DNA of 64,000 bases, from positions 32,682-96,681 of the forward strand of contig NZ_RZNH01000019.1 in the NCBI RefSeq assembly GCF_013141825.1, written 5' to 3'. Positions 1-64,000 of the stretch are shown here, in pieces. Origin of the DNA: Marinifilum caeruleilacunae. GTDB lineage: Bacteria > Bacteroidota > Bacteroidia > Bacteroidales > Marinifilaceae. The first letter of the stretch is position 1, and every line of letters begins with the position of its first letter. A program made the translations under genes and the position numbers. The notes under the pieces are model-generated. The model did no database searches and had not been told where the DNA came from. It worked only from the letters and a program-made list of their open reading frames with translations.

Positions 1-2
1 TG

Positions 3-2873
3 GCCCGCTTTTTTGCCTTATTTGCTCCTAGTCCTTCCGAGGCTGCCTTAATGGTGAATGTGATGTCGGCTATGGCTTCTGCATTTACAATCATGTTTCT
101 TTTCTGGACCATTACTCACCTTGCCAAAAAACTGGTTGACAATGGTGAAGAATTGTCGAAAGGCAATTTGTTTGCAATCATGGGAACCGGACTAGTTGGT
201 GCTTTGGCTTATACTTTTTCAGATACCTTTTGGTTTTCGGCTGTTGAAGGAGAGGTATATGCATCCTCATCATTGTTTACAGCAGTGGTTTTCTGGGCCA
301 TCCTGAAATGGGAAGATGTAGCACACGAAAAATATGCAAACCGATGGATTATTCTAATTGCCTACCTAATGGGATTATCGATTGGGGTTCACCTGTTGAA
401 CCTGCTTGCTATTCCTGCCATTGTTTTTGTCTATTATTTCAAAAAATATGAACCAACACGAAATGGAATCATTGCTGCAGGTGCAATTGCGGTTGCAATA
501 TTAGGTGTGGTGATGTATGGTGTTATTCCTGGTGTTGTAAAAGTGGCATCGTGGTTCGAGCTGGTATTTGTAAATGGCTTCGGATTACCATACAATACCG
601 GTGTAATGGTTTATGCAATCATTCTTATTTCATTCGTAATTTGGGCCATTAATTACACCATTAAAAAGAACTATGTTGTTTTGAATACCATTGTTACCGT
701 ATTTATGGTAATTGTAATTGGATATTCTTCTTTTGCAATGATTGTAATTCGTTCATCGGCAAACCCGCCAATGGATGAGAATAATCCGGATAACGTATTT
801 GCTTTGCTTTCCTATTTGAATCGTGAGCAATATGGCGACAGACCATTAATGTATGGCGAGTATTACAATGCACCGGCTGTTGATTTGGTTGAAACCAAGC
901 CAAATTACATTCAGAAAAACAATAAATATGTAATTGCATCGCGCAAGCAAAAATATGAATTCGACTCTCGTTTCGAAACGATATTCCCACGTATGTACAG
1001 TTCTCGCGATAATCATGTTCGAGAATATGAGTTTTGGGGGAATGTGAAGAAAGACAACCCGATTGCTCTTGGTAATGGAGATGTTGTGTACAAGCCAAGT
1101 TTTGGTTCCAACCTTCAATTCTTTTTAAAGTACCAGGTGGGGCATATGTATTGGAGGTATTTCATGTGGAACTTTGTAGGTCGTCAGAACGATATTCAAG
1201 GTCATGGTGGAATTCTTCATGGGAACTGGGTTTCCGGAATCCCTTTTATCGATCGGGTAAAAGTTGGAAACGAAGAAAAATTATATCCAGAATTAAAGAA
1301 TAAAAAATCGCGCAATACCTACTATTTCTTGCCATTTATACTTGGGCTGATTGGTTTGATTTATCAGTTCAGATCAGGCAAAAAAGGAAAACAGGATTTT
1401 ACCATTGTAATGTTGCTTTTCTTCTTTACAGGTTTAGCCATTGTAGTATATTTGAATCAATATCCGCAACAGCCACGTGAGCGAGATTATGCATATGCGG
1501 GTTCGTTCTACGCTTTCGCGATATGGATAGGATTTGGAGTAATGGGCTTGTATCAGACTTTAAAGAAAAAGATGCCTGAGGTGTTGAGTGCAGGTTTGGT
1601 TACAGGTTTGTGTTTACTTGCCGTTCCCGGATTAATGGCTCAGCAAAACTGGGATGATCACGATCGATCGGGACGTTATGCAACTTTAGCTTATGCGAAG
1701 AACTATCTGAACTCTTGTGCGCCAAATGCCATTCTGTTTACTTATGGCGATAATGATACCTTCCCACTATGGTATGCCCAGGAGGTAGAAGGAATCCGTC
1801 GCGATATCAGAATTGTGAACCTGAGTCTCTTGGCTGGCGATTGGTACATTAACCAAATGCGAAACAAGGCTTATGATTCCGATCCGATTCCGATGAGTTT
1901 CTCTGCTGAAAAAGTAGAGCCGGGCAAACGCGACCAGGTGCCAATAATTGAGCGCCTTCAAGGTGAAGAATCTTTGCAGCAAATGCTCGATTTTGTTGCC
2001 AGCGATAATAAGGCCTCGAAGGTGGAAATGCAAACCGGAAGAAAATTGGATTACTTCCCAGGAAGAAATGTATACTTACCTGTTGATTCTGCAAAGGTTG
2101 TTAATAATGGTACGGTTCGACCTGAAGATGCTCATCTAATCAAGAAGAAGCTGGACTGGAAAATCAAGAGAAGTTACCTGTATAAGAATGATATCATGGT
2201 GTATGATATTATTGCCAATAACAACTGGGAACGACCAATTTATTTCTCGGTAGGTATGGGCGTAAGCAGTTTCCTTGGTTTAGAGAAATACTTCCAACTG
2301 GAAGGTGCCGCTTATCGTTTGGTACCAATCGAAACCAAGAGCAATAGCCTTGAACTGGGAAGAATCGACACGGATATCCTCTATGATAATTTCATGAATA
2401 AGTTTGAATTTGGTCGCATCAAGGAAGCAGATGTGTATGTGGATCAATTCCATATTCTAACGCTTAATATCATGAGTTTCCGTTCGAACTACAGCCGTTT
2501 GGCAAGTCAGTTAAACGATGAGGGCAAAAAAGAAAAAGCAATTAAGGTACTTGACAGGTGTATGGAAGAATTACCAACCAGCAAAATACCTTACGATAAC
2601 AGCTTAATCGGATTTATTCAGGAATATTACAGAGCTGGTGCCAAGGAAAAAGGAAATGCTTTATTCGAGCAAATGGCACAACAATCTTACGATAAACTCG
2701 ATTACTATTTCTCTTTACAACCTGCTTTGGCTAAGAGCTTCAGAAACGAACAGGAAAGAGAAATCAGGGTGGTTCAAATGTTGTTAAGCCTTGCCGAAAT
2801 GAGCGAACAGCCTGACTTGGGAGACAAGACCCAGCAAAAATTTGAATTGCTATTTAAATCGTATACCGAATAA
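3..2873 (+). CDS. DUF2723 multi-pass membrane protein (5' end outside window)
   Basis: The reading frame is already open at base 3, so the start lies upstream of the window; the in-window ATG at 51 is internal, because the preceding codons match the aligned part of the next gene. The protein has many hydrophobic segments in its first half, then a long soluble part with the motif GDNDTFPLWY near the middle and a helical, TPR-like C-terminus. This architecture matches the Bacteroidota DUF2723 family, which has a glycosyltransferase C-like membrane fold related to protein O-mannosyltransferases. The substrate is unknown. It is about half identical by eye to the gene at 3033, so the two are tandem paralogs. 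A terminator follows at 2894. Family assignment is confident; function is not. Confidence 0.9.
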   Translation, partial: ARFFALFAPSPSEAALMVNVMSAMASAFTIMFLFWTITHLAKKLVDNGEELSKGNLFAIMGTGLVGALAYTFSDTFWFSAVEGEVYASSSLFTAVVFWAILKWEDVAHEKYANRWIILIAYLMGLSIGVHLLNLLAIPAIVFVYYFKKYEPTRNGIIAAGAIAVAILGVVMYGVIPGVVKVASWFELVFVNGFGLPYNTGVMVYAIILISFVIWAINYTIKKNYVVLNTIVTVFMVIVIGYSSFAMIVIRSSANPPMDENNPDNVFALLSYLNREQYGDRPLMYGEYYNAPAVDLVETKPNYIQKNNKYVIASRKQKYEFDSRFETIFPRMYSSRDNHVREYEFWGNVKKDNPIALGNGDVVYKPSFGSNLQFFLKYQVGHMYWRYFMWNFVGRQNDIQGHGGILHGNWVSGIPFIDRVKVGNEEKLYPELKNKKSRNTYYFLPFILGLIGLIYQFRSGKKGKQDFTIVMLLFFFTGLAIVVYLNQYPQQPRERDYAYAGSFYAFAIWIGFGVMGLYQTLKKKMPEVLSAGLVTGLCLLAVPGLMAQQNWDDHDRSGRYATLAYAKNYLNSCAPNAILFTYGDNDTFPLWYAQEVEGIRRDIRIVNLSLLAGDWYINQMRNKAYDSDPIPMSFSAEKVEPGKRDQVPIIERLQGEESLQQMLDFVASDNKASKVEMQTGRKLDYFPGRNVYLPVDSAKVVNNGTVRPEDAHLIKKKLDWKIKRSYLYKNDIMVYDIIANNNWERPIYFSVGMGVSSFLGLEKYFQLEGAAYRLVPIETKSNSLELGRIDTDILYDNFMNKFEFGRIKEADVYVDQFHILTLNIMSFRSNYSRLASQLNDEGKKEKAIKVLDRCMEELPTSKIPYDNSLIGFIQEYYRAGAKEKGNALFEQMAQQSYDKLDYYFSLQPALAKSFRNEQEREIRVVQMLLSLAEMSEQPDLGDKTQQKFELLFKSYTE

Positions 2874-2893
2874 ATAGAAACATACTTATATCG

Positions 2894-2927
2894 AATGACC
2901 GTCAATCTTGTGGCGGTCATTTTTTTG
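2894..2927 (+). terminator. Rho-independent terminator after first DUF2723 gene
   Basis: An 8-bp stem (AATGACCG / CGGTCATT) with a 12-nt loop is followed by a run of T. It lies 20 bases after the stop codon and separates the two DUF2723 paralogs into different transcripts. Confidence 0.8.
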
Positions 2928-3032
2928 TCTTTTATTTAAGGTTTTTTCACATAATAAAAATCAATACTTCCTTGGGAAAGTAGTATCTTCGATTTCTAAT
3001 CGCCTATTAAAAAAAACCTTATTTACACCGAT

Positions 3033-6000
3033 ATGAGCAAATATCAAAAAATCAATGTGCTGGTTGGATGGTTGTCTTTCGCAATAGCAGCCATTGTATA
3101 TCTCTTAACTCTTGAACCAACAGTTAGTTTTTGGGATTGTGGTGAGTTTATCACCGCTTCGTACAAATTGCAAATTGGTCATCCTCCCGGAGCTCCCTTT
3201 TTCATGATTTTAGCAAGGTTTTTTGCAGTATTTGCAGGTGGAACAGAAAATGTAGCACTCATGATTAATGCGCTTTCTGGCATTGTAAGTGCATTCACCA
3301 TTCTGTTTTTATTTTGGACCATTACCCATTTGGCAAAAAAACTGATCTCAAATCAGGAAGAGCCAGTTGGAATTCAGGTATGGAAAATTATTGCTGTCGG
3401 CTTTATTGGAGCAATGGCATACACTTTTTCAGATACCTTTTGGTTCTCGGCAGTCGAAGGTGAAGTTTACGCAACATCATCCTTATTTACCGCTATTGTA
3501 TTCTGGTGTATTTTAAAGTGGGAAAATGATGCTGGTAAAGCTCATGCAAACCGTTGGATTATTTTAATTGCCTATTTAATGGGTTTATCCATAGGAGTTC
3601 ACCTTCTAAACTTATTGGCAATTCCGGCCATTGTAATGGTCTACTATTTTAAAAACTACACACCTACCCGAAATGGGATAATTAAGGCTCTTGGTTTGGC
3701 CGTATTGCTTCTCGGAGGTGCAATGTATGTGATTATTCCCGGGGTTGTAAAAATGGCCTTTTTATTCGATTTGTTCTTTGTAAATGTCATTGGCTTGCCA
3801 TTTAATTCGGGACTTGTCATTTTTATTTTGGCTATAATTGGCGGTATTGTTTGGGGAATTCGTTATACCATACAAAAACAAAAGGTGCTTGCCAATACAG
3901 TTTTAATGGCATTTACCGTGGTTTTAATCGGATATTCTTCTTATGCAGTGATCATGATTCGATCCAATGCAAACCCGAGTTTGGATCAAAATAATCCGGA
4001 AGACCTACAAACCTTACTTTCCTATTTAAACAGGGAACAATATGGAGATACGCCCTTGCTTTACGGGCAGTATTTTAATGCACCTTTGGATGAGAATGAA
4101 AGATATGTGAAGGATAAGAATGTATACATCAAAAAGGATGGCAAGTATGTGGTTTCTTACGAGAAAAAGAAAGCCAACTTTAAGGATTCGCACAAGTCTG
4201 TTTTCCCAAGAATGCACACCAAAGGCATTAGTGGAAAGAATCATATTGAGTATGCGAAATGGGCCGGAATTAAAGCCGATCAGAAAGAAAAACCAAATTT
4301 TGCACAAAATATAAAATTCTTCTTCTCTTACCAGGTGAATTATATGTATGTACGATATTTCATGTGGAATTTTGCAGGTCGCCAATCCGATCGTCAATCT
4401 TATGGAGGAGTGGTAGAAGGCAATTGGATTTCAGGCATTCCATTGATTGATAATATGCGTTTGGGAGATCAATCCTTGCGTCCGGACCACATGAAAAACA
4501 ATAAGGGAAACAATAAATATTACTTTCTTCCTTTACTACTGGGATTAGCCGGACTGATTTATCAATACAGGAAAAGCATAACAGGACAGAAAGACTTTTG
4601 GGTCATCATGTTGCTGTTTGTCTTTACCGGATTGGCCATTGTATTGTACCTGAACCAGCCACCTTTACAGCCTCGCGAAAGAGATTATGCTTATGCAGGA
4701 TCGTTCTACGCATTTGCCATTTGGATTGGTTTAGGCTTTTTGGCAGTGCTTGAAGCTTGTAAAAAGGTGCTTAAATCGGATCAAATTGCTGTTCCGGCGG
4801 TATTTGTTCTGTGTTTTGTGGCTGTGCCGGGTTTAATGGCCCAGCAAAACTGGGATGATCATGACCGTTCGGACAGATACCTTGCACGCGATATGGCCTA
4901 CAATTACCTGAATTCCTGTGAGCCGAATGCCATTCTGTTTACCATGGGCGATAACGACACATTTCCACTTTGGTACTTGCAAGAAGTAGAGGGTGTACGA
5001 ACCGATGTTCGCGTTTGTAACCTTAGTTACTTGTCAACCGATTGGTATATCGACCAAATGAAACAACAGAATTACGATTCTGCACCATTGCCAATATCAA
5101 TGAAAAAAGAAAAATACCTTGAAGGCAGGCGCGATGTTGTTTACCTGGTAGATGATCCACGATTGAAAGCTTATGTAGAAAAATACAATGGCTTGGATAT
5201 TAAAGAGGCATTAGATTACGTTTTAAGTGACAAGGAGAGTACTAAGACCATTTATGGATATGATGAAAGAATAGATCATTTCCCTGCCAGCAAATTCAGA
5301 ATGACTGTCGATAAAGAACAAATTCTGAAAACAGGAACGGTACGCAAAGAAGAGTCGGACCTTATTGTTGATCAGTTGGAATGGGAAGTTACTGGCAACT
5401 ATATCGAAAAAAGTGGATTTACCCTTTATAACATGTTGGTTGAAAACAATTGGGAACGTCCGATGTATTTCGCCATTACCGTACCATCTGATGGGTATTT
5501 TGGATTGGAAAAATATTTCCAGCTGGAAGGATTTGCCTATCGTTTGGTGCCAATCGAAACAAAAAATGATGATGGCCAGGTAGGAAGAGTGAACGGATTG
5601 AAAATGTACACAAACATGCTTGAAAAATTCAAATGGGGAAATATTGAAGACCCAAATGTTTACCTGGATGAAACATGTTCGAGAATGACATTGAGCATGC
5701 GTAACAATTACTTGCGATTGGCTGAATCATTAATGGATGAGGGCAAGAGAGATTCGGCAGTAATGGCTTTGGATAAGTGTATGGAAGTTGTTCCGAACGA
5801 TAGGGTACCATTGGATTATTGGGGAGTACTTATCGCGAAAGCGTATTACCGTGCTGCAGAGTATGAAAAAGCAAACCAGCTGATCGAGGTGGTTTCGGAA
5901 CGCCTGGTGCAAGAGTTGGATTATTATGCAAGTTTGAAACCTGTGTCGACATCGGAGTTTCCACGTTGGCAAAACAGGAATCTATATTTAATGCAAGAGT

Positions 6001-6095
6001 TATATCAGATTACTGCTCGATATGAGCAAAACGATCTGAATAAGAAAATAGAATTGGAGTTTAAGAGGTTGTTGGGGAATTATAGGAAAGGATAA
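3033..6095 (+). CDS. DUF2723 multi-pass membrane protein, complete paralog
   Basis: A 1020-residue protein that starts with a short cytoplasmic tail, then a first membrane helix and the conserved acidic motif SFWDCGEF near residue 31, followed by HPPGAPFF. The N-terminal WDCGEF and HPPGAP motifs are typical of DUF2723 and sit where PMT-type glycosyltransferases carry their catalytic acidic residue. About ten membrane segments precede a soluble region with GDNDTFPLWY and a helical C-terminal third that resembles TPRs. It probably transfers a sugar or lipid-linked group at the inner membrane, but the substrate is not known. The stop overlaps the start of the next gene (TAATG), so it is translationally coupled to the polysaccharide deacetylase, which suggests envelope glycan work. 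Confidence 0.9.
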   Translation: MSKYQKINVLVGWLSFAIAAIVYLLTLEPTVSFWDCGEFITASYKLQIGHPPGAPFFMILARFFAVFAGGTENVALMINALSGIVSAFTILFLFWTITHLAKKLISNQEEPVGIQVWKIIAVGFIGAMAYTFSDTFWFSAVEGEVYATSSLFTAIVFWCILKWENDAGKAHANRWIILIAYLMGLSIGVHLLNLLAIPAIVMVYYFKNYTPTRNGIIKALGLAVLLLGGAMYVIIPGVVKMAFLFDLFFVNVIGLPFNSGLVIFILAIIGGIVWGIRYTIQKQKVLANTVLMAFTVVLIGYSSYAVIMIRSNANPSLDQNNPEDLQTLLSYLNREQYGDTPLLYGQYFNAPLDENERYVKDKNVYIKKDGKYVVSYEKKKANFKDSHKSVFPRMHTKGISGKNHIEYAKWAGIKADQKEKPNFAQNIKFFFSYQVNYMYVRYFMWNFAGRQSDRQSYGGVVEGNWISGIPLIDNMRLGDQSLRPDHMKNNKGNNKYYFLPLLLGLAGLIYQYRKSITGQKDFWVIMLLFVFTGLAIVLYLNQPPLQPRERDYAYAGSFYAFAIWIGLGFLAVLEACKKVLKSDQIAVPAVFVLCFVAVPGLMAQQNWDDHDRSDRYLARDMAYNYLNSCEPNAILFTMGDNDTFPLWYLQEVEGVRTDVRVCNLSYLSTDWYIDQMKQQNYDSAPLPISMKKEKYLEGRRDVVYLVDDPRLKAYVEKYNGLDIKEALDYVLSDKESTKTIYGYDERIDHFPASKFRMTVDKEQILKTGTVRKEESDLIVDQLEWEVTGNYIEKSGFTLYNMLVENNWERPMYFAITVPSDGYFGLEKYFQLEGFAYRLVPIETKNDDGQVGRVNGLKMYTNMLEKFKWGNIEDPNVYLDETCSRMTLSMRNNYLRLAESLMDEGKRDSAVMALDKCMEVVPNDRVPLDYWGVLIAKAYYRAAEYEKANQLIEVVSERLVQELDYYASLKPVSTSEFPRWQNRNLYLMQELYQITARYEQNDLNKKIELEFKRLLGNYRKG

Positions 6096-6712
6096 TGAGA
6101 TTAAGGTGGTTGAGAGCGCCGGGATTAATCAAGAGGTTATTTCCGGACTTTGTGTGGAGGTACAATTCAGATGAGAAAAAGGTTTATCTGACTTTTGATG
6201 ATGGACCTATTCCGGAATCGACAATGTGGACATTGGATTTGCTCAAAGAGAAAGGGGTAAAGGCAACTTTCTTTTGTGTGGGCGATAATGTGCGAAAATT
6301 CCCCGATTTGTACCGTAGAATTGTAGAAGAAGGCCATGCCGTTGGTAATCATACCCACAATCATTTAAAAGGCTGGTATAACAATACCCAAAAGTATGTA
6401 GAAAATGTAATACTGGCTTCGGAATATATCGATTCTAAGCTTTTTCGCCCTCCTTACGGATTAATCAAAACCTCGCAGGCAAAATATCTCTCAACCGACT
6501 ATAAAGTGATTATGTGGGATGTGTTAAGCGGCGATTACAGGCAGGATATTACGCCTGAAAGGTGTTATCGTGATGTGATGAAAAAGGTTCGTCCGGGTTC
6601 AATACTCTTGTTCCATAACCATCTAAAATCGGAAAAGAACATGCGCTATACGGTTCCTCGTTTAATCGATGAATTGAAGCAGCAAGGTTACGATTTTGGA
6701 ATTTGTCATTAG
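6095..6712 (+). CDS. Polysaccharide deacetylase family protein (NodB homology)
   Basis: A 205-residue NodB-type carbohydrate esterase 4 domain. Visible motifs in order are TFDDGP (residues about 33-38; the first two Asp are the catalytic base and a metal ligand), HTHNH (about 86-90; metal-binding His), RPPYG (about 112-116), a WDV..GDYR segment and LLFHNH (about 169-174) containing the catalytic His. There is no signal peptide, so it may be cytoplasmic or use a non-classical route. It would remove N- or O-acetyl groups from a polysaccharide. Its start overlaps the preceding DUF2723 stop by one base, so the two form an operon. Confidence 0.93.
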   Translation: MRLRWLRAPGLIKRLFPDFVWRYNSDEKKVYLTFDDGPIPESTMWTLDLLKEKGVKATFFCVGDNVRKFPDLYRRIVEEGHAVGNHTHNHLKGWYNNTQKYVENVILASEYIDSKLFRPPYGLIKTSQAKYLSTDYKVIMWDVLSGDYRQDITPERCYRDVMKKVRPGSILLFHNHLKSEKNMRYTVPRLIDELKQQGYDFGICH

Positions 6713-6762
6713 AAAAATTCAAATTCATTGCCTATCAGTCAGGATAACTGCAATTGAATCCT

Positions 6763-6770
6763 TAAATTTG
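6763..6770 (+). promoter_or_regulatory. Possible -7 box upstream of purD
   Basis: TAAATTTG matches the Bacteroidota primary sigma -7 consensus TAnnTTTG and lies 86 bases before purD. I see no TTTG -33 element at the usual 19-21 base spacing, so this is only suggestive. Confidence 0.3.
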
Positions 6771-6855
6771 CTGTCGATCAAACTTATAATACCATTTTAT
6801 AACAAAATCATCCTTACATAATTTGTTAGATGATGATTTTCAATTTAATTGACAG

Positions 6856-8124
6856 ATGAAAGTACTTCTTTTGGGGTCTGGTGGCCGTGAGCATGCATTC
6901 GCATGGAAATTCAAACAAAGTAATAAACTGGAAAAACTTTTTGTTGCTCCTGGAAATGCAGGAACAGCAGAAATTGCAGAAAATGTGAATCTAAATCCAA
7001 ATGATTTCGATGGCATTAAGAAATTTGTTTTGGAGAATAGCATCAATATGGTGGTTGTTGGTCCTGAAGATCCATTGGTAAATGGAATTCACGATTTCTT
7101 TTTGCAGGATGAGGCGATTAAAGAGATTCCAGTGATTGGTCCTGAAAAATTGGGTGCCCAGCTTGAAGGAAGTAAAGATTTTGCAAAGGAGTTCATGTTC
7201 CGTCATAACATTCCAACAGCAGGATACAAAAGTGTAACCAACGAAAACCTGGAGGAAGGCCTGACTTTTCTTGAAAGTATGAAAGCGCCTTATGTGCTAA
7301 AAGCTGATGGTTTGGCTGCAGGTAAAGGTGTTTTGATTATTGAAGATCTTGAAGAGGCAAAAAATTCCTTGAAAGAGATGTTGGGCGGAATGTTTGGTGA
7401 CGCCGGAAACCGTGTTGTTATCGAAGAATTCTTGTCAGGTATCGAATTGTCTGTTTTTGTTTTAACCGATGGGAAATCGTACCGTACTCTTGCCGAAGCA
7501 AAAGATTACAAAAGAATTGGTGAAGGTGATACCGGTTTAAATACAGGTGGTATGGGTGCAATTTCTCCTGTTCCATTTGCCAAAGGCGATTTTATGCAAA
7601 AAGTGGAAGAACGTGTGATTGTTCCTACCATTGAAGGTTTGCAAAAAGACAATATCCCTTACAAAGGATTTGTATTTATTGGTTTGATGAATGTTGCTGG
7701 GGATCCATACGTAATTGAGTACAACGTTCGAATGGGTGATCCGGAAACGGAGGTAATTATGCCACGTGTAAAGTCGGATCTTTTAGACCTAATGGAAGCG
7801 GTTTCGAAACAAGAGTTGGATCAGGCTGATTTCGAAATGGACGAGAGAACTGTTTCGACGGTAATGTTGGTCTCTGGTGGTTACCCTGAAGCTTATGCGA
7901 AAGGAAAAACCATTAAGAATTTGGATCAGGTAGAAGGAAGTATCATTTTCCATGCTGGAACAACTCATGCCAATGATGAGGTGGTAACAAATGGTGGTAG
8001 AGTGATCTCGGTAAGTTCTTATGGCAACAATATGGAAGAAGCTTTGACCTCTTCATTTAAAAATGCAGAATTAATCGATTTCGATGGAAAATATTACCGT
8101 CGAGATATTGGTTTCGATTTATAA
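6856..8124 (+). CDS. purD: Phosphoribosylamine--glycine ligase (GAR synthetase)
   Basis: Catalyses ATP-dependent joining of glycine to 5-phosphoribosylamine, the second step of de novo purine synthesis, in the cytoplasm. The 422-residue length fits the family. The N-terminus MKVLLLGSGGREHA is the classic PurD signature. It is followed by the ATP-grasp fold with APYVLKADGLAAGKGV, and later by NTGGMGA and the signature RMGDPETEV, which holds Mg/ATP-binding acidic residues. It stands alone here, separate from other pur genes. A stem-loop follows the stop codon. Confidence 0.97.
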   Translation: MKVLLLGSGGREHAFAWKFKQSNKLEKLFVAPGNAGTAEIAENVNLNPNDFDGIKKFVLENSINMVVVGPEDPLVNGIHDFFLQDEAIKEIPVIGPEKLGAQLEGSKDFAKEFMFRHNIPTAGYKSVTNENLEEGLTFLESMKAPYVLKADGLAAGKGVLIIEDLEEAKNSLKEMLGGMFGDAGNRVVIEEFLSGIELSVFVLTDGKSYRTLAEAKDYKRIGEGDTGLNTGGMGAISPVPFAKGDFMQKVEERVIVPTIEGLQKDNIPYKGFVFIGLMNVAGDPYVIEYNVRMGDPETEVIMPRVKSDLLDLMEAVSKQELDQADFEMDERTVSTVMLVSGGYPEAYAKGKTIKNLDQVEGSIIFHAGTTHANDEVVTNGGRVISVSSYGNNMEEALTSSFKNAELIDFDGKYYRRDIGFDL

Positions 8125-8141
8125 TCAGAAAATTTTATGCG

Positions 8142-8164
8142 GTTCCCGGTTCAATTCCGGGAAC
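8142..8164 (+). terminator. Stem-loop between purD and the DUF6427-like gene
   Basis: A perfect 8-bp GC-rich stem (GTTCCCGG / CCGGGAAC) encloses a 7-nt loop, 17 bases after the purD stop. There is no clear T tract, so it may be a weak terminator or an mRNA-stabilising hairpin. Confidence 0.5.
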
Positions 8165-8183
8165 TGTAATTAACTACTTTTAC

Positions 8184-9158
8184 ATGCTGCTTAAAACACT
8201 TAAAGGAAGGCATTATTTGCTATTGTTTTTGGTCCCTGTTTTTCTTCTATTGTTATGGATAGAGGCCTTTATTTCGCCTGTTTCACTTACTGGTGAGCAA
8301 AACCAAATGCCACTTTACAGCATGCTCCAGAGTCTTACTCAAGGCAGTATTATTGCCCTCAATATTGTTGGAGGTATTCTTCTCATTCTACTTTCGTTAC
8401 TGGTAGTGCGTTTAAACGAGAAGTACATTTTTATCAGGCAACGAACCGATTTACCAGCTTTTATTTTTGCCTTAATTGCTACTGGTACAGTTAGCTTGTA
8501 TGGCATGCATCCGGCACTCCTGGCAAGTTTTCTGCTATTTTTTGCCATCGATAGTATATTTGCCATTTATCATGGATCAAGAACTTTAGCCAAATCTTTC
8601 GAAGTAGGATTATTTATTGGTTTGGCCAGCATTTCTTACCTTTTTTCAGCAGTGTTTATCCTATGGTTTTGGATTGGCCTGGCCTTTCTTGGTTATTTCC
8701 GTGCTCGTGAAATTCTGGCAGGATTGGTAGGGTTTTTATTGCCAATATTTATTACTGCAAGCTGGTTTTACCTGAATGATGATTTGGGAGTATTTTTACA
8801 AAGTATAAATGCCCTAATCGATTTTGAGTTTAAAGCAGAATACTCACTTTTCCAGAAGGTGTATTGGGGGATTTTAGCAGCTTTTGTGCTATTGGCATCA
8901 GCTTTTATGGCCAATGTTGTAGAGGAGAAAAAAATCAGTTCACGAAAGTATTTCATGATCCTGTTTGTCTTTTTTATAACCACCATTGGCAGCTTCTTTG
9001 TTTTTTCGGGTACTGGTACCGAGCTTTATTTTCTTCTATTGATTCCGGTAACCTTTATTATTAGCCATTATTTTGTTCTAAGCAGATATTCCTGGATTGG
9101 GGAAGTACTGTTTGCAATATTTGTAGGAGCAAGCATCTTAATTCACTTTGTAGGATAA
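8184..9158 (+). CDS. DUF6427-like integral membrane protein
   Basis: A 324-residue, strongly hydrophobic protein with roughly nine to ten predicted membrane helices, the first at residues 12-30, and very short loops. The pattern of loops (LRQRTDLPAF, YHGSRTL, GYFRARE) is reminiscent of the uncharacterised Bacteroidota DUF6427 family, but I recognise it by overall look rather than a catalytic motif. It lies 59 bases after purD and ends at a bidirectional terminator. No function can be assigned. Confidence 0.6.
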   Translation: MLLKTLKGRHYLLLFLVPVFLLLLWIEAFISPVSLTGEQNQMPLYSMLQSLTQGSIIALNIVGGILLILLSLLVVRLNEKYIFIRQRTDLPAFIFALIATGTVSLYGMHPALLASFLLFFAIDSIFAIYHGSRTLAKSFEVGLFIGLASISYLFSAVFILWFWIGLAFLGYFRAREILAGLVGFLLPIFITASWFYLNDDLGVFLQSINALIDFEFKAEYSLFQKVYWGILAAFVLLASAFMANVVEEKKISSRKYFMILFVFFITTIGSFFVFSGTGTELYFLLLIPVTFIISHYFVLSRYSWIGEVLFAIFVGASILIHFVG

Positions 9159-9163
9159 AAGAA

Positions 9164-9187
9164 ATGCCAACTCTTATGAGTCGGCAT
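9164..9187. terminator. Bidirectional terminator between convergent genes
   Basis: A 10-bp stem with one mismatch (ATGCCAACTC / GAGTCGGCAT) and a TTAT loop lies between the + strand gene ending at 9158 and the - strand gene ending at 9210. Confidence 0.65.
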
Positions 9188-9209
9188 CTCCATAACAAAG
9201 TGGTTGTGA

Positions 9210-11090
9210 TTATTTTTCAATAATGTTCTCAGTGTCAAAAGCAGTTGCCACTAAATTATCTTCTTCATTATCGGTAATCGCGAATATAATATCATTGTAA
9301 TCCTTATCGCCATTAGGTAATTGAATATCTTCAAAGCAAAGTACAATGTCTTTACAGTTTTGTTCTATGAATAAAACATGCTGCTGATTGTCATCTTCAT
9401 TAAATTCTACATTCGTATAATGTCTGTAAATGCCATCAGTGGTAGCACCATTTTTCCATCCTTTGGCAATTAGGCAGAATCCAATTACCGTATTTTCCGG
9501 GAAGGCCTCATCGCCCAACTGAACCCTGTCGCCAGGAGTTAATCCGCCACCTTCACCTTCTTTCGATACGTTAGGGAAAAGCATGTGAAGTTCAATTTCA
9601 TCTTCACCTGTTGGTGGATTATCAGCATCGTAAGTGTAATAAGCCAAAGAATTTCTCCATCCTGCTCCTTCATCAATAAAAGTAAGGTAAACAGGCGATT
9701 CTTTTTGCAGTTTTAGAATCAGGTTATTGCCATCGGCAAATAAATCAGAATTGGCATCACGATTGTCTTTCCCTGCTGGGAACATCGCAATAATATTATC
9801 AACCAATGTTGGACATGGTTTGGTTGGGATAATGTCATCTGGAATTCCTTCGTCGATTTCGATGCTTAAAATTTTAAGTCCACCAGTTCCGGCAGCCACA
9901 AAAATGCAGTTTTCTTTCGATTCTACGAAGTTTACCGATGCATCGAAGTCCATGCTTCCCATCAGTAACACTTCATCATCAATTTCAGGAATAATGGCTC
10001 CTACATATAATCCTGCTCCACCATTTCCTATCAATAGTAATTCATCGTTTAGCGCAACCGAATTGGTTACAAAATCTTCGTCTAACTCACCTTCAGGCGT
10101 AGCCGGGCGTTCAATGTGTTCTTTCAAATCACCATTCAGTTCCCTGATATCCAGTCCGCCCTCGTTTAAAGCCGCCAATAAAAGATTATCGGTCACATCA
10201 ATTTCTGTTTTCGATTCGGCAGTTACCGGTCCGTTTAGGCCAATGAATTCTGGTCCCGATAAATCGGTAATCCCGAACTTTTGCAGTTGTGGACTTGCAG
10301 CCGATCCTTCCAGCACATACACATGCTCGCTGTTAATGGCTACCGATCTTGCTTCGTTAATATCTTTATATCCTGCCAAAGTGAAGTTGTGGTTTAGAAC
10401 GGTTAGTTTTCCGTCCGATCCGCTTGTAACGTAAATATAATCTTCGTCAACTTTAACATCTGTTGCCACATAGGAAGCAATGTCGTACGTGTTTGAAACA
10501 AGCAATATCTGTCCAGAAGGGCTTATCTCCAGCTCGATTAAGATTGCCGGGCTTTCATAAAGGAAACCAGGAGCATCCATATCATGTGCACCTGCCAAAT
10601 ACAATTTACCATTGTAATAATCTACCGCACTTACATCAACATCATGAAACATTGCCTGAGCCTGGAGAATAGGCGTGTTTTTGTCGGCAATATTAAACAA
10701 TTCAACTCCACCATTGTATTCCGGTCCTTTTGTATTGTAGGTCACAAAAGCCATGTCATCAACAATTTTAACGTGAGTTGCCTGTACATATTCACCCTGT
10801 ACCCTTGGTGCATCAACTTGTGCTCTTAATTTAAAAGCGTAGTTCTTGGTAGGATCAACATCAAAATCCGATTTCACAGACTTGGTGTTTCCTGTATCAA
10901 TATCTTTCACAACAACCAATTCGTTGCTGTAAGTAACACGCGAACTTAAATCAGAAGGATTATTTGTGATGCTTACCGACTGTATGGCATGATCGTTTTC
11001 CTGTGGTTTTTCCGGCTCTTTAAAGTTATCATCAGAACATGATGAAACGATGGCGAACAGGAAGATAAAAAAGAGTAAATTCTTTTTCAT
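9210..11090 (-). CDS. LVIVD-repeat lipoprotein with C-terminal DUF4114 domain
   Basis: A 626-residue secreted lipoprotein. The N-terminus (MKKNLLFFIFLF...) is a signal peptide ending in the lipobox VSSC with acylation at about Cys18, followed by a Ser/Asp/Pro-rich linker. Residues about 90-420 contain repeated beta-propeller-like strands of the type 'VKIVDDMAFVTYN', 'LYLAGAHD', 'IYVTSGSDGKL', typical of LVIVD/beta-propeller surface proteins. Residues about 470-610 contain FIDEGAGWRNSLAYYTYD and a DKDYNDIIF motif, diagnostic of DUF4114, a calcium-binding-like surface module. It is likely anchored to the outer membrane. It is monocistronic and divergent from nothing nearby. Ligand unknown. Confidence 0.85.
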   Translation of the reverse strand: MKKNLLFFIFLFAIVSSCSDDNFKEPEKPQENDHAIQSVSITNNPSDLSSRVTYSNELVVVKDIDTGNTKSVKSDFDVDPTKNYAFKLRAQVDAPRVQGEYVQATHVKIVDDMAFVTYNTKGPEYNGGVELFNIADKNTPILQAQAMFHDVDVSAVDYYNGKLYLAGAHDMDAPGFLYESPAILIELEISPSGQILLVSNTYDIASYVATDVKVDEDYIYVTSGSDGKLTVLNHNFTLAGYKDINEARSVAINSEHVYVLEGSAASPQLQKFGITDLSGPEFIGLNGPVTAESKTEIDVTDNLLLAALNEGGLDIRELNGDLKEHIERPATPEGELDEDFVTNSVALNDELLLIGNGGAGLYVGAIIPEIDDEVLLMGSMDFDASVNFVESKENCIFVAAGTGGLKILSIEIDEGIPDDIIPTKPCPTLVDNIIAMFPAGKDNRDANSDLFADGNNLILKLQKESPVYLTFIDEGAGWRNSLAYYTYDADNPPTGEDEIELHMLFPNVSKEGEGGGLTPGDRVQLGDEAFPENTVIGFCLIAKGWKNGATTDGIYRHYTNVEFNEDDNQQHVLFIEQNCKDIVLCFEDIQLPNGDKDYNDIIFAITDNEEDNLVATAFDTENIIEK

Positions 11091-11246
11091 AATTATATAG
11101 GTTTTAATGTGTGACTCAGTTTAATAATAAGCAAGTTACGTTCTTTAATTGGAACTCACATATTGATTATGGTAAAATGAGATAAAGTTTTGATAAAAGT
11201 TTAATTTTCTTTTGTCAAAAAACACAATAACCTGTTTGACACCAAC

Positions 11247-12326
11247 TTAAGATTTGTTGTTTTTGAAGTGCTTTTTTATCCATCTTGGAAGCAGATAAAC
11301 GCCGATAAACAAGTAAGGATAATATGATATTAATCGCCAAATTAGAGCCATGCTCGCAGCAAGACCTGCTGTAGGTAAAAAGTCGCCTAAATATTGGGTA
11401 AAAACCCATTCAGAAAATCCGCTACCTCCAGGAGTCGGACTCACCAGCATCATGATCCACATGACCAATTGTCTTGCAAAAATCATGATATGATCGGCAA
11501 AGGAATAACCTTCGAGCATAAAGGCCAGTAACATGGCATTTACTACCCAATAACGGGCAGTCCACGACCAAAAAGTTGCCATAAAAGCTTTGAACCAAAA
11601 CAGGAATGGCTTTCTTCTGAGTTCCTTCGAACTTTCGATGATATCGCTTCCAGCTTTGTTTGCACCATGTTTCCATTTGCGTAAAACAGGCAATTTAAAG
11701 ATCCATAAGAGCAACCATTTTAATCCACGTGGGTTCCAAAACAGACCGTAAGTAAGTACAATAAGGTAAACCAATTTTACCATATAGCCACCAAGTGCAA
11801 AGTAAAGGAGTGAATCGAGCCAAATGGAATGTTCCGGCGATGCAATCATGAACAGCTGTTTTACGTTCAGTAGTAAAATCAGTAATGGAAACATGATGAT
11901 AAAATAGAGCTCGTCGAGAAAAGAGGTAGACATGACTACCGCTGAACTTCGTCCCACTTTAAGTCCTTCTTTGTTGAGATACAATATGGCAACCGACGTA
12001 CCTCCAATGGCCGAAGGCGTTATGGCTGAAGTAAATTCCCACAACATGATAATGCGGAAGGCCTTTCCCCATGAAAATTTTTGGTCGGTAAGAATTCTCA
12101 GACGTGCCATATAGCCAAGATCTCGAATCACCATCATTACAAGAGCAATGCTCAGCCAAAATACCGAGTACCAGGTAAACTCGATAAGAGAAAAGGTATC
12201 TACATCGACCTCTTTCACCAGCATGTACACGACAACAGCCAATCCGATTAAAATCGGATAGATGATCCTGCTTGGTCGTACACCATCAAGCAATTTCTTC
12301 GATGAATTTTGTTGTGCTTCTGTCAT
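11247..12326 (-). CDS. Flippase-like / lysylphosphatidylglycerol synthase TM-region family protein (UPF0104)
   Basis: A 359-residue protein with about eight membrane helices. Features seen include an early GLAVVVYMLV helix, the segment AITPSAIGGTSVAILYLNKEG, and a late SPTPGGSGFSEWVF segment. The paired 'P(S/T)xxGG' and 'PTPGGSG.E' signatures are characteristic of the UPF0104 / LPG synthase membrane domain. The family includes MprF-like flippases and AglD-like proteins and lacks here the C-terminal synthetase domain. It probably moves a lipid across the inner membrane. Single gene between a lipoprotein and a transporter; role unproven. Confidence 0.85.
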   Translation of the reverse strand: MTEAQQNSSKKLLDGVRPSRIIYPILIGLAVVVYMLVKEVDVDTFSLIEFTWYSVFWLSIALVMMVIRDLGYMARLRILTDQKFSWGKAFRIIMLWEFTSAITPSAIGGTSVAILYLNKEGLKVGRSSAVVMSTSFLDELYFIIMFPLLILLLNVKQLFMIASPEHSIWLDSLLYFALGGYMVKLVYLIVLTYGLFWNPRGLKWLLLWIFKLPVLRKWKHGANKAGSDIIESSKELRRKPFLFWFKAFMATFWSWTARYWVVNAMLLAFMLEGYSFADHIMIFARQLVMWIMMLVSPTPGGSGFSEWVFTQYLGDFLPTAGLAASMALIWRLISYYPYLFIGVYLLPRWIKKHFKNNKS

Positions 12327-12522
12327 GCTAATTTCAATGGGGAAATAAATTTACGCAAATTAAAAGCTTTATTCATAATGAACTGATGAAGTATTTGTTA
12401 AAAATGTATAAATAGGCGCAAGTTCGATAATCATAAGAAGAATTGTGGACTAATAAATCCGATACAAGTTAAATATTCGGTCCTTTTTTCTATTTTTAAT
12501 AATCTAACTTCATACACACAAT

Positions 12523-14745
12523 ATGTCTAAAGAGCAATCAACTCAAAAGTTTGGGACTGCACCCGTATTTTTTACAGCAATTTCTACCATTTTAGGTGCG
12601 ATATTGTTTTTACGATTTGGTTATGCAGTTGGGAGCGTTGGATTTTGGGGAGTTGTATTCATCATCTTGCTGGGGCACGCCGTTACCATTCCAACCGCAT
12701 TTGCCATATCCGAAATTGCAACCAATAAAAGAGTTGAGGGTGGAGGCGAATACTTTATCATATCGCGATCTTTCGGATTGAATATTGGAGCAACCATTGG
12801 AATCGCCCTGTTTATGTCGCAAGCCATTAGTGTTGCCTTTTATATTATTGCTTTTACCGAAGCTTTCGAACCAGTTTTTAACTGGGTGAGGGATACGTAC
12901 GGATATCAACTACCACGACAGGTTGTGAGCATTCCGGCCATGTTGCTACTATCGGCCCTGATTTTAAAAAAAGGAGCCAACCTTGGCGTAAAAGCGCTTT
13001 ACTTTGTAGTTGCAATTCTGTTTATTTCGTTGGCGCTTTTTTTCATGGGATCAACCGAATATGCTGCTACCAGCGATTTTAATCTATGGAACGCCGATTT
13101 TAAAAATACCGATAACTTTTTTATCGTATTTGCCATTATTTTCCCTGCCTTTACTGGAATGACAGCAGGAGTTGGACTTTCGGGAGACCTAAAGAATCCT
13201 TCCAAATCCATTCCTTTGGGAACCACGGCAGCTACCTTAATTGGGATGATCATCTATTTTTTCATCGTCTACAAATTGGCAGGATCGGCAAGTAGCGAAG
13301 ATTTGGTGGGCAATCAGCTAATTATGTCGAAAATTGCTTTGGGAGGAGCCATTGTAATTCCGCTGGGTTTGGCGGCTTCTACAATTTCATCGGCCATTGG
13401 GTCGGTAATGGTTGCACCAAGAACTTTGCAAGCTTTATCAATCGATAAATCATTTCCTTCGAAAGGCTTAAATAGCTGGTTGGCTAAAGGCAGAAGCTCC
13501 GATAGTGAACCCATTAATGCATCGCTGATTACTTGTATTATCGCATTGGTTTTTGTTGCATTGGGCGATGTAAATGCAGTTGCAGAAATTATTTCGATGT
13601 TCTTTATGCTTACCTATGGTGCTTTGTGCCTGATCTCATTTCTGAATCATTTTGGCTCATCGCCAAGCTACCGACCATCCTTCAAATCGAAATGGTTGCT
13701 CTCGCTTATCGGATTTTTTATCTCCATATGGGTGATGTTTAAAATCAACACCCTCTATGCTTTTAGTGCAGTGGTTTTAATGAGTTTGATCTATTTGTTT
13801 ATCAACAGGTATCACAAACACCGAAATGGCCTGGAATCGATATTCCTGAACTCTTTGTACCAGCTAAACCGAAACATGCAGGTATTTTTACAAAAAGCCG
13901 GCAAAAGAAAAACCAGGGAGTGGCGACCAAGTGCCATTTGTATTTCGAAGGATTCGTTTGAACGCGATACCGCTTTTAAATTATTGAACTGGATATCCTA
14001 CAAATATGGTTTTGGAACCTACCTACACAGAATTGAGGGATATTACTCCAAAGCCACCTATCAGCAATCGCAGGAAGAGCTCGATAAGCTAATTCGTAGT
14101 TTCGATAAGATAGAAAACCATGTGTATGTCGATACCATTATATCGCCATCCTACACTTCGGCAATTGCCCAGGCCATTCAGCTGCCCGGAATTGCTGGAA
14201 TGGAAAACAATATGGTGATTTTCGAGTTCGACAAGGAAGCGCCCGATCGCCTCGATTTGATTATTGAAAACTACTCGCTGGCTCGTGCCGGGAATTTTGA
14301 TTTCTGTATCCTGGGAAGTTCAAGGCGAAAGTTCAATTACAATAACAATATCCATGTCTGGATTAAATCTTCGGACACCGATAATGCAAACCTAATGATT
14401 CTGCTAAGTTTTATTATCGGTGGTCATCCCGACTGGAACAAGGCCGACATTAAAATCTTTAACATTTGTAAAGAAGACCAGGCCAACGAAACCCGGAAAC
14501 AACTCGATGAATTGGTAGTGAGTGGCAGACTGCCAATAACCAATTCGAATATCGAAATTATACACGAACAGGAAAATGTGGCTTCGCGCGATATCATTAA
14601 CGAGAAATCGGCCGATGCAGGATTAACCATTCTTGGATTTAGGGGAGAGACCCTAAAACATGAAAAATCGGGCTTGTTTAAAGGCTACGATGCTTTGGGA
14701 AACATCCTGTTTATCAATTCTAACAGCATGAAGACGATTGATTAA
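12523..14745 (+). CDS. APC-superfamily permease with cation-chloride-cotransporter-like architecture
   Basis: A 740-residue transporter. Residues about 10-440 hold twelve hydrophobic segments; the first helix reads AISTILGAILFLRFGYAVG, which matches the substrate-binding unwound helix of amino-acid permeases and NKCC/KCC transporters. The helix FAIIFPAFTGMTAGVGLSGDLKNP is typical of the cation-chloride cotransporter branch. Residues about 450-740 form a soluble cytoplasmic domain with alternating strands and helices, as in bacterial CCC-like proteins. The substrate cannot be read from sequence. A strong terminator follows immediately. Confidence 0.88.
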   Translation: MSKEQSTQKFGTAPVFFTAISTILGAILFLRFGYAVGSVGFWGVVFIILLGHAVTIPTAFAISEIATNKRVEGGGEYFIISRSFGLNIGATIGIALFMSQAISVAFYIIAFTEAFEPVFNWVRDTYGYQLPRQVVSIPAMLLLSALILKKGANLGVKALYFVVAILFISLALFFMGSTEYAATSDFNLWNADFKNTDNFFIVFAIIFPAFTGMTAGVGLSGDLKNPSKSIPLGTTAATLIGMIIYFFIVYKLAGSASSEDLVGNQLIMSKIALGGAIVIPLGLAASTISSAIGSVMVAPRTLQALSIDKSFPSKGLNSWLAKGRSSDSEPINASLITCIIALVFVALGDVNAVAEIISMFFMLTYGALCLISFLNHFGSSPSYRPSFKSKWLLSLIGFFISIWVMFKINTLYAFSAVVLMSLIYLFINRYHKHRNGLESIFLNSLYQLNRNMQVFLQKAGKRKTREWRPSAICISKDSFERDTAFKLLNWISYKYGFGTYLHRIEGYYSKATYQQSQEELDKLIRSFDKIENHVYVDTIISPSYTSAIAQAIQLPGIAGMENNMVIFEFDKEAPDRLDLIIENYSLARAGNFDFCILGSSRRKFNYNNNIHVWIKSSDTDNANLMILLSFIIGGHPDWNKADIKIFNICKEDQANETRKQLDELVVSGRLPITNSNIEIIHEQENVASRDIINEKSADAGLTILGFRGETLKHEKSGLFKGYDALGNILFINSNSMKTID

Positions 14746-14751
14746 AATAAA

Positions 14752-14777
14752 AAAGTCCGGGAACCACCCCGGACTTT
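14752..14777 (+). terminator. Terminator after APC permease
   Basis: A perfect 10-bp stem (AAAGTCCGGG / CCCGGACTTT) with a 6-nt loop, seven bases after the stop codon. The A/T flanks let it work in both directions. Confidence 0.85.
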
Positions 14778-15089
14778 ACTCTAACCCATTTTAATCTATG
14801 AAAACCTAATCCTCTCGGAAAGGACATTACAAATGTATGTATTGTTTGGTGCCTCCCATAAGAAAAAGTGTTAAAGAAGGTTAAATGCTAAGTTAATTAA
14901 TGTTTTAGTGATTTTTGCTTTACATATGTTTGGGATTAAATTGTCGATATCCTTGAGTTAAATTTGTTGTAAGTCTGGTTTATGATGGTGTTTAATTTAA
15001 CCAAGCTTAAAGCTTAAGATATCAATCCTGACTAAATCTAATATAGTAAAGGTAAATAGTAAGGAAAGGCTGCGAATGACAAAAATCAA
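14778..15089. other. AT-rich non-coding spacer before the element
   Basis: No supported ORF. It holds host spacer leading to the left attachment repeat at 15090. I see no RNA gene or clear promoter in it. Confidence 0.5.
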
Positions 15090-15180
15090 AAAGCGGCCAC
15101 GACATAAATGCCATAACCGCCTTGATTTGAGGGTGGAGAGTATCGGAATCGAACCGATGACCTTTTGACTGCCAGTCAAA
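15090..15180. repeat. Left attachment site, with displaced 3' half of tRNA-Ala
   Basis: This matches 55831-55921 except at 15143 (T versus C) and 15157 (A versus G). Bases 15134-15180 equal the 3' 47 nt of the tRNA-Ala gene (minus strand); the remainder is 44 bases of downstream flank. The 5' half of the tRNA is absent, so this is not a functional tRNA. Confidence 0.93.
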
Positions 15181-15288
15181 TCCCTTTGTTACATTGTTTT
15201 TTATAGTTGCCTATGGATGTTGGAATTTATAGGGCTTTTAGTTAGATTTGTTATAGTTGATATTTCAAAATAACTAGTTGTAGATACG

Positions 15289-15316
15289 TTTTGTTAGTTA
15301 TTTTGTTAGTGCAAAA
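15289..15316. promoter_or_regulatory. Putative integrase arm-type sites, left end
   Basis: TTTTGTTAGT occurs at 15289-15298 and 15301-15310, a 12-base step of about one helical turn. The 16-base word TTTTGTTAGTGCAAAA (15301-15316) recurs at 55812-55827 beside the right repeat. Paired copies inside both ends fit accessory binding sites of a tyrosine recombinase. This is inference from position and repetition. Confidence 0.55.
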
Positions 15317-15333
15317 TCTATTTGAATATAAAA

Positions 15334-16623
15334 ATGTCGGAAAAACTACCTGTAATTGTTCATCCAGAAATTAATGAAGAAGCTTTAAGAAGTGAAAAGG
15401 GTGTTTCATTAGTGGCATTTCTAGATACAGTTCGAAAACGAAAAGACGGAACGTCTTCGGTAAAGTTAAAAATAATTCATCAACGTTATCCAGCTTATTT
15501 TTCAACCAAAATTTCTTTAACTGAGAAGGATTACCTGAAGCTATTTGAAAGAAGAATAAGTTCTGATCTAAAAGAGAAAAAGGTTATTATTCATACATAT
15601 TTGATGAGAGCATATTCCATCATTAATATGATGGATGAATTCTCTTTTTCTGAGTTTAAAGAACATTTCAAAAAGAAACGTATTGATGCAAAAAGTGTCT
15701 ACACGTATTTCGAAAGATACATAGCTCAATTGAAATCTGAAGATAGGTTAGGAACTGCTCAGAATTACGAGTACTCCATGAAAAAACTAAAAGAATTTCA
15801 TGGTAAGAAATCTATTGCATTTGAAACAATTACTCCAACTTTTTTAAGAAAATATGAAAATTGGATGATAGCGAATGGTCACAGTAGAACTACAGTTGGA
15901 ATTTATTGTAGACCTCTAAAAAAAATAATTAACGATGCTATTGAAGATGGTATTCTTGATAGTAAGAAAAGTCCATTTGGAGATGTTAAAAGAGGTCGTT
16001 ACAAATCACCGGAACCTGAAAACCCTAAGAAAGCTTTAACTCTGGAAGAAATAGGGAAGATTATTAACTATTCTCCGGAGCCTGGGTCACCAGAAAATTA
16101 CTACAGAGATATGTGGGTGTTTTCTTATTTAGGAAATGGTATCAACATGAAGGATGTGTGTTTGTTGAAATTTAAAGACATATATGCCGATACCATTGTA
16201 TATGCTCGTGAAAAGGTAAAGAATACAAATCGTTCGGCTAAAACAATCTCCATTGCACTAATTGATAAGAACAAGGAAATAATAGAGCGTTGGGGTAATC
16301 AGGCAGAGAAGAAGGATGATTTTATTTTTCCAGTTCTCGAGGGAAATCCAAATGAGGAGGAAATAAAGAAAAAAGTGCAGCAGTTTGTTAAGCAGGTGAA
16401 CAAATATATGAAACGGATTTCTGAAAAATTGGACTTAAATGTTTCAGTAACGACTTATTATGCGAGACATTCTTTTGTTACTGTACTTGTGCGTTCAGGT
16501 GTTGATATCCATACAATAGCTGAAAGTGTTGGTCACTCCAGTATGAAAGTGATTGATAAATATATCGCGAGTATTTCCAATGAAGAGAAAGTGAAGAATG
16601 CTAATAAACTTTTAAAATTTTAA
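15334..16623 (+). CDS. int: Tyrosine recombinase (element integrase)
   Basis: Excises and integrates the element by recombination at the tRNA-Ala sites. It is 429 residues from the ATG at 15334; an in-frame TTG lies four codons earlier. Residues about 25-110 form an arm-binding-like N-terminal domain, 115-220 the SAM-like core-binding domain, and 235-425 the catalytic domain. Visible catalytic residues are R378 in ARHSF, H401 in GHSS and Y410 in DKYIAS. The first catalytic arginine position reads GNGIN rather than a canonical L-R-x-E, as in a Bacteroidota integrase subgroup with a (C/G)NGxN motif. It lies 153 bases inside the left att repeat and is probably cotranscribed with the next gene four bases downstream. 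Confidence 0.95.
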   Translation: MSEKLPVIVHPEINEEALRSEKGVSLVAFLDTVRKRKDGTSSVKLKIIHQRYPAYFSTKISLTEKDYLKLFERRISSDLKEKKVIIHTYLMRAYSIINMMDEFSFSEFKEHFKKKRIDAKSVYTYFERYIAQLKSEDRLGTAQNYEYSMKKLKEFHGKKSIAFETITPTFLRKYENWMIANGHSRTTVGIYCRPLKKIINDAIEDGILDSKKSPFGDVKRGRYKSPEPENPKKALTLEEIGKIINYSPEPGSPENYYRDMWVFSYLGNGINMKDVCLLKFKDIYADTIVYAREKVKNTNRSAKTISIALIDKNKEIIERWGNQAEKKDDFIFPVLEGNPNEEEIKKKVQQFVKQVNKYMKRISEKLDLNVSVTTYYARHSFVTVLVRSGVDIHTIAESVGHSSMKVIDKYIASISNEEKVKNANKLLKF

Positions 16624-16627
16624 TAAA

Positions 16628-17425
16628 ATGTACTGGATGTCTGAAGAGCTATCTGAATTAAGGCCAAAAGAAGAAATATATAATAATATTCGAGTTGAGA
16701 AATGGATTGAAGAGATTGCAGGGCCTGGATATTTTATAAAAGATTTAGAGTTAAATTTTACCATCACTAAAGAGAAGATCGGGCAAAAAATAAGTTATGC
16801 AATTCGATTCATTAAAGAAAATTCCTACACGTTAATAAAAGAGAAAAAAACAGATTCATTAAGATTGTTAAAAGATGCTATTTATGCTGATATAGACAAA
16901 TGTAATAGTATTGCCTTTACTGACTCCTTAGAAGAAGGAAAAGAAGGAATTTATGAACTATGGAAGCATTACTTATATGATATAGAAGAAAAATTCAGAG
17001 AACTTGAAAGTGAATTAAATTATTTGTCCGCTGTTGAAGAAATAAATATATTCTTAATGGATGAGAATATTGATGATGAAGATGTGTTGATTTATTATAA
17101 CTACTCTAAAAATAAGCAGAAAAAGAAAGATGGATTGAATAGTAAAAAAATAAATATGTCAAGTATTGCTTTGTTGCATTTTTATAATGAAGATCCTATA
17201 GATAAATTTAATGTAGATAAAATTTTGGACCGGTATGGACATCAGGCAGCAAATAAATTAATAGCAAAATATGATCTTTATTCCAAGAGCCAAACAGAAA
17301 GATATGCATTTAGGGATTTTGAAAAGCGATTTAAAGAAATGTATGAATATCTATCGCAAGAAGGTAAAAAAAGAGCTTTAGATGACCTGGATCAATTCAG
17401 GTTAAATAAAAAGAACCGGTTCTGA
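16628..17425 (+). CDS. Helical accessory protein next to the integrase, unknown function
   Basis: A 265-residue, charged, almost wholly helical protein. The C-terminal part has ALLHFYNEDPI, then NVDKILDRYGHQAANKL, a pattern seen in hypothetical proteins that accompany integrases in Bacteroidota elements and that loosely resembles RteC-like regulators. I cannot assign a family with confidence. It starts four bases after the integrase stop, so it is in the same operon and probably helps excision control or transfer regulation. A tandem palindrome overlaps its last codons. Confidence 0.6.
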   Translation: MYWMSEELSELRPKEEIYNNIRVEKWIEEIAGPGYFIKDLELNFTITKEKIGQKISYAIRFIKENSYTLIKEKKTDSLRLLKDAIYADIDKCNSIAFTDSLEEGKEGIYELWKHYLYDIEEKFRELESELNYLSAVEEINIFLMDENIDDEDVLIYYNYSKNKQKKKDGLNSKKINMSSIALLHFYNEDPIDKFNVDKILDRYGHQAANKLIAKYDLYSKSQTERYAFRDFEKRFKEMYEYLSQEGKKRALDDLDQFRLNKKNRF

Positions 17426-17433
17426 ACTGGTTC
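17413..17433. promoter_or_regulatory. Tandem palindrome between integrase operon and excisionase-like gene
   Basis: The perfect palindrome GAACCGGTTC is followed after one T by the near copy GAACTGGTTC. The two halves can also pair into a hairpin. It overlaps the stop codon of the upstream gene and precedes the HTH gene by 70 bases, so it may be an operator or an attenuating hairpin; there is no T tract. Confidence 0.45.
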
Positions 17434-17503
17434 CCAACACAAGTTTCCTATGATTGGTTATGGCTGTTACTTATCATTGTTATGTAATAAAAAAAATGAT
17501 AAT

Positions 17504-17881
17504 ATGAGTAATGAAAAAATACCAATTGAAAGAAATAAGTTTAATTTACAAACTGAAAATTTTCCACAACTACCATTTATTGTTATTTCCAGAAAGGATT
17601 TAGAGAAGAGTCTAGAGAGTTTTGCTAGTGATATGCTTGCTAATATTCCAACGTCTCATGATGTAAGTAAGAGAATATTAGTGCTGAAAGAAGCAGCAGA
17701 ATATATTCAAATGCCTGTACCAACTTTTCGAGAATATTTGGCTCGGAATGAGATAAAGGGTGCAAAGATTGGTAAATCCTGGCGCTTCTTTCCGGAAGAT
17801 TTGGATGAGTTTGTGAAGAAATACCTTCGCAAAACGAATGATGAAATAGACAAGGAAATTGATGATGTATTATCTAAGTAA
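17504..17881 (+). CDS. Excisionase-family helix-turn-helix DNA-binding protein
   Basis: A 125-residue protein from the ATG at 17504; an in-frame ATG at 17450 would add 18 residues that look unlike a protein start. Residues about 67-120 match the winged HTH 'excisionase family' module: VLKEAAEYIQMPVPTFREYL, then KIGKSWRFFPEDLDEFV. In elements of this type the module acts as recombination directionality factor or as an activator of mobilization genes. It sits between the integrase operon and mobC, six bases before the latter, so it is likely in the mobilization operon. Confidence 0.85.
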   Translation: MSNEKIPIERNKFNLQTENFPQLPFIVISRKDLEKSLESFASDMLANIPTSHDVSKRILVLKEAAEYIQMPVPTFREYLARNEIKGAKIGKSWRFFPEDLDEFVKKYLRKTNDEIDKEIDDVLSK

Positions 17882-17887
17882 TTTAAT

Positions 17888-18220
17888 ATGGCCAGACCAA
17901 GAAAATTACAAGAAGATCTGCGTATTTATCAAGTCAATATCCGATTAACTGAAACTGAGAAATTGAAGGCGGATGAACAAGCCGAAATGGCTGGTTTATC
18001 TGTCGCAAATTGGCTTCGAACAGCGGCATTCTCAAAAAAAACACTACAAGTAAAAGTGTCACCAATGCACCGAACTTACTACCGTCAATTAGTAGGGATT
18101 GGCAGCAATGTAAATCAATTAGCTAGAAAAATTAATCAGAACCAGTATCCGAAAATCTATCAGCAATTGTTAGATGTAAAGAGTTTATTGATAAAGATTA
18201 ATGAGATATTTCAAGAATGA
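17888..18220 (+). CDS. mobC: MobC-type relaxosome accessory protein
   Basis: A 110-residue basic protein. An N-terminal ribbon-helix-helix-like segment (YQVNIRLTETEKLKADEQAE) is followed by SVANWLRTAAF and a C-terminal helix GIGSNVNQLARKINQ. The 'G(S/N)N(V/I)NQLA(R/K)' motif is the hallmark of MobC/MbpA relaxosome proteins that bind oriT and recruit the relaxase. The stop overlaps the relaxase start (ATGA), so the two are translationally coupled. Confidence 0.92.
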   Translation: MARPRKLQEDLRIYQVNIRLTETEKLKADEQAEMAGLSVANWLRTAAFSKKTLQVKVSPMHRTYYRQLVGIGSNVNQLARKINQNQYPKIYQQLLDVKSLLIKINEIFQE

Positions 18221-19401
18221 TAGGAAAACAGATTATAGGAACTTCTTTTCGGTCTGTTCTAAACTATAATGAAGAAAAACTTCAACAAGGCAAAGGTGAA
18301 AAAATAGGTGGTAATATGTTTGGTGTTGATTCCAGATCCTTGGCTAAGGAGTTTGGAATGATTAGAGCGTTAAAACCTAATGTTTCCAAAGCTGTTTATC
18401 ACACATCAATAAGTATTTCTCCAGATGAGGATTTGTCTAATGAAAAATTTCGAGAACTGGGTGAAAAATATCTTGAACGAATGGGTTTTGATAATAGTCA
18501 ATTTCTGATTTATCGTCATACTGATACTGAGCATCCGCATATACATTTAATTGCTAATCGAATTGATCTGGATGGTAAGGTGGTTAGTGATAGTGGGAAT
18601 TACAAAAGATCAGAAAAGATTATTCGAGAACTAGAGAAAGAGTATGCATTAAAGGAAGTAGTTTCTTCAGAGAAAGTGGAAGAGAAAGCTTATTCAAAAG
18701 GACAATATGAGAATTTCAGAAAGACAGGTGCCATACCAATTAAAGTACAACTTCAGGTTATAGTTAAAAAGGCAATTAAAGAGTCAAGATCGGTTAAGGA
18801 ATTCGAAAATAGAATAATTAGAGGTGGAGCAACAGTAAAGTTTCATAGGAATAGCAACGACAAAATTTATGGAGTTAGTTTCCAGATGGAAGGAGTCAAG
18901 TTCAAAGCTTCACAATTAGGAAGAGGATATTCATGGAACAAGATTAAGGAACAATTATACGATGAACAAAATCAAAGAATTGGCTCAGAAGAAAGTGGAC
19001 GAAAGGGCTCATATACTCGAGGAGCAAGTCAGAAAAATACAAGAAATCAACCTACAGGATATCAAGGAACTGAAGATCAAATTAATTCCAGTTCTAAAGG
19101 CTCTGAAGGGGTTGATAATCGAGGTCAAGAAAGAGACAGTCATATTGAATCAACTGCAAAATCAACAGACAGATATTCTGGAACAGGGGGACAAGCAGCT
19201 ACATCGAATGACTTATACAGTAACGAAAATGGAACAGAAGTTACTGGCAATGAAAGTGAAGGTGTTTCTGGTGGCAATACTAGTGGGATTATTAACGGGC
19301 TTAATATGCTTTTTGGTGGTTCTGCTGGTCGTTTGGAAGGGCAACCTTTAGATGATGATAAACCTAAAAAGAAGAAGAAAAAAAGAAAACGAAGTGTGTA
19401 G
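18217..19401 (+). CDS. Relaxase/mobilization nuclease (MobA/VirD2-like)
   Basis: Nicks one strand at oriT and pilots it during transfer. It is 394 residues. The relaxase fold occupies about residues 1-250, with a candidate catalytic Tyr near the N-terminus (VLNYNEEK, Tyr17) and the metal-binding His triad HPHIH at 106-110 (H106, H108, H110). The remaining 145 residues are Ser/Gly/Asn-rich, look disordered and end in a poly-Lys/Arg tail. That odd composition is explained by a second gene encoded in the +1 frame over 18962-19351. The relaxase overlaps mobC by four bases. Confidence 0.93.
   Translation: MIGKQIIGTSFRSVLNYNEEKLQQGKGEKIGGNMFGVDSRSLAKEFGMIRALKPNVSKAVYHTSISISPDEDLSNEKFRELGEKYLERMGFDNSQFLIYRHTDTEHPHIHLIANRIDLDGKVVSDSGNYKRSEKIIRELEKEYALKEVVSSEKVEEKAYSKGQYENFRKTGAIPIKVQLQVIVKKAIKESRSVKEFENRIIRGGATVKFHRNSNDKIYGVSFQMEGVKFKASQLGRGYSWNKIKEQLYDEQNQRIGSEESGRKGSYTRGASQKNTRNQPTGYQGTEDQINSSSKGSEGVDNRGQERDSHIESTAKSTDRYSGTGGQAATSNDLYSNENGTEVTGNESEGVSGGNTSGIINGLNMLFGGSAGRLEGQPLDDDKPKKKKKKRKRSV
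18962..19351 (+). CDS. Small coiled-coil membrane-anchored mobilization protein, nested in the relaxase gene
   Basis: A 129-residue ORF wholly inside the relaxase gene in the +1 frame. The product is well formed: residues 1-95 are charged and heptad-like (LAQKKVDERAHILEEQVRKI; LNQLQNQQTDILEQ), and residues about 99-125 are a strong membrane helix (VFLVAILVGLLTGLICFLVV). The overlapped relaxase segment is low complexity, which suggests selection acts on this frame. ColE1-type plasmids show the same layout, with mbeB and mbeD nested in the relaxase gene mbeA, so a mobilization role is likely. No sequence homology is claimed. Confidence 0.7.
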   Translation: MNKIKELAQKKVDERAHILEEQVRKIQEINLQDIKELKIKLIPVLKALKGLIIEVKKETVILNQLQNQQTDILEQGDKQLHRMTYTVTKMEQKLLAMKVKVFLVAILVGLLTGLICFLVVLLVVWKGNL

Positions 19402-19768
19402 ATTTGCTATATCAACCTTCGATTTTGTAGATACAGTTAACTAAGGTTTCTTAATTTTTAGAAGTGTTGTTAGAACGAAAGTAGTATCAATTTAAAAATC
19501 ATTTTTTCCCCTAAATGGAATTTTCTTTGATTCGATTGATAATATGATAATGTAATATTGGAATGTAATATGTCCGTTTTAATCTGATAACTATTTGGAT
19601 TGATATATTTTCATGAGAAGAGAATTACTTATGACATTTGGTTAAGAGCAAGCCATGTTTTAGCTACGGAAAATCCTTGCACAACCACTTGAAATTTTCT
19701 GCACATCTGTTTGAAAATTTGTTACTCGGTACAGCTCGTAAGGATAAAAATAAAGACCTTAAAATATA
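19402..19768. other. Non-coding spacer after the relaxase; possible oriT
   Basis: No ORF is supported. Two inverted repeats are visible: GCAAG (19648-19652) with CTTGC (19676-19680), and AAATTTTC (19692-19699) with GAAAATTT (19713-19720). The position beside the relaxase operon makes it a candidate transfer origin, but no known nic sequence is recognised. Confidence 0.25.
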
Positions 19769-20317
19769 ATGATTGAACTATCTAACGAAATGCTAATTAC
19801 CAAGGATGTTTATAGAGCCTTGGTTGACTATGGAAATATTCTTGTTGTTAATCTTCTTAGGCAAGCTATAAATCTTGAAGAAAAGGAAAATAATGTAGGG
19901 GAAAAGTATTATACTGTAAGGGAAGAATTTGAAAGGTTAAACTTCCAGGAAGGACAATCACAGAATCACTATTTCCAAGAATTAACTCAATTAACAGTTT
20001 CTTATCTGAATAATCTAAGTGATTCGGACAAAACAGCTATTTGTTTTCGTTTGATTAGTGATGAGAAATACTACAATCAACTGCTCGAACTGGTCGAAGA
20101 AGAGGAAACTGATACCATGGAACAATACAACCATAAAATTGGCCGAGAAATGGCCAGGCTTCTTTACGAAGAAGATAAGAAGGAAATAATGAAGTGGGCA
20201 AAAGAATTCTTAATGGATACTGTGGCAATCTTTTCAACTGAATTTGATTTTTCGTTGATTGATGAGAGTACAAAATATGCATTGGAGCATAACCTGGAAA
20301 TGTATAAGAAACTATAA
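19769..20317 (+). CDS. Uncharacterised helical acidic protein
   Basis: A 182-residue protein I do not recognise. It is acidic and predicted to be almost all helix, with runs such as LVDYGNILVVNLLRQAINLEE, LVEEEETDTMEQYNHKIGRE and KEIMKWAKEFLMDT. There is no signal peptide, membrane segment or Cys motif. It stands alone, with non-coding spacers of 367 and 487 bases on either side. It may be an element maintenance or immunity protein, but nothing in the sequence shows this. Confidence 0.6.
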   Translation: MIELSNEMLITKDVYRALVDYGNILVVNLLRQAINLEEKENNVGEKYYTVREEFERLNFQEGQSQNHYFQELTQLTVSYLNNLSDSDKTAICFRLISDEKYYNQLLELVEEEETDTMEQYNHKIGREMARLLYEEDKKEIMKWAKEFLMDTVAIFSTEFDFSLIDESTKYALEHNLEMYKKL

Positions 20318-20804
20318 TACTTCAAAATAACTCTAAGCAGATTGTTGAGCTTGATTTTGAGCAGTATATTCAAAAGATTTTTAATAAAACAATCAATTTA
20401 TACTTGCTGTAATGTATATTAATCGATATTGCCAATAAAGGCAAACTAAATTTTCATTCTTTCCAAAGTAAGTTTTATTGGCACCTTTCTAAAAATAATT
20501 ACTGAACTGTAAATACATAATACTGATTATATCTGTATGAACATCAAAGTGTGTTAATTTGGTTTAAATAACAACGGCTATTTTTATCCACTATACAATA
20601 ATTACTCAATGGGTTAGGTGCATTTCAATAAACTTGACACATTTGGCAGTTCTTATTTTGTTTAATATGGTGTAATTTCATCGGTTATCATTTCGAAAAT
20701 GAAACCAAGCGATTAGTTTCAGAGAAATATATTTCGAATAAATAATGCTACGCCACATTTTGGCGTTGTCAATTTATAAAATTGTTAGAAAATTGAATAA
20801 TCGA
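20318..20804. other. AT-rich spacer with a short hairpin at its right end
   Basis: No gene is supported. Near its end, CGCCA / TGGCG with a 5-nt loop lies at 20750-20764 within a GCTACGCCACAT motif that recurs inverted at 22740-22750. Otherwise I see nothing. Confidence 0.35.
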
Positions 20805-21602
20805 ATGAATAAACAATGGTACTATGTCGAAAATGGTGACCGTAAAGGTCCTTATCCGGCAAATGAGTTAAAAGGTAAAATTCAAAAAGATACTTTGCTT
20901 TGGTGCGAAGGGATGAAAGATTGGAAAAGAGCTGATGAAATTTCTGAGTTTAAAAGTTTTTTTGAAGTGATCCCTCCTCCAATTCCCGGAAGTAAGGAGG
21001 CAAATCAGGCTACCGGTAATAGAATTTCCAATAGTGTTTTATATGCCTATACCTTTGCTGTACTTGCCATTATAGCTTGTATTATAGAATTAACAGGGAA
21101 TGAAGATTCGAAATATTATGCAATGGCTATTTTCTTAAGCGGCACATCGCTGGTAAGGGTTTTTTTAGGTATAAGATCGTATTTCTCAAAAATATTGCAC
21201 AATGATAAGCTGACTGCAATTGTAACTTGGCTAATTGCTACACTTATACCAATCTATTTATTTGAAGTTTTAGCAACCAGAAAAGGTTTTGAAGATCGAT
21301 TCAACGATGAATTAGGAGTTCTTCTGTTTGTAATTGTAATGTTTTCGGCAATCATTCATATTTACCAGTTTATTAGATTCAGAATTAAGCTGGCAAAAGT
21401 CGATGGTGTTGGACACGATCAATTGAAAATGTTTGCAAGCTTGCAGTTGATCTTCTTTCCTGTTTCTATTTTATTAATTGCATTTTTCGAAGAAGAAAGC
21501 TCTATGAGTATACTTTATACCATTCTTCAATTGGTGCCTATTTATTTCTTAATAACAGGCTTACAAAAAATCGAAAATCAATTTATAGCTAAAACCGCAT
21601 AA
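20805..21602 (+). CDS. GYF_2-domain multi-pass membrane protein
   Basis: 265 residues from the ATG at 20805. An upstream in-frame ATG at 20745 would add 20 residues before the domain and is less likely. Residues 1-50 are a GYF_2 domain: WYYVENGDRKGPYPANELKG, followed by DTLLWCEGMKDWKRADEI. A proline-rich linker (PPPIPG) leads to about six membrane helices over residues 75-260. GYF_2 proteins with membrane tails are common in Bacteroidota and are thought to bind proline-rich partners at the membrane. It is 9 bases before the next nuclease gene, so the two may be cotranscribed. Confidence 0.8.
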   Translation: MNKQWYYVENGDRKGPYPANELKGKIQKDTLLWCEGMKDWKRADEISEFKSFFEVIPPPIPGSKEANQATGNRISNSVLYAYTFAVLAIIACIIELTGNEDSKYYAMAIFLSGTSLVRVFLGIRSYFSKILHNDKLTAIVTWLIATLIPIYLFEVLATRKGFEDRFNDELGVLLFVIVMFSAIIHIYQFIRFRIKLAKVDGVGHDQLKMFASLQLIFFPVSILLIAFFEEESSMSILYTILQLVPIYFLITGLQKIENQFIAKTA

Positions 21603-21611
21603 AACTTACCC

Positions 21612-22727
21612 ATGAACCATAAAGAACTAGAAGTTTTTCTTTCCAATAAAGAGATCCCGAAAGTAAAAACAAAACCCAAAACCTTTTTAGGAATTGCAAA
21701 ACAACCGCATTACGAAAATGTATTGTCGAACTTGTATGCATTTTATTTCGATGTGGACGAAGAACATAAAATGGGCGATTTATTCCTTTCGTCATTGCTG
21801 GATTTGATTCAGAAAACTAAAATAGGAAAAGAAAAAAGCTTAACGATATATGATGAGCCCGATATCAAAACAGAGTATCCTAGTGTAAATGGAGGACGAA
21901 TCGATCTTTTGATTAGGAACGATGAGCATGCCATTATCATTGAAAATAAAGTATTTCATTGTTTGAACAATATTTTAGAAAACTATTGGAATACAATAAA
22001 AGTTCCTGTAAAAAATAAAATAGGTATTGTACTTTCTCTACACCCCATTAATCCAACGGGACATCCACACTTTATAAATATTACTCATATCGAATTATTA
22101 AAAAAGGTAATGAGTAAAGTAGGAGATTATTTACTTGGAGTCAACGAGAAGTATCTAGTCTATTTAAAAGATTTATACCAAAATATTATCAACCTTAGCA
22201 CAAGCAATATGGATAAGAACGCACTCGAATTTTATTTCGAACACCAAAAGAAAATTAACGAAGCAGCCACATTAAAGAATAGTGTGCATAATCATGTGCT
22301 TAGCGAAGTTGAACTTGCTTGTGAGCGCCTGGATATTAATTTGAATTTATCAGGAAAAAGAACCGATCGCTTAAGATACTTTCAATCTTCAAAGAATAGC
22401 GATTTAATGTTTACAATTGTTCTGGATAAGTTGTTGTTGCAAGAAGAAGAGAAGAAGCTTTACCTGATAATAGAATTAAAACACAAAGAATTAGAGAATA
22501 AGGAAAGATTTAATGCAATTGATTTTTCTGAAGATGAAAAGAAAGCCAATGTATTAAAAGCTGATTTCTTTACCAACACCAGTGCAAGGTGGGCACATTT
22601 TGCATTAAAAGAATACAAACCCAAGGAAGAGCAAATTGCCAACTTAAGCCAATTTATAATTGAGAAATTACATGAAGACCAATTTGTCTCTATTTTTAAT
22701 AAACTAGAAGATTTTATTTCCAATTAA
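21612..22727 (+). CDS. PD-(D/E)XK nuclease-superfamily protein (first of two)
   Basis: A 371-residue cytoplasmic protein. Residues about 95-120 hold the nuclease core: GRIDLLIRNDEHAIIIENKVF gives the Asp in 'IDLLI' and the E-N-K of the PD-(D/E)XK active site. The N-terminal helix segment NLYAFYFDVDEEHKMGDLFL precedes it, as in PDDEXK_4-type proteins found in defence regions. The C-terminal half is helical and unclassified. Start 9 bases after the GYF_2 gene. It is similar in plan, not closely in sequence, to the gene at 22835. DNA cleavage is inferred from the motif only. Confidence 0.8.
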   Translation: MNHKELEVFLSNKEIPKVKTKPKTFLGIAKQPHYENVLSNLYAFYFDVDEEHKMGDLFLSSLLDLIQKTKIGKEKSLTIYDEPDIKTEYPSVNGGRIDLLIRNDEHAIIIENKVFHCLNNILENYWNTIKVPVKNKIGIVLSLHPINPTGHPHFINITHIELLKKVMSKVGDYLLGVNEKYLVYLKDLYQNIINLSTSNMDKNALEFYFEHQKKINEAATLKNSVHNHVLSEVELACERLDINLNLSGKRTDRLRYFQSSKNSDLMFTIVLDKLLLQEEEKKLYLIIELKHKELENKERFNAIDFSEDEKKANVLKADFFTNTSARWAHFALKEYKPKEEQIANLSQFIIEKLHEDQFVSIFNKLEDFISN

Positions 22728-22739
22728 ATGGGAAGATGT

Positions 22740-22771
22740 TATGTGGCGTAGTTGTTAGGTCTGCGCCACAT
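22740..22771. repeat. Inverted repeat with GTGGCG/CGCCAC arms
   Basis: ATGTGGCG (22740-22747) pairs with CGCCACAT (22764-22771) across a 16-base loop. The 5' arm with its next bases is the reverse complement of the ACGCCACAT motif at 20750. It lies between the two nuclease genes and may be a terminator or a cassette junction. Confidence 0.4.
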
Positions 22772-22834
22772 ATTACTTTAATGAAGTGCAATTTATTATA
22801 GAATCAATCCACATGAAAATTTAAAAATCAGAGC

Positions 22835-23923
22835 ATGAATATTTTTAGAATTTTATCATCCAACGATGGATCCATTAACGAACCCAATGTAAGTTCATTC
22901 TTGGCATATCTTTTAAATCCAAATGAGGATCATGGTATTTCAGGATTATTGTTGCAAGAGCTATTAAACGAATTTTTATTTGTAGATAATGATTTTCTGC
23001 AAAAAATAAAGTTCGACAATAGGATAACGGACCTTTCCAAGTACTCTGGATACTCAGTTAATATTGTTCCGGAAATGACGGTAAATTTAAATGGAGAAGG
23101 TAAAAAGAAGCGTCGAGATATCGATATTCTGATCGAGATAATTGAGGATAGAACTAAGGAGATACTATATGCCATTTGTCTTGAGAATAAGATTACAGAT
23201 GCTTCCATAAGCAAGAAAGATTCCCAGTTAGAAGATGAGTTAAGTGGATTGCAAAATTACTATCAGGAGAGTGATTTGAATCCCGAAATCTACGTGGTTT
23301 ACCTTACCCCTTATCCATCTGAGATTTCAAGCTATTCGTTTGATAAATTGGAATACACAAAGAAATGTCACTTGTATTGGGATAAACATGAGCATTCTAT
23401 TTTTAATAAACTGATAAAAATATTTAAGGATGAAGAAAATGGTTTGGTTGATCCAATAAACAACCAGTCATCATACCTGATTAAGTCCTTTTTGTCTTTT
23501 ATTAAAACTAACTTTAAGAGTTATGTAGAGGAACGTAAAGAGATTCAGGAAAAGAAAAGCTATGGAAAGCCAGTAATCGATCTTTTGAATGATTTTGTTG
23601 ATACTCTTGAGTATGATAAAGATTATCCTGTAGCTAGCATTAAAAACAAATTCTCGGCATATGTATTGGAAGTTTCAGGATTAGAGTTGAACAATGGAAC
23701 CCGAAATGCTCACATTACTTTAGCGACTGTGAATGATAGAAATAGGGCTCATTATGGAGTAAAAAAGTTCGACGATGAAAGAAAGAATATTTTCTATTAT
23801 ACTGATGAAAGTAGAAAAAATTTAAGACGTTTTCATCCTCAACAGCATGAGAATGTTGAGATTTATTATAAAAATGGAGATGAAACAGAAGTGATTTACT
23901 CTTGTGAATTGCAAGAAGTTTAA
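22835..23923 (+). CDS. PD-(D/E)XK nuclease-superfamily protein (second of two)
   Basis: A 362-residue protein. The N-terminal motif DGSINEPNVSSFLAYLLNPNEDHG is the usual opening of PDDEXK_4-like nucleases. The catalytic core follows at about residues 85-115: RRDIDILIEI...ICLENKITD, giving Asp and the E-N-K triplet. A later SGLQNYYQES and IYVVYLTPYP match the family's distal strand. The C-terminus is mixed alpha/beta and unclassified. Role in DNA degradation or defence is inferred from family and from the neighbouring nuclease and restriction genes. Confidence 0.83.
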   Translation: MNIFRILSSNDGSINEPNVSSFLAYLLNPNEDHGISGLLLQELLNEFLFVDNDFLQKIKFDNRITDLSKYSGYSVNIVPEMTVNLNGEGKKKRRDIDILIEIIEDRTKEILYAICLENKITDASISKKDSQLEDELSGLQNYYQESDLNPEIYVVYLTPYPSEISSYSFDKLEYTKKCHLYWDKHEHSIFNKLIKIFKDEENGLVDPINNQSSYLIKSFLSFIKTNFKSYVEERKEIQEKKSYGKPVIDLLNDFVDTLEYDKDYPVASIKNKFSAYVLEVSGLELNNGTRNAHITLATVNDRNRAHYGVKKFDDERKNIFYYTDESRKNLRRFHPQQHENVEIYYKNGDETEVIYSCELQEV

Positions 23924-23948
23924 GTGAAACAAAACAATTGAATAACAC

Positions 23949-24611
23949 ATGCGAAATCCTTGGAGAAACCTAAATACTGATGTAACCAGCATACACCCAT
24001 TGGACATGCAAGCGGTTGACGAATTTAATGCTCAAGCAAAAGAGGAATACCAATTTTGCAATACTCTTTTGCCCGACCCATATATTGGCAGTTTAAAAGC
24101 CAAGGTTCTACTCTTGGCCTTAAACCCAGGCTTAAGTGCTGAGGATTATCAAACACATGCCGATGAACAATTTCGTTTCCTTTACAAACAAAACCTGGCA
24201 CAGGTAAAATGCGATTATCCTTTTTATTACCTAAGCCCAGACTTAAATTGCCCAGGCTCGAAATGGTGGCGTGGCAAATTACGCTGGTTTTCAGAAGAAA
24301 TGGATGATAAAATCTTGGCACAAAGCATTTGCTGTTTGCAATACGTGCCTTACCACTCGGTACAGTTTAAACAGGCAAAACAAATGCTGCCAACTCAGGA
24401 ATATACAAGAGAAATTGTAAAAAGTTTCATGGATAGAAATGCACCCATTGTATTTATGCGAAGCAAAAGCAAATGGGAACAATTGGTGCCTGAATTAAAA
24501 GGTTACCCAAACGCAATGATGCTAAGAAACCCTAGGAATCCAACTTTTAGTCCGAAGAATATGGGGGAGGAGAATTTTGAAGAATTACTAAAGTTAGTTA
24601 GACGTAAATAG
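23949..24611 (+). CDS. Possible uracil-DNA-glycosylase-fold protein
   Basis: A 220-residue protein. The segment AKVLLLALNPGLSAEDY resembles the 'GxNPG' strand-loop of the uracil-DNA glycosylase superfamily, followed by CCLQYVPYHS and, near the end, MMLRNPRNPTFSP, where UDG proteins have their HPSP-type motif. The match is partial and I offer it tentatively. It starts 25 bases after the second PD-(D/E)XK gene, so the two probably share a transcript. If correct, it could remove modified bases from foreign DNA; otherwise it is an uncharacterised protein. Confidence 0.5.
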   Translation: MRNPWRNLNTDVTSIHPLDMQAVDEFNAQAKEEYQFCNTLLPDPYIGSLKAKVLLLALNPGLSAEDYQTHADEQFRFLYKQNLAQVKCDYPFYYLSPDLNCPGSKWWRGKLRWFSEEMDDKILAQSICCLQYVPYHSVQFKQAKQMLPTQEYTREIVKSFMDRNAPIVFMRSKSKWEQLVPELKGYPNAMMLRNPRNPTFSPKNMGEENFEELLKLVRRK

Positions 24612-24878
24612 TATCGGAATATCTATAAATGTAACGAGAGTTATAAGATAGAATTGTTTTTCAAAATCCTATCCGTGTGATACTTCTCAATGAGCTTCGA
24701 GTAATACTTAAAATTTAATGCTGTGAAAAGTGATAATATTTGAATCCCTTAATTATTTTTGTTGGTGACTTATTTACATATAAGAATTGATTTAATAAAG
24801 AAGTAATATAATTATGAGGAAGCTTACCTCACTGGTGATAATAACTTCGGATATATTAGGATTTAAATAGAGAATTAA

Positions 24879-27800
24879 ATGAGCAATTCAATAAATAAAC
24901 TAAGATTTTTTCTGAAAGAAATGTTCCAATTCAACGAGAATGATTTGGATTTTGGTATTTATAAGATATACAACCTTAAAAGGAAGCAAATAGAGGCTTT
25001 TATTGATGGTGAGAATGTAAATGATCTTAAACCAACAATTGAGAAGATTTTAAATAAAGTTAAGCAAGAAAATCAGAAAAATGACTCCCTCGAACTGTGT
25101 AATTTTCTTAAAGGTTTAAATCAAGACAAATTATTAGAAGATCCGGAAGCTAATTATCAGCAACTTGAATTATTCATAGGAACTGAACAAAATGCCGAAA
25201 AAAAGGCAAAACATATAGAAACACTAAATAAATTATCCAAATCAGAAGAGATTTCTGATGCTTTGAAAGATCAAATTTATAATCATATACTTAGCTTCTT
25301 TCAATTGTATTTCTCTAATGGAGATTTTGGATACAATGATCGTAGCAGAGACATTTATAAAGTTCCATATGAAGCTGATTACAATGGTTCAGATACGATG
25401 TTCCACTGGAAGCATAAAGGTAGTCTATACGTAAAAACAGGAACCTCATTTAATGCAATAAAGTTTAATCTTAATGGAGAAAAAATAGAGTTTCGTTTAG
25501 AAACAAATACCGAGAGTGAAAATGAGGAAGTTGCTCGTAACAATAATAAGGATAGTCAACTAAAACATTATCGCTTTGACAGAATTGAAAAGTATGATGA
25601 CGTCTATCAAGTAATATTCAACCTCAGTGATGCTTCAAGTTCTAAAGTGGATATTTTCAAAGCTATATATCAAGAGATATTCCCAAAGATCTCGATCGAT
25701 AAATATCTCACTTACTCAGAATTTAATAAAAAACAACAAAAGGATGTAACAAAAAATGTTTTTGTTGACTTAACTAAAGACTTTGATAAGGTTCAGAACG
25801 GACAGATAAAAGGATTATCTGCTCTAAGACAAAAAAAAGAAAAAGTTGCGAAATCTGCTAAAAAGAATTTTGAACAAGGGACAAAATTGTATGATGAAAG
25901 TGAAAACAAATTTTTAGATGAAACCCTTGCACAACTATATGCACTAGATCAAAAACTAAATAGCTTTTATATCGGAAATGATTCTGACTATTTTATTCAT
26001 GAGAACTTGAATAAATTCTTAAGTAATGAAAAACAACGTTACGTTAAGAACTACATCTTTGATGATCTAGAAAGCATTTATAAAGGAAAATTAGATAATA
26101 CAACAATCCTCATTGCAAACGCATTTGATCAAGTAAGTAGCAGAATAATTGAGTTTTTGAGTGCTATTGAAGATTTCCAAAAACACCTTTTTACAAAGAA
26201 GAAGAAGGTTGTAGAAAGTGAATATTGCATTACGTTGGATTATGTAGATGAAAAACACTACTTAGAAATTTTAAATAACAAAGCGCAACTTAATGAATGG
26301 AAAGAGTTGTTTCGTTTGGAAGTTAACACGATTGAAGATTTAAAAGGCAATCCAACCTTGGTTCTGGATACTAAGTTCTTTAATAAAGGTTGTAAAAATA
26401 CTTTAAAAGATAAAATACTTTCAGATATTGAAGATGTAGATCAAAAAACAAACGGCATATTGTTAAATACAGAAAACTGCCAAGGTTTAAAATTAATTGA
26501 AAACAAATTCAAAAAAAATATTGATTGTATTCATATAGACCCACCTTATAATACAGACACTAGTGGTTTTCTTTATAAAAACGAGTTTAAACATTCAAGC
26601 TGGGTTACAATGATGCAGAATAAAATTATGCTGAGCTCTGAATTGTTCAATAAGGATGCCTTGTTCCTGACCCATATTGATGAAAACGAGTATGAGAGTC
26701 TCTTTAAAATCTTTGATGAATCAAAATTTACCAATTTAGGAACAATAATTTGGGATAAAAGAAACCCAATGAATGGAGGAGCAGGAATTGCTAATCAACA
26801 TGAATTCGTGCTATGTTTCAGTCCAGATAACCCACGAATATTTCGAAGTAAAAAACTTATTAATGAAATACTGGATAAGGCAGAGGAGTTGATCAAAAGT
26901 GAGGGTGTAGTAAATGATAATGTGAGAAAAAAATTTAGCAAATGGATAAACAATAATGATTCGCTTTCTGGAGGAGCTAAAGCTTATAAATATATTGATG
27001 ACAGTGGTAGGGTTTATCAAAGTGTTAGTTTAAGAGCACCAGAACCAAGAAAAGATAAAAAATTTCATCAACCATTGATTCATCCTGAAACAAATAAGCC
27101 TTGTTCAATGCCACCCAATGGTTTTTCTCGTACACCTGATACTTTAAAACAAATGCTGGAAAATGGAGAAATATTGTTTGGTAAAGATGAATCCATTCAA
27201 CCTAGACAGAAATCAATCTTAGCAAGAAATACACTGTTTCAATTACCTTCTGTAATACAAGATGCAAAAAAAGGAAAGGCTGATACAGATAAATTAGGCG
27301 TTCAGTTTCCTTATTGTCATCCTGTTTCCTTATATAAAGAATTGGTTGGTCTTGAATCAATTAAAAATGACGCAATAGTATTAGATTTTTTTGCAGGGTC
27401 AGGTACAACAGGGCAAGCAGTAATAGAACTAAACAAAGAGGAAAATAAGAATAGAAAATACTTGCTTATGGAAATGGGTAACTACATGAGAGCTATTACT
27501 AAACCAAGAATTCAGAAAGTTATTTATTCCAATAATTGGCAAAAAGGTATACCTATTGATTCAAATGGTTCGAAAAAACATATTTTTAAATATCAGGTAC
27601 TAGAACAATATGAAGATCTCCTCGATAATTTAATAGTTCCTGATATTAAAGTGCCTGAGCATCTTCCATTAAAATACTTATATAAACCAGAGGAAAATTC
27701 ATTAGACAGTACCCTTGATATCTTCAATCCATTTGACAATAAAATTAAATATGGTCAACCAAGTCAGGAAGGTTTTATTGATTTAATAGAAACTTACAAT

Positions 27801-28088
27801 TATCTGCAAGGCTATTTTGTTAAGACTATAAAGGCTTATGAAATAGATAAAAAATATTTCAAAGTGGTTGAAACAACCAATGGAGAATTGGTAATTTGGA
27901 GAGATGTTAATGTAAATGAGGATGATAGTCAACAAATTATTGATATTGCCTCAAAATACGATGAAATACATACCATTGAGGTAAATGCAGAATTTGCCAA
28001 CTTAAAGTTAGATAAAAACAATCTTCTAAAGTTTGGTGATAAAGAAATCGAAATCAAAATAATAACTAAAGAAGTATTCAACCATTAA
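24879..28088 (+). CDS. Type III-like DNA methyltransferase (Mod) with long N-terminal region
   Basis: A 1069-residue adenine-specific methyltransferase. The catalytic motif DPPYNT is near residue 554, followed by a target-recognition region and then the SAM-binding motif DFFAGSGTTG near residue 834. That order (DPPY before FxGxG) is the beta class used by type III Mod subunits. Ordinary Mod proteins are about 600-700 residues with DPPY near residue 120; here about 430 additional residues precede it. They are helical and charged, with a weak beta core at 160-260. It ends 9 bases before the helicase-nuclease gene, so the pair is one operon. Confidence 0.92.
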   Translation: MSNSINKLRFFLKEMFQFNENDLDFGIYKIYNLKRKQIEAFIDGENVNDLKPTIEKILNKVKQENQKNDSLELCNFLKGLNQDKLLEDPEANYQQLELFIGTEQNAEKKAKHIETLNKLSKSEEISDALKDQIYNHILSFFQLYFSNGDFGYNDRSRDIYKVPYEADYNGSDTMFHWKHKGSLYVKTGTSFNAIKFNLNGEKIEFRLETNTESENEEVARNNNKDSQLKHYRFDRIEKYDDVYQVIFNLSDASSSKVDIFKAIYQEIFPKISIDKYLTYSEFNKKQQKDVTKNVFVDLTKDFDKVQNGQIKGLSALRQKKEKVAKSAKKNFEQGTKLYDESENKFLDETLAQLYALDQKLNSFYIGNDSDYFIHENLNKFLSNEKQRYVKNYIFDDLESIYKGKLDNTTILIANAFDQVSSRIIEFLSAIEDFQKHLFTKKKKVVESEYCITLDYVDEKHYLEILNNKAQLNEWKELFRLEVNTIEDLKGNPTLVLDTKFFNKGCKNTLKDKILSDIEDVDQKTNGILLNTENCQGLKLIENKFKKNIDCIHIDPPYNTDTSGFLYKNEFKHSSWVTMMQNKIMLSSELFNKDALFLTHIDENEYESLFKIFDESKFTNLGTIIWDKRNPMNGGAGIANQHEFVLCFSPDNPRIFRSKKLINEILDKAEELIKSEGVVNDNVRKKFSKWINNNDSLSGGAKAYKYIDDSGRVYQSVSLRAPEPRKDKKFHQPLIHPETNKPCSMPPNGFSRTPDTLKQMLENGEILFGKDESIQPRQKSILARNTLFQLPSVIQDAKKGKADTDKLGVQFPYCHPVSLYKELVGLESIKNDAIVLDFFAGSGTTGQAVIELNKEENKNRKYLLMEMGNYMRAITKPRIQKVIYSNNWQKGIPIDSNGSKKHIFKYQVLEQYEDLLDNLIVPDIKVPEHLPLKYLYKPEENSLDSTLDIFNPFDNKIKYGQPSQEGFIDLIETYNYLQGYFVKTIKAYEIDKKYFKVVETTNGELVIWRDVNVNEDDSQQIIDIASKYDEIHTIEVNAEFANLKLDKNNLLKFGDKEIEIKIITKEVFNH

Positions 28089-28097
28089 AAGAACGCA

Positions 28098-31000
28098 ATG
28101 GAATTAAGATTATACAACTATCTGCGTTCGGTTGGTTTAAAAAATACAGACGTAGATTTTAGAGATTCAATTTATCAGGACAGATTAGAAAATTTTGATA
28201 AAAACTTAGGATTAGATAATAAACTATTAGATAAGATTAAAAAATATTTAAAAACGTATAATGAATATTTAAAGTCAAACTTTAAGCCTGAAGTATCATT
28301 AAGATATTATCAAATTTTATCACTCTATTATAGTGAACTTTATTTCAATAAAAGAAATGAGAGTGATTTTATTTTTTCTAAAGACAACTTAGCTTATTGG
28401 ATGGCAACAGGTAGTGGTAAAACTATTGTCATGCACTTAAATATTCTACAATATCTATCTTTCAATAAAAATTTCAAAGATTTTGAAATTATCATGACTA
28501 CTCCAGGGGTGAATCTGATTGAGCAGCATGAAAGAGAGTTAAAACCGTATTTGGATTTCATAAACAAAGGGTACAGAAATACCATTAAACTTATTATTGA
28601 TACTACTCAGGGATTGGTTAGCAAGGCGGAAAAAATACCCGATTATTTTGAAGCTCCTGATACCAAAACATTCAGAAGGTTAATTTTAGTTGATGAAGCT
28701 CACATTGGGCTTGGAACTAACAGTGATATGGGTAAGTTTATGAATTTGAGAAAGAAGCTTAATAAACGAAATAGTTTTCTTTTTGAATATTCTGCCACCT
28801 TTCACAATATCAATACAAAACTTGAAAATGAATATGAAAAGGCAATAGTCTATGATTACAATTACAACTTGTTTTATAGAGATGGTTATGGAAAAGATTA
28901 TTTTTTTCAGCAAATTGGAGATGATATTTTAAATAAAGATATTGATGATAACTTACACCACAATCTGCAAGTAATTAATGAAAAAATTGAACTCTGGAAA
29001 TCAGCAGATTATTCAATTCAGAAAAACTTATTTAAAGCTTCTCATTTTCCAGACAAACCATTAATTGCCTTCATGGGTAATACTGTAAACAATAAGGACA
29101 AATCCGCAAAAAATGAAGATGATGAAGTTTCAGATATTACCAATATTGTTAACTTCTTGGCTAAATTAACAGAAACTGAAAAGAGGAAGTACAAACACCT
29201 TTTCAATGATGAAACCCAAGGAAAACTTACTTTGACTCGAAATCCTGAAACAGATGATGAAATACTACTTTCATATGGAATAGGTGGATACTGGGGAATA
29301 GTGAACGTTGGAAATGGAGCAAAATTTATTAATGACCTTAACAATGACAATGATATTTTTATAAAGAATACGAGAGATCAAATCATTGTTTCTAATATTG
29401 AACGTTACTCTTTTAAAAATATTGATCATAAGTCGTCGCCAATTAACGTATTAATAGGTAGCAGAAAGTTTGCGGAAGGTTGGAATTGCTTTAGGGTATC
29501 AGTTATAGGGCTGATTAATTTGGGAAGTTCCAAGGGAAATAAGATTATTCAAATATTTGGTAGAGGTGTCAGAATTAAAGGATTAAAGAATGATGGTAAA
29601 AGAACGTTTGCAGCTCATTATGAAGATTACTTTAGTCTCGATAAAATAAAAGAAGATGAAAAACTAAGAATGCTCGAAACGCTTTGTGTTTTTTCATTAA
29701 ATAGGACTTATTTGGAAAAGTTTCTTGATACCGTTAATAAAGAGCTTTCAATATCAAAACAATTTGAAGTTGTAGTTAAACCTAGTATAATAAAATTAAA
29801 CAAGGGTAAAGAGCTAGAATTTGAAAAGTTAAAAAAACACTTGCCAATTTTCAAATTATCAAAAACGGAAGTGCACCAAAAAAGAGTTAGCCTTAATGGG
29901 AACAATCAATTTTCAATTGAATACCAACAAAATGGCAATATAGAAAAAGGTGATGTAAATAATTTTTCAATTAAGTTAGATTATAGGACTAAAAAGGATG
30001 AAATTGGCGTTGATATTCTTGGAGAGTTGTCTTCTTTTTATCGAAATTATTCTGTTTTCATTGACCAAAGAAAAATCAATGCAGTGATTTCTGAATTTGA
30101 ATTTGAAAATGGGCTTTTTATAACAACTAAATCAAAAAAGATAACATTTAAAGATATTCTACCTTTTGTTTATGAAGTTAAAATTTCTGAAAAGAAGGAT
30201 AAGGATAAAAAGTCAATTGATCATGCTAATATTGACTTTATTGAAAATGTAGTTAACCAAGTGACCCTTGATTTTTTGAAGAAACTAAAAAATAAAGTAA
30301 ACTGGTATATAAATAACAATAACTACAAATACAATGAAGAACTGAAACAAAGTTCGGAAACTGAAAAAGGAGATTTCATTGAAAGCTACTATATTATAAA
30401 ATCTATTGATACTACTAAGGAAGTAAGTGGTAAAACGAAGTTTAAGTCTGATGCCGAAATTGAAAATGAAATTCAGAATTTTGAGAATACTATTGAAGAA
30501 ATCACTGAACGTTTAAAAATTGAAAATATTGGCAATCACATTTATCATCCTTTATTACGAGAAACAAATAATGTAATCGAAGATGAGAAAGAATTAAAAA
30601 TAACTCCAGATAAATTAAATTCTGGTGAAAAGAAATTCATACAAGATGCAGCACAATTCTTCTCGCATAATATAGATTACAAAGATTTTGATATTTACCT
30701 CATGCGAAATGTAGAATCTTTAAAAAGCATCGGTATTTATCTGAATGATGATTCACAGGTATTTTATCCTGATTTTGTTTTGTGGCTAGTTTCTGCCAAT
30801 ATAACCTATATCAATTTCATTGATCCTAAAGGTCAAATGGGTTTGCAAGATGCTCAAACTTTAAGCATGAATGAAAAGGTTAATATCGCCGATAAGTCTA
30901 AAAATGAAACTTTGGTTTTATTGGAGAAAGAATTAAAGAAAACCCATAACAAAGATTTCATTCTAAATTCCTTCTTATTACTTCGAGATAGTTCGAATAT

Positions 31001-31190
31001 GGGAACAAAAGGGGTGAGCTCAAATCTAGAATGGCAAAAATCAAACATGATTGACAAACATATACTAAGATTAAATTGGCATGCAACTGACGAAAGTGAA
31101 GGTTTTGTAGATGAAAATCTACTTCCTGGAGGGAAGAGTTATCTCGAATTAATGATGGAAAAAACATTGAATCCAGTTGTTCAAGAATAA
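28098..31190 (+). CDS. Type III-like restriction helicase-endonuclease (Res)
   Basis: A 1030-residue SF2 helicase-nuclease. Residues about 90-105 hold Walker A (WMATGSGKTIV); 196-200 the DEAH-box region (LVDEAHIGLG); about 220-230 motif III (EYSATF); and about 450-495 the C-terminal helicase motifs (GSRKFAEGWNCFRV, then QIFGRGVRIKG). The C-terminal domain, about 870-930, has FYPDFVLWL...FIDPKGQMG, a PD-(D/E)XK active site like that of type III Res subunits. It acts with the upstream methyltransferase to cleave unmodified DNA with ATP hydrolysis. The recognition sequence is unknown. Confidence 0.92.
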   Translation: MELRLYNYLRSVGLKNTDVDFRDSIYQDRLENFDKNLGLDNKLLDKIKKYLKTYNEYLKSNFKPEVSLRYYQILSLYYSELYFNKRNESDFIFSKDNLAYWMATGSGKTIVMHLNILQYLSFNKNFKDFEIIMTTPGVNLIEQHERELKPYLDFINKGYRNTIKLIIDTTQGLVSKAEKIPDYFEAPDTKTFRRLILVDEAHIGLGTNSDMGKFMNLRKKLNKRNSFLFEYSATFHNINTKLENEYEKAIVYDYNYNLFYRDGYGKDYFFQQIGDDILNKDIDDNLHHNLQVINEKIELWKSADYSIQKNLFKASHFPDKPLIAFMGNTVNNKDKSAKNEDDEVSDITNIVNFLAKLTETEKRKYKHLFNDETQGKLTLTRNPETDDEILLSYGIGGYWGIVNVGNGAKFINDLNNDNDIFIKNTRDQIIVSNIERYSFKNIDHKSSPINVLIGSRKFAEGWNCFRVSVIGLINLGSSKGNKIIQIFGRGVRIKGLKNDGKRTFAAHYEDYFSLDKIKEDEKLRMLETLCVFSLNRTYLEKFLDTVNKELSISKQFEVVVKPSIIKLNKGKELEFEKLKKHLPIFKLSKTEVHQKRVSLNGNNQFSIEYQQNGNIEKGDVNNFSIKLDYRTKKDEIGVDILGELSSFYRNYSVFIDQRKINAVISEFEFENGLFITTKSKKITFKDILPFVYEVKISEKKDKDKKSIDHANIDFIENVVNQVTLDFLKKLKNKVNWYINNNNYKYNEELKQSSETEKGDFIESYYIIKSIDTTKEVSGKTKFKSDAEIENEIQNFENTIEEITERLKIENIGNHIYHPLLRETNNVIEDEKELKITPDKLNSGEKKFIQDAAQFFSHNIDYKDFDIYLMRNVESLKSIGIYLNDDSQVFYPDFVLWLVSANITYINFIDPKGQMGLQDAQTLSMNEKVNIADKSKNETLVLLEKELKKTHNKDFILNSFLLLRDSSNMGTKGVSSNLEWQKSNMIDKHILRLNWHATDESEGFVDENLLPGGKSYLELMMEKTLNPVVQE

Positions 31191-31191
31191 A

Positions 31192-31425
31192 TCAATTTAT
31201 GATTTTATAGTCTATATTAGTTGTTATAGTTAAGGATTCTTTGGAATGAATCAAACTAAAATAAATATAAAGCCTCCAACTCAGGAGGCTTTTCCATTTA
31301 ATAAATCCCAGCCCAATCCTCATTAAGCCCACTATTAGCAAAAAGGCAGCTATATAAAATCCATTGAATCCCTTACTTTTAAAAAAGAGAGTCTGCAAAT
31401 CTTTTAGGCATACAAGTCTGTTCAA
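31192..31425 (-). pseudogene. Possible remnant of a small membrane protein gene
   Basis: The minus strand encodes a hydrophobic stretch (GFYIAAFLLIVGLMRIGLGFI) that reads like the end of a real membrane protein and runs straight into the hairpin at 31269. The rest of the frame, including translation through the hairpin, does not look like protein. This may be the tail of a decayed gene or chance. Confidence 0.2.
31269..31293. terminator. Bidirectional terminator-like hairpin
   Basis: A perfect 9-bp stem (AAAGCCTCC / GGAGGCTTT) with a 6-nt loop, 78 bases after the Res stop codon. The flank is T-rich when read on the minus strand and has a short T run on the plus strand. Confidence 0.6.
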
Positions 31426-31720
31426 AGAGGTATTTCAAAATATTTTGGAACAGGTGCCACAATGACAAATAATAATTATTGGTTATATCAGAAGTTAAAT
31501 GAATACACTATTAAAGAAAATAATTCTGCATTAGATTTTTACGACGACAGTTGGTATGGCTTATTTGTTGATTAAATGAATGAGATTATAGAACAGTATT
31601 TATAGAAAATCATTCAGGTTTTTGAGGTCTGGAAATCAATTTGCAAAGAATAATTCTTCTCCGCCAGCATTTGGCATAGCTACATACTAATTTTGTATCA
31701 AACTAAAACTTAAAACAATT
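31294..31720. other. Spacer before the ADP-ribosylglycohydrolase gene
   Basis: Mostly AT-rich non-coding sequence. A 37-codon ORF (31462-31575, + strand; begins MTNNNYWLYQKLNEY) is the only reading frame of note; it is compositionally plausible but too short to support. A TAATTTTG -7-like box lies at 31688-31695, 25 bases before the next gene, without a correctly spaced -33 element. Confidence 0.3.
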
Positions 31721-32497
31721 ATGATAGGAGCAATAGCAGGAGATATTATCGGTTCGGTATTCGAATGGAACAATTACAAGGGAATCGACTTTGAATTGTT
31801 TCAAGCGAATTCTGATTTTACTGATGATTCGGTATTAACAATAGCCACCGCTGAAACTTTATTAAAAGGAGATGATTATGCCAATATGTATCAAACCTAT
31901 GGGCGGTATTATCCAAACCGAGGATATGGTGGAAGATTTGCCTCCTGGATATACGATGATTTTGCACAGCCATACAATTCCTGGGGCAATGGATCGGCCA
32001 TGCGTGTAAGTCCGGTGGGGTTTTATTGCAATTCGCTTGATGAAGTGCTTAAAGAAGCCAAAAAATCGGCAGAGGTAACTCATAATCATCCTGAAGGCAT
32101 AAAGGGAGCCCAGGCAACTGCATTGGCAATTTTTCTGGCTCGGTCGGGCAACAGCAAAGAAGCCATACGCGAAATAATTACCAATTTGTTTGCCTACAAT
32201 TTAGATCGTACTTGCGAGCAAATACGTCCCGATTATGAATTTAACGAATCTTGCCAGGGAACGGTTCCCGAGGCTATTATTGCATTTTTGGATAGTAGCG
32301 ATTATGAATCGGCAATTCGTTTGGCCATTTCGCTTGGTGGCGATAGTGATACCATTGCTTGCATTACCGGTAGCATCGCTCAAGCCTACTACAAAGAAAT
32401 TCCTGAGTACATCCTAAACAAGGTAAATGACATTTTGCCTACTGAATTCAAGGAGATCATAGCACAATTCGAAAGAAAAACTTATATCAGCTTGTAA
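31721..32497 (+). CDS. ADP-ribosylglycohydrolase family protein
   Basis: Hydrolyses ADP-ribose from proteins, nucleic acids or small molecules. It is 258 residues. It opens with MIGAIAGDIIGSVFEWNN, the family's first signature, then FTDDSVLTIATAE near residue 35, whose T-D-D binds the binuclear metal centre. The distal signature GGDSDTIACITGSIAQAYY at about 206-224 supplies the remaining metal-binding Asp and Thr. All key residues appear intact. It is followed by a large helical protein and a WYL regulator in the same orientation. Codon and base usage here look closer to the host core than to the AT-rich restriction genes upstream. Confidence 0.93.
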   Translation: MIGAIAGDIIGSVFEWNNYKGIDFELFQANSDFTDDSVLTIATAETLLKGDDYANMYQTYGRYYPNRGYGGRFASWIYDDFAQPYNSWGNGSAMRVSPVGFYCNSLDEVLKEAKKSAEVTHNHPEGIKGAQATALAIFLARSGNSKEAIREIITNLFAYNLDRTCEQIRPDYEFNESCQGTVPEAIIAFLDSSDYESAIRLAISLGGDSDTIACITGSIAQAYYKEIPEYILNKVNDILPTEFKEIIAQFERKTYISL

Positions 32498-32545
32498 AGT
32501 AAATCAGCATCTTTTTTGTTATTAATTCTAAAAACTACTACCCCT

Positions 32546-34237
32546 ATGTCATTATCCATAGACTACGATACAAGTTTGCTTAGTTTTCGCTACCACCTGA
32601 GTTTGTATGCCGATAATCTTAGCGAGTTTTATCTCAAGCACAAAAACATCATTAACAACATGATGGAAGAAGATGCCCAACAATGTATTCAGGAACTGCA
32701 CATGTGGTGCGAAACGGTTCAGGAATTGTTAATTGTGGCCGAACTGGCCGAATCATCTGAACTACGAGATATACAAAAAAGTCTGATTGAAGAGGCATGG
32801 AAGAAATCCAATGATTTTTACGATTCCCACGAATGTTTGCTCGTAATTTTGGATTCGGGTTTTTACAGTGAGGCAGAAGAACAAGATTTTTATACGAAAT
32901 CTTATGCTTTGGCCGAATTTACCTGGGAATTCATGAAGATGAGTATGGTACAGGAGAATGGTTTTTGCATTAATATCAGAGCAGAAAAGGCATTTGAAGA
33001 TGCAAGAGTGGTAGCCAACACATTCTATGATTTTATTGATGTGGCCGAAGGATATTTACTGCACAATTCAAATGAAATAAAGGCTCTAGAGTCATACGAA
33101 AAAGCATTCGAGTTGGTCGAAGAAGAGGAAGATTATGAGGATTTGTACACCAGTATTTCTGGCAGACAGTGGAGCTGTAATGGAGCCATGCTTCTATTGG
33201 AAAAGATTTTTGATCAAGCCCAATCGGTAGAGCTGAAAGATAAAATTTTTAAGAGATATGCCGAGCATTTGTGGGATAAAAAGAAAGCGGCAAATAAATG
33301 GTCCGATTGGTGTTTTGAAGTTTTGCTGAACAAAAATTGGAAAGATCTCACTTTCTTCACTAAAAGAACATACAGAAAATATGCTTCTCCACTGCGAAAA
33401 CTATTGCGCAAACATGAAATTCAGAATCCAATTATTACTGCCAATGTGATCGCCTATGCCGAATTTTTAAAGTTTTTGCACAATAGCAAAGAACAAGCCA
33501 CAGAATTAATAAACGAAGCCATACAAAAGGAGTTGGACGATGAGGAGGAGTGTTTGCCTCATGCATTAATTGATTTGGGCGATTGTGCCCTTCGTCTGTT
33601 AAAAGATAAGGAGTTGAGTATTCTTGCAATAAATGCTGCTCTCGATCGTGTAGATGGAGTAGAAGAGTATCTGAAATTGTTAAAAGTGGTGAATAATACC
33701 CTTCAAGACAAGGATTTAATGAATAGATGCGCCAGTCGTTGCATTGAGAAAATGATTCCTAACGAATTTGAGTATTATCAGTTGGCAAATTTTTTGGCCA
33801 TACACAAGTGCAATTCGGAATTGATACGAAAATCGCTGAATAAAGCCATAAAGGCAGCGAAAAGTTTTAATGAGTTTGAAATAATTGCCAGTGTTGTAAA
33901 AACGCATGACTTAAATGATTTTAAGGATAAGGTTTGCAACATGCTGTTTTGTTACGCTAGTATAGGACATGAATATATTAATTTGGCACATACAATGCAT
34001 TATCTAGATAGGGTAGACGATAGAAATACTTGTGTGGAAAGAGCAAGTGAGGTATCAAAATGCACAAGTGAATTTTCATCAATAATAAGATTTATGTATT
34101 TTTCATTGTCCAATATCGAAAAGGCAAAAATAATTTTCCATAAAGCATTTGATTTGGCATCAACTACCAATGATTTCAAATTGGTTGTGCAAGATGCCAA
34201 ATTGCTATGGGGAACCGAATGGAAAAATGCCTTTTAA
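32546..34237 (+). CDS. Large all-helical repeat protein of unknown function
   Basis: 563 residues from the ATG at 32546; an earlier in-frame TTG is less likely. I recognise no family. The sequence is almost wholly helical, with helix pairs suggestive of TPR- or HEAT-like repeats, for example EIKALESYEKAFELVEEEE, LDRVDGVEEYLKLLKVVNNT and IEKAKIIFHKAFDLASTTN. It is acidic, cytoplasmic and contains scattered Cys (WCETV, SRCIEK). It lies 48 bases after the ADP-ribosylglycohydrolase and 12 bases before the WYL gene, so the three are probably one operon. It may be a scaffold or sensor. Confidence 0.72.
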   Translation: MSLSIDYDTSLLSFRYHLSLYADNLSEFYLKHKNIINNMMEEDAQQCIQELHMWCETVQELLIVAELAESSELRDIQKSLIEEAWKKSNDFYDSHECLLVILDSGFYSEAEEQDFYTKSYALAEFTWEFMKMSMVQENGFCINIRAEKAFEDARVVANTFYDFIDVAEGYLLHNSNEIKALESYEKAFELVEEEEDYEDLYTSISGRQWSCNGAMLLLEKIFDQAQSVELKDKIFKRYAEHLWDKKKAANKWSDWCFEVLLNKNWKDLTFFTKRTYRKYASPLRKLLRKHEIQNPIITANVIAYAEFLKFLHNSKEQATELINEAIQKELDDEEECLPHALIDLGDCALRLLKDKELSILAINAALDRVDGVEEYLKLLKVVNNTLQDKDLMNRCASRCIEKMIPNEFEYYQLANFLAIHKCNSELIRKSLNKAIKAAKSFNEFEIIASVVKTHDLNDFKDKVCNMLFCYASIGHEYINLAHTMHYLDRVDDRNTCVERASEVSKCTSEFSSIIRFMYFSLSNIEKAKIIFHKAFDLASTTNDFKLVVQDAKLLWGTEWKNAF

Positions 34238-34249
34238 AAAAGAAATTAC

Positions 34250-35101
34250 ATGTCGCAACAAGCTACAATTAAACGTTACTTATTACTGATTGAAAAAGTA
34301 AAAAAAGGGAATTACCCTAGTAAACAGGAACTGATTGATTTGTTAAACGATCAGGGATTGAAATGTTCCGAACGGACTTTTCAACGTTCATTGGAAAGTA
34401 TCCGGAACGAATTTGGTGTTGAGATAGAATACAATACCATTCGTCGGGGATATTTTATTAATGATGACATTAGTGTTGATTACGAGCCATTTATCCGCTT
34501 TTTGGACATTGCCCAATCGGCCAATACCTTAATCGAGACGCTTAGCGATGGTCGGGAAGCTTTAAAATATATCCATTTTGATACCAGCGCCAACATGATG
34601 GGCATACATTATCTGCAACCCTTATTACGGGCAGTAAAAGACAATTTACAAGTACGCATAAGCTATTCTCATTTTGAAGAGAAGGATGAAAAAACCTTCG
34701 TATTAAATCCTGAATTGCTGAAGGAATATATGAATCGTTGGTATGTTACCGGCCATGTTGATTATACCGATGGTGTAAGAATTTATGCTTTAGATCGGAT
34801 CAAAAATATTGAATTGCTGCCTGAAACTTTTGAGCGAAAAATGGGAAGTGCCGAAGATGTTTTTGGCGATATTATTGGTGTAAACTTTTCGGGAGAAGAG
34901 GTCAAGAGAATTGTGCTGTCTTTTACTCCCTGGCAAGGCAATTACATTCGCACCTTACCTATGCACCCTTCTCAGGAAGTTTTAATCGATAATGATGAAG
35001 AATTCAGAATTGCCATTAGAGTTAAACCTAATTTTGAATTATGGCAACGCATTCAAATGTATGGCGATCAGGTGAAGGTGTTAGAGCCGGCAGATTTGTA
35101 G
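34250..35101 (+). CDS. WYL-domain transcriptional regulator
   Basis: A 283-residue regulator. Residues 1-70 form a DeoR-type HTH (LIDLLNDQGLKCSERTFQRSLESI). The WYL domain lies at about 115-200, with VRISYSHFEEKDEKTFVLNP and a diagnostic RWYVTGHVD strand, where V replaces the Leu of 'WYL'. The C-terminal WCX extension spans about 215-280 (VKRIVLSFTPWQGNYIRT). WYL domains bind nucleic acids or nucleotide ligands and often control phage-defence genes. It closes the ADP-ribosylglycohydrolase operon and converges with the minus-strand gene ending at 35111. Confidence 0.92.
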   Translation: MSQQATIKRYLLLIEKVKKGNYPSKQELIDLLNDQGLKCSERTFQRSLESIRNEFGVEIEYNTIRRGYFINDDISVDYEPFIRFLDIAQSANTLIETLSDGREALKYIHFDTSANMMGIHYLQPLLRAVKDNLQVRISYSHFEEKDEKTFVLNPELLKEYMNRWYVTGHVDYTDGVRIYALDRIKNIELLPETFERKMGSAEDVFGDIIGVNFSGEEVKRIVLSFTPWQGNYIRTLPMHPSQEVLIDNDEEFRIAIRVKPNFELWQRIQMYGDQVKVLEPADL

Positions 35102-35110
35102 AATTATGGA

Positions 35111-35611
35111 TTATTTGTTTTGTGTTTTTAGCTCGAAGATCTTTTGATTTTCGATAATTTTCAATTGCAGTTTTTCACTATATTGGCTTGTATATTCTAC
35201 AATTGAATACAGAGCATCGGAGCTTAAATCCAATGGCAATTCATAAATTAGGTAGAGCACATCATACCCATTTTCTGTTTTTGAATAGACCGATCCAATA
35301 ATTGACTCTTTGGCACCTTTAAGCAAATCACATGCCGAATAATCCTGTTTAGGATATCTGTATATTTCAAGATAGGCTTCAAAATACAGAAAATCGCATA
35401 AGTTAGATAGAGAATCGGGGAGAATAAGAGGATTGGCTTTAAATTCATCGGAATGCCATAATTCATAACCATTATGAGTTTTCTGGTAGTTCAAATTTGC
35501 TTTTTCGAGCCAATTCTCTAAATACTTATCATTCTTGCTCTTCTTTTCACCAGCCATAATTTGAACAAGACTTACTAAAATAAACGTAATCAACAAAAAG
35601 GAGTGTTTCAT
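35111..35611 (-). CDS. Small secreted protein, unknown function
   Basis: A 166-residue protein with a classical signal peptide (MKHSFLLITFILVSLVQIMA), with likely cleavage after IMA and no lipobox Cys. The mature part is mixed alpha/beta with a YSACDLLKGAKESIIGSVY segment and no recognised domain. It is separated from the next minus-strand operon by the terminator at 35680 and overlaps nothing on its convergent side, ending 9 bases from the WYL stop. Periplasmic or exported location is the only functional statement I can support. Confidence 0.7.
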   Translation of the reverse strand: MKHSFLLITFILVSLVQIMAGEKKSKNDKYLENWLEKANLNYQKTHNGYELWHSDEFKANPLILPDSLSNLCDFLYFEAYLEIYRYPKQDYSACDLLKGAKESIIGSVYSKTENGYDVLYLIYELPLDLSSDALYSIVEYTSQYSEKLQLKIIENQKIFELKTQNK

Positions 35612-35679
35612 AACTATATAATTTGGTTTGTCTTAAATATAAACACCCTCTATGCCAAAGCATGACGTATGAATAAGAA

Positions 35680-35706
35680 AAAAGCTGGAGTATTAATCCA
35701 GCTTTT
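35680..35706. terminator. Terminator ending the minus-strand trio
   Basis: A perfect 10-bp stem (AAAAGCTGGA / TCCAGCTTTT) with a 7-nt loop lies just beyond the stop codon at 35711. Poly-T runs on both strands make it bidirectional. Confidence 0.85.
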
Positions 35707-35710
35707 TTTA

Positions 35711-36397
35711 TTAGTCATTTAACAGTTTAAGTGTTTCTCCAATAATTTCAAGATGTTTTTCATTGTCTAGATTTAAACAATTGGTTTCCACCAAGGGCCG
35801 TAGTAATAAGAAGGGATCATTGATATCTTTTTCTTTGTGATGTGAATGAATGTGCGAATGAACTCTTGATTCTATTTCTTCAAGCATAAATTCGGAGCTT
35901 AAAAAGTCCTGTATTTTTCCTGCTGATTTTATCTGAAACTGATAAGCACTCTTATTAAATTTATCTAACAATCTGTTTAAATCAGTCTCATCAAATTTAT
36001 TCTTACTGCTAAAAAAAGCATCCATTTCTGATATCCATTTTTTCACATCTTCAGGATCCCAATTTCTATTTTCTGCTTCACTTTCAAAATATTCTATATC
36101 ATCTGGATCATCATATTCGCCAGTAAAGTGGGTTAAATCATAACTGTCTGTTATCGCTCCGCAATCTTCTACACAAGTATGACTTAGTTCTGATGCTTGT
36201 AGGCCGTAAGCAATAAAAGCCAGGGCATTTTCGTAATTAGGAAATACTTCAAGCATATAAATCGGAGGCCCTAGGCTTGGATCTTCGTCGCATAGTATTA
36301 GTAAAAATATATCCTCTTTCTTTATGGTATCGCCATCAAAGCCATTGTTTATGCCTCTGCCATCATATTTTTCTCTTAATGCAGTAATTGTTTTCAT
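35711..36397 (-). CDS. Uncharacterised acidic protein, third gene of the minus-strand trio
   Basis: A 228-residue acidic protein I do not recognise. The N-terminal half is rich in Asp/Glu and aromatic residues (YDLTHFTGEYDDPDDIEYFE), and the C-terminal half is helical with a His-rich patch HSHIHSHHKE near residue 190 that could bind metal. It starts 2 bases after the stop of the gene upstream, so both are translated from one message, and it ends at a strong terminator. Length and composition resemble the uncharacterised or immunity-like proteins common in Bacteroidota accessory regions. Confidence 0.65.
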   Translation of the reverse strand: MKTITALREKYDGRGINNGFDGDTIKKEDIFLLILCDEDPSLGPPIYMLEVFPNYENALAFIAYGLQASELSHTCVEDCGAITDSYDLTHFTGEYDDPDDIEYFESEAENRNWDPEDVKKWISEMDAFFSSKNKFDETDLNRLLDKFNKSAYQFQIKSAGKIQDFLSSEFMLEEIESRVHSHIHSHHKEKDINDPFLLLRPLVETNCLNLDNEKHLEIIGETLKLLND

Positions 36398-36399
36398 AT

Positions 36400-37215
36400 T
36401 TATTTAATGATTTGATATACACTGTTATTGTTTGTCATTTGTTCTTTATACTCGAAAGGAAGAGAAGCACATTTCTTTAATTTTCGATTTTTTGAAGCCA
36501 TTTTTTCAAGAAAGAGTGGTTCTGTAAAATCGGTAAAAGTAATTACATAATCAGGATCAAATCCTTGTGATTGATAATGATCCTCGTGTTCGTAAATTTC
36601 TTTGATGATACTTCGCTTGCAATTGCCAAATCCGTTTCCTTCTCTTGTGGCACACAGATATTGAACATCAACAGCTTTTTCATTTAGAATAACATTTTGA
36701 AGGCAATTGATATTTTCCATTTGCAGATAAATGATTTTGGTTGTCTCTTTGAAATTTTCACTCAGACTTTCAATTTCAATATTCAATAAGAAGGCATCAT
36801 TTTCCTGGTATGTTAATGGATCTTGCACATGATCACTTACTATAAATTCATCGCTGATAGAATAATTGAGTCGTTCACGATCTATTTTTACAGGAATGTA
36901 GTCAATGGCCTTAATTCGTGTAAATTCATCTTCAAATAAAATAAACTCAGTTTTATTTTTTCTTTTCAACTTACGCTCCAACTGTTTCACTTCAGAGCCA
37001 AGGCAATTAAAAAGATACAATTCAGGCTTTTCAAGCTTTTCCCTATGGTATTTCAATTGATGATTAATGTGAAAATCAGTAAGGTAAACGGGGCCTCTGA
37101 AATCAGTTCCCGCACTTACATACCAAAATGTTTTGGGATGTTCGGCTAAGTTTTCAAAAAAGGCATTAAAGCCTGAAGAGTCTGAAATGGGTAGTAGTAG
37201 TTCTTTTAATATCAT
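36400..37215 (-). CDS. Uncharacterised protein, second gene of the minus-strand trio
   Basis: 271 residues from the ATG at 37215; the longer frame begins with TTG. No signal peptide or membrane segment. The opening contains FWYVSAGTDFRGPVYLT, followed by a probable helix and LYLFNCLGSE, then alternating beta strands and a charged C-terminus. The 'VSAGTDFRGPVYLT' region looks like a conserved active or ligand site, but I cannot name the family. It lies 66 bases after the zinc-ribbon gene and 2 bases before the next gene. Confidence 0.65.
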   Translation of the reverse strand: MILKELLLPISDSSGFNAFFENLAEHPKTFWYVSAGTDFRGPVYLTDFHINHQLKYHREKLEKPELYLFNCLGSEVKQLERKLKRKNKTEFILFEDEFTRIKAIDYIPVKIDRERLNYSISDEFIVSDHVQDPLTYQENDAFLLNIEIESLSENFKETTKIIYLQMENINCLQNVILNEKAVDVQYLCATREGNGFGNCKRSIIKEIYEHEDHYQSQGFDPDYVITFTDFTEPLFLEKMASKNRKLKKCASLPFEYKEQMTNNNSVYQIIK

Positions 37216-37281
37216 AATTCCAATCAAACTAAATATTTTATAGTAGAAAATAAGCTGTCAAGTTTGCCAAGTTCGATAAAT

Positions 37282-37965
37282 TCACCTGTTGTCGTGAAGA
37301 ATAAAAGTATTGCGATTGCCTTTTTCAATCTCATTTTCAAATTTTGGGCGTAATTTTTTTAGCTCTTCCTTTTCAACCCTTTGCAAATGTTCTCTGCTTG
37401 ATTCAAAATCACCAATGTTTCGGTAAAGTTCTGCCAATCTGATTTGATCATTGTCATTCTCAATTTTGATAAGGTCTATTAGTTTCTTCACATTATTGAT
37501 GTAGAATTGCTCATTTTCCTTGCTTAGATTTTTAATTTTCTTCTTTCGAAACCTGTGATTTAAATGTTGCCAAATATTATGCCTTACTACGATTTCACCC
37601 TCACCAATGTAATTCAAGGCTTCTTTTAAGGAATTGAAGCCTGGCAGAAATAAAGCCTTTGCATCTTGATATTTATCTTCTAAAATTGATGGATCGGTCT
37701 TATGAACTTTGTTTCCCATCATGTCTTCATCATACATTTCGAGCACGCTTGGGATATAAGCTTCACTTATTAAATCCTTGGTCAGAATGCATTTTTCACA
37801 ATGCGCACAAATAGCAACTTCCAGCGAATTGATATACATACTTCCAACGATATAGTTATCGGACCATATCGTTGCTCCAAAAGTATTCATCGATCCATAG
37901 GTTTGCCTTTTAATCCATTTTCCACATTGCGGGCATGAAGAGATTTCTGTTCCTCCAAACATCAT
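37282..37965 (-). CDS. Zinc-ribbon protein with helical C-terminus, first gene of the minus-strand trio
   Basis: A 227-residue protein. Cys11/Cys14 (CPQCG) and Cys53/Cys56 (CAHC) form a four-Cys zinc ribbon, with a WSDNYIVGSMY strand between the two pairs. The remainder is helical and TPR-like (IRLAELYRNIGDFESSREHLQRV). This combination occurs in uncharacterised Bacteroidota proteins often found near immunity-type genes; I recall the pattern but cannot name the family. It is the promoter-proximal gene and faces the gene at 38103 across a spacer with repeated operator-like motifs. Confidence 0.7.
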   Translation of the reverse strand: MMFGGTEISSCPQCGKWIKRQTYGSMNTFGATIWSDNYIVGSMYINSLEVAICAHCEKCILTKDLISEAYIPSVLEMYDEDMMGNKVHKTDPSILEDKYQDAKALFLPGFNSLKEALNYIGEGEIVVRHNIWQHLNHRFRKKKIKNLSKENEQFYINNVKKLIDLIKIENDNDQIRLAELYRNIGDFESSREHLQRVEKEELKKLRPKFENEIEKGNRNTFILHDNR

Positions 37966-37992
37966 AATTTAATCAATTTTAAAGTTTCCACT

Positions 37993-38057
37993 AAACTATG
38001 ACCTCGCATCGTCAAACTGTGACGACCTGATATTTTTAATGCCAGTGACACAGTTTG
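37993..38057. promoter_or_regulatory. Operator-like repeats in a divergent promoter region
   Basis: AAACTATGAC (37993-38002) and AAACTGTGAC (38014-38023) are direct repeats exactly 21 bases apart, two helical turns. CAAACTGTG (38013-38021) recurs inverted as CACAGTTTG (38049-38057). The 137-base spacer lies between genes transcribed away from each other, so a shared repressor or activator site is plausible. Confidence 0.5.
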
Positions 38058-38102
38058 GCGTAGTGAATTTCTTTTTTTGTTATAGATCATTAATAACAAA
38101 CT

Positions 38103-38564
38103 ATGAAAGAAGGAAAAAGAAAGAGGGAAGTCTGGGAGTGGATTCCCCCTCAGAATAAAGAAAGTAAATTTGGAGGAGGCGAGATTCCTTATCCAAAGGT
38201 TGAAAACAGAATTCCATTGTTTGTAATAGATATGGATCATGAGAGTAATGAGGTGTTTTTTATCAATAACGGGAAAGAGAGTTTAAAGGAGGTAATTTCA
38301 TCGAAAGTTGGAAATTGGCCTGTAAAAGAAGAAGATCGTAAATTTTCATATGAGAATGTCCTTCCTGGGGAGTTGGTGAAGATCGATGATTTTGATCCGA
38401 TTTATGACTACAATGAATTGATTCAGCAAGATGTTTGTCTTGAGTTGGAAAATGGGGATAGAATGAAATTTTATTGCACATCTTATGGAAGCTGTGTGCC
38501 TCAAACTATATTGCTTTGGGATGATCAGGAGCTTGGTAAAGGTGTGAATAGGATTCAATATTAA
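38103..38564 (+). CDS. Uncharacterised small protein
   Basis: A 153-residue cytoplasmic protein of unknown family. It has a basic start (MKEGKRKREVWEWIPPQN), a Gly-rich turn, then a beta-strand-rich core (NRIPLFVIDMDHESNEVFFINNG) ending with GSCVPQTILLWDDQELG. It is the first gene of a three-gene plus-strand set and is 10 bases before the WapI-like gene. Small beta-rich proteins in this context are often immunity-type proteins; that is inference. Confidence 0.6.
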   Translation: MKEGKRKREVWEWIPPQNKESKFGGGEIPYPKVENRIPLFVIDMDHESNEVFFINNGKESLKEVISSKVGNWPVKEEDRKFSYENVLPGELVKIDDFDPIYDYNELIQQDVCLELENGDRMKFYCTSYGSCVPQTILLWDDQELGKGVNRIQY

Positions 38565-38574
38565 AGAACTGCTC

Positions 38575-39018
38575 ATGGTAATTAAAGGAAGAAAGAATCA
38601 GTCCGTTGCAATCAATATTTTGGGATATCAATTTCCTGATATCAAAAACGAGAAAAGCTATGATGCCAATTGGCTACAGATTAAGATTCGTGTGGATGGT
38701 TTATGTGGTGCCTGGCAAAAAACAGATCCAGCATTGCTAACCTGGGAGGTAGATGAATTAATTGAATGGATGCATGATTTATCGAACGACAATTGCACAA
38801 TGGACTGCTTGTGCTTTACCGAACCCAATATGGTTTTTCAGTACTTGGGTATGGAAGAAAAACAGTACAAAATCAGAATTCATTTCGAATTGGAATTTCG
38901 AAATCCTCAACTGCCAAAAGATGAAGATTGCTACATAGACTGTCTGTATAGCAAGGAGAAACTTTTAGGTCTTTGCTTCGATTTAGAAGAAGAGTTACAA
39001 TACTATCCAAAACGATAA
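38575..39018 (+). CDS. WapI-like immunity-type protein
   Basis: A 147-residue protein. The pattern DANWLQIKIRVDGLCGAWQK, then DPALLTWEVDELIEWMHDL, and later EPNMVFQYLG with KIRIHFELEFRNPQL, matches the order of conserved hydrophobic and Trp positions I associate with the WapI-type immunity family. No toxin gene is visible nearby, so it would be an orphan. It follows the previous gene by 10 bases and precedes the esterase by 5. Confidence 0.55.
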   Translation: MVIKGRKNQSVAINILGYQFPDIKNEKSYDANWLQIKIRVDGLCGAWQKTDPALLTWEVDELIEWMHDLSNDNCTMDCLCFTEPNMVFQYLGMEEKQYKIRIHFELEFRNPQLPKDEDCYIDCLYSKEKLLGLCFDLEEELQYYPKR

Positions 39019-39023
39019 ACAAA

Positions 39024-39575
39024 ATGATGCTTTACATTCACGGATTCAATTCAAGGGGAGAAGGAGAAAAATACAATAAACTGAAAACTCTCTTTCCTGA
39101 TGTTCCAATTTACTCACCAACTTATGATAGTTCCAATTTTGATACAATTGATCAACTTTTGCATGGAATTGAATTAGATGAGAATACCATGTTCATTGGT
39201 TGCTCACTTGGGGGCTACCTGGCTTTATATTTTGCCTGTAAATATAAAGTGAAGGCCGTTTTATTGAATCCGGTGACTAATCCCATTAAACAGCTCACAA
39301 ATCTTTTGGAATTGCAAAAGGGTGAATTAAATAAAACGGACTACCATCATTGGAAAGCAAATATTCAAAAACTTGATAAATTCAGAGTCAATGAAATAGG
39401 CAGTACTTCACTCAGTATTTTTGTGAATAAGGATGATGATGTTATTGACTGCAAGGATACCATAGATTTTTTTCAGGATAAAAGAAGTGTGGAAGTATTT
39501 GAATCTGGCGGACATCGATTTTCTGACCTGGAAAAAATTAAAAAGGATATAGAGTTTCATTATTATCAGATATAA
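39024..39575 (+). CDS. YqiA/YcfP-like alpha/beta-hydrolase
   Basis: 183 residues from the ATG at 39024, five bases after the upstream stop; the longer frame begins with TTG inside the previous gene. It opens MMLYIHGFNSRGEG (oxyanion-hole strand), has the nucleophile elbow GCSLGGYLAL (Ser near residue 61), a probable acidic residue in NKDDDVID, and the catalytic His in ESGGHRFSDLE. Length and order match the UPF0227/YqiA esterase group. The substrate is unknown. It is the last gene of the plus-strand trio. Confidence 0.85.
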   Translation: MMLYIHGFNSRGEGEKYNKLKTLFPDVPIYSPTYDSSNFDTIDQLLHGIELDENTMFIGCSLGGYLALYFACKYKVKAVLLNPVTNPIKQLTNLLELQKGELNKTDYHHWKANIQKLDKFRVNEIGSTSLSIFVNKDDDVIDCKDTIDFFQDKRSVEVFESGGHRFSDLEKIKKDIEFHYYQI

Positions 39576-39777
39576 AATCTGAAAGACTATATACCAGCCT
39601 TTAACTAATCAAATCTAGACTTGTATTCTATTTTTTATCGAAGCCATTTTGATGCCATGCAAGCATCTGAATTAATTTAAATAAATAAGATGCAATGTTA
39701 AAAAAAAGTATGATAAAATCTAATTGTTAATGTTAAATCAGTATTTTTAATCTCTTCACATAAGAAATGAATTGCAT

Positions 39778-41634
39778 ATGCCTCACACAATAGATGTTCA
39801 CAAAGAGTTTGCCTCCTTCTTTAAGGATGAAATGCTGGAGACCGCAGCTTATTTAGTTTCAAAGAAACTGGAAGAAGGACATACTTGTATAAATATAGAA
39901 GACTTCAATAGTAAGCTGGCTCAAATAGAAAGGAATGAAGGTTCTCTTAAACCTATTGATATTGATGCATTAAAGAGAAGTCACTTTGTGAGTGAAAAAG
40001 CAGGGGAAATACAACCTTTTATTCTGCATGATGGTAACTTTTATTTGCATCGCTATTATAGTTACGAAACAGAAATCATTGAAAAGATTGAGCAGATGAT
40101 TGCTTGTGAAAATGATTCTGATTTTAATGAAGAACTCTTGCTAAATCATAGAGATTTTATTCTTGATTTGTTTTCGGACCACAAGGTTTATAAAGAGTTC
40201 AGTAAGGAAGAGAATATTAATTGGCAATTGGTTGGCGCTATAACGGGCATGCTTTCTAATTTTTCCATTATTACGGGAGGACCGGGAACTGGAAAGACAA
40301 CTGCAGTAGCTAAACTATTGGCCATTTTATACAACATTAAACCAGATATAAAAATAGCACTTGCAGCGCCTACGGGAAAAGCAGCGGCACGCATGAAAGA
40401 ATCCTTAATGGCTGCTGTTATTCGAGGAGAGAGTGGCAATAGGCTCATACGAGAGCTGAATGATGATATGCAAAGCTTCACTAAGCTTACTGCAAGTACA
40501 TTGCATCGACTGTTGGGATATCAGCCAGGCACTCATTATTTTAAGCATGATGAGAATAATCCCCTTGATTATGATGTGCTTATTGTAGATGAGAGTAGTA
40601 TGATCGGGGCAAGTATGATGGCAAAGTTATTGAATGCGATAAAACCCACCTCAAAACTAATCATGCTTGGAGATAAAGACCAGTTGGCTTCGGTTGAGGC
40701 AGGTAGTATTTTTGGAGACATCTGTTTAACTCAGAAAGACAAGATGAACAAATTGAGTATGGAGCGAGTTGAGCTAATCAACAGCTACATTACTGAAGCA
40801 GATGCAGGATTAGATCAAGATGATTTGCTACAGGAAGCAATGAATAATAAACTGCAGCAGCATATAATTGAATTAAAAAAAAGCTGGCGATTTAAAAGTA
40901 CAGAAGGGATTGGTGAGTTTAGTCATGCTGTTATTAATGGTTCTTTAACAGATGAATTAATCACCAAACCAGTATCTCAGGAAGGTCAATATGTAAAAGT
41001 TTGCAATGATTATGAATCGACAGACTTAACTGATTTGATGAATGGATTTAAAGCTTACATTAAAGAGGAAGATATAGTACAAGCTTTAATGAAATTAAAC
41101 CAGGTTCGGTTTTTATGTGCCATTCGTTCAGGAAGATATGGTGTGCAGCATTACAATAGTTTGATTGGTTCTTACCTGGAAAATGAGGGGTGCTTAAATC
41201 CTTCAAGCACCTTTTTCGAAAATCAGCCCATCATGATAACAAAGAATAATAAAGAGCACAACTTATTTAATGGTGATATTGGCCTAATCAGGAAAGATGT
41301 ATCAAGGGATAAGTTGATGGCCTATTTCGAAGATGGAGATGATGAATCAGGCTATAGGGCCATTCCAACCACCTATTTATCGGAGTTCACAACCGTTTTT
41401 GCAATGACAATTCATAAAAGTCAGGGATCGGAGTTTGAGCATGTGGGGATTGTTTTACCAGACGATGAAAATACGCCTTTGCTAACCCGTGAGTTAATTT
41501 ATACTGCTATTACCAGGGCTAAACAGCGAGCCATTATTTTTTCCTCTAATGAAGTATTAAAAGCTGGCGTAGTTAGGCAAGTTGAAAGAGCTTCTGGAAT
41601 CACTAATCGTTTTAATAAAACACAAAGCAAATAA
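39778..41634 (+). CDS. recD: Exodeoxyribonuclease V alpha subunit (RecD)
   Basis: The 5'-3' SF1B helicase motor of RecBCD. 618 residues from the ATG at 39778, close to the 608 of E. coli RecD. Residues about 1-150 form the N-terminal domain that contacts RecC. Walker A GGPGTGKT is at 167-174, followed by TASTLHRLLG, Walker B LIVDESSMIG, GDKDQLASVEAGS, an arginine-bearing RAIPTTYLSEF region, motif V/VI MTIHKSQGSEFEHV (about 543-556) and YTAITRAKQRAII. All helicase motifs look intact. It is first in a recD-recC-recB operon with 2-base gaps, a gene order different from E. coli (recC, then ptr, recB, recD). Confidence 0.95.
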   Translation: MPHTIDVHKEFASFFKDEMLETAAYLVSKKLEEGHTCINIEDFNSKLAQIERNEGSLKPIDIDALKRSHFVSEKAGEIQPFILHDGNFYLHRYYSYETEIIEKIEQMIACENDSDFNEELLLNHRDFILDLFSDHKVYKEFSKEENINWQLVGAITGMLSNFSIITGGPGTGKTTAVAKLLAILYNIKPDIKIALAAPTGKAAARMKESLMAAVIRGESGNRLIRELNDDMQSFTKLTASTLHRLLGYQPGTHYFKHDENNPLDYDVLIVDESSMIGASMMAKLLNAIKPTSKLIMLGDKDQLASVEAGSIFGDICLTQKDKMNKLSMERVELINSYITEADAGLDQDDLLQEAMNNKLQQHIIELKKSWRFKSTEGIGEFSHAVINGSLTDELITKPVSQEGQYVKVCNDYESTDLTDLMNGFKAYIKEEDIVQALMKLNQVRFLCAIRSGRYGVQHYNSLIGSYLENEGCLNPSSTFFENQPIMITKNNKEHNLFNGDIGLIRKDVSRDKLMAYFEDGDDESGYRAIPTTYLSEFTTVFAMTIHKSQGSEFEHVGIVLPDDENTPLLTRELIYTAITRAKQRAIIFSSNEVLKAGVVRQVERASGITNRFNKTQSK

Positions 41635-41636
41635 AA

Positions 41637-44600
41637 ATGGCATTACATTTATATTCATCAAACAGGATTGAGGAACTATCAGCTATTTTTAGTGAAAAGA
41701 TAAAGAACAAAACAAGTTGGAACCAGGTTTCGCAAATTATTGTACAAGCAGAAGGTATACAAAAGTGGTTGGTAAAAGAAACGACCTCAAAAAATAAAAT
41801 TTTTGCCAATTATGAATTTTATAGTCCAGATGGATTTATTGGTAACGTAAACCAACTGTTAATCAATTATGGGAATAGTTATTTTTCAACCGAAAATATA
41901 AAGTGGAAAGTTTTTATTTATTTGAAAGATGCAGATTTTGTAACGCAATTTCCAAAAGTTTCTAATTATTATGCAGAAGATGATATTAAACGGATTCAAT
42001 TGGCAGGGAAAATTGCTGATTTGTTCGATCAATATCAGGTTTACCGTCCCAATATAATCGCAGCTTGGAATGATAATATAGAGATTGATACAACTTTTGA
42101 TGATGATTTCAACAAACAGGAAAGATGGCAGAAGTGGCTTTGGCAAAAATTGAAATCAGAAAGCAAAGGAAAATACGATCAACTTCAACTAAAGCAAGGT
42201 TTATTGCAAAAACTGGAATCTGAGGATTTTCAAAACAAATTAAAACAGAATCATCCTGAAATCCACCTTTTCGGAATTGCCATTCTGTCTAATTATCATT
42301 GGGAGGTTTACCAGAAATTGGCATTTACTATCGATGTACACATTTACCTAACGAGTCCTGCAAAAGGTGCGGATTGGTATCAGAATTTGGCATCAAACCA
42401 CGAAAATGATTTATTGGGAAGTTGTAAAGGTGTGAATGTTAATTTACATCAATTACTTCCAATGGAAAAGGCCCAACGATATTATAAGGAGGCCGAAGAT
42501 ATTAGTTTGTTGGCAACTATTCAGAATGACATTTTGAATAATACCCAGATTGGAATACGATCATACGATACATCTATTCTGGATACATCCATACAAATTG
42601 CTTCGTCCTATACACCCGTGCGCGAGGTAGAAGCACTTTATAACCATCTTTTACATGAATTTGAGAAGAATCCGGAACTTAAGGGAGCCGATGTGTCAGT
42701 TCAAATGACGGATGTAAATCTTTATGCACCTCTGATTAAAGCGGTGTTTGATAATGCTCCAAAGAAGATTCCTTACTTGATTTGCGACCAGTCTTATTCG
42801 GAGGGAGATTCTTTGATTAAAGCTTTGGATATATTCATAAATCTGCATCACTCTAATTTTAAAGCTGAGAATGTATTGCAGATGTTTGATTTTAAGGCTG
42901 TCCGAAAACGTTTTGGCATAACGGATGTAGAATTGATACGGGAAATCATTGCCGATGCCAATATTCGTTATGGTATTGAAGGAAGTATAGATGATGATAC
43001 TTACTTGTTTAGTTGGAAGCATGGAATCAAGAAACTTGTGTTAGGTTACGCGTTAAAAGGAGGTGCTGAATATAAACTAGATGATACGGAGTTATTTCCC
43101 TGTGATTCATTGGAAGCTAACGAGGCCTTAAGCATTTTTAAAATCAAAGCATTTGCTGAGACAATATTTGCTTTATATGAACACTCCCAAGGTGAAAAAT
43201 CCGTTGAAGAATGGAAAGACTACTTGTTAAATCATGTATTTCCTAATTTGTTCGATCTGGATGAGATATACGATGATGAGTTGGATTATATCTATAAGAA
43301 ATTAGAAAATTTAAGCTCGATCACCATTGATATGGAAGAAAACATCTCCTTCCGAGTATTCCAGGAGGGATTAATGAATCTGCTGAACTCAGAAACCATT
43401 AACAGTGTTTATGCAAGTGGATTGGTAACCTTCAGCTCAATGATGTCGGTGCGATCTATACCTTTTAAGCATATTGCGGTCTTGGGCTTAAATTCCGATG
43501 AATTTCCGCGTAAGCAAAAAGCTTTAGGTTTCGACCTAATGGCCATTCAACCCATGGAGAACGATCGAAACATAAAGGACAATGATAAACACTTGTTTTT
43601 AGAAACCATTTTATCCGCAAAAGAACAGCTCTACTTTAGTTATATTGGTTCGAGCATTAAAGATAATTCCGAAATTCCTCCTTCTTTGTTGATTGAAGAA
43701 TTGGAAGATTACATTATTTCAGGAACTGGTAAAAAGGACTGGTTTGAGGATAAAATCAAGTATAAACACCCTTTGCATGCTTCCAGTAAACAGTATTTTG
43801 TAGGACAAAAGTTTTTTACCTATCTAGGGCAGACAGTCGAAACGGAAACTTCAGAAGTACTTTCTGCAAATTTAACGAAGGAAGAGACTGATCTTAGTTT
43901 CGATGAAATTAGTTTGAATGATCTAATCAGTTTTTATAAGGATCCTTTTAAATGGTATTACAATAAGACTTTACAAATTTATTATTCAGACGACGCGATA
44001 CTATTGCCTGAAGAAGAGCCATTTGAATTGGATCATCTTCAAAAGTGGTCGTTAAAAAATGAACTGGTTCAATTGGCGGTTGAAAATGAAGAACATTATC
44101 TCAAACGAAGAAAAAATGATGGTTTAATCCAGTTAGCCAATATGGCTGAAGCAGAAATCAGTTTAGAGAAAGAAGCTATTGAAAGTTTGAAAGTTGAGTA
44201 TTTAAAACATGTGAATGGAAAGCCTTTAGAAGAAGCCATCGCCTTAAAAATTGGCGATAGTGTGTTAAGAGGTAAAATCTCAAATATTTTCGGGGAAGCT
44301 CATTTGCATTATAATGTATCAGGAGTAAATAGTCAGCCAAAATATTTAGTAGAATTATTCATTAAGCATTTGGCCTATAAGGTGACCAATACGAGCGCCA
44401 AATCAATATTTATCAGTAATGACTATAAATTCTCATTAAATGAAGATTTTATTAGTGTTGAAGAATCGAAAGAAATTTTAGAGCAATTACTAACCATTTA
44501 TAAGCAAGGGCATAATGAAATTATACCTTTTACTCCCCAGGCTGGATTATTATTGATTCATCAATTGTATCACGACAGAAAAATTGTTGAAAAAGATATC

Positions 44601-44813
44601 GCAATTCAAAATGCATTAATAAATATTTGTGATAGATACCCGAGTGAATACATTGTCAAAGAAGCTTCATTAGGATATTTTGAATTTCTATTATCGGATA
44701 AAGATTCATTAGGCAAAGCTCATAAAAAGAAGTTAGATCGAATGCAAGATATACTCTTTCAATTAAGTGAAATATTGTTCTGTAAATTAAGCACCCTAAT
44801 CTCAACACTATAA
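41637..44813 (+). CDS. recC: Exodeoxyribonuclease V gamma subunit (RecC)
   Basis: The Chi-recognition and scaffold subunit. 1058 residues compared with 1122 in E. coli. It opens with LHLYSSNRIEELSAIFSEKI, the usual RecC start, and has IIVQAEGIQKWLVKE, HLFGIAILSNYHWEVYQKLA, SYTPVREVEALYNHLLHEFE and GLVTFSSMMSVRSIPFKHIAVLGLNSDEFPR, all in the order expected for RecC's inactivated helicase fold. The C-terminal third corresponds to the dead-nuclease domain. It begins 2 bases after recD and ends 2 bases before recB. Whether it recognises the E. coli Chi or another sequence cannot be read. Confidence 0.93.
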   Translation: MALHLYSSNRIEELSAIFSEKIKNKTSWNQVSQIIVQAEGIQKWLVKETTSKNKIFANYEFYSPDGFIGNVNQLLINYGNSYFSTENIKWKVFIYLKDADFVTQFPKVSNYYAEDDIKRIQLAGKIADLFDQYQVYRPNIIAAWNDNIEIDTTFDDDFNKQERWQKWLWQKLKSESKGKYDQLQLKQGLLQKLESEDFQNKLKQNHPEIHLFGIAILSNYHWEVYQKLAFTIDVHIYLTSPAKGADWYQNLASNHENDLLGSCKGVNVNLHQLLPMEKAQRYYKEAEDISLLATIQNDILNNTQIGIRSYDTSILDTSIQIASSYTPVREVEALYNHLLHEFEKNPELKGADVSVQMTDVNLYAPLIKAVFDNAPKKIPYLICDQSYSEGDSLIKALDIFINLHHSNFKAENVLQMFDFKAVRKRFGITDVELIREIIADANIRYGIEGSIDDDTYLFSWKHGIKKLVLGYALKGGAEYKLDDTELFPCDSLEANEALSIFKIKAFAETIFALYEHSQGEKSVEEWKDYLLNHVFPNLFDLDEIYDDELDYIYKKLENLSSITIDMEENISFRVFQEGLMNLLNSETINSVYASGLVTFSSMMSVRSIPFKHIAVLGLNSDEFPRKQKALGFDLMAIQPMENDRNIKDNDKHLFLETILSAKEQLYFSYIGSSIKDNSEIPPSLLIEELEDYIISGTGKKDWFEDKIKYKHPLHASSKQYFVGQKFFTYLGQTVETETSEVLSANLTKEETDLSFDEISLNDLISFYKDPFKWYYNKTLQIYYSDDAILLPEEEPFELDHLQKWSLKNELVQLAVENEEHYLKRRKNDGLIQLANMAEAEISLEKEAIESLKVEYLKHVNGKPLEEAIALKIGDSVLRGKISNIFGEAHLHYNVSGVNSQPKYLVELFIKHLAYKVTNTSAKSIFISNDYKFSLNEDFISVEESKEILEQLLTIYKQGHNEIIPFTPQAGLLLIHQLYHDRKIVEKDIAIQNALINICDRYPSEYIVKEASLGYFEFLLSDKDSLGKAHKKKLDRMQDILFQLSEILFCKLSTLISTL

Positions 44814-44815
44814 GC

Positions 44816-47800
44816 ATGGCTAAAACTAAATTTGATGTAATAAAGGTAGCCTTAAAAGGCTCTAACTTAATTGAAGCCAGTGCTGGAACAGGCAAAACCT
44901 ACTCTATTGCTATTTTGGTGATTCGTTTGGTTGTGGAAAAGGGAATCGAGCTAAAGGAAATCTTAATGGTTACCTTTACCAAGGCAGCGGTTGCTGAGTT
45001 GGAAGTTCGGATTCGTAAATTTATTAGAGAAGCTTATTCTTATACAAGTCAAGGTGTTGAAATTGATGAATCGATAAGGACAATTGTTGATAATGGGATT
45101 AAACAATTTGGCAAAGAAGAGGTCTTGGCACTCCTAATGAAAGCTAGGAGGCAATTGGATGAAACATCGATTTTTACTATCCATAGTTTTTGTCAGAAAA
45201 CTTTATCTGAATTTGCTTTTGAAACAGGACAGGCTTTTAATAGTGATGTAATAGAAGATGAGGCTGTTTTAATAAACGAAGTAGCTGGAGAATATTGGAG
45301 GCAGCAAATCACCACCTTGGATAGTGATTTATTGACTTTTTTGCTTAAGAATGGTTTGTCAAAAAATCAATTGGTCAATGTGGTGTCAATGGCAAAAAGG
45401 GGTAAGTTATTTATTTATAATACTGATTGTTCTGTTGATGTCTATTGGTCTAGGAAGGAAAAGAATGAGGAGAAATGTCAGAAGGCTTTGGATCAGTTTA
45501 ACAATGAGTTTTCAAATTCACCAGAACGAACCTTGAGTAATATTGGAGAGAAAGGATATGCCTTTAATGCATTTGGACATTTGCTTGAGGATGCTGATGC
45601 TTTTAGACAAACACTAATAGAAAAACAAGATAAAGGGTATACTCAGAAAAAATTCCCTAATCTGCTTCAGTTGGCCATTGAAGTTGATGAGTTAGAAAAT
45701 GCAAATAATGAAATAGGACAAAGCTGCATCAATTTTCTTTATGGAGAAGCTATAGCTTATTGCGATGCTGAAATCCAAAATAAGAAAAAGGAGCAAGGCC
45801 TTTTTTCTTTTGATGATTTGATCAATAAGTTACATCAGACCATTCCATCAGAATCGTTGCAAGCGGCTGTTAGGAAAAAATACAAAGCGGTTTTTATTGA
45901 TGAGTTTCAGGATACCGATCAGAAACAGTATGAAATATTCGATACCTTCTTTAATCAACATTCTATTCTGTTTTATATAGGTGATCCAAAGCAGTCCATC
46001 TACAGTTTTAAGGGAACTGATTTAGATACCTACCTTGAAGCGGCTACAAAAGTGGATGCCTCCTATACAATGAGTAAAAACTACCGTTCTACAGAAGCAT
46101 ATAATAACGCAATGAACAAATTATTTACCAGCATTGATAACCCATTTTACGATGAAAGAATTGACTATGAGATTGTAAGTGCAGGAAAAGATTTAAAAGA
46201 GATTGAAAAAGAAGATGATATTGTCGATCCTCTTTCGATTTATGATTGTAAAAATAATGGTGAACTTATAGAGCAGACGGTTAATCAGGTAAAAGATCTA
46301 TTGCTTGAGAATTATCAAATTGAAGGAAGAAAGGTTAAGCCTTCGGATATTGGTATACTGGTTCGGGCAAATAGTAAAGGGACAGAAATAAAAAATGAAC
46401 TCAATAAATTTGGGATTCCCGCCATAACCATTGATGATAGCCGTGTAATGGAAAGTGAACAAAGCATATTGTTGCTGTATTTACTAAAGGCCATGTTTGA
46501 GCCAAATACCAATACGATCAATAGAGTTTTATTAACTTATCTGACCAATAAAACAAAGGATGATTTGTTAAAGTTGGATATCGAAGCGGATATAGAATTC
46601 TTTAGAGAACTTAATCAAACCTGGACTAGCAAGGGAGTTTTTAGTGCCATTAATCGTTTTATGGGCAGATACAATACCTTGGACCATATTCAAACAAGAA
46701 TTCCTACAGATGCCGAACGAATTATTACCAACCTGTTGCAAATCAATGAGATTCTTCATAATAAGGAGAATCAATCCAAATCTTCTCCTAAAGCGCTGAT
46801 TCATTGGTTGGAGTTTGCCATTTCCGGGGCAGAAGAAATTGGTGAATTTACTCAAAGATTAGAAAACGACGAGGATGCCGTTAAAATTGTAACCATTCAT
46901 AAAAGTAAAGGTTTGGCCTATAATATTGTTATTGCTCCGTATCTGGATTTAAAATCGGAGCACAACAACAGATGGGATTTTATAGAATACAAAGATCCTG
47001 AACTTAACCAATATTGTTTTTCTGCAGAGGTAGTAGACAAAGCTCGTCGATTGTATTCGGAACAGGCTGAGAGAGAGAATAGACGTTTAATTTATGTTGC
47101 TTTGACCAGAGCGGTTTATATGGGTGTCATCCTACATAAGTCTAAGGACAAATGCGGGATAAAGGAATTTATTGATGGAGCTATATCAAAGAATTATTTT
47201 GCATATAAGATAAATCTTGAACGTGATAAACGGCGTTATAACGAAAAAAATGAAGAGGTAGATAAAACTCCAAAAAGTTTCTCTGGTTCGGATATAGAAA
47301 GCAAATGGAGTAATTATAGCTTTAGCATGCTCTCAAAATATGAACCCCACGATAAGCCGGAACGAATTGAGCTTATTGATGAATATGATCGATTTATTTT
47401 TGATGAGTTTCCAAAGGGAGCAATGGCAGGAAATTTTATGCATTACCTTTTTGAAAATTCAGACTTTACAGGTGATGATTTTAGCCTTGCTATTTCAAAA
47501 GGATTGAACCGATATAAATCAGTCTTTGGTTTAGGTGATGTTGATCTGGAAATTAAGATTTCAGAAATGTTATCTCATGTTCTTAGTACAGAGATACCTT
47601 CAGAAAATCCTTTTGTATTGTCACATATTCAGGAAAATAACAAACTTCCGGAAATGGAATTCAATTTTAAGATGAATGATTTTTCAACAGGAAAACTACA
47701 TCGCCTGGTTCCTCATATTAATTTGGAAAGAGAAGGAGATATTCAAGGAATGATGACTGGTTTTATCGATTTATTATTTGAACACAATGGTAAATTCTAC

Positions 47801-48091
47801 ATTCTGGATTGGAAATCAAATTATCTTGGTAACTCATTAGAGTATTATACTCCAGATAAGCTGGAACATGCTATGCAAGAAAGTAACTATCACTTACAAT
47901 ATTTGATTTATACCCTTGCTACAAAATTGTATTTGAAAAACTGCATGCCTGATTTTGATTACAATGATCACTTTGGAGGTATTATCTATGTTTATGTAAG
48001 AGGGTGTCGAAAAGAGGGTAATTCTGGGATCTATTTTACTAAGCCTAAAGAACAGATGATAGAGGAGTTGGAGAAGGTACTCATAAATTAA
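44816..48091 (+). CDS. recB: Exodeoxyribonuclease V beta subunit (RecB) with intact nuclease
   Basis: The 3'-5' SF1A helicase and the nuclease of RecBCD. 1091 residues compared with 1180 in E. coli. Walker A ASAGTGKT is at 21-28; FTKAAVAELEVRIR and IHSFCQKTLSEFAFETG follow; Walker B DEFQDTDQ is at about 362-369; KIVTIHKSKGLAYNIV and LIYVALTRA are the C-terminal helicase motifs. The nuclease domain has Asp985 in GFIDLLF and Asp998/Lys1000 in DWKSN, matching E. coli D1067, D1080 and K1082, so it should be active. It ends the operon. Confidence 0.95.
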   Translation: MAKTKFDVIKVALKGSNLIEASAGTGKTYSIAILVIRLVVEKGIELKEILMVTFTKAAVAELEVRIRKFIREAYSYTSQGVEIDESIRTIVDNGIKQFGKEEVLALLMKARRQLDETSIFTIHSFCQKTLSEFAFETGQAFNSDVIEDEAVLINEVAGEYWRQQITTLDSDLLTFLLKNGLSKNQLVNVVSMAKRGKLFIYNTDCSVDVYWSRKEKNEEKCQKALDQFNNEFSNSPERTLSNIGEKGYAFNAFGHLLEDADAFRQTLIEKQDKGYTQKKFPNLLQLAIEVDELENANNEIGQSCINFLYGEAIAYCDAEIQNKKKEQGLFSFDDLINKLHQTIPSESLQAAVRKKYKAVFIDEFQDTDQKQYEIFDTFFNQHSILFYIGDPKQSIYSFKGTDLDTYLEAATKVDASYTMSKNYRSTEAYNNAMNKLFTSIDNPFYDERIDYEIVSAGKDLKEIEKEDDIVDPLSIYDCKNNGELIEQTVNQVKDLLLENYQIEGRKVKPSDIGILVRANSKGTEIKNELNKFGIPAITIDDSRVMESEQSILLLYLLKAMFEPNTNTINRVLLTYLTNKTKDDLLKLDIEADIEFFRELNQTWTSKGVFSAINRFMGRYNTLDHIQTRIPTDAERIITNLLQINEILHNKENQSKSSPKALIHWLEFAISGAEEIGEFTQRLENDEDAVKIVTIHKSKGLAYNIVIAPYLDLKSEHNNRWDFIEYKDPELNQYCFSAEVVDKARRLYSEQAERENRRLIYVALTRAVYMGVILHKSKDKCGIKEFIDGAISKNYFAYKINLERDKRRYNEKNEEVDKTPKSFSGSDIESKWSNYSFSMLSKYEPHDKPERIELIDEYDRFIFDEFPKGAMAGNFMHYLFENSDFTGDDFSLAISKGLNRYKSVFGLGDVDLEIKISEMLSHVLSTEIPSENPFVLSHIQENNKLPEMEFNFKMNDFSTGKLHRLVPHINLEREGDIQGMMTGFIDLLFEHNGKFYILDWKSNYLGNSLEYYTPDKLEHAMQESNYHLQYLIYTLATKLYLKNCMPDFDYNDHFGGIIYVYVRGCRKEGNSGIYFTKPKEQMIEELEKVLIN

Positions 48092-48218
48092 ATTCAAAAA
48101 TAATTTAGAAGGGGGGATTCATATATTAATAAGATGTTTACAATCAATATGCCGCTGTAAATGAATTTTTATTTTAGTATTGATTAAAATATATTGCGAA
48201 ATAAAATAATATTTAACT

Positions 48219-48461
48219 ATGACAACAATCCTACGAAGAGACAATACACCAACTGAAGAACTCCAGGAAGTGGTAAAAAGAACTTTTGAAGGAATTGAGT
48301 TTTCGTACAAAGCAGTTTATTATTTGGACTTTGAGGTTGATGAATATACTGGGATGATTAATAAAGAAAAGCTAGTGAAATTTTATACTAGTAAACAAAT
48401 GAACATGAACTTAAAGGCGTGTAAAGAAGCGTATTCAAAGGCAAAATTTGATAGGAAATAA
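48219..48461 (+). CDS. Uncharacterised 80-residue protein
   Basis: A small charged protein (begins MTTILRRDNTPTEELQE) with a predicted beta-alpha layout and no recognised domain. It sits 127 bases after recB in the same direction and just before the repeat-rich region. Its codon composition looks normal, so I treat it as real. It might be a maintenance or regulatory protein of the element; nothing shows a function. Confidence 0.55.
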   Translation: MTTILRRDNTPTEELQEVVKRTFEGIEFSYKAVYYLDFEVDEYTGMINKEKLVKFYTSKQMNMNLKACKEAYSKAKFDRK

Positions 48462-48763
48462 CTTAAGAATGCGAAATTTTTGCCATGCTTTATGGTGCTT
48501 ATTTCAATACCATTAAGAATGGTAATTCTTGTATTATAAAAACATCAACATGTCGAAAAGGAATAATGGTTGCAGAAACCAAGTTGGATGTAATCTATTC
48601 TAGATTCTTTTTATTGGAAGTATGATCTTTAGAGAACTAATAAGTTCACAAATAAATTAGTTCATAAATCCGTAAATTATTTAATAAACTTCCTAATAAG
48701 TATCCTAATTAATTAGTAAAAAAATAAACTAATTAATTCATATGTTTATTAATTAATAAATAA

Positions 48764-48803
48764 ACAAAACCACAAAACCACAAAACCACAAAACCACAAA
48801 ACC
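48764..48803 (+). repeat. Five tandem copies of an 8-bp unit
   Basis: ACAAAACC is repeated five times without interruption (48764-48803), preceded by an AT-rich block made of short TTAATTA-type palindromes. It lies 109 bases upstream of the first iteron and has purine/pyrimidine strand bias (no G on this strand). Confidence 0.9.
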
Positions 48804-48911
48804 AAGATCTAAAACTTAAACTCTAGAGAATTGAAAAGGAATTGATGAGAAAAAATTATCGAACTTGTTGTTGATAACTTCCTTTAAAAGCTGTTGATTA
48901 AAGATAGTTTG

Positions 48912-49043
48912 GTGTAATCCTAGCGAAGAAAAAGTGTAATCCTAGCGAAATTTCGAAAAATCTTTATACGCTGATAATCAGAGGTGTTCTGATTTGGTGG
49001 TGTAATCCTAGCGAAGAAAAAGTGTAATCCTAGCGAAGAAAAA
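48912..49043 (+). repeat. Iteron array: four direct 22-bp repeats
   Basis: GTGTAATCCTAGCGAA begins at 48912, 48934, 49000 and 49022. Three copies extend to the identical 22-mer ending in GAAAAA. Spacings are 22, 66 and 22 bases, all multiples of 22, so every copy faces the same side of the helix. The design is that of iterons bound by a replication initiator or a cooperative regulator. No Rep-like protein is recognised in the element. Confidence 0.85.
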
Positions 49044-49079
49044 CCGTCTGCAGGCCTTTAATTGTAAGGGGTTCAGCTC

Positions 49080-49140
49080 CTATAAATACCTTTTATAAAT
49101 ATTATATATAAATATATAATGTAATAAAGGATCTTCATAA
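49080..49140. other. AT-rich tract next to the iterons (candidate DNA unwinding element)
   Basis: A run composed nearly wholly of A and T (TATAAATATTATATATAAAT and similar) starts about 37 bases after the last iteron. In iteron plasmids such a tract is where the helix opens. The role here is inferred from position only. Confidence 0.45.
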
Positions 49141-49702
49141 ATGTTAATAAATCTAATCATGATGAGATTTGATTTGTTGTTCATGTAGAATCTTTTCCTG
49201 TTTCGTTTGGTATTTGATTTTTTATATAGGGGAAAGGAATATTAGAAGCGTTTTTGAAGCGATTTGAGGGTTATTTAAGCTAATTATTATAGTTTTTGGT
49301 AATCTCATATTTAGTATTTGGAGATAATTGCTTAGAGCTCTTCTTTTTTGGTTTATAAAAATGTTGGATTTTTAAAACATAATAGTTCTGGGAATTTTCT
49401 AAAAATCAATAGGTGAACTTGGGTTGTAATAGTGTGATTTTAAGAGAGATAGTTTGTTAGGTGTATTAAATCAGTTTGTTAGTTAATTATATTGTTCGAT
49501 TTCGCTAGGATTACACCAAATTCCAAATAGAATGTCATTAAATTGGAGAGATGATTTGGCAGTTAATTTTAAATTAAAAAATGAATGGACTTCTTGGATG
49601 CTAAGGTTTACTAACGAAATTTGATTAGTTTAGAATAGGATTTTAGTAATTAAAAATCTCTACTAAAATGAGATATTCAACACATCGAAATAAACTAATT
49701 AA
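49141..49702. other. Non-coding region with one inverted iteron
   Basis: No ORF is supported. TTCGCTAGGATTACAC at 49501-49516 is the exact reverse complement of the 16-bp iteron core, placed about 480 bases from the array and 187 bases before the metallophosphoesterase gene. The remainder is AT-rich without recognised structure. Confidence 0.7.
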
Positions 49703-50458
49703 ATGCTCATACAATACTGCTCAGACCTACATTTGGAGTTTAATGCGAATGAAAATTTTCTAATCGAAAATCCAATTGAACCAGTTGGGGATATTCTGAT
49801 TTTGGCTGGAGATATTGTCCCTTTTGCAATACTGAATCAGTACATGTGGTTTTTTGAATATCTGTCTTCAAAATTTAAGTATAGCTATTGGGTTCCGGGT
49901 AATCATGAGTATTACAAATCGGATATTCAAGACAGAAGTGGTGTGCTGAATGAGAAGATTTATGAAAATGTTTACCTGGTAAATAATGTGAGCATTCAAC
50001 ATGAGAATGTTAATTTCATATTTTCTACACTTTGGTCTAAAATCTGGCCGTTGAATCGTCAGAATGTGAAGAGAGGTCTGTCTGATTTTTTTTCCATTAG
50101 AAATGGAGATGAGAGATTCTCTCCGGAAGATTTTAATGATCTGCACAAAAAAGCTGTGCAATTCATCGAGGAATCTTTATTGAAATCGACATCAAAGGTG
50201 AATCTGATAGCAACTCATCATGTGCCAACTTTTAATTCTTATCCAGAAGAGTATGAAAATAGCCCTATCAACAATGCTTTTGTTTCCGAACAAGAAGATT
50301 TAATCGAAATTCATGATATTGATTACTGGATATTTGGGCATCATCATGTAAATGTTGAGGATTTTGAAATGCATAATACCAGATTCTTAACCAATCAGTT
50401 GGGCTATGTGTCCTTTGAGGAGCATCATGCTTATAAAACAAGAGTCATTGAAGTTTAA
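49703..50458 (+). CDS. Calcineurin-like metallophosphoesterase
   Basis: A 251-residue phosphoesterase. Metal-binding motifs appear in order: SDLHLEF (D-x-H, residues 7-10), LAGDIV (G-D), VPGNHEYY (GNHE, about 71-75), ATHHVP (His near 173) and FGHHHVN (GHxH, about 215-220). All five are intact, so a di-metal phosphatase, nuclease or nucleotidase activity is expected; the substrate cannot be told. It is 187 bases after the inverted iteron and stands alone. Confidence 0.93.
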   Translation: MLIQYCSDLHLEFNANENFLIENPIEPVGDILILAGDIVPFAILNQYMWFFEYLSSKFKYSYWVPGNHEYYKSDIQDRSGVLNEKIYENVYLVNNVSIQHENVNFIFSTLWSKIWPLNRQNVKRGLSDFFSIRNGDERFSPEDFNDLHKKAVQFIEESLLKSTSKVNLIATHHVPTFNSYPEEYENSPINNAFVSEQEDLIEIHDIDYWIFGHHHVNVEDFEMHNTRFLTNQLGYVSFEEHHAYKTRVIEV

Positions 50459-50795
50459 TCTAAAGTATTAAAAACTATATATTCAACTTGAGAAATAGCA
50501 TCACCTACAATTTGATGTCATTATATAACATAAAGGTTCACTTTTATAAGTTTAAAAAAAATTAAACTAACAATTAAGAACTTATATAAATTGTATTAAT
50601 GCTTTAAGAAGAAGAAACTTAAGGAATGTAGTGAAATGGGATGTTTGTGAAGGTTCAAGTTTATATAGTTAAAATTAAATATGTGCTTTACAGTATGATT
50701 GTTTATGTGTTTTTGATAGATTTATAAGAAGTTCAAAGTTATTTATAAGGTTTGAAGAATACTTTGATAATTTTAGTGAACAGCATAATCAAAGA
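50459..50795. other. AT-rich spacer, nothing recognised
   Basis: 337 bases without a supported ORF, repeat, RNA gene or terminator. Confidence 0.5.
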
Positions 50796-51608
50796 ATGGT
50801 TAAAATGGAAATGTTAGAAATTGTAATATGGCCGATAACAGTACTTATTGTATCGTTAATTGCAATATTGATTTTTAGACGGAAATTGAGAAAAGCTTAC
50901 TTTAATTTGGAAAAAAAAGAGTTAAGCTTAGATCTATCTGGTAATTATGATCAAGGACCAAAACTAGTGACAAAGAAAAATCTTAATGAATTAAAAAGTC
51001 TGGATAAAGAAGATATTCTAAGGAATTCAGAGTTGTTAGAAAATAAAGATAAAAGTAGATATTTTAAGTTTTCTGATTATCTTGAGCGATATGTAATCGA
51101 AAAAAACGGAAAAAGAATAAGAAATTTACGGTTCCGTTTGGGTGTTCAACAAAGAGGTCTAAAGATTTTAAATATCAATTTGAAAGGATACCTTATTGTT
51201 ACAAATATTATAAGAAATCCTAATGATAATGTGGGCTGGGGGAGTAATTGGCCAGAACTAAAATTAGATAAGGATTACCTTCCCGCTGTGACTGATTATT
51301 GGTCAGTTGATCATGAGATTGACGTTCCTAATTCAACATCACCCTTCAAAGAATTAAACAATTCAAAGGATGTTATAAAAATGACCATTAAGATATATGC
51401 TACTGGCTTTTTAGAATCAGGTAAGAAAGTTTTTGGCAGTCAGCAATATGAGTTAGATGAATCAACTTGTATATATGGAAAATTTAAGTTGAGAGATTTG
51501 GGAGAGAATACTATTTCGAGTGACTCTTTCAATACCATAATTCCAATTGAAGAAGAAGGTGATTGGAGTTTTATTAGAGAAGTCAGCGTCTCTGAGAGTA
51601 ATAATTAA
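50796..51608 (+). CDS. Membrane-anchored protein of unknown function
   Basis: A 270-residue protein with one N-terminal membrane helix (about residues 8-27, IVIWPITVLIVSLIAILIF) and then a positively charged stop-transfer segment RRKLRKAY, so the rest is probably cytoplasmic. The soluble domain is beta-rich (RNLRFRLGVQQRGLKILNIN; MTIKIYATGFLESGKKVFG). I recognise no family. It is the first of three membrane protein genes in this part of the element, 166 bases before the next. Confidence 0.65.
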   Translation: MVKMEMLEIVIWPITVLIVSLIAILIFRRKLRKAYFNLEKKELSLDLSGNYDQGPKLVTKKNLNELKSLDKEDILRNSELLENKDKSRYFKFSDYLERYVIEKNGKRIRNLRFRLGVQQRGLKILNINLKGYLIVTNIIRNPNDNVGWGSNWPELKLDKDYLPAVTDYWSVDHEIDVPNSTSPFKELNNSKDVIKMTIKIYATGFLESGKKVFGSQQYELDESTCIYGKFKLRDLGENTISSDSFNTIIPIEEEGDWSFIREVSVSESNN

Positions 51609-51774
51609 AATTGAGAGAGCAATTGAAAATATAAAATGAATCTTTGAATAGCTTTTTGTTTTATCATTAAAAGTGATATTAGGAGCTTTTTTGAATAATT
51701 GTTGGTATTAACATATATAAGCTAAATAGAGAATTTTAATAATAATAATTAAAGCACGTATAAAATAAATTAAT

Positions 51775-52353
51775 ATGAGTAAAGAAGTGTTAATTGCAAT
51801 AATAAGTGCGTCAGGAGTTATCTTTTCAGCAATATTAGCTTGTCTAATTAGTTATTTAACAGTTAAATGGCAAAAGAGAAAGGCTTTGTATGAGTTTGAA
51901 GCTACATATTTAAACAACTTAATTTCTTGTCGAATTGAATCCTACAAGAATGTTTATTTTATATTGAGTAATTTATTCAAGGATAAAACTTCGAGAGGTG
52001 TCTATCCAGGTAGAAGGGTGGTTGATCGAAATAGAATTGTTGATTTTATAAAGGAATATGATGAGTTGAATTCAAAGGAAGGAGTATTATTTTCAGGTTT
52101 AACAGGAAATTATTCTCATAGATTTCGCTTGTTTATTTATGAAGTTCTCTCACAGACATCAAATGAAAATTTCTATGATTATTTTACAGATGAAATTGAA
52201 GATGAATTCTACAAGAAGGGATTACAGCTTGAATCATCATTAAAATCAGACATAGGCGTTTATGTGTTAGAGCATAAAGATTTTGATAGGAAAATAAATA
52301 TTCGAACTTATGCACAATTGGTAAGGGAAAGAGAAAAATGTAATAAATTATGA
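51775..52353 (+). CDS. Single-pass membrane protein, first of an overlapping pair
   Basis: A 192-residue protein with an N-terminal membrane helix (about residues 5-28, LIAIISASGVIFSAILACLI), then WQKRKALYEFEA and a helical cytoplasmic domain. Its stop overlaps the next start (ATGA), so the two are translationally coupled. Family unknown. Such coupled small membrane protein pairs in defence-rich elements can be effector/regulator pairs, but nothing here proves it. Confidence 0.68.
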   Translation: MSKEVLIAIISASGVIFSAILACLISYLTVKWQKRKALYEFEATYLNNLISCRIESYKNVYFILSNLFKDKTSRGVYPGRRVVDRNRIVDFIKEYDELNSKEGVLFSGLTGNYSHRFRLFIYEVLSQTSNENFYDYFTDEIEDEFYKKGLQLESSLKSDIGVYVLEHKDFDRKINIRTYAQLVREREKCNKL

Positions 52354-52766
52354 ACAAAAAAGAAGTTCTTTTAAAAGAATACGAAGAAGCTAATAAAATA
52401 TGTATGCACTATGAGAATTTACGTAGGCAAGGAGCTAATATCTTTATAATTATTCAGGGAGGATTAGGCTCTATTTTTTTTCTGGAAAAGATGGAAAATC
52501 CAGTCTTTCTATTCTTACTTTCATTTTTGGGAATAATTACATCTTTAATGACATTTAATAATGAAATAAGAGTTTATGGATATTATATGTCTTATGTAGT
52601 GCGATTAAAGGATATAGAAGAGGATCTTGAAATGAAACTATTTTCAAATGTTGATTTCAAAAGTAAGTATTTTAGATTTTCATTTGGCAATAAATACTAT
52701 TATAGAATTGTACCTTTATTAGTATGCTGTTTTTGGTTAGTATCCTTATTCTATGATTTTAAATAA
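52350..52766 (+). CDS. Three-helix membrane protein, second of an overlapping pair
   Basis: A 138-residue protein. A charged helix (LLKEYEEANKICMHYENLRRQG) leads into two adjacent membrane helices at about 29-48 and 53-70, a cytoplasmic loop, and a third at about 118-135. The arrangement of an amphipathic lead helix plus two close membrane helices recalls small membrane effectors of the SLATT type, but the match is structural guesswork. It overlaps the previous gene by four bases. Confidence 0.68.
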   Translation: MNKKEVLLKEYEEANKICMHYENLRRQGANIFIIIQGGLGSIFFLEKMENPVFLFLLSFLGIITSLMTFNNEIRVYGYYMSYVVRLKDIEEDLEMKLFSNVDFKSKYFRFSFGNKYYYRIVPLLVCCFWLVSLFYDFK

Positions 52767-53040
52767 TAAATACATAGGCCAAGAAAATAAACACTCATCA
52801 TTATACTATTCTAAAATCCTCACTCCAATTACCCTAGCATTAAATAACAAAACAATAACTCCAATTACTATTAAATTCTATACTCACTATTACCTGATTG
52901 TCGATACACCATTCATTAAAAAGTCATCTAACAAGTTTATTGTACACTAAGTGATTTCAACTTGGCAAACTTGACAGGATAAATCATGATTAGATTTTGT
53001 TATTTTTGTTAAATACTTAAAATGTAACCTAATCAACACT

Positions 53041-55371
53041 ATGCTTAATATGAATAAAACTACTCTTAAAAGCACCTTAGTATACTTGATGTGTGTGTCA
53101 CTTTTTGTTGGTTGTAGCAAGGACGATAATGAAGAAGGAGAAAGTCCTGTTTTTAATATTGTTAAAGAAAAAGTATCAGGAAATATTCAAAAGGGACCAT
53201 ATATTAATGGTACATCTATTGCTATGTCTGAATTGGATGAACATATGAGTCAAACTGGAAAAGTTTTTAATTCGCAGATAATTGATAATAAAGGATCATT
53301 TGAAATTAAAAATATCGAGTTATCATCTCAATATGTACAATTTAAGGCAGATGGATATTATTTTAATGAAGTAGAAGGGGATAAATCAGTTTCGCCATTA
53401 ACCCTATATGCACTATCAGATATTAAAGATAAATCTTCAATCAATGTAAATGTTATCACTCATCTCGAAAAAAGTAGGGTTGAATATCTGATTGAAAATG
53501 ATTATTCCTTTGAGGTAGCAAAGGATTCTGCCCAAAAAGAAATCTTTAATATTTTTGGATTTACTACAAATAATAGAAAGAATTCAGAAATTTTGGATAT
53601 TTCAAAAAATGATGATGCGAATGCGATCCTACTGGCTATTTCAGTAATTCTACAGGGAAATTATTCTGTTGCGGACTTAACAGAGAATCTTGCAAATATT
53701 AGTTCAGATATAAGAGAAGATGGAATATTGAATAACGAAGATATTAAATCGTCATTATATAATTCAACTTCGTTATTAAACCTTGGTGAAATAAGAACTA
53801 ACCTTGAAAAAAGATATATGGATCTTGGTTTTAATGCATCCATTCCGGATTTTGAAACTAAAATTTCAGAATATTTAATAAGTCATAAACCTTTTGATAT
53901 AGAGGCTTTAGTAAAGGATGTTACATGTAATGGAAGTGAAGATGGTAGCATTAGTTTAACCATTAATGAGGGAACCGCCCCTTTTTCTTATTTATGGTCT
54001 AATGGTGCAACATCAAAAGATATTTCTGAATTATCTCCAGGAACTTACAATGTATTCATTACTGATGCCAAAGGCTACAAGATGAATAAAAGAGATATAG
54101 TTATTACTGAACCTATGCCTCTTGCCATAGATTTATTAGCAACCCATGTTACCACTCCAGGAGGATCAGATGGAGAGATTAAATCAACAGTTTCAGGAGG
54201 AACAAGTCCATATTCTTATACTTGGTCTAATGGTGAAACGACTGAGAATTTATCTAATATTTCAAGTGGTATTTATTCAATAACAATTGTTGATTTCAAT
54301 AAATGTGAAGTAGTTGATGAAGTTGCTGTTCAGGAGCCTGTTAATCTTGAATATGTCAAAACTGATATTAGCTGCAATGGAAGTGGTAATGGAGAAATAG
54401 ATATGACTATTACAGGAGGTGTTACCCCTTATGTTATTAGCTGGTCAAATGGCAGTTCTTCTGAAGATATTTCTAATCTGGAAGCTGGAAGTTATGTTAT
54501 AACCGTTGAAGATAAATTAGGATTTACTGTTTCAGAAACAATAGAAATAAATGAGCCAGAGCCAATTGAAATACAAATCGAGGTTGTCAATACTACCTTG
54601 TCAGGTGATGATGGAGAAATAAATATTGAAGTTAGTGGAGGTACTCCACCGTACAATTATTCATGGTCGAATGGTGAATCCACTCAAGATATAAAGAATT
54701 TACAAGTTGGTTTTTATACTTTAACAATAACAGATGAAAATCAATGTACCTTAAATAAGAAAATCGGAGTTGCTGGTACTATAGCTGATGTTGATGGAAA
54801 TCAATATGAAACTGTTGTAATAGGTTCTCAAATTTGGATGGCAGAAAATTTAAAAACTACTCATTACAGAAATGGAGATCCAATACCTACGGTTGATAAT
54901 TGGATAAATCATACTTCAGGTGCGTATTGTTACTATGATAATGACGAAAGTAATGCTGATATATATGGAGCTCTTTATAACTATTATGCGATAGATGATG
55001 AAAGAAATATTTGTCCCGAAGGTTGGCATGTTCCTTCTGATGAAGAATTTAAAATGTTAGAAGAAACTCTTGGGGGCGAAATGGTTGCGGGAGGAGAAAT
55101 GAAGGAGGAGGGACTACTGCATTGGGATTCTCCAAACGAAGGAGCAACAAATAGTAGTGGTTTTACGGCATTACCTGCAGGTTGTCGCTGGACAAATCCT
55201 GACAATCCATTTCAAGGGCTTGGAGAAAGGGCTTGTTTTTGGACTAGTACTAAAGGTGAACATGGAGATATATTAGCTTGGAGTCATAGTTTAAATAAGA
55301 ATGGAATAGATGTTTTTATCATGCAAGATTCTAGAGATATAGGATTTTCTTTAAGGTGTATAAAAGATTGA
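53041..55371 (+). CDS. Surface lipoprotein with SprB repeats and C-terminal FISUMP domain
   Basis: A 776-residue outer-surface lipoprotein. The signal peptide ends in a lipobox (LFVGC, Cys near residue 25). An alternative ATG lies three codons in. Residues about 290-580 hold four SprB-type repeats, each with the hallmark (S/W)YxWSNGxxxxDISxLxxGxYxxxITD (for example YLWSNGATSKDIS, YTWSNGETTENLS, ISWSNGSSSEDIS, YSWSNGESTQDIK). Residues about 582-776 are a Fibrobacter succinogenes major-domain (FISUMP): GSQIWMAENLKTTHYRNGDPI, CPEGWHVPSDEEF and a final GFSLRCIKD. Probably an adhesin or surface-binding protein carried as element cargo. A hairpin follows. Confidence 0.93.
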   Translation: MLNMNKTTLKSTLVYLMCVSLFVGCSKDDNEEGESPVFNIVKEKVSGNIQKGPYINGTSIAMSELDEHMSQTGKVFNSQIIDNKGSFEIKNIELSSQYVQFKADGYYFNEVEGDKSVSPLTLYALSDIKDKSSINVNVITHLEKSRVEYLIENDYSFEVAKDSAQKEIFNIFGFTTNNRKNSEILDISKNDDANAILLAISVILQGNYSVADLTENLANISSDIREDGILNNEDIKSSLYNSTSLLNLGEIRTNLEKRYMDLGFNASIPDFETKISEYLISHKPFDIEALVKDVTCNGSEDGSISLTINEGTAPFSYLWSNGATSKDISELSPGTYNVFITDAKGYKMNKRDIVITEPMPLAIDLLATHVTTPGGSDGEIKSTVSGGTSPYSYTWSNGETTENLSNISSGIYSITIVDFNKCEVVDEVAVQEPVNLEYVKTDISCNGSGNGEIDMTITGGVTPYVISWSNGSSSEDISNLEAGSYVITVEDKLGFTVSETIEINEPEPIEIQIEVVNTTLSGDDGEINIEVSGGTPPYNYSWSNGESTQDIKNLQVGFYTLTITDENQCTLNKKIGVAGTIADVDGNQYETVVIGSQIWMAENLKTTHYRNGDPIPTVDNWINHTSGAYCYYDNDESNADIYGALYNYYAIDDERNICPEGWHVPSDEEFKMLEETLGGEMVAGGEMKEEGLLHWDSPNEGATNSSGFTALPAGCRWTNPDNPFQGLGERACFWTSTKGEHGDILAWSHSLNKNGIDVFIMQDSRDIGFSLRCIKD

Positions 55372-55407
55372 TATTCGATCACTAAATTCATTTGTGAATT
55401 TATATAG

Positions 55408-55444
55408 CCGTTGTTTTCTCATGCAATATTTGAGAGAACAACGG
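55408..55444 (+). terminator. Strong hairpin after the SprB/FISUMP gene
   Basis: A 13-bp stem with one G-U pair (CCGTTGTTTTCTC / GAGAGAACAACGG) and an 11-nt loop, 36 bases after the stop codon. It is followed by a pyrimidine-rich tail rather than pure T, but the length makes a terminator likely. Confidence 0.65.
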
Positions 55445-55504
55445 TGTTCTCTTTCCTCCCATTTTCCCTACCTTTAAATAGCAAAACCACAACTCTTAAT
55501 TGCT

Positions 55505-55576
55505 ATGAAAACCTGTACACACTATTTCCTGATTATAATTACTGTGTTTAAACTGTTGGCTTATTCTTCTTTTTGA
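55505..55576 (+). pseudogene. Signal-peptide-like remnant of a truncated gene
   Basis: A 23-codon frame reading MKTCTHYFLIIITVFKLLAY then SSF and a stop. It looks exactly like the signal peptide of a secreted protein whose body is missing. It lies in the 460-base gap between the last cargo gene and the right att site, a common place for deletion scars. Short length means chance cannot be excluded. Confidence 0.25.
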
Positions 55577-55801
55577 GAATAATAATTGACTAGTTATCAT
55601 GTAAATTAAACACTATATGTAAATCAATTAGTTAGCAAGCGGTGTAGATTTTGTGAACTTTAGTGTAACCCAATAATTAACTGTACTACAATTTGTAATG
55701 ATGAAGGTTTAAACAGAAAATTGCAATACCTAACTATAGTGAAGAGAAAAAGGGCTGATGAATATCTTTAAAATTAATTTTTTAAGAAAGTTAAGAGTCA
55801 A

Positions 55802-55827
55802 ATGTTAGTACTTTTGTTAGTGCAAAA
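55802..55827. promoter_or_regulatory. Putative integrase arm-type sites, right end
   Basis: TTTTGTTAGTGCAAAA at 55812-55827 is identical to 15301-15316, and ATGTTAGT at 55802-55809 is a partial copy one turn away. It lies 3 bases inside the right att repeat. Confidence 0.55.
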
Positions 55828-55830
55828 GAT

Positions 55831-55921
55831 AAAGCGGCCACGACATAAATGCCATAACCGCCTTGATTTGAGGGTGGAGAGTACCGGAATCGAACCGGTG
55901 ACCTTTTGACTGCCAGTCAAA
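55831..55921. repeat. Right attachment site, overlapping the intact tRNA-Ala
   Basis: The 91-bp partner of 15090-15180. Bases 55875-55921 are the 3' portion of the functional tRNA-Ala gene; the remainder is its downstream flank. Confidence 0.93.
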
Positions 55922-55948
55922 CGCTCTAGCCAACTGAGCTAACCCCCC
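55875..55948 (-). tRNA. tRNA-Ala(GGC)
   Basis: A complete 74-nt cloverleaf on the minus strand. The acceptor stem is GGGGGGT / ACTCTCC with a G3-U70 pair, the alanine identity element, and discriminator A. The anticodon stem TTTGA / TCAAA carries loop CTGGCAG, giving anticodon GGC. The T arm is ACCGG-TTCGATT-CCGGT. CCA is not encoded. The 3' 47 nt are duplicated at 15134-15180 by the element. It is adjacent to the right attachment site, so this copy was restored when the element integrated. Confidence 0.96.
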
Positions 55949-55965
55949 GTAAAATAAAACGGGCC

Positions 55966-56011
55966 AAACGCTCTAGACTCCCGATAACTATCGGGATGAG
56001 CTAACCCCCGT
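55966..56011. repeat. Degenerate copy of the tRNA-Ala 5' half
   Basis: AAACGCTCTAG and GATGAGCTAACCCCCGTA flank a palindrome (TCCCGATA AC TATCGGGA, 55979-55996) in the same order and orientation as in the true tRNA, where the flanks are separated by only CCAACT. It cannot form a cloverleaf. A still weaker echo (AAGCTCC...AGCTAAG) follows at about 56035-56068. Confidence 0.6.
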
Positions 56012-56615
56012 AAATAAAAATTGACCCAACACTTCAAGCTCCACTATAGATATCGAAATCAGCTAAGTCTCTAATCAAATTTCAGCATCATTTCTGATAA
56101 AGAATTCGCCTGCAAATATATAATAATATTAAATACACGAAACTACTTGATAATGAATTTTTATGGAATCCAAACATTTTTCGTTCTTATACGTAAGGGA
56201 AGTAAGAGTGGAGAATCTATTTTAGTCCGAAAATTGTTTGTCAATAGACAATTGATTGGTAGCAATGTATAGTGTGTGTATAGGTAGGATGAGTTCGGAC
56301 AACATGGATTTTTCACTCTTCTTCGTTAAAAAACCTAATTTAGAATGGCTTTAAAGAAAAAAATGTACTAAATTTATAGTTGATTTATTTACAGAGGGTT
56401 TATCGATATTCAAATTGGGCATTCTTTATAATTATTATCACCTGTTTAATCGTTCTTAAGTGTTGAAAATCAAAAAATACGATTGAGGAAAATGATTTGC
56501 CCGTTATTTTTATATCTTTATGCCTCGAATATTTTCACTGAGAATAGAATTTTGATTATAAAATTGAAAAACTTACTTTTAAACGCTGAATTTAAAAGAA
56601 AATTAAAAGAAGATT
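56012..56615. other. Spacer between tRNA region and tonB
   Basis: No gene is supported over 600 bases of AT-rich DNA. Upstream of tonB there is a TATCTTTA box at about 56513 that differs at one base from the TAnnTTTG -7 consensus. Confidence 0.4.
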
Positions 56616-57299
56616 ATGGAAGTTAAGAAGTCACCTAAAGCAGATCTTGAAAATAAGAGAGGTCTCTTTCTTGAGATTGGTCTGGCACTGACTCTTGCCT
56701 TTGTATTTCTTGCATTCGAATGGCGTGTAGATTCTTCGGAAGCTACAGGTTTGGAAGATCAGCAAGAGATGGAGGCTGAAGAGGAGATGATTCCTGTTAC
56801 CAGACAAGAACCTATTAAGCCACCACCACCACCACCACCAGCACCTAAAGTAGCTGAGGTTTTGGAAATCGTGGATAACGATGAAGAGATCGAAGATGAG
56901 CTTGAAATTGAAGACTCTGACGCTGATATGGATGAAGAAGTTGAAATCCAGGTAGTAGAGGAAGAGGAAGAAGAAGATGAAGCTCAGGTATTCGTTATTG
57001 TAGAGGATATGCCTGAATTCCCAGGTGGACAGCTTGAACTACAAAAGTGGATTGCAAGATCAATCAAATATCCTGTAATTGCACAGGAGAATGGTATTAC
57101 TGGTCGTGTATTCGTTACCTTCGTTGTAAACAAAATTGGAGGTGTTGAGCAAGTTCGCGTTGTTCGTGGAGTTGACCCATCTTTGGATAAAGAAGCGGTT
57201 CGTGTAATCAACCAAATGCCAAAATGGAAACCAGGTAAGCAGCGTGGAAAACCAGTTAAGGTTTCTTATACTGTACCAATCAACTTCCAATTACAGTAG
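56616..57299 (+). CDS. tonB: TonB-family energy transducer
   Basis: Transmits proton-motive-force energy from ExbBD to outer-membrane transporters. 227 residues: a short cytoplasmic start, one membrane anchor at about 18-36 (EIGLALTLAFVFLAFEW), a Pro-rich stretch KPPPPPPPAPK, a strongly acidic linker (about 88-127), and the C-terminal TonB domain from about 135 (PEFPGGQLELQKWI... KYPVIAQENGITGRVFVTF ... VPINFQL). The 'FPGG...L..(W/Y)I...(I/L)KYP' motif is diagnostic of the Bacteroidota TonB C-terminus. It is monocistronic and ends at a strong terminator. Confidence 0.95.
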   Translation: MEVKKSPKADLENKRGLFLEIGLALTLAFVFLAFEWRVDSSEATGLEDQQEMEAEEEMIPVTRQEPIKPPPPPPPAPKVAEVLEIVDNDEEIEDELEIEDSDADMDEEVEIQVVEEEEEEDEAQVFVIVEDMPEFPGGQLELQKWIARSIKYPVIAQENGITGRVFVTFVVNKIGGVEQVRVVRGVDPSLDKEAVRVINQMPKWKPGKQRGKPVKVSYTVPINFQLQ

Positions 57300-57320
57300 A
57301 TCAATACTATACTATTATAT

Positions 57321-57353
57321 AAGAGGTTTCGAATTTTCGAAACCTCTTTTTTT
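57321..57353 (+). terminator. Terminator after tonB
   Basis: A perfect 12-bp stem (AAGAGGTTTCGA / TCGAAACCTCTT) with a 4-nt loop followed by a T run, 21 bases after the stop codon. Confidence 0.9.
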
Positions 57354-57385
57354 GTACCTTAAAGTTAGCATTGCAGAATATTGTG

Positions 57386-57393
57386 TATTTTTG
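57386..57393 (+). promoter_or_regulatory. Possible -7 box upstream of hflX
   Basis: TATTTTTG matches TAnnTTTG exactly, 103 bases before the hflX start and just after the tonB terminator. A -33 element at normal spacing is not seen. Confidence 0.35.
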
Positions 57394-57496
57394 CCTTACA
57401 GTTCATCTTGCACATACAGAATGTTTTTGCAGGTGTAATTGGTAAATTGAGTATCGAAACAAGGCGAAAGCCTGTTGTTATTCCTAAAGCAAATAA

Positions 57497-58723
57497 ATGG
57501 GAGACTATCTAAGAACAAAAAAAGAGCAAGAAAAAGCGGTTTTAATTGGAGTGATCGATCAGTCGAAAAACATGACTGAGCAAGATGTGAACGAGTATTT
57601 GGCAGAATTGGATTTCCTGGCTTTAACAGCTGGTGCAAAAACAGTAAAGCGATTTACTCAGAAGTTAGAGTATCCAAACCCAAAAACCTTTGTGGGATCA
57701 GGAAAACTTGACGATATACAAGATTATCTTGAAGCGAACGAAGACGTTGGTATGGTGATTTTTGACGATGAGCTAACACCTACTCAACTTCGAAATGTGG
57801 AAAGAATTTTGAAGAGGAAGATTCTTGATAGAACCAATTTGATTCTTGATATTTTTGCAAGCAGGGCGCAAACTGCACATGCGAAAACTCAGGTTGAACT
57901 TGCTCAATATCAGTATATGTTACCACGATTGACTCGAATGTGGACTCACCTTGAGCGTCAGCGAGGTGGTATTGGTATGCGAGGTCCGGGGGAAACCCAG
58001 ATTGAGACCGACCGCCGAATTATTTTGGATAAAATTGCCAAGCTGAAGCAGGATCTGAAGAAAATCGATAAGCAAAAAGCAACTCAACGTAAAAATCGTG
58101 GAAAATTGGTTCGTGTAGCACTGGTAGGATATACCAATGTGGGCAAATCAACCATCATGAATATGTTGAGTAAGTCGGAAGTGTTTGCCGAAAACAAACT
58201 TTTTGCTACCCTGGATACAACAGTTCGTAAAGTGGTGATTCAAAATGTTCCTTTTTTGTTGGCCGATACGGTAGGTTTTATCCGAAAATTACCTCACCAC
58301 CTTGTAGAATCTTTTAAGTCTACCTTAGACGAGGTTCGCGAAGCCGATGTAATTCTTCACGTGGTGGATATCTCGCATCCGAATTTCGAAGATCATATTA
58401 AAGTGGTAAACGAAACCATGACTGAGATTGACAATCGTGAAAAGCCAACATTCCTGGTATTCAATAAAATTGATGCCTTCACATACGTGAAAAAGGATGA
58501 GGATGATTTGTTGCCTAAGACAAGAGAGAATTACAGTCTGGATGAATTAAAACAGATGTGGATAGCAAAAGGTGATACCCCATGTTTGTTTATTTCAGCA
58601 ATCGAGAAACAGAATATTGAGGAGTTTAGAGAAAAAGTATATGGTGTAATTCGTGAAATTCACTCGGCACGTTTCCCATACAACGACTTCCTATATCAGG
58701 ATTATTCGAATTTAATGGACTAA
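57497..58723 (+). CDS. hflX: Ribosome-associated GTPase HflX
   Basis: A 408-residue GTPase that binds the 50S subunit and helps rescue or split stalled ribosomes. The N-terminal HflX domain (about 1-205) contains DFLALTAGAKTV, GSGKLDDIQ and GMRGPGETQIETDRR, the family's conserved loop. The G domain has G1 GYTNVGKST (about 211-219), G3 DTVGFIRKLPHHLVESFKSTL, and G4 NKID. Length and motif order are standard. It is a single gene between two terminators. Confidence 0.97.
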   Translation: MGDYLRTKKEQEKAVLIGVIDQSKNMTEQDVNEYLAELDFLALTAGAKTVKRFTQKLEYPNPKTFVGSGKLDDIQDYLEANEDVGMVIFDDELTPTQLRNVERILKRKILDRTNLILDIFASRAQTAHAKTQVELAQYQYMLPRLTRMWTHLERQRGGIGMRGPGETQIETDRRIILDKIAKLKQDLKKIDKQKATQRKNRGKLVRVALVGYTNVGKSTIMNMLSKSEVFAENKLFATLDTTVRKVVIQNVPFLLADTVGFIRKLPHHLVESFKSTLDEVREADVILHVVDISHPNFEDHIKVVNETMTEIDNREKPTFLVFNKIDAFTYVKKDEDDLLPKTRENYSLDELKQMWIAKGDTPCLFISAIEKQNIEEFREKVYGVIREIHSARFPYNDFLYQDYSNLMD

Positions 58724-58738
58724 ATCATATTAAAAAGA

Positions 58739-58768
58739 AAACCCGATGTTTTGCATCGGGTTTTTTTA
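58739..58768 (+). terminator. Terminator after hflX, convergent with asd
   Basis: The stem CCCGATG / CATCGGG with flanking A/T pairs and a 5-nt loop is followed by seven T. The A run on its left lets it serve the minus-strand asd gene too. Confidence 0.85.
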
Positions 58769-58772
58769 TTTT

Positions 58773-59762
58773 TTATACCAACTCATGTTTGGCTAAATAT
58801 TCAGCAATCTGAACAGCATTGGTAGCGGCACCTTTTCTTAGGTTATCAGCCACAACCCACATGTTTACACTGTTAGGATTCGAGTAATCGCGGCGAATTC
58901 TACCCACGAAAACTTCATCGCGTTCGTGCGAATATTTTGGCATTGGATATTCGTTCTCATCCAGGTTATCCTGAACAATAACACCATCCGTTTCGCTCAA
59001 TAGTTGTTTTAGCTCTTCCACCTCAAAATCGTTGGCAAATTCGATATTTACCGATTCGCTGTGTCCACCAACTACAGGAACACGAACCGCGGTAGCAGTT
59101 ACACGAATGCTGTCATCTTTTAAGATTTTCCTGGTTTCATTCACCAGTTTCATCTCTTCCTTGGTGTAGCCATTATCTGTAAATACATCGCAATGCGGAA
59201 GACAATTCTTATCAATCTCGTGTGGATATGCTTTCTCACCATCAAGACCTGCACGTTCATCTTCGAACTGTTGTACTGCCTTTACTCCAGTACCGGTAAT
59301 CGATTGGTAAGTTGATACCACCAAACGCTCAATTTTGTACTTTTTGTGAAGAGGAGCCAATGCAACAACCATTTGAATTGTTGAACAATTTGGGTTGGCA
59401 ATAATTTTATCCTCTTTAGTCAATTCACAGGCATTGATCTCCGGAACAACCAATTTCTTGCTTTCATCCATTCTCCATGCCGAAGAATTATCGACTACAG
59501 TAGTGCCAACTTTGGCAAATTCAGGAGCCCATTTTAATGATGTACTTCCACCAGCCGAGAAAATTGCAATTTGTGGTTTTATTTGAATTGCATCTTCCAT
59601 ACTGATTACTTTGTACTTGTTGCCTTTAAATGCAACTTCCTTACCTACAGATCTTTCACTTGCGACCGGATACAGATCGCTTACCGGAAAATTTCTTTCT
59701 TCCAGAACATCCAGTATTTTCTGGCCTACCAGACCAGTAGCTCCTACAACTGCTATTCTCAT
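58773..59762 (-). CDS. asd: Aspartate-semialdehyde dehydrogenase
   Basis: Reduces aspartyl-phosphate to aspartate semialdehyde in the lysine/threonine/methionine and diaminopimelate pathway. 329 residues from the ATG at 59762; a longer frame starting at 59834 adds 24 residues that precede the nucleotide-binding strand and are unlikely. It opens MRIAVVGATGLVGQKIL (Rossmann NADP site). The catalytic Cys126 is in NPNCSTIQM, and the base His is in RVPVVGGHSESV. The end, GAATNAVQIAEYL, is the normal family C-terminus. It is transcribed toward hflX and is divergent from the gene at 59858. Confidence 0.97.
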   Translation of the reverse strand: MRIAVVGATGLVGQKILDVLEERNFPVSDLYPVASERSVGKEVAFKGNKYKVISMEDAIQIKPQIAIFSAGGSTSLKWAPEFAKVGTTVVDNSSAWRMDESKKLVVPEINACELTKEDKIIANPNCSTIQMVVALAPLHKKYKIERLVVSTYQSITGTGVKAVQQFEDERAGLDGEKAYPHEIDKNCLPHCDVFTDNGYTKEEMKLVNETRKILKDDSIRVTATAVRVPVVGGHSESVNIEFANDFEVEELKQLLSETDGVIVQDNLDENEYPMPKYSHERDEVFVGRIRRDYSNPNSVNMWVVADNLRKGAATNAVQIAEYLAKHELV

Positions 59763-59857
59763 AACATAATAAAGCTTTAATTCCTTGTTAATAAAATTGA
59801 TTATAGTTAAATTGCTCTTTACTAAAAAAAGCAAATCAAAGTTAAAGTTAATTTTCT

Positions 59858-62800
59858 ATGAAAAAAATACTTTCTCTGAAATTGTTCATTCTCTTACTAT
59901 TACTGGAAAGTATGAACAGCTTTGCTGATGAAATATGGTCTAAGAATTTTGCAAATGAACTGAACAAAGGGTATTGGGGAATTAGTGGTGATGTAAGTAA
60001 CATTAACGATTGGACTTTAGATGTTTCATCATGTACTTTATCGGATGATTCTGATTACGTGAAGGTAGTAAAAACAGGAGGCGGAAGATTTGAGGCTGTG
60101 GATTGTGATGGGGAAGCGGTGTGGACAAGTAAGGCGATAGATATATCGACCTTTACAAATTGTGAAATTTCGGTATTGGCGGCAGAAACAGGTTCTTCAA
60201 CCAATCGAAAAAAGTACATTAAACTTTTCTACAAAATTGATGGAGGAGCAGAGCAAGCTTTCTCTACCAATGGGGAAAATATTGGGAATTGGGGACGTCT
60301 TACGGCGAAATCTGAGGGAATATCCGGAAAGGAATTGGTGCTTATAATTCGGCTCAATAATCCTTTATCGAGCAATAAAGTGTATTTCGATGATATTCTC
60401 CTTAACGGTGATCCTGTTATTGTCGGGAATGACCAATTAAGCCAAATTATCATCCCAGGAAATCAGATTCAAAAACAGGTGATTCATCCTGATATTGATA
60501 AAGAAAATCTGGCAGTACCCTGTTTTAGGTTTACAATTGATGAAACTGCCGCAGCACGTGATGCACTTCCTACAAAAATTTCGCGAATGACTTTTTACAA
60601 TCCAAACCCAGACAAAGGATTGAATTGGAAAAGCCAATTAGGTGGAGTGAGATTATACTCCAATGGCGGGATTGTAAACTATCAATCGATGAGTATTGGC
60701 AAAGATTCCTTGTATTTTGATTTTGCAGAAGATCAATTGTCTATTCCCAATGGTGCAAGGCAGGAGTTTGAGCTTCGGGCATATTTAAATTCGGGAGTTG
60801 AGCAGATTGATGGATCAAGCTTTCAGATTAGCATTGAAAAAAACGCCAAAGGCTTTGTGACTTATGAGAGTGGATCTGCCTTTGATGCCGGCAATGTGAA
60901 TATCAGCTCTGAAAAGCATGCGATTGATGTTTTGGCAAATCAACTTGTTATCAACAATCTTCAGGAACATATTGTAAGAAATCAACACTTTCAGTTTGAA
61001 GTTCTTGCAACAGATCAGTTTGGCAATCTAGATACCGATCAATCGGAAGAGATTACTTTGAGCTTGCAGTCGGGCATTGGAAAACTGGTATCGCACAATG
61101 GTCTGATAAAACCATTGGAAAATGGAAGCCTGCTTTTTGATCACTTGCAATTGCGAGGCCATGGCATTTTTCAACTGATGCTTAAAGGCCTAAGCTTACC
61201 AGCGCTTATTTCTTCTGATATTCTTGTAGAAAATACCTTTGAATCGGAAGCCGTCGCTACTACATGGCAAGCCGATAATCTTACTATATCCGCTTTGCGA
61301 ATACAAAAAAAAGATGCCTTTAAATTGTTAGAATTTGAGCTTAAAGACTCTGGCGATGACGAGGCTCCAACGGTTCTAAAAAGAATACCTCTACTTGGGA
61401 GTATTAGTAATCAATGCAATTTTAAGGAACGTTTTGCTGGTTTTTATGTGATGAGAGATGGTCAGGAAGTAGATGTTGGTTTCGCACTTTCCAAAAATCA
61501 AATTGATATTCTTTTTCGGGATGCAGATCCTGCAGCAATTGTTCAGAGTGAAACATCTGTTGTGTATTCTGTATATGCCTATTTTCGTGAGGGCAAGTGC
61601 GTTGATGGAGAAATCATACAATTGGAAATTGAGGAATCGAGTGCCAATTGGGAAGTGGAGGAAAAGGAGAGTGGCTTACAAGCAATGTTTGCCAATAAGA
61701 TAACCGGTCCGCAATTGCTTTGCCATGTAGAAGCAGTAAAAATGAAATTTGTTGATGTTCCCAAATGGGTGAGACCTAATGGGGAATTTAGCCTGGGAAT
61801 GGAACTCGTGGACGAATTGGGTAATGAAGCTATAAATTCCGAGCAAAACTTAAGTATAAAACTGGCAGCGGGAACAGGAGAGCTCCTATCTGCTTCGGGT
61901 TTAAGCAAATCTTATCTTAATGGAAAACTGATTTGGACCGATTTAATCTACAACAAGGCTGAAAATTTTACCATACAGGCCGAGGCAGAAGGCTTTGAAA
62001 GCATTCTGTCAGCTAATATTTCAAGTCTCGATCGGAATTCATCGCTGCGTGCTGGTGAAATCATCTCGAACCATCAATTAAGTTCTTTGGCAGTGAGTCC
62101 GGAAACCGCAGTTGGTGTACTTCAATTTACGATAAGCGATTCTGCCAGCTTTGATGCCCTTCCAACCCTTATAAATACTGCCATTTTTTATAAGAAGGAG
62201 CTTCAAAATTCTTTTGATTGGAAAAAACACATCGCCGGAGCGATTCTCAAAAGAAATGGAGAAGTAATGGCCATAAGCTCCGATATAGAATCGGATTTTA
62301 TCAGATTTAATTCCAGTAAAGGAATTGTACAAATTGATTCCGGAAGCAGTGAAGATTACGAGTTGGCCATCTTTTTTAAAGAATCGGCACTACCCGATAA
62401 CAAAGTTTTTCAGGCCTATGTGCCGCAAAATAATTCTGGTTGGAAGACTGGTGTAAATAGTTCTGGCTTAGTTAAAAATTTGAGTGAGGCTCTTATTTCT
62501 GAGATATGCTACCTGGATATTGCTGCTAATCGGCTACAGATTGTATCATCACCTTTGTCTTTTCAGGAATCTACGGATGAATTTAGCCTAAGATTGATTG
62601 CCTGCGATCGCTATCAGAATGTTGATAAAGATTACTCAGGTAATTTCAGCCTGGAGGCGATTGAAACTAATGGGGAATTAATCCATGAAAATGTTTTGGA
62701 ATTGAAAAGAGGTACTGCTAAACTGCAAAACATCAATTTTAATGGAAGCGAATCTTTCAAGTTGCATGTTGCTTCAGATTTGGGTAAGGATACTGCAAAA

Positions 62801-64000
62801 ATACTTATGGGAAAACAGCTCTTGAAGCAATCTCAGGATTTTGAAACCGGAGGATTGGATGCCTTTCTAATGGCTGATGACTGGGCAATTTCAACCTATC
62901 GACCAATTCGTGGAGAGAAGTCCTTAAAGCACAATTTAAGCAATCAGCTTGGGAGTAGTAACATTTCGAAAAAATTGGAAGGATGGAAGGCAGAAAATGG
63001 TGTCACTCGCTGGAGTTTTGTTATTCGAAATGGAGATTGGGACCCAAGTTCCTCCAACTATTTTGTTTTTCATTTGTGTATGGATCATCAAAATCCTGAA
63101 CAGTCTGCTATCAAATATTCCGTTGGAGTCAATTTAAAAGGTTCATCAGATTTTTTAAGTATGTGGAGGAGCGAAGAAGAGCAGATCGATGAATTAGTGC
63201 GAACAAATTTAAATTGGAATGAAGCAGAATCAGTAGCCATACAAATAGATTACCATCCAGATGGGAAATGGATCTTGGCTTACAATCGTTGTGGAAAGAG
63301 TGATGAATGGTATCCTGCAGGCGAATTTTATTCAGAAATTAAGAGAAATTCGGAATTACTGTACTGTGGATTGGAATATCACTTCGAAACCGCATCGCGA
63401 GCCGGCGAGTTATGGTTTGATAATTTCGATGTGCAAACAGTAAACACTGCTCCATTTATTAAATCCTATCGAATTCAGGGGCAGGATTCCATTCTAATTG
63501 CTTTTTCAGAAGGTTTGGATGCTGATCAAAACCTTACGACTAGAAATTTTCGCATGAATCGGGATGGAGCAGAAATAAACACATTTCAGCCATTAATTGC
63601 GAAGGAAGAACATGAAATTTTGCTGCTAATGGATACCGATTTGTTAACAGGAACATACCAAATTGAATGCACTCAAATTGCAGATACAGATGGTGCAAGT
63701 TTAGATTCGCAGCGAATTGCATTTGAATATTTAGCACCAGCAGAAGCTACCGATGTGGTAATTAACGAAATTATGGCTGATGAAAGTCCATCTCAAGGCT
63801 TGCCAGAATTTGAATATATCGAGCTGTATAATACGATGGATTACCCGATTTCTCTTGAAAACTGGATCTTGCAAATTGGTGAGAAGCAGTTATTTTTTGC
63901 TGCAGATACCATCAAGGCAAATTCTTATTTGATTCTCTGCTCACATGCTGGCAGGGAAGCATTTTCGAACTATGGAAAAGTAGTGAGCCTTTCGAACTTT
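59858..64000 (+). CDS. Giant secreted protein with lamin-tail domain (3' end outside window)
   Basis: The frame is open for at least 1381 codons and runs off the window. It begins with a signal peptide (MKKILSLKLFILLLLLESMN, cleavage about after SFA). The long body is beta-rich with repeated modules; two stretches share the pattern 'FRFTIDETAAARDALPTKIS' and 'LQFTISDSASFDALPTLI', so internal duplication is likely. At about residues 1295-1381 a lamin-tail domain begins: VINEIMADESPSQGLPEFEYIELYN. LTD proteins in this phylum are usually exported, often by type IX secretion. It probably continues with further domains. It is divergent from asd with a 95-base spacer. Confidence 0.85.
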   Translation, partial: MKKILSLKLFILLLLLESMNSFADEIWSKNFANELNKGYWGISGDVSNINDWTLDVSSCTLSDDSDYVKVVKTGGGRFEAVDCDGEAVWTSKAIDISTFTNCEISVLAAETGSSTNRKKYIKLFYKIDGGAEQAFSTNGENIGNWGRLTAKSEGISGKELVLIIRLNNPLSSNKVYFDDILLNGDPVIVGNDQLSQIIIPGNQIQKQVIHPDIDKENLAVPCFRFTIDETAAARDALPTKISRMTFYNPNPDKGLNWKSQLGGVRLYSNGGIVNYQSMSIGKDSLYFDFAEDQLSIPNGARQEFELRAYLNSGVEQIDGSSFQISIEKNAKGFVTYESGSAFDAGNVNISSEKHAIDVLANQLVINNLQEHIVRNQHFQFEVLATDQFGNLDTDQSEEITLSLQSGIGKLVSHNGLIKPLENGSLLFDHLQLRGHGIFQLMLKGLSLPALISSDILVENTFESEAVATTWQADNLTISALRIQKKDAFKLLEFELKDSGDDEAPTVLKRIPLLGSISNQCNFKERFAGFYVMRDGQEVDVGFALSKNQIDILFRDADPAAIVQSETSVVYSVYAYFREGKCVDGEIIQLEIEESSANWEVEEKESGLQAMFANKITGPQLLCHVEAVKMKFVDVPKWVRPNGEFSLGMELVDELGNEAINSEQNLSIKLAAGTGELLSASGLSKSYLNGKLIWTDLIYNKAENFTIQAEAEGFESILSANISSLDRNSSLRAGEIISNHQLSSLAVSPETAVGVLQFTISDSASFDALPTLINTAIFYKKELQNSFDWKKHIAGAILKRNGEVMAISSDIESDFIRFNSSKGIVQIDSGSSEDYELAIFFKESALPDNKVFQAYVPQNNSGWKTGVNSSGLVKNLSEALISEICYLDIAANRLQIVSSPLSFQESTDEFSLRLIACDRYQNVDKDYSGNFSLEAIETNGELIHENVLELKRGTAKLQNINFNGSESFKLHVASDLGKDTAKILMGKQLLKQSQDFETGGLDAFLMADDWAISTYRPIRGEKSLKHNLSNQLGSSNISKKLEGWKAENGVTRWSFVIRNGDWDPSSSNYFVFHLCMDHQNPEQSAIKYSVGVNLKGSSDFLSMWRSEEEQIDELVRTNLNWNEAESVAIQIDYHPDGKWILAYNRCGKSDEWYPAGEFYSEIKRNSELLYCGLEYHFETASRAGELWFDNFDVQTVNTAPFIKSYRIQGQDSILIAFSEGLDADQNLTTRNFRMNRDGAEINTFQPLIAKEEHEILLLMDTDLLTGTYQIECTQIADTDGASLDSQRIAFEYLAPAEATDVVINEIMADESPSQGLPEFEYIELYNTMDYPISLENWILQIGEKQLFFAADTIKANSYLILCSHAGREAFSNYGKVVSLSNF

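Follow-up and report, generated by a model that had tools for sequence, protein, structure and literature searches.

The recD-recC-recB operon of Marinifilum caeruleilacunae is cargo of an integrative mobilizable element, predicted from its sequence to be capable of excision and transfer, and it is found in a host that has its own AddA and AddB proteins. RecBCD is a DNA-degrading repair machine that is normally fixed in the core genome. The window, meaning the whole stretch of 64,000 nucleotides analysed here, contains the complete element together with its integration site, and full-text searches of the literature found no description of a RecBCD that is mobile and accessory in Bacteroidota with AddAB.

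The three genes are located on the forward strand in the order D-C-B, with all frames intact in the open reading frame calls and gaps of 2 bases between neighbours. recD (39778..41634) encodes 618 aa from an ATG at 39778, which is a better start than the possible TTG at 39772, and ends with the stop at 41634; it matches TIGR01447 of NCBIfam with 475.5 bits (cut-off 310.15) and the E. coli RecD with E 8.7e-87. recC (41637..44813, 1058 aa) matches the E. coli RecC with E 2.3e-80; its score with the NCBIfam equivalog TIGR01450 is 573.1 bits, 9.8 below the cut-off of 582.9, and it is over both Pfam cut-offs (Exonuc_V_gamma, 173 bits against 25; RecC_C, 121.1 against 22.6). recB (44816..48091, 1091 aa) encodes a helicase with a C-terminal nuclease and reaches 698.5 bits with TIGR00609 (cut-off 696.05). 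The best solved relatives of the window proteins are RecC, RecB and RecD from E. coli, and the similarity spans most of each protein. RecB keeps the helicase motifs SAGTGKT and DEFQDTD and the nuclease residues H876, D985, D998 and K1000, whilst the motifs GGPGTGKT, VDESSM and TIHKSQG are kept in RecD. The presence of full-length recB, recC and recD together, with motor motifs and RecB nuclease residues, places these proteins in the known RecBCD family; the window recC gave no Pfam match to PDDEXK_1 at E 0.001, so the AddB-type mark of an AddAB enzyme is not found in it. The operon encodes a complete RecBCD-type helicase-nuclease, which is probably active. When RecD and RecB were scanned with PADLOC 2.0.0, the matches (for RecB, the best 25 of 45) were to helicase-type models of other systems, such as PDC-S68, GajB and RTasHel.

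The window enzyme and the E. coli RecBCD (exonuclease V) have in common the three subunits, both motors, a single nuclease in RecB and identical catalytic residues. The E. coli genes are arranged as recC-ptrA-recB-recD, in contrast to the D-C-B order of the window, and the E. coli copy belongs to the core genome whereas the window copy is mobile and accessory.

The element comprises 40.8 kb and carries, at either boundary, a 91-nt direct repeat that corresponds to the 3' end of tRNA-Ala. The left copy (attL, 15090..15180) consists of the 3' part of the tRNA gene plus the sequence downstream of it, and 89 of its 91 positions are identical to the right copy (attR, 55831..55921), which overlaps the intact tRNA-Ala(ggc) gene used as integration site (55873..55948, reverse strand, predicted by ARAGORN). 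These two copies are the only ones within the window. Next to attL, all on the forward strand, there are genes coding for a tyrosine integrase of 433 aa (15322..16623; Pfam Phage_int_SAM_5 and Phage_integrase), a NikA/MobC-like mobilization accessory protein (17888..18220; NikA-like 55.2 bits, MobC 30.9 bits) and a relaxase of the MobA/VirD2 type (18217..19401; Pfam Relaxase, 131.8 bits). No family of type IV secretion systems was found among the main ORFs of the element, a set made up of ORFs of at least 80 aa that do not overlap larger ones. The tRNA-Ala site is uninterrupted in three of the five congeners (G001, G003 and G004; L023, L024 and L027), and attL lies in a 98-nt match to this uninterrupted site; as for the other two, the contig of G002 stops inside the repeat and that of G005 shortly before it. 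An integrase, att repeats at a tRNA gene, an empty site in relatives and a relaxase without mating-pair formation genes are thus the features of an integrative mobilizable element. recC is absent from all five congeners, one of which is only 80 % complete, and the operon does not occur at this locus in the element-free relatives. The preliminary description had proposed a complete operon with intact motors, nuclease residues and 2-base gaps, carried by such an element, and both proposals are borne out, the first by profiles, motifs and E. coli matches and the second by the repeats, the integrase, the relaxase and the empty site.

AddAB has two subunits and two nucleases and carries out the same biochemical task as RecBCD. 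The genes for the AddAB of the host, whose AddA is a UvrD-type helicase-nuclease, lie apart from each other, at C168 and C185, unlike recDCB, which forms one operon. Throughout the order of the host, Bacteroidales, recC was detected in 8 of 393 genomes versus 366 of 393 with an AddB-type match, host included (the proxy being PF12705 at E 1e-12, a domain found in other proteins too, which was positive in 8 of 14 control genomes and negative in E. coli). In the first search, recC was present in 3 of 58 genomes, host included. These results confirm that the host possesses addAB, as the preliminary description had asked to be checked, and they speak against RecBCD as the normal core enzyme of the order. 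Three of the eight recC-positive genomes have no AddB-type match (G042, G569 and G603; 88, 82 and 95 % complete, respectively), so that in such genomes RecBCD may perhaps fill the core function itself. Of the 5563 genomes of a published survey (PMC6452273), only 16 combine RecBCD with AddAB.

The closest relatives of the window operon form clade A (window, L068, L069, L070 and G016) with a support of 1.0. Each of the five genomes has an AddB-type match with an E value of 1e-30 or lower, and the five copies keep SAGTGKT, DEFQDTD, GFIDL and LDWKSN in RecB and GGPGTGKT and TIHKSQG in RecD, the subunits being 37-75 % identical to those of the window. In G016, recBCD sits on an integrative and conjugative element (ICE), with an integrase beside an mnmE-like gene on one side, conjugation genes (T4CP, TraG) on the other and a relaxase adjoining; the same stretch holds TmtA, type IIG restriction-modification and DrmD-like genes. 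Compared with congeners, similarity on the left side reaches the point where the mnmE-like gene ends (its 3' end, to within 1 base) and stops there in G832, G026, G831 and G827 (the last with a short further match to the integrase); it stops 74 bases past this point in G828, and continues into a related integrase region in G830. No long direct repeat was detected as att for this ICE, which lacks a defined right end. In four of the five clade A members (window, G016, L068 and L070), the stretch with recBCD also carries restriction, PDDEXK_4, TmtA or NERD-helicase genes. The seed search returned neither integrase nor relaxase in the surroundings of L068 and L070, and recDCB of L069 is on a contig of 14.9 kb; mobility is therefore documented for two of the five members only. 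In L068, one neighbour of recBCD, a protein of 291 aa, was considered as a recombinase and rejected as such on account of an HNH match.

The 11-member clade containing the window has a sister clade formed mostly by Chitinophagales and Sphingobacteriales (for instance Chitinophaga, Pedobacter and Mucilaginibacter), whose recDCB has the same gene order as the window and few mobile markers nearby, and seems to be chromosomal. Up to 10 kb of its flanks gave no seed match to ADP-ribosylglycohydrolase, UPF0227, NERD or relaxase, and there are integrase-type matches in L062, L077 and L080 and WYL matches in L062, L078, L083, L087, L088, L094 and L127. In 17 of the 31 entries examined, mostly from the sister clade, nothing AddB-like was found beyond RecB-level matches. 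Related to the distribution of recC in other replicons, no relatives were found in IMG/VR viral contigs at the sensitivity used; phage-labelled records gave 6 matches, some of them resembling bacterial contigs under phage names, and plasmid-labelled records gave 40, several of which are chromosome-sized, so that this is not a plasmid count. RecBCD on plasmids is nevertheless represented by the recCBD genes of Methylomonas sp. DH-1 (a mobilizable plasmid on which a WYL gene immediately precedes recC, as a further likeness), Shewanella baltica pSbal01 and Gordonia p174, which differ from the window in the order C-B-D, in belonging to other phyla and in having no integrative mobilizable element, two of the three plasmids being typed as non-mobilizable.

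The rest of the cargo includes several defence-type genes, and those named here are on the forward strand. A run at 20745..24611 encodes a GYF_2 protein, two PDDEXK_4 nucleases (PADLOC PDC-S26) and a 220-aa partner, and relatives of these four genes (58, 48, 85 and 80 % identical) adjoin recBCD in G016. Next come the two genes of a type III restriction-modification system, mod at 24879-28088 and res at 28098-31190 (Pfam N6_N4_Mtase and ResIII; PADLOC MTase_III 584.5 bits and REase_III 156.1 bits). The preliminary description placed recBCD beside the restriction genes: both are indeed on the same element, but they are not adjacent, given that the restriction genes end 8.6 kb before recD and recBCD is in a separate gene run. 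Three more genes precede the operon, coding for an ADP-ribosylglycohydrolase-family protein (31721..32497; Pfam ADP_ribosyl_GH), a WYL-domain regulator (34250..35101; Pfam WYL and WCX) and, directly upstream of recD, a UPF0227 protein (38973..39575). UPF0227 likewise accompanies recDCB in L069 and in L168 (the L070 genome), three further Bacteroidales genomes have a gene of the ADP-ribosylglycohydrolase family no more than 20 kb from recBCD, and WYL genes are near recBCD in other genomes too. Counted over 29 genomes and unadjusted for defence-island clustering, 10 of 66 WYL copies were within 20 kb of recBCD versus 0.63 expected, and 4 of 24 ADP-ribosylglycohydrolase copies versus 0.20 expected; two doubtful contigs, from G459 and G467, differ in length from those with recBCD and are therefore not the same contigs. 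The association is post hoc and its P values are biased accordingly, as it was prompted by G000, G450 and G452, and G386, G471 and G462 had been seen beforehand; only G706 and G740 are new cases for WYL, and 21 of the 29 genomes, against the pattern, have no WYL gene within 20 kb of recBCD.

To judge by its close relatives, of which one is carried by a different mobile element that also has defence genes, RecBCD seems here to be accessory equipment rather than housekeeping. On balance, the operon is probably an accessory DNA-end-degrading module, which would work alongside restriction and further defence genes to counter incoming DNA. RecBCD would add DNA-end-degrading capacity: starting at the ends, it would unwind and destroy linear phage or plasmid DNA, including molecules that the element's own type III restriction enzyme has cut. 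The separation of recBCD from the restriction genes, the recC-positive genomes without AddB-type match, the repair setting of recDCB in G810 (see below), the mobility documented for only two clade A members and the lack of recC relatives among the viral contigs at the sensitivity used weigh against this reading. As an enzyme different from AddAB, it could stay active when a phage inhibits the latter, and break repair via RecA loading would accompany its activity. PMC8791490 describes that RecBCD degrades Chi-less phage DNA and that phages make inhibitors of it, which are documented in PMC9836394 as well. The neighbourhood is of the type known from other ICE and IME defence cargo (restriction-modification, TmtA, DISARM-like), which consists of specialised systems, in contrast to RecBCD; such systems are set against RecBCD as a core system in PMC8791490.

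Two other functions appear unlikely. The first is a backup insensitive to phage anti-AddAB proteins, in which the foreign RecBCD would escape the inhibitor, so that DNA ends are again degraded and breaks repaired; the benefit would lie in this escape and not in a partnership with restriction. The AddB-type matches in the five clade A genomes, the different subunits of both enzymes and the phage inhibitors of RecBCD just cited are consistent with it, although the sequence offers nothing to tell it from the main defence reading. We would attach a similarly low probability to a cargo devoted to repair, with RecBCD helping the host or the element to repair double-strand breaks and to recombine (for example, after restriction self-damage or while the element becomes established) and having little role in defence. 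Such a role is canonical for the family, in G810 (L156) recDCB comes after sbcD-sbcC-like genes, which is a repair setting, and the three recC-positive genomes without AddB-type match point in the same direction; nevertheless, the host already has AddAB, and four of the five clade A copies are on stretches with the defence-type genes mentioned above. That a chromosomal segment was captured and kept by chance, with no selected function, is very improbable: the sister clade offers a possible source, but about 8.3 kb of intact frames and the RecB and RecD motifs kept throughout clade A despite the divergence of the subunits argue against it.

RecBCD is usually regarded as the standard example of a core system that has defence as a side-effect. 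Its mobile form in AddAB hosts would make defence separable from repair, since RecBCD could be removed while AddAB repairs. This raises the questions of how cells cope with a foreign RecBCD for which they have no matching Chi, and whether enzymes that degrade DNA ends are disseminated as defence cargo like restriction-modification systems. A bolder version of the defence reading, which we regard as quite doubtful, is that mobile RecBCD rewrites the distinction between self and non-self: its RecC would read a Chi that has not been selected in the chromosome of an AddAB host, the enzyme would thus be mainly an unrestrained end-degrading weapon, and WYL-type regulators, possibly sensing single-stranded DNA, would restrain it, so that it is made on demand at foreign DNA ends. 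The E. coli Chi has 0 copies in the element. Octamers with at least 6 copies, 3-fold over expectation and with 3-fold strand bias numbered 42 in the element, whereas 100 order-3 simulations averaged 29.4 and gave at most 43, and 13 reached at least 8 copies (simulated mean 5.0, maximum 12), with no single standout among them. Per 20 kb, there are 24 and 12 Chi-like octamers in the two parts of the element and 7 to 15 in eight further stretches of that size. The excess is mild at most and could be explained by coding bias, the genes of the element being mostly on one strand; it tips the balance neither towards nor away from an element-borne Chi. As for RecC itself, the window residues aligned with T40, Q44, L64 and W70 of the E. 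coli protein, which we take to be Chi-pocket positions, differ from them, and the stretch ADLFDQY is kept.

The three genes lie on the forward strand, recD at 39778-41634, recC at 41637-44813 and recB at 44816-48091, with 2-base gaps between neighbours; recD begins with ATG and an alternative TTG is located six bases upstream. RecD and RecB passed their NCBIfam equivalog models (475.5 bits against a cut-off of 310.15, and 698.5 against 696.05, respectively), while RecC scored 9.8 bits below its equivalog cut-off and well above the cut-offs of two Pfam models. The top solved relatives of these proteins are RecB, RecC and RecD from E. coli, and the alignments span most of their length. Walker A and further motor motifs are kept in RecB and RecD, and alignment to E. 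coli RecB pairs the nuclease residues H876, D985, D998 and K1000 with H956, D1067, D1080 and K1082. Thus, the preliminary description of three complete frames in the order D-C-B, with intact motors and nuclease residues, is borne out by open reading frames, family models and homology. In RecC, the ADLFDQY stretch is conserved, whereas at the Chi-pocket positions of the E. coli protein (T40, Q44, L64 and W70) the window residues are different. In an octamer search of the element, 42 words passed a Chi-like filter (at least 6 copies, 3-fold excess and 3-fold strand bias), compared with a mean of 29.4 and a maximum of 43 in 100 simulated sequences, and none of them stood out as a Chi candidate.

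The operon had also been placed on a mobilizable element, and this reading holds. A 91-nt direct repeat (attL, 15090-15180; attR, 55831-55921; 89/91 identical), which spans the 3' part of tRNA-Ala(ggc) plus the adjoining downstream sequence, has no third copy within the window. Between both copies there are a tyrosine integrase, a NikA/MobC-like protein and a relaxase, together with recDCB and further cargo such as PDDEXK_4 nucleases, a type III restriction-modification pair, an ADP-ribosylglycohydrolase, a WYL gene and other genes; no type IV secretion families were found among the main element ORFs scanned. The GC content of the element is 0.325, compared with 0.366-0.406 in 2-kb window steps wholly outside it. 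Occupation of this locus by the operon in element-free relatives is not supported, as left flank, tRNA-Ala and right flank directly adjoin one another at this site in three of the five congeners (G001, G003 and G004) and RecC is found in none of the five. In the same site comparison, the contigs of G002 and G005 break off here, the former inside the repeat and the latter a short distance before it. The att copies differ at 15143 and 15157 versus 55884 and 55898 (T...A versus C...G around the tRNA T-loop), so by eye the pairing looks kept in both. Adjoining attR, the element also encodes a protein of 776 aa in which SprB repeats are combined with a Fib_succ_major domain (53041-55371).

RecBCD is not the normal enzyme of the order. 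Of the 393 genomes from the host's order, 8 have RecC as counted by PF04257, whereas 366 have a match of AddB type (PF12705 at E 1e-12 or better, serving as a proxy for AddB). RecC was also found in 3/58 genomes of the first search and, by protein search, in 11/395 class members (8 strong, 3 weak); all these counts take in the host. The suggested check for addAB in the host gave a positive result, since AddA (1086 aa) and AddB are encoded at two separate places, C168 and C185, respectively. Both RecC and an AddB-type match are present in five of the eight recC-positive genomes of the order (the host G000, G706, G740, G774 and G810), and the match at E 1e-12 is absent from G042, G569 and G603 (88, 82 and 95 % complete). 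Therefore, recBCD in this order is mostly additional to AddAB, and in the latter three genomes it perhaps substitutes for it.

Complexes of the RecBCD family load on DNA ends, unwind with RecB and RecD, and degrade up to a Chi signal. If the element's complex works in the same way, it would load on ends, unwind through both motors and degrade DNA until Chi, so that linear or restricted DNA entering the cell would face additional degradation from its ends, in a host that already has AddAB for repair. RecBCD, defence cargo on ICEs or IMEs, and plasmid-borne recBCD are each of an already known kind. A Stenotrophomonas survey lists RecBCD as an anti-phage system present in all strains (PMC11680222), another work sets it as core against specialised systems (PMC8791490), and RecBCD and AddAB are given together for 16 of 5563 genomes (PMC6452273). 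The literature searched did not yield a description of recBCD as mobile accessory cargo that recurs within one clade and in hosts possessing AddAB.

Named genomes were scanned with a six-sequence RecC alignment, and among the best 80 of 579 confirmed candidate loci the closest named relatives bear the labels Bacteroidales and Salinivirgaceae, which makes Bacteroidales the probable order of the host. In the RecB+RecC tree (FastTree; the 74 of 89 loci in which RecB and RecC were both of sufficient length, the other 15 being excluded), the window groups with L068 (a Bacteroidales MAG), L069 (a Salinivirgaceae MAG), L070 (Plebeiobacterium sediminum) and genome G016, with support 1.0. This clade A and six further loci make up a clade of 11 members (support 0.983), whose sister group (0.942) comprises 42 loci, mostly from Chitinophagales and Sphingobacteriales. 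The PF12705 test covered 31 handles, G133 and G465 being counted as one genome due to identical match coordinates. A strong AddB-type match appeared in six (all five clade A genomes and that of L101), a PDDEXK_1 protein with a weaker match in eight, and RecB-level matches only, or none, in 17.

The neighbourhoods of recDCB vary. In G016 the operon lies in a chromosome stretch with an integrase adjoining an mnmE-like gene, a relaxase, T4CP and TraG, as well as TmtA, a full-length type IIG restriction-modification enzyme and a DrmD-like helicase. We interpret this stretch as an ICE that carries a defence island and whose right boundary is provisional. The GYF/PDDEXK_4 genes of the window and the G016 element are up to 85 % identical, whereas RecB, RecC and RecD are 45, 37 and 47 % identical, which points to separate movement of the two modules. 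The GYF_2 and PDDEXK_4 (PDC-S26) genes, at 20745-24611 in the window and 2046-9891 in L040 (a stretch from another genome), are a candidate mobile defence module of their own; in G016 two GTPase-like genes sit between them. L069 and the window have in common ADP-ribosylglycohydrolase, DUF7663 and UPF0227, and WYL and NERD-helicase genes are near recDCB in L068 and L070. In a second clade, G740 carries a DrmMII/type II-like methyltransferase and, by eye, a Vsr-like gene nearby, and G706 an ADP-ribosylglycohydrolase. Members of the G016 genus differ at the 3' side of an mnmE-like gene, and by eye the L068 recBCD island is likewise near such a gene (L161, 7933-9330 and L165, 969-2399, for the two observations together). 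In G810 (L156, 870-13446), genes reading by eye like sbcD-sbcC are directly followed by recD-recC-recB, a possible five-gene repair cluster.

WYL genes were found repeatedly near recBCD in several clades: at 34250-35101 in the window, and in stretches from other genomes at 15176 (L062), 6414 and 18238 (L068), 19337 and 21632 (L070), 6461 (L087), 4834 (L127), G706:C2:342870 and 7923-8825 (L188). A mobilizable Methylomonas plasmid, independent of the clade contexts, has the order WYL-recC-recB-recD, with WYL directly upstream of recC. This hints at regulation, but the association was drawn post hoc. An ADP-ribosylglycohydrolase lies within 20 kb of recBCD in 4/9 Bacteroidales genomes and 0/20 others (window, 31721-32497; L069, 653-1495; L070, 20349-21455; L157, 7230-8828).

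In the long intergenic stretch 3' of recB, GTGTAATCCTAGCGAA occurs in four copies as two close pairs (48910-49043), and an exact copy in inverted orientation follows roughly 0.5 kb further on (49499-49518); these repeats may serve as a site for regulation, replication or recombination.
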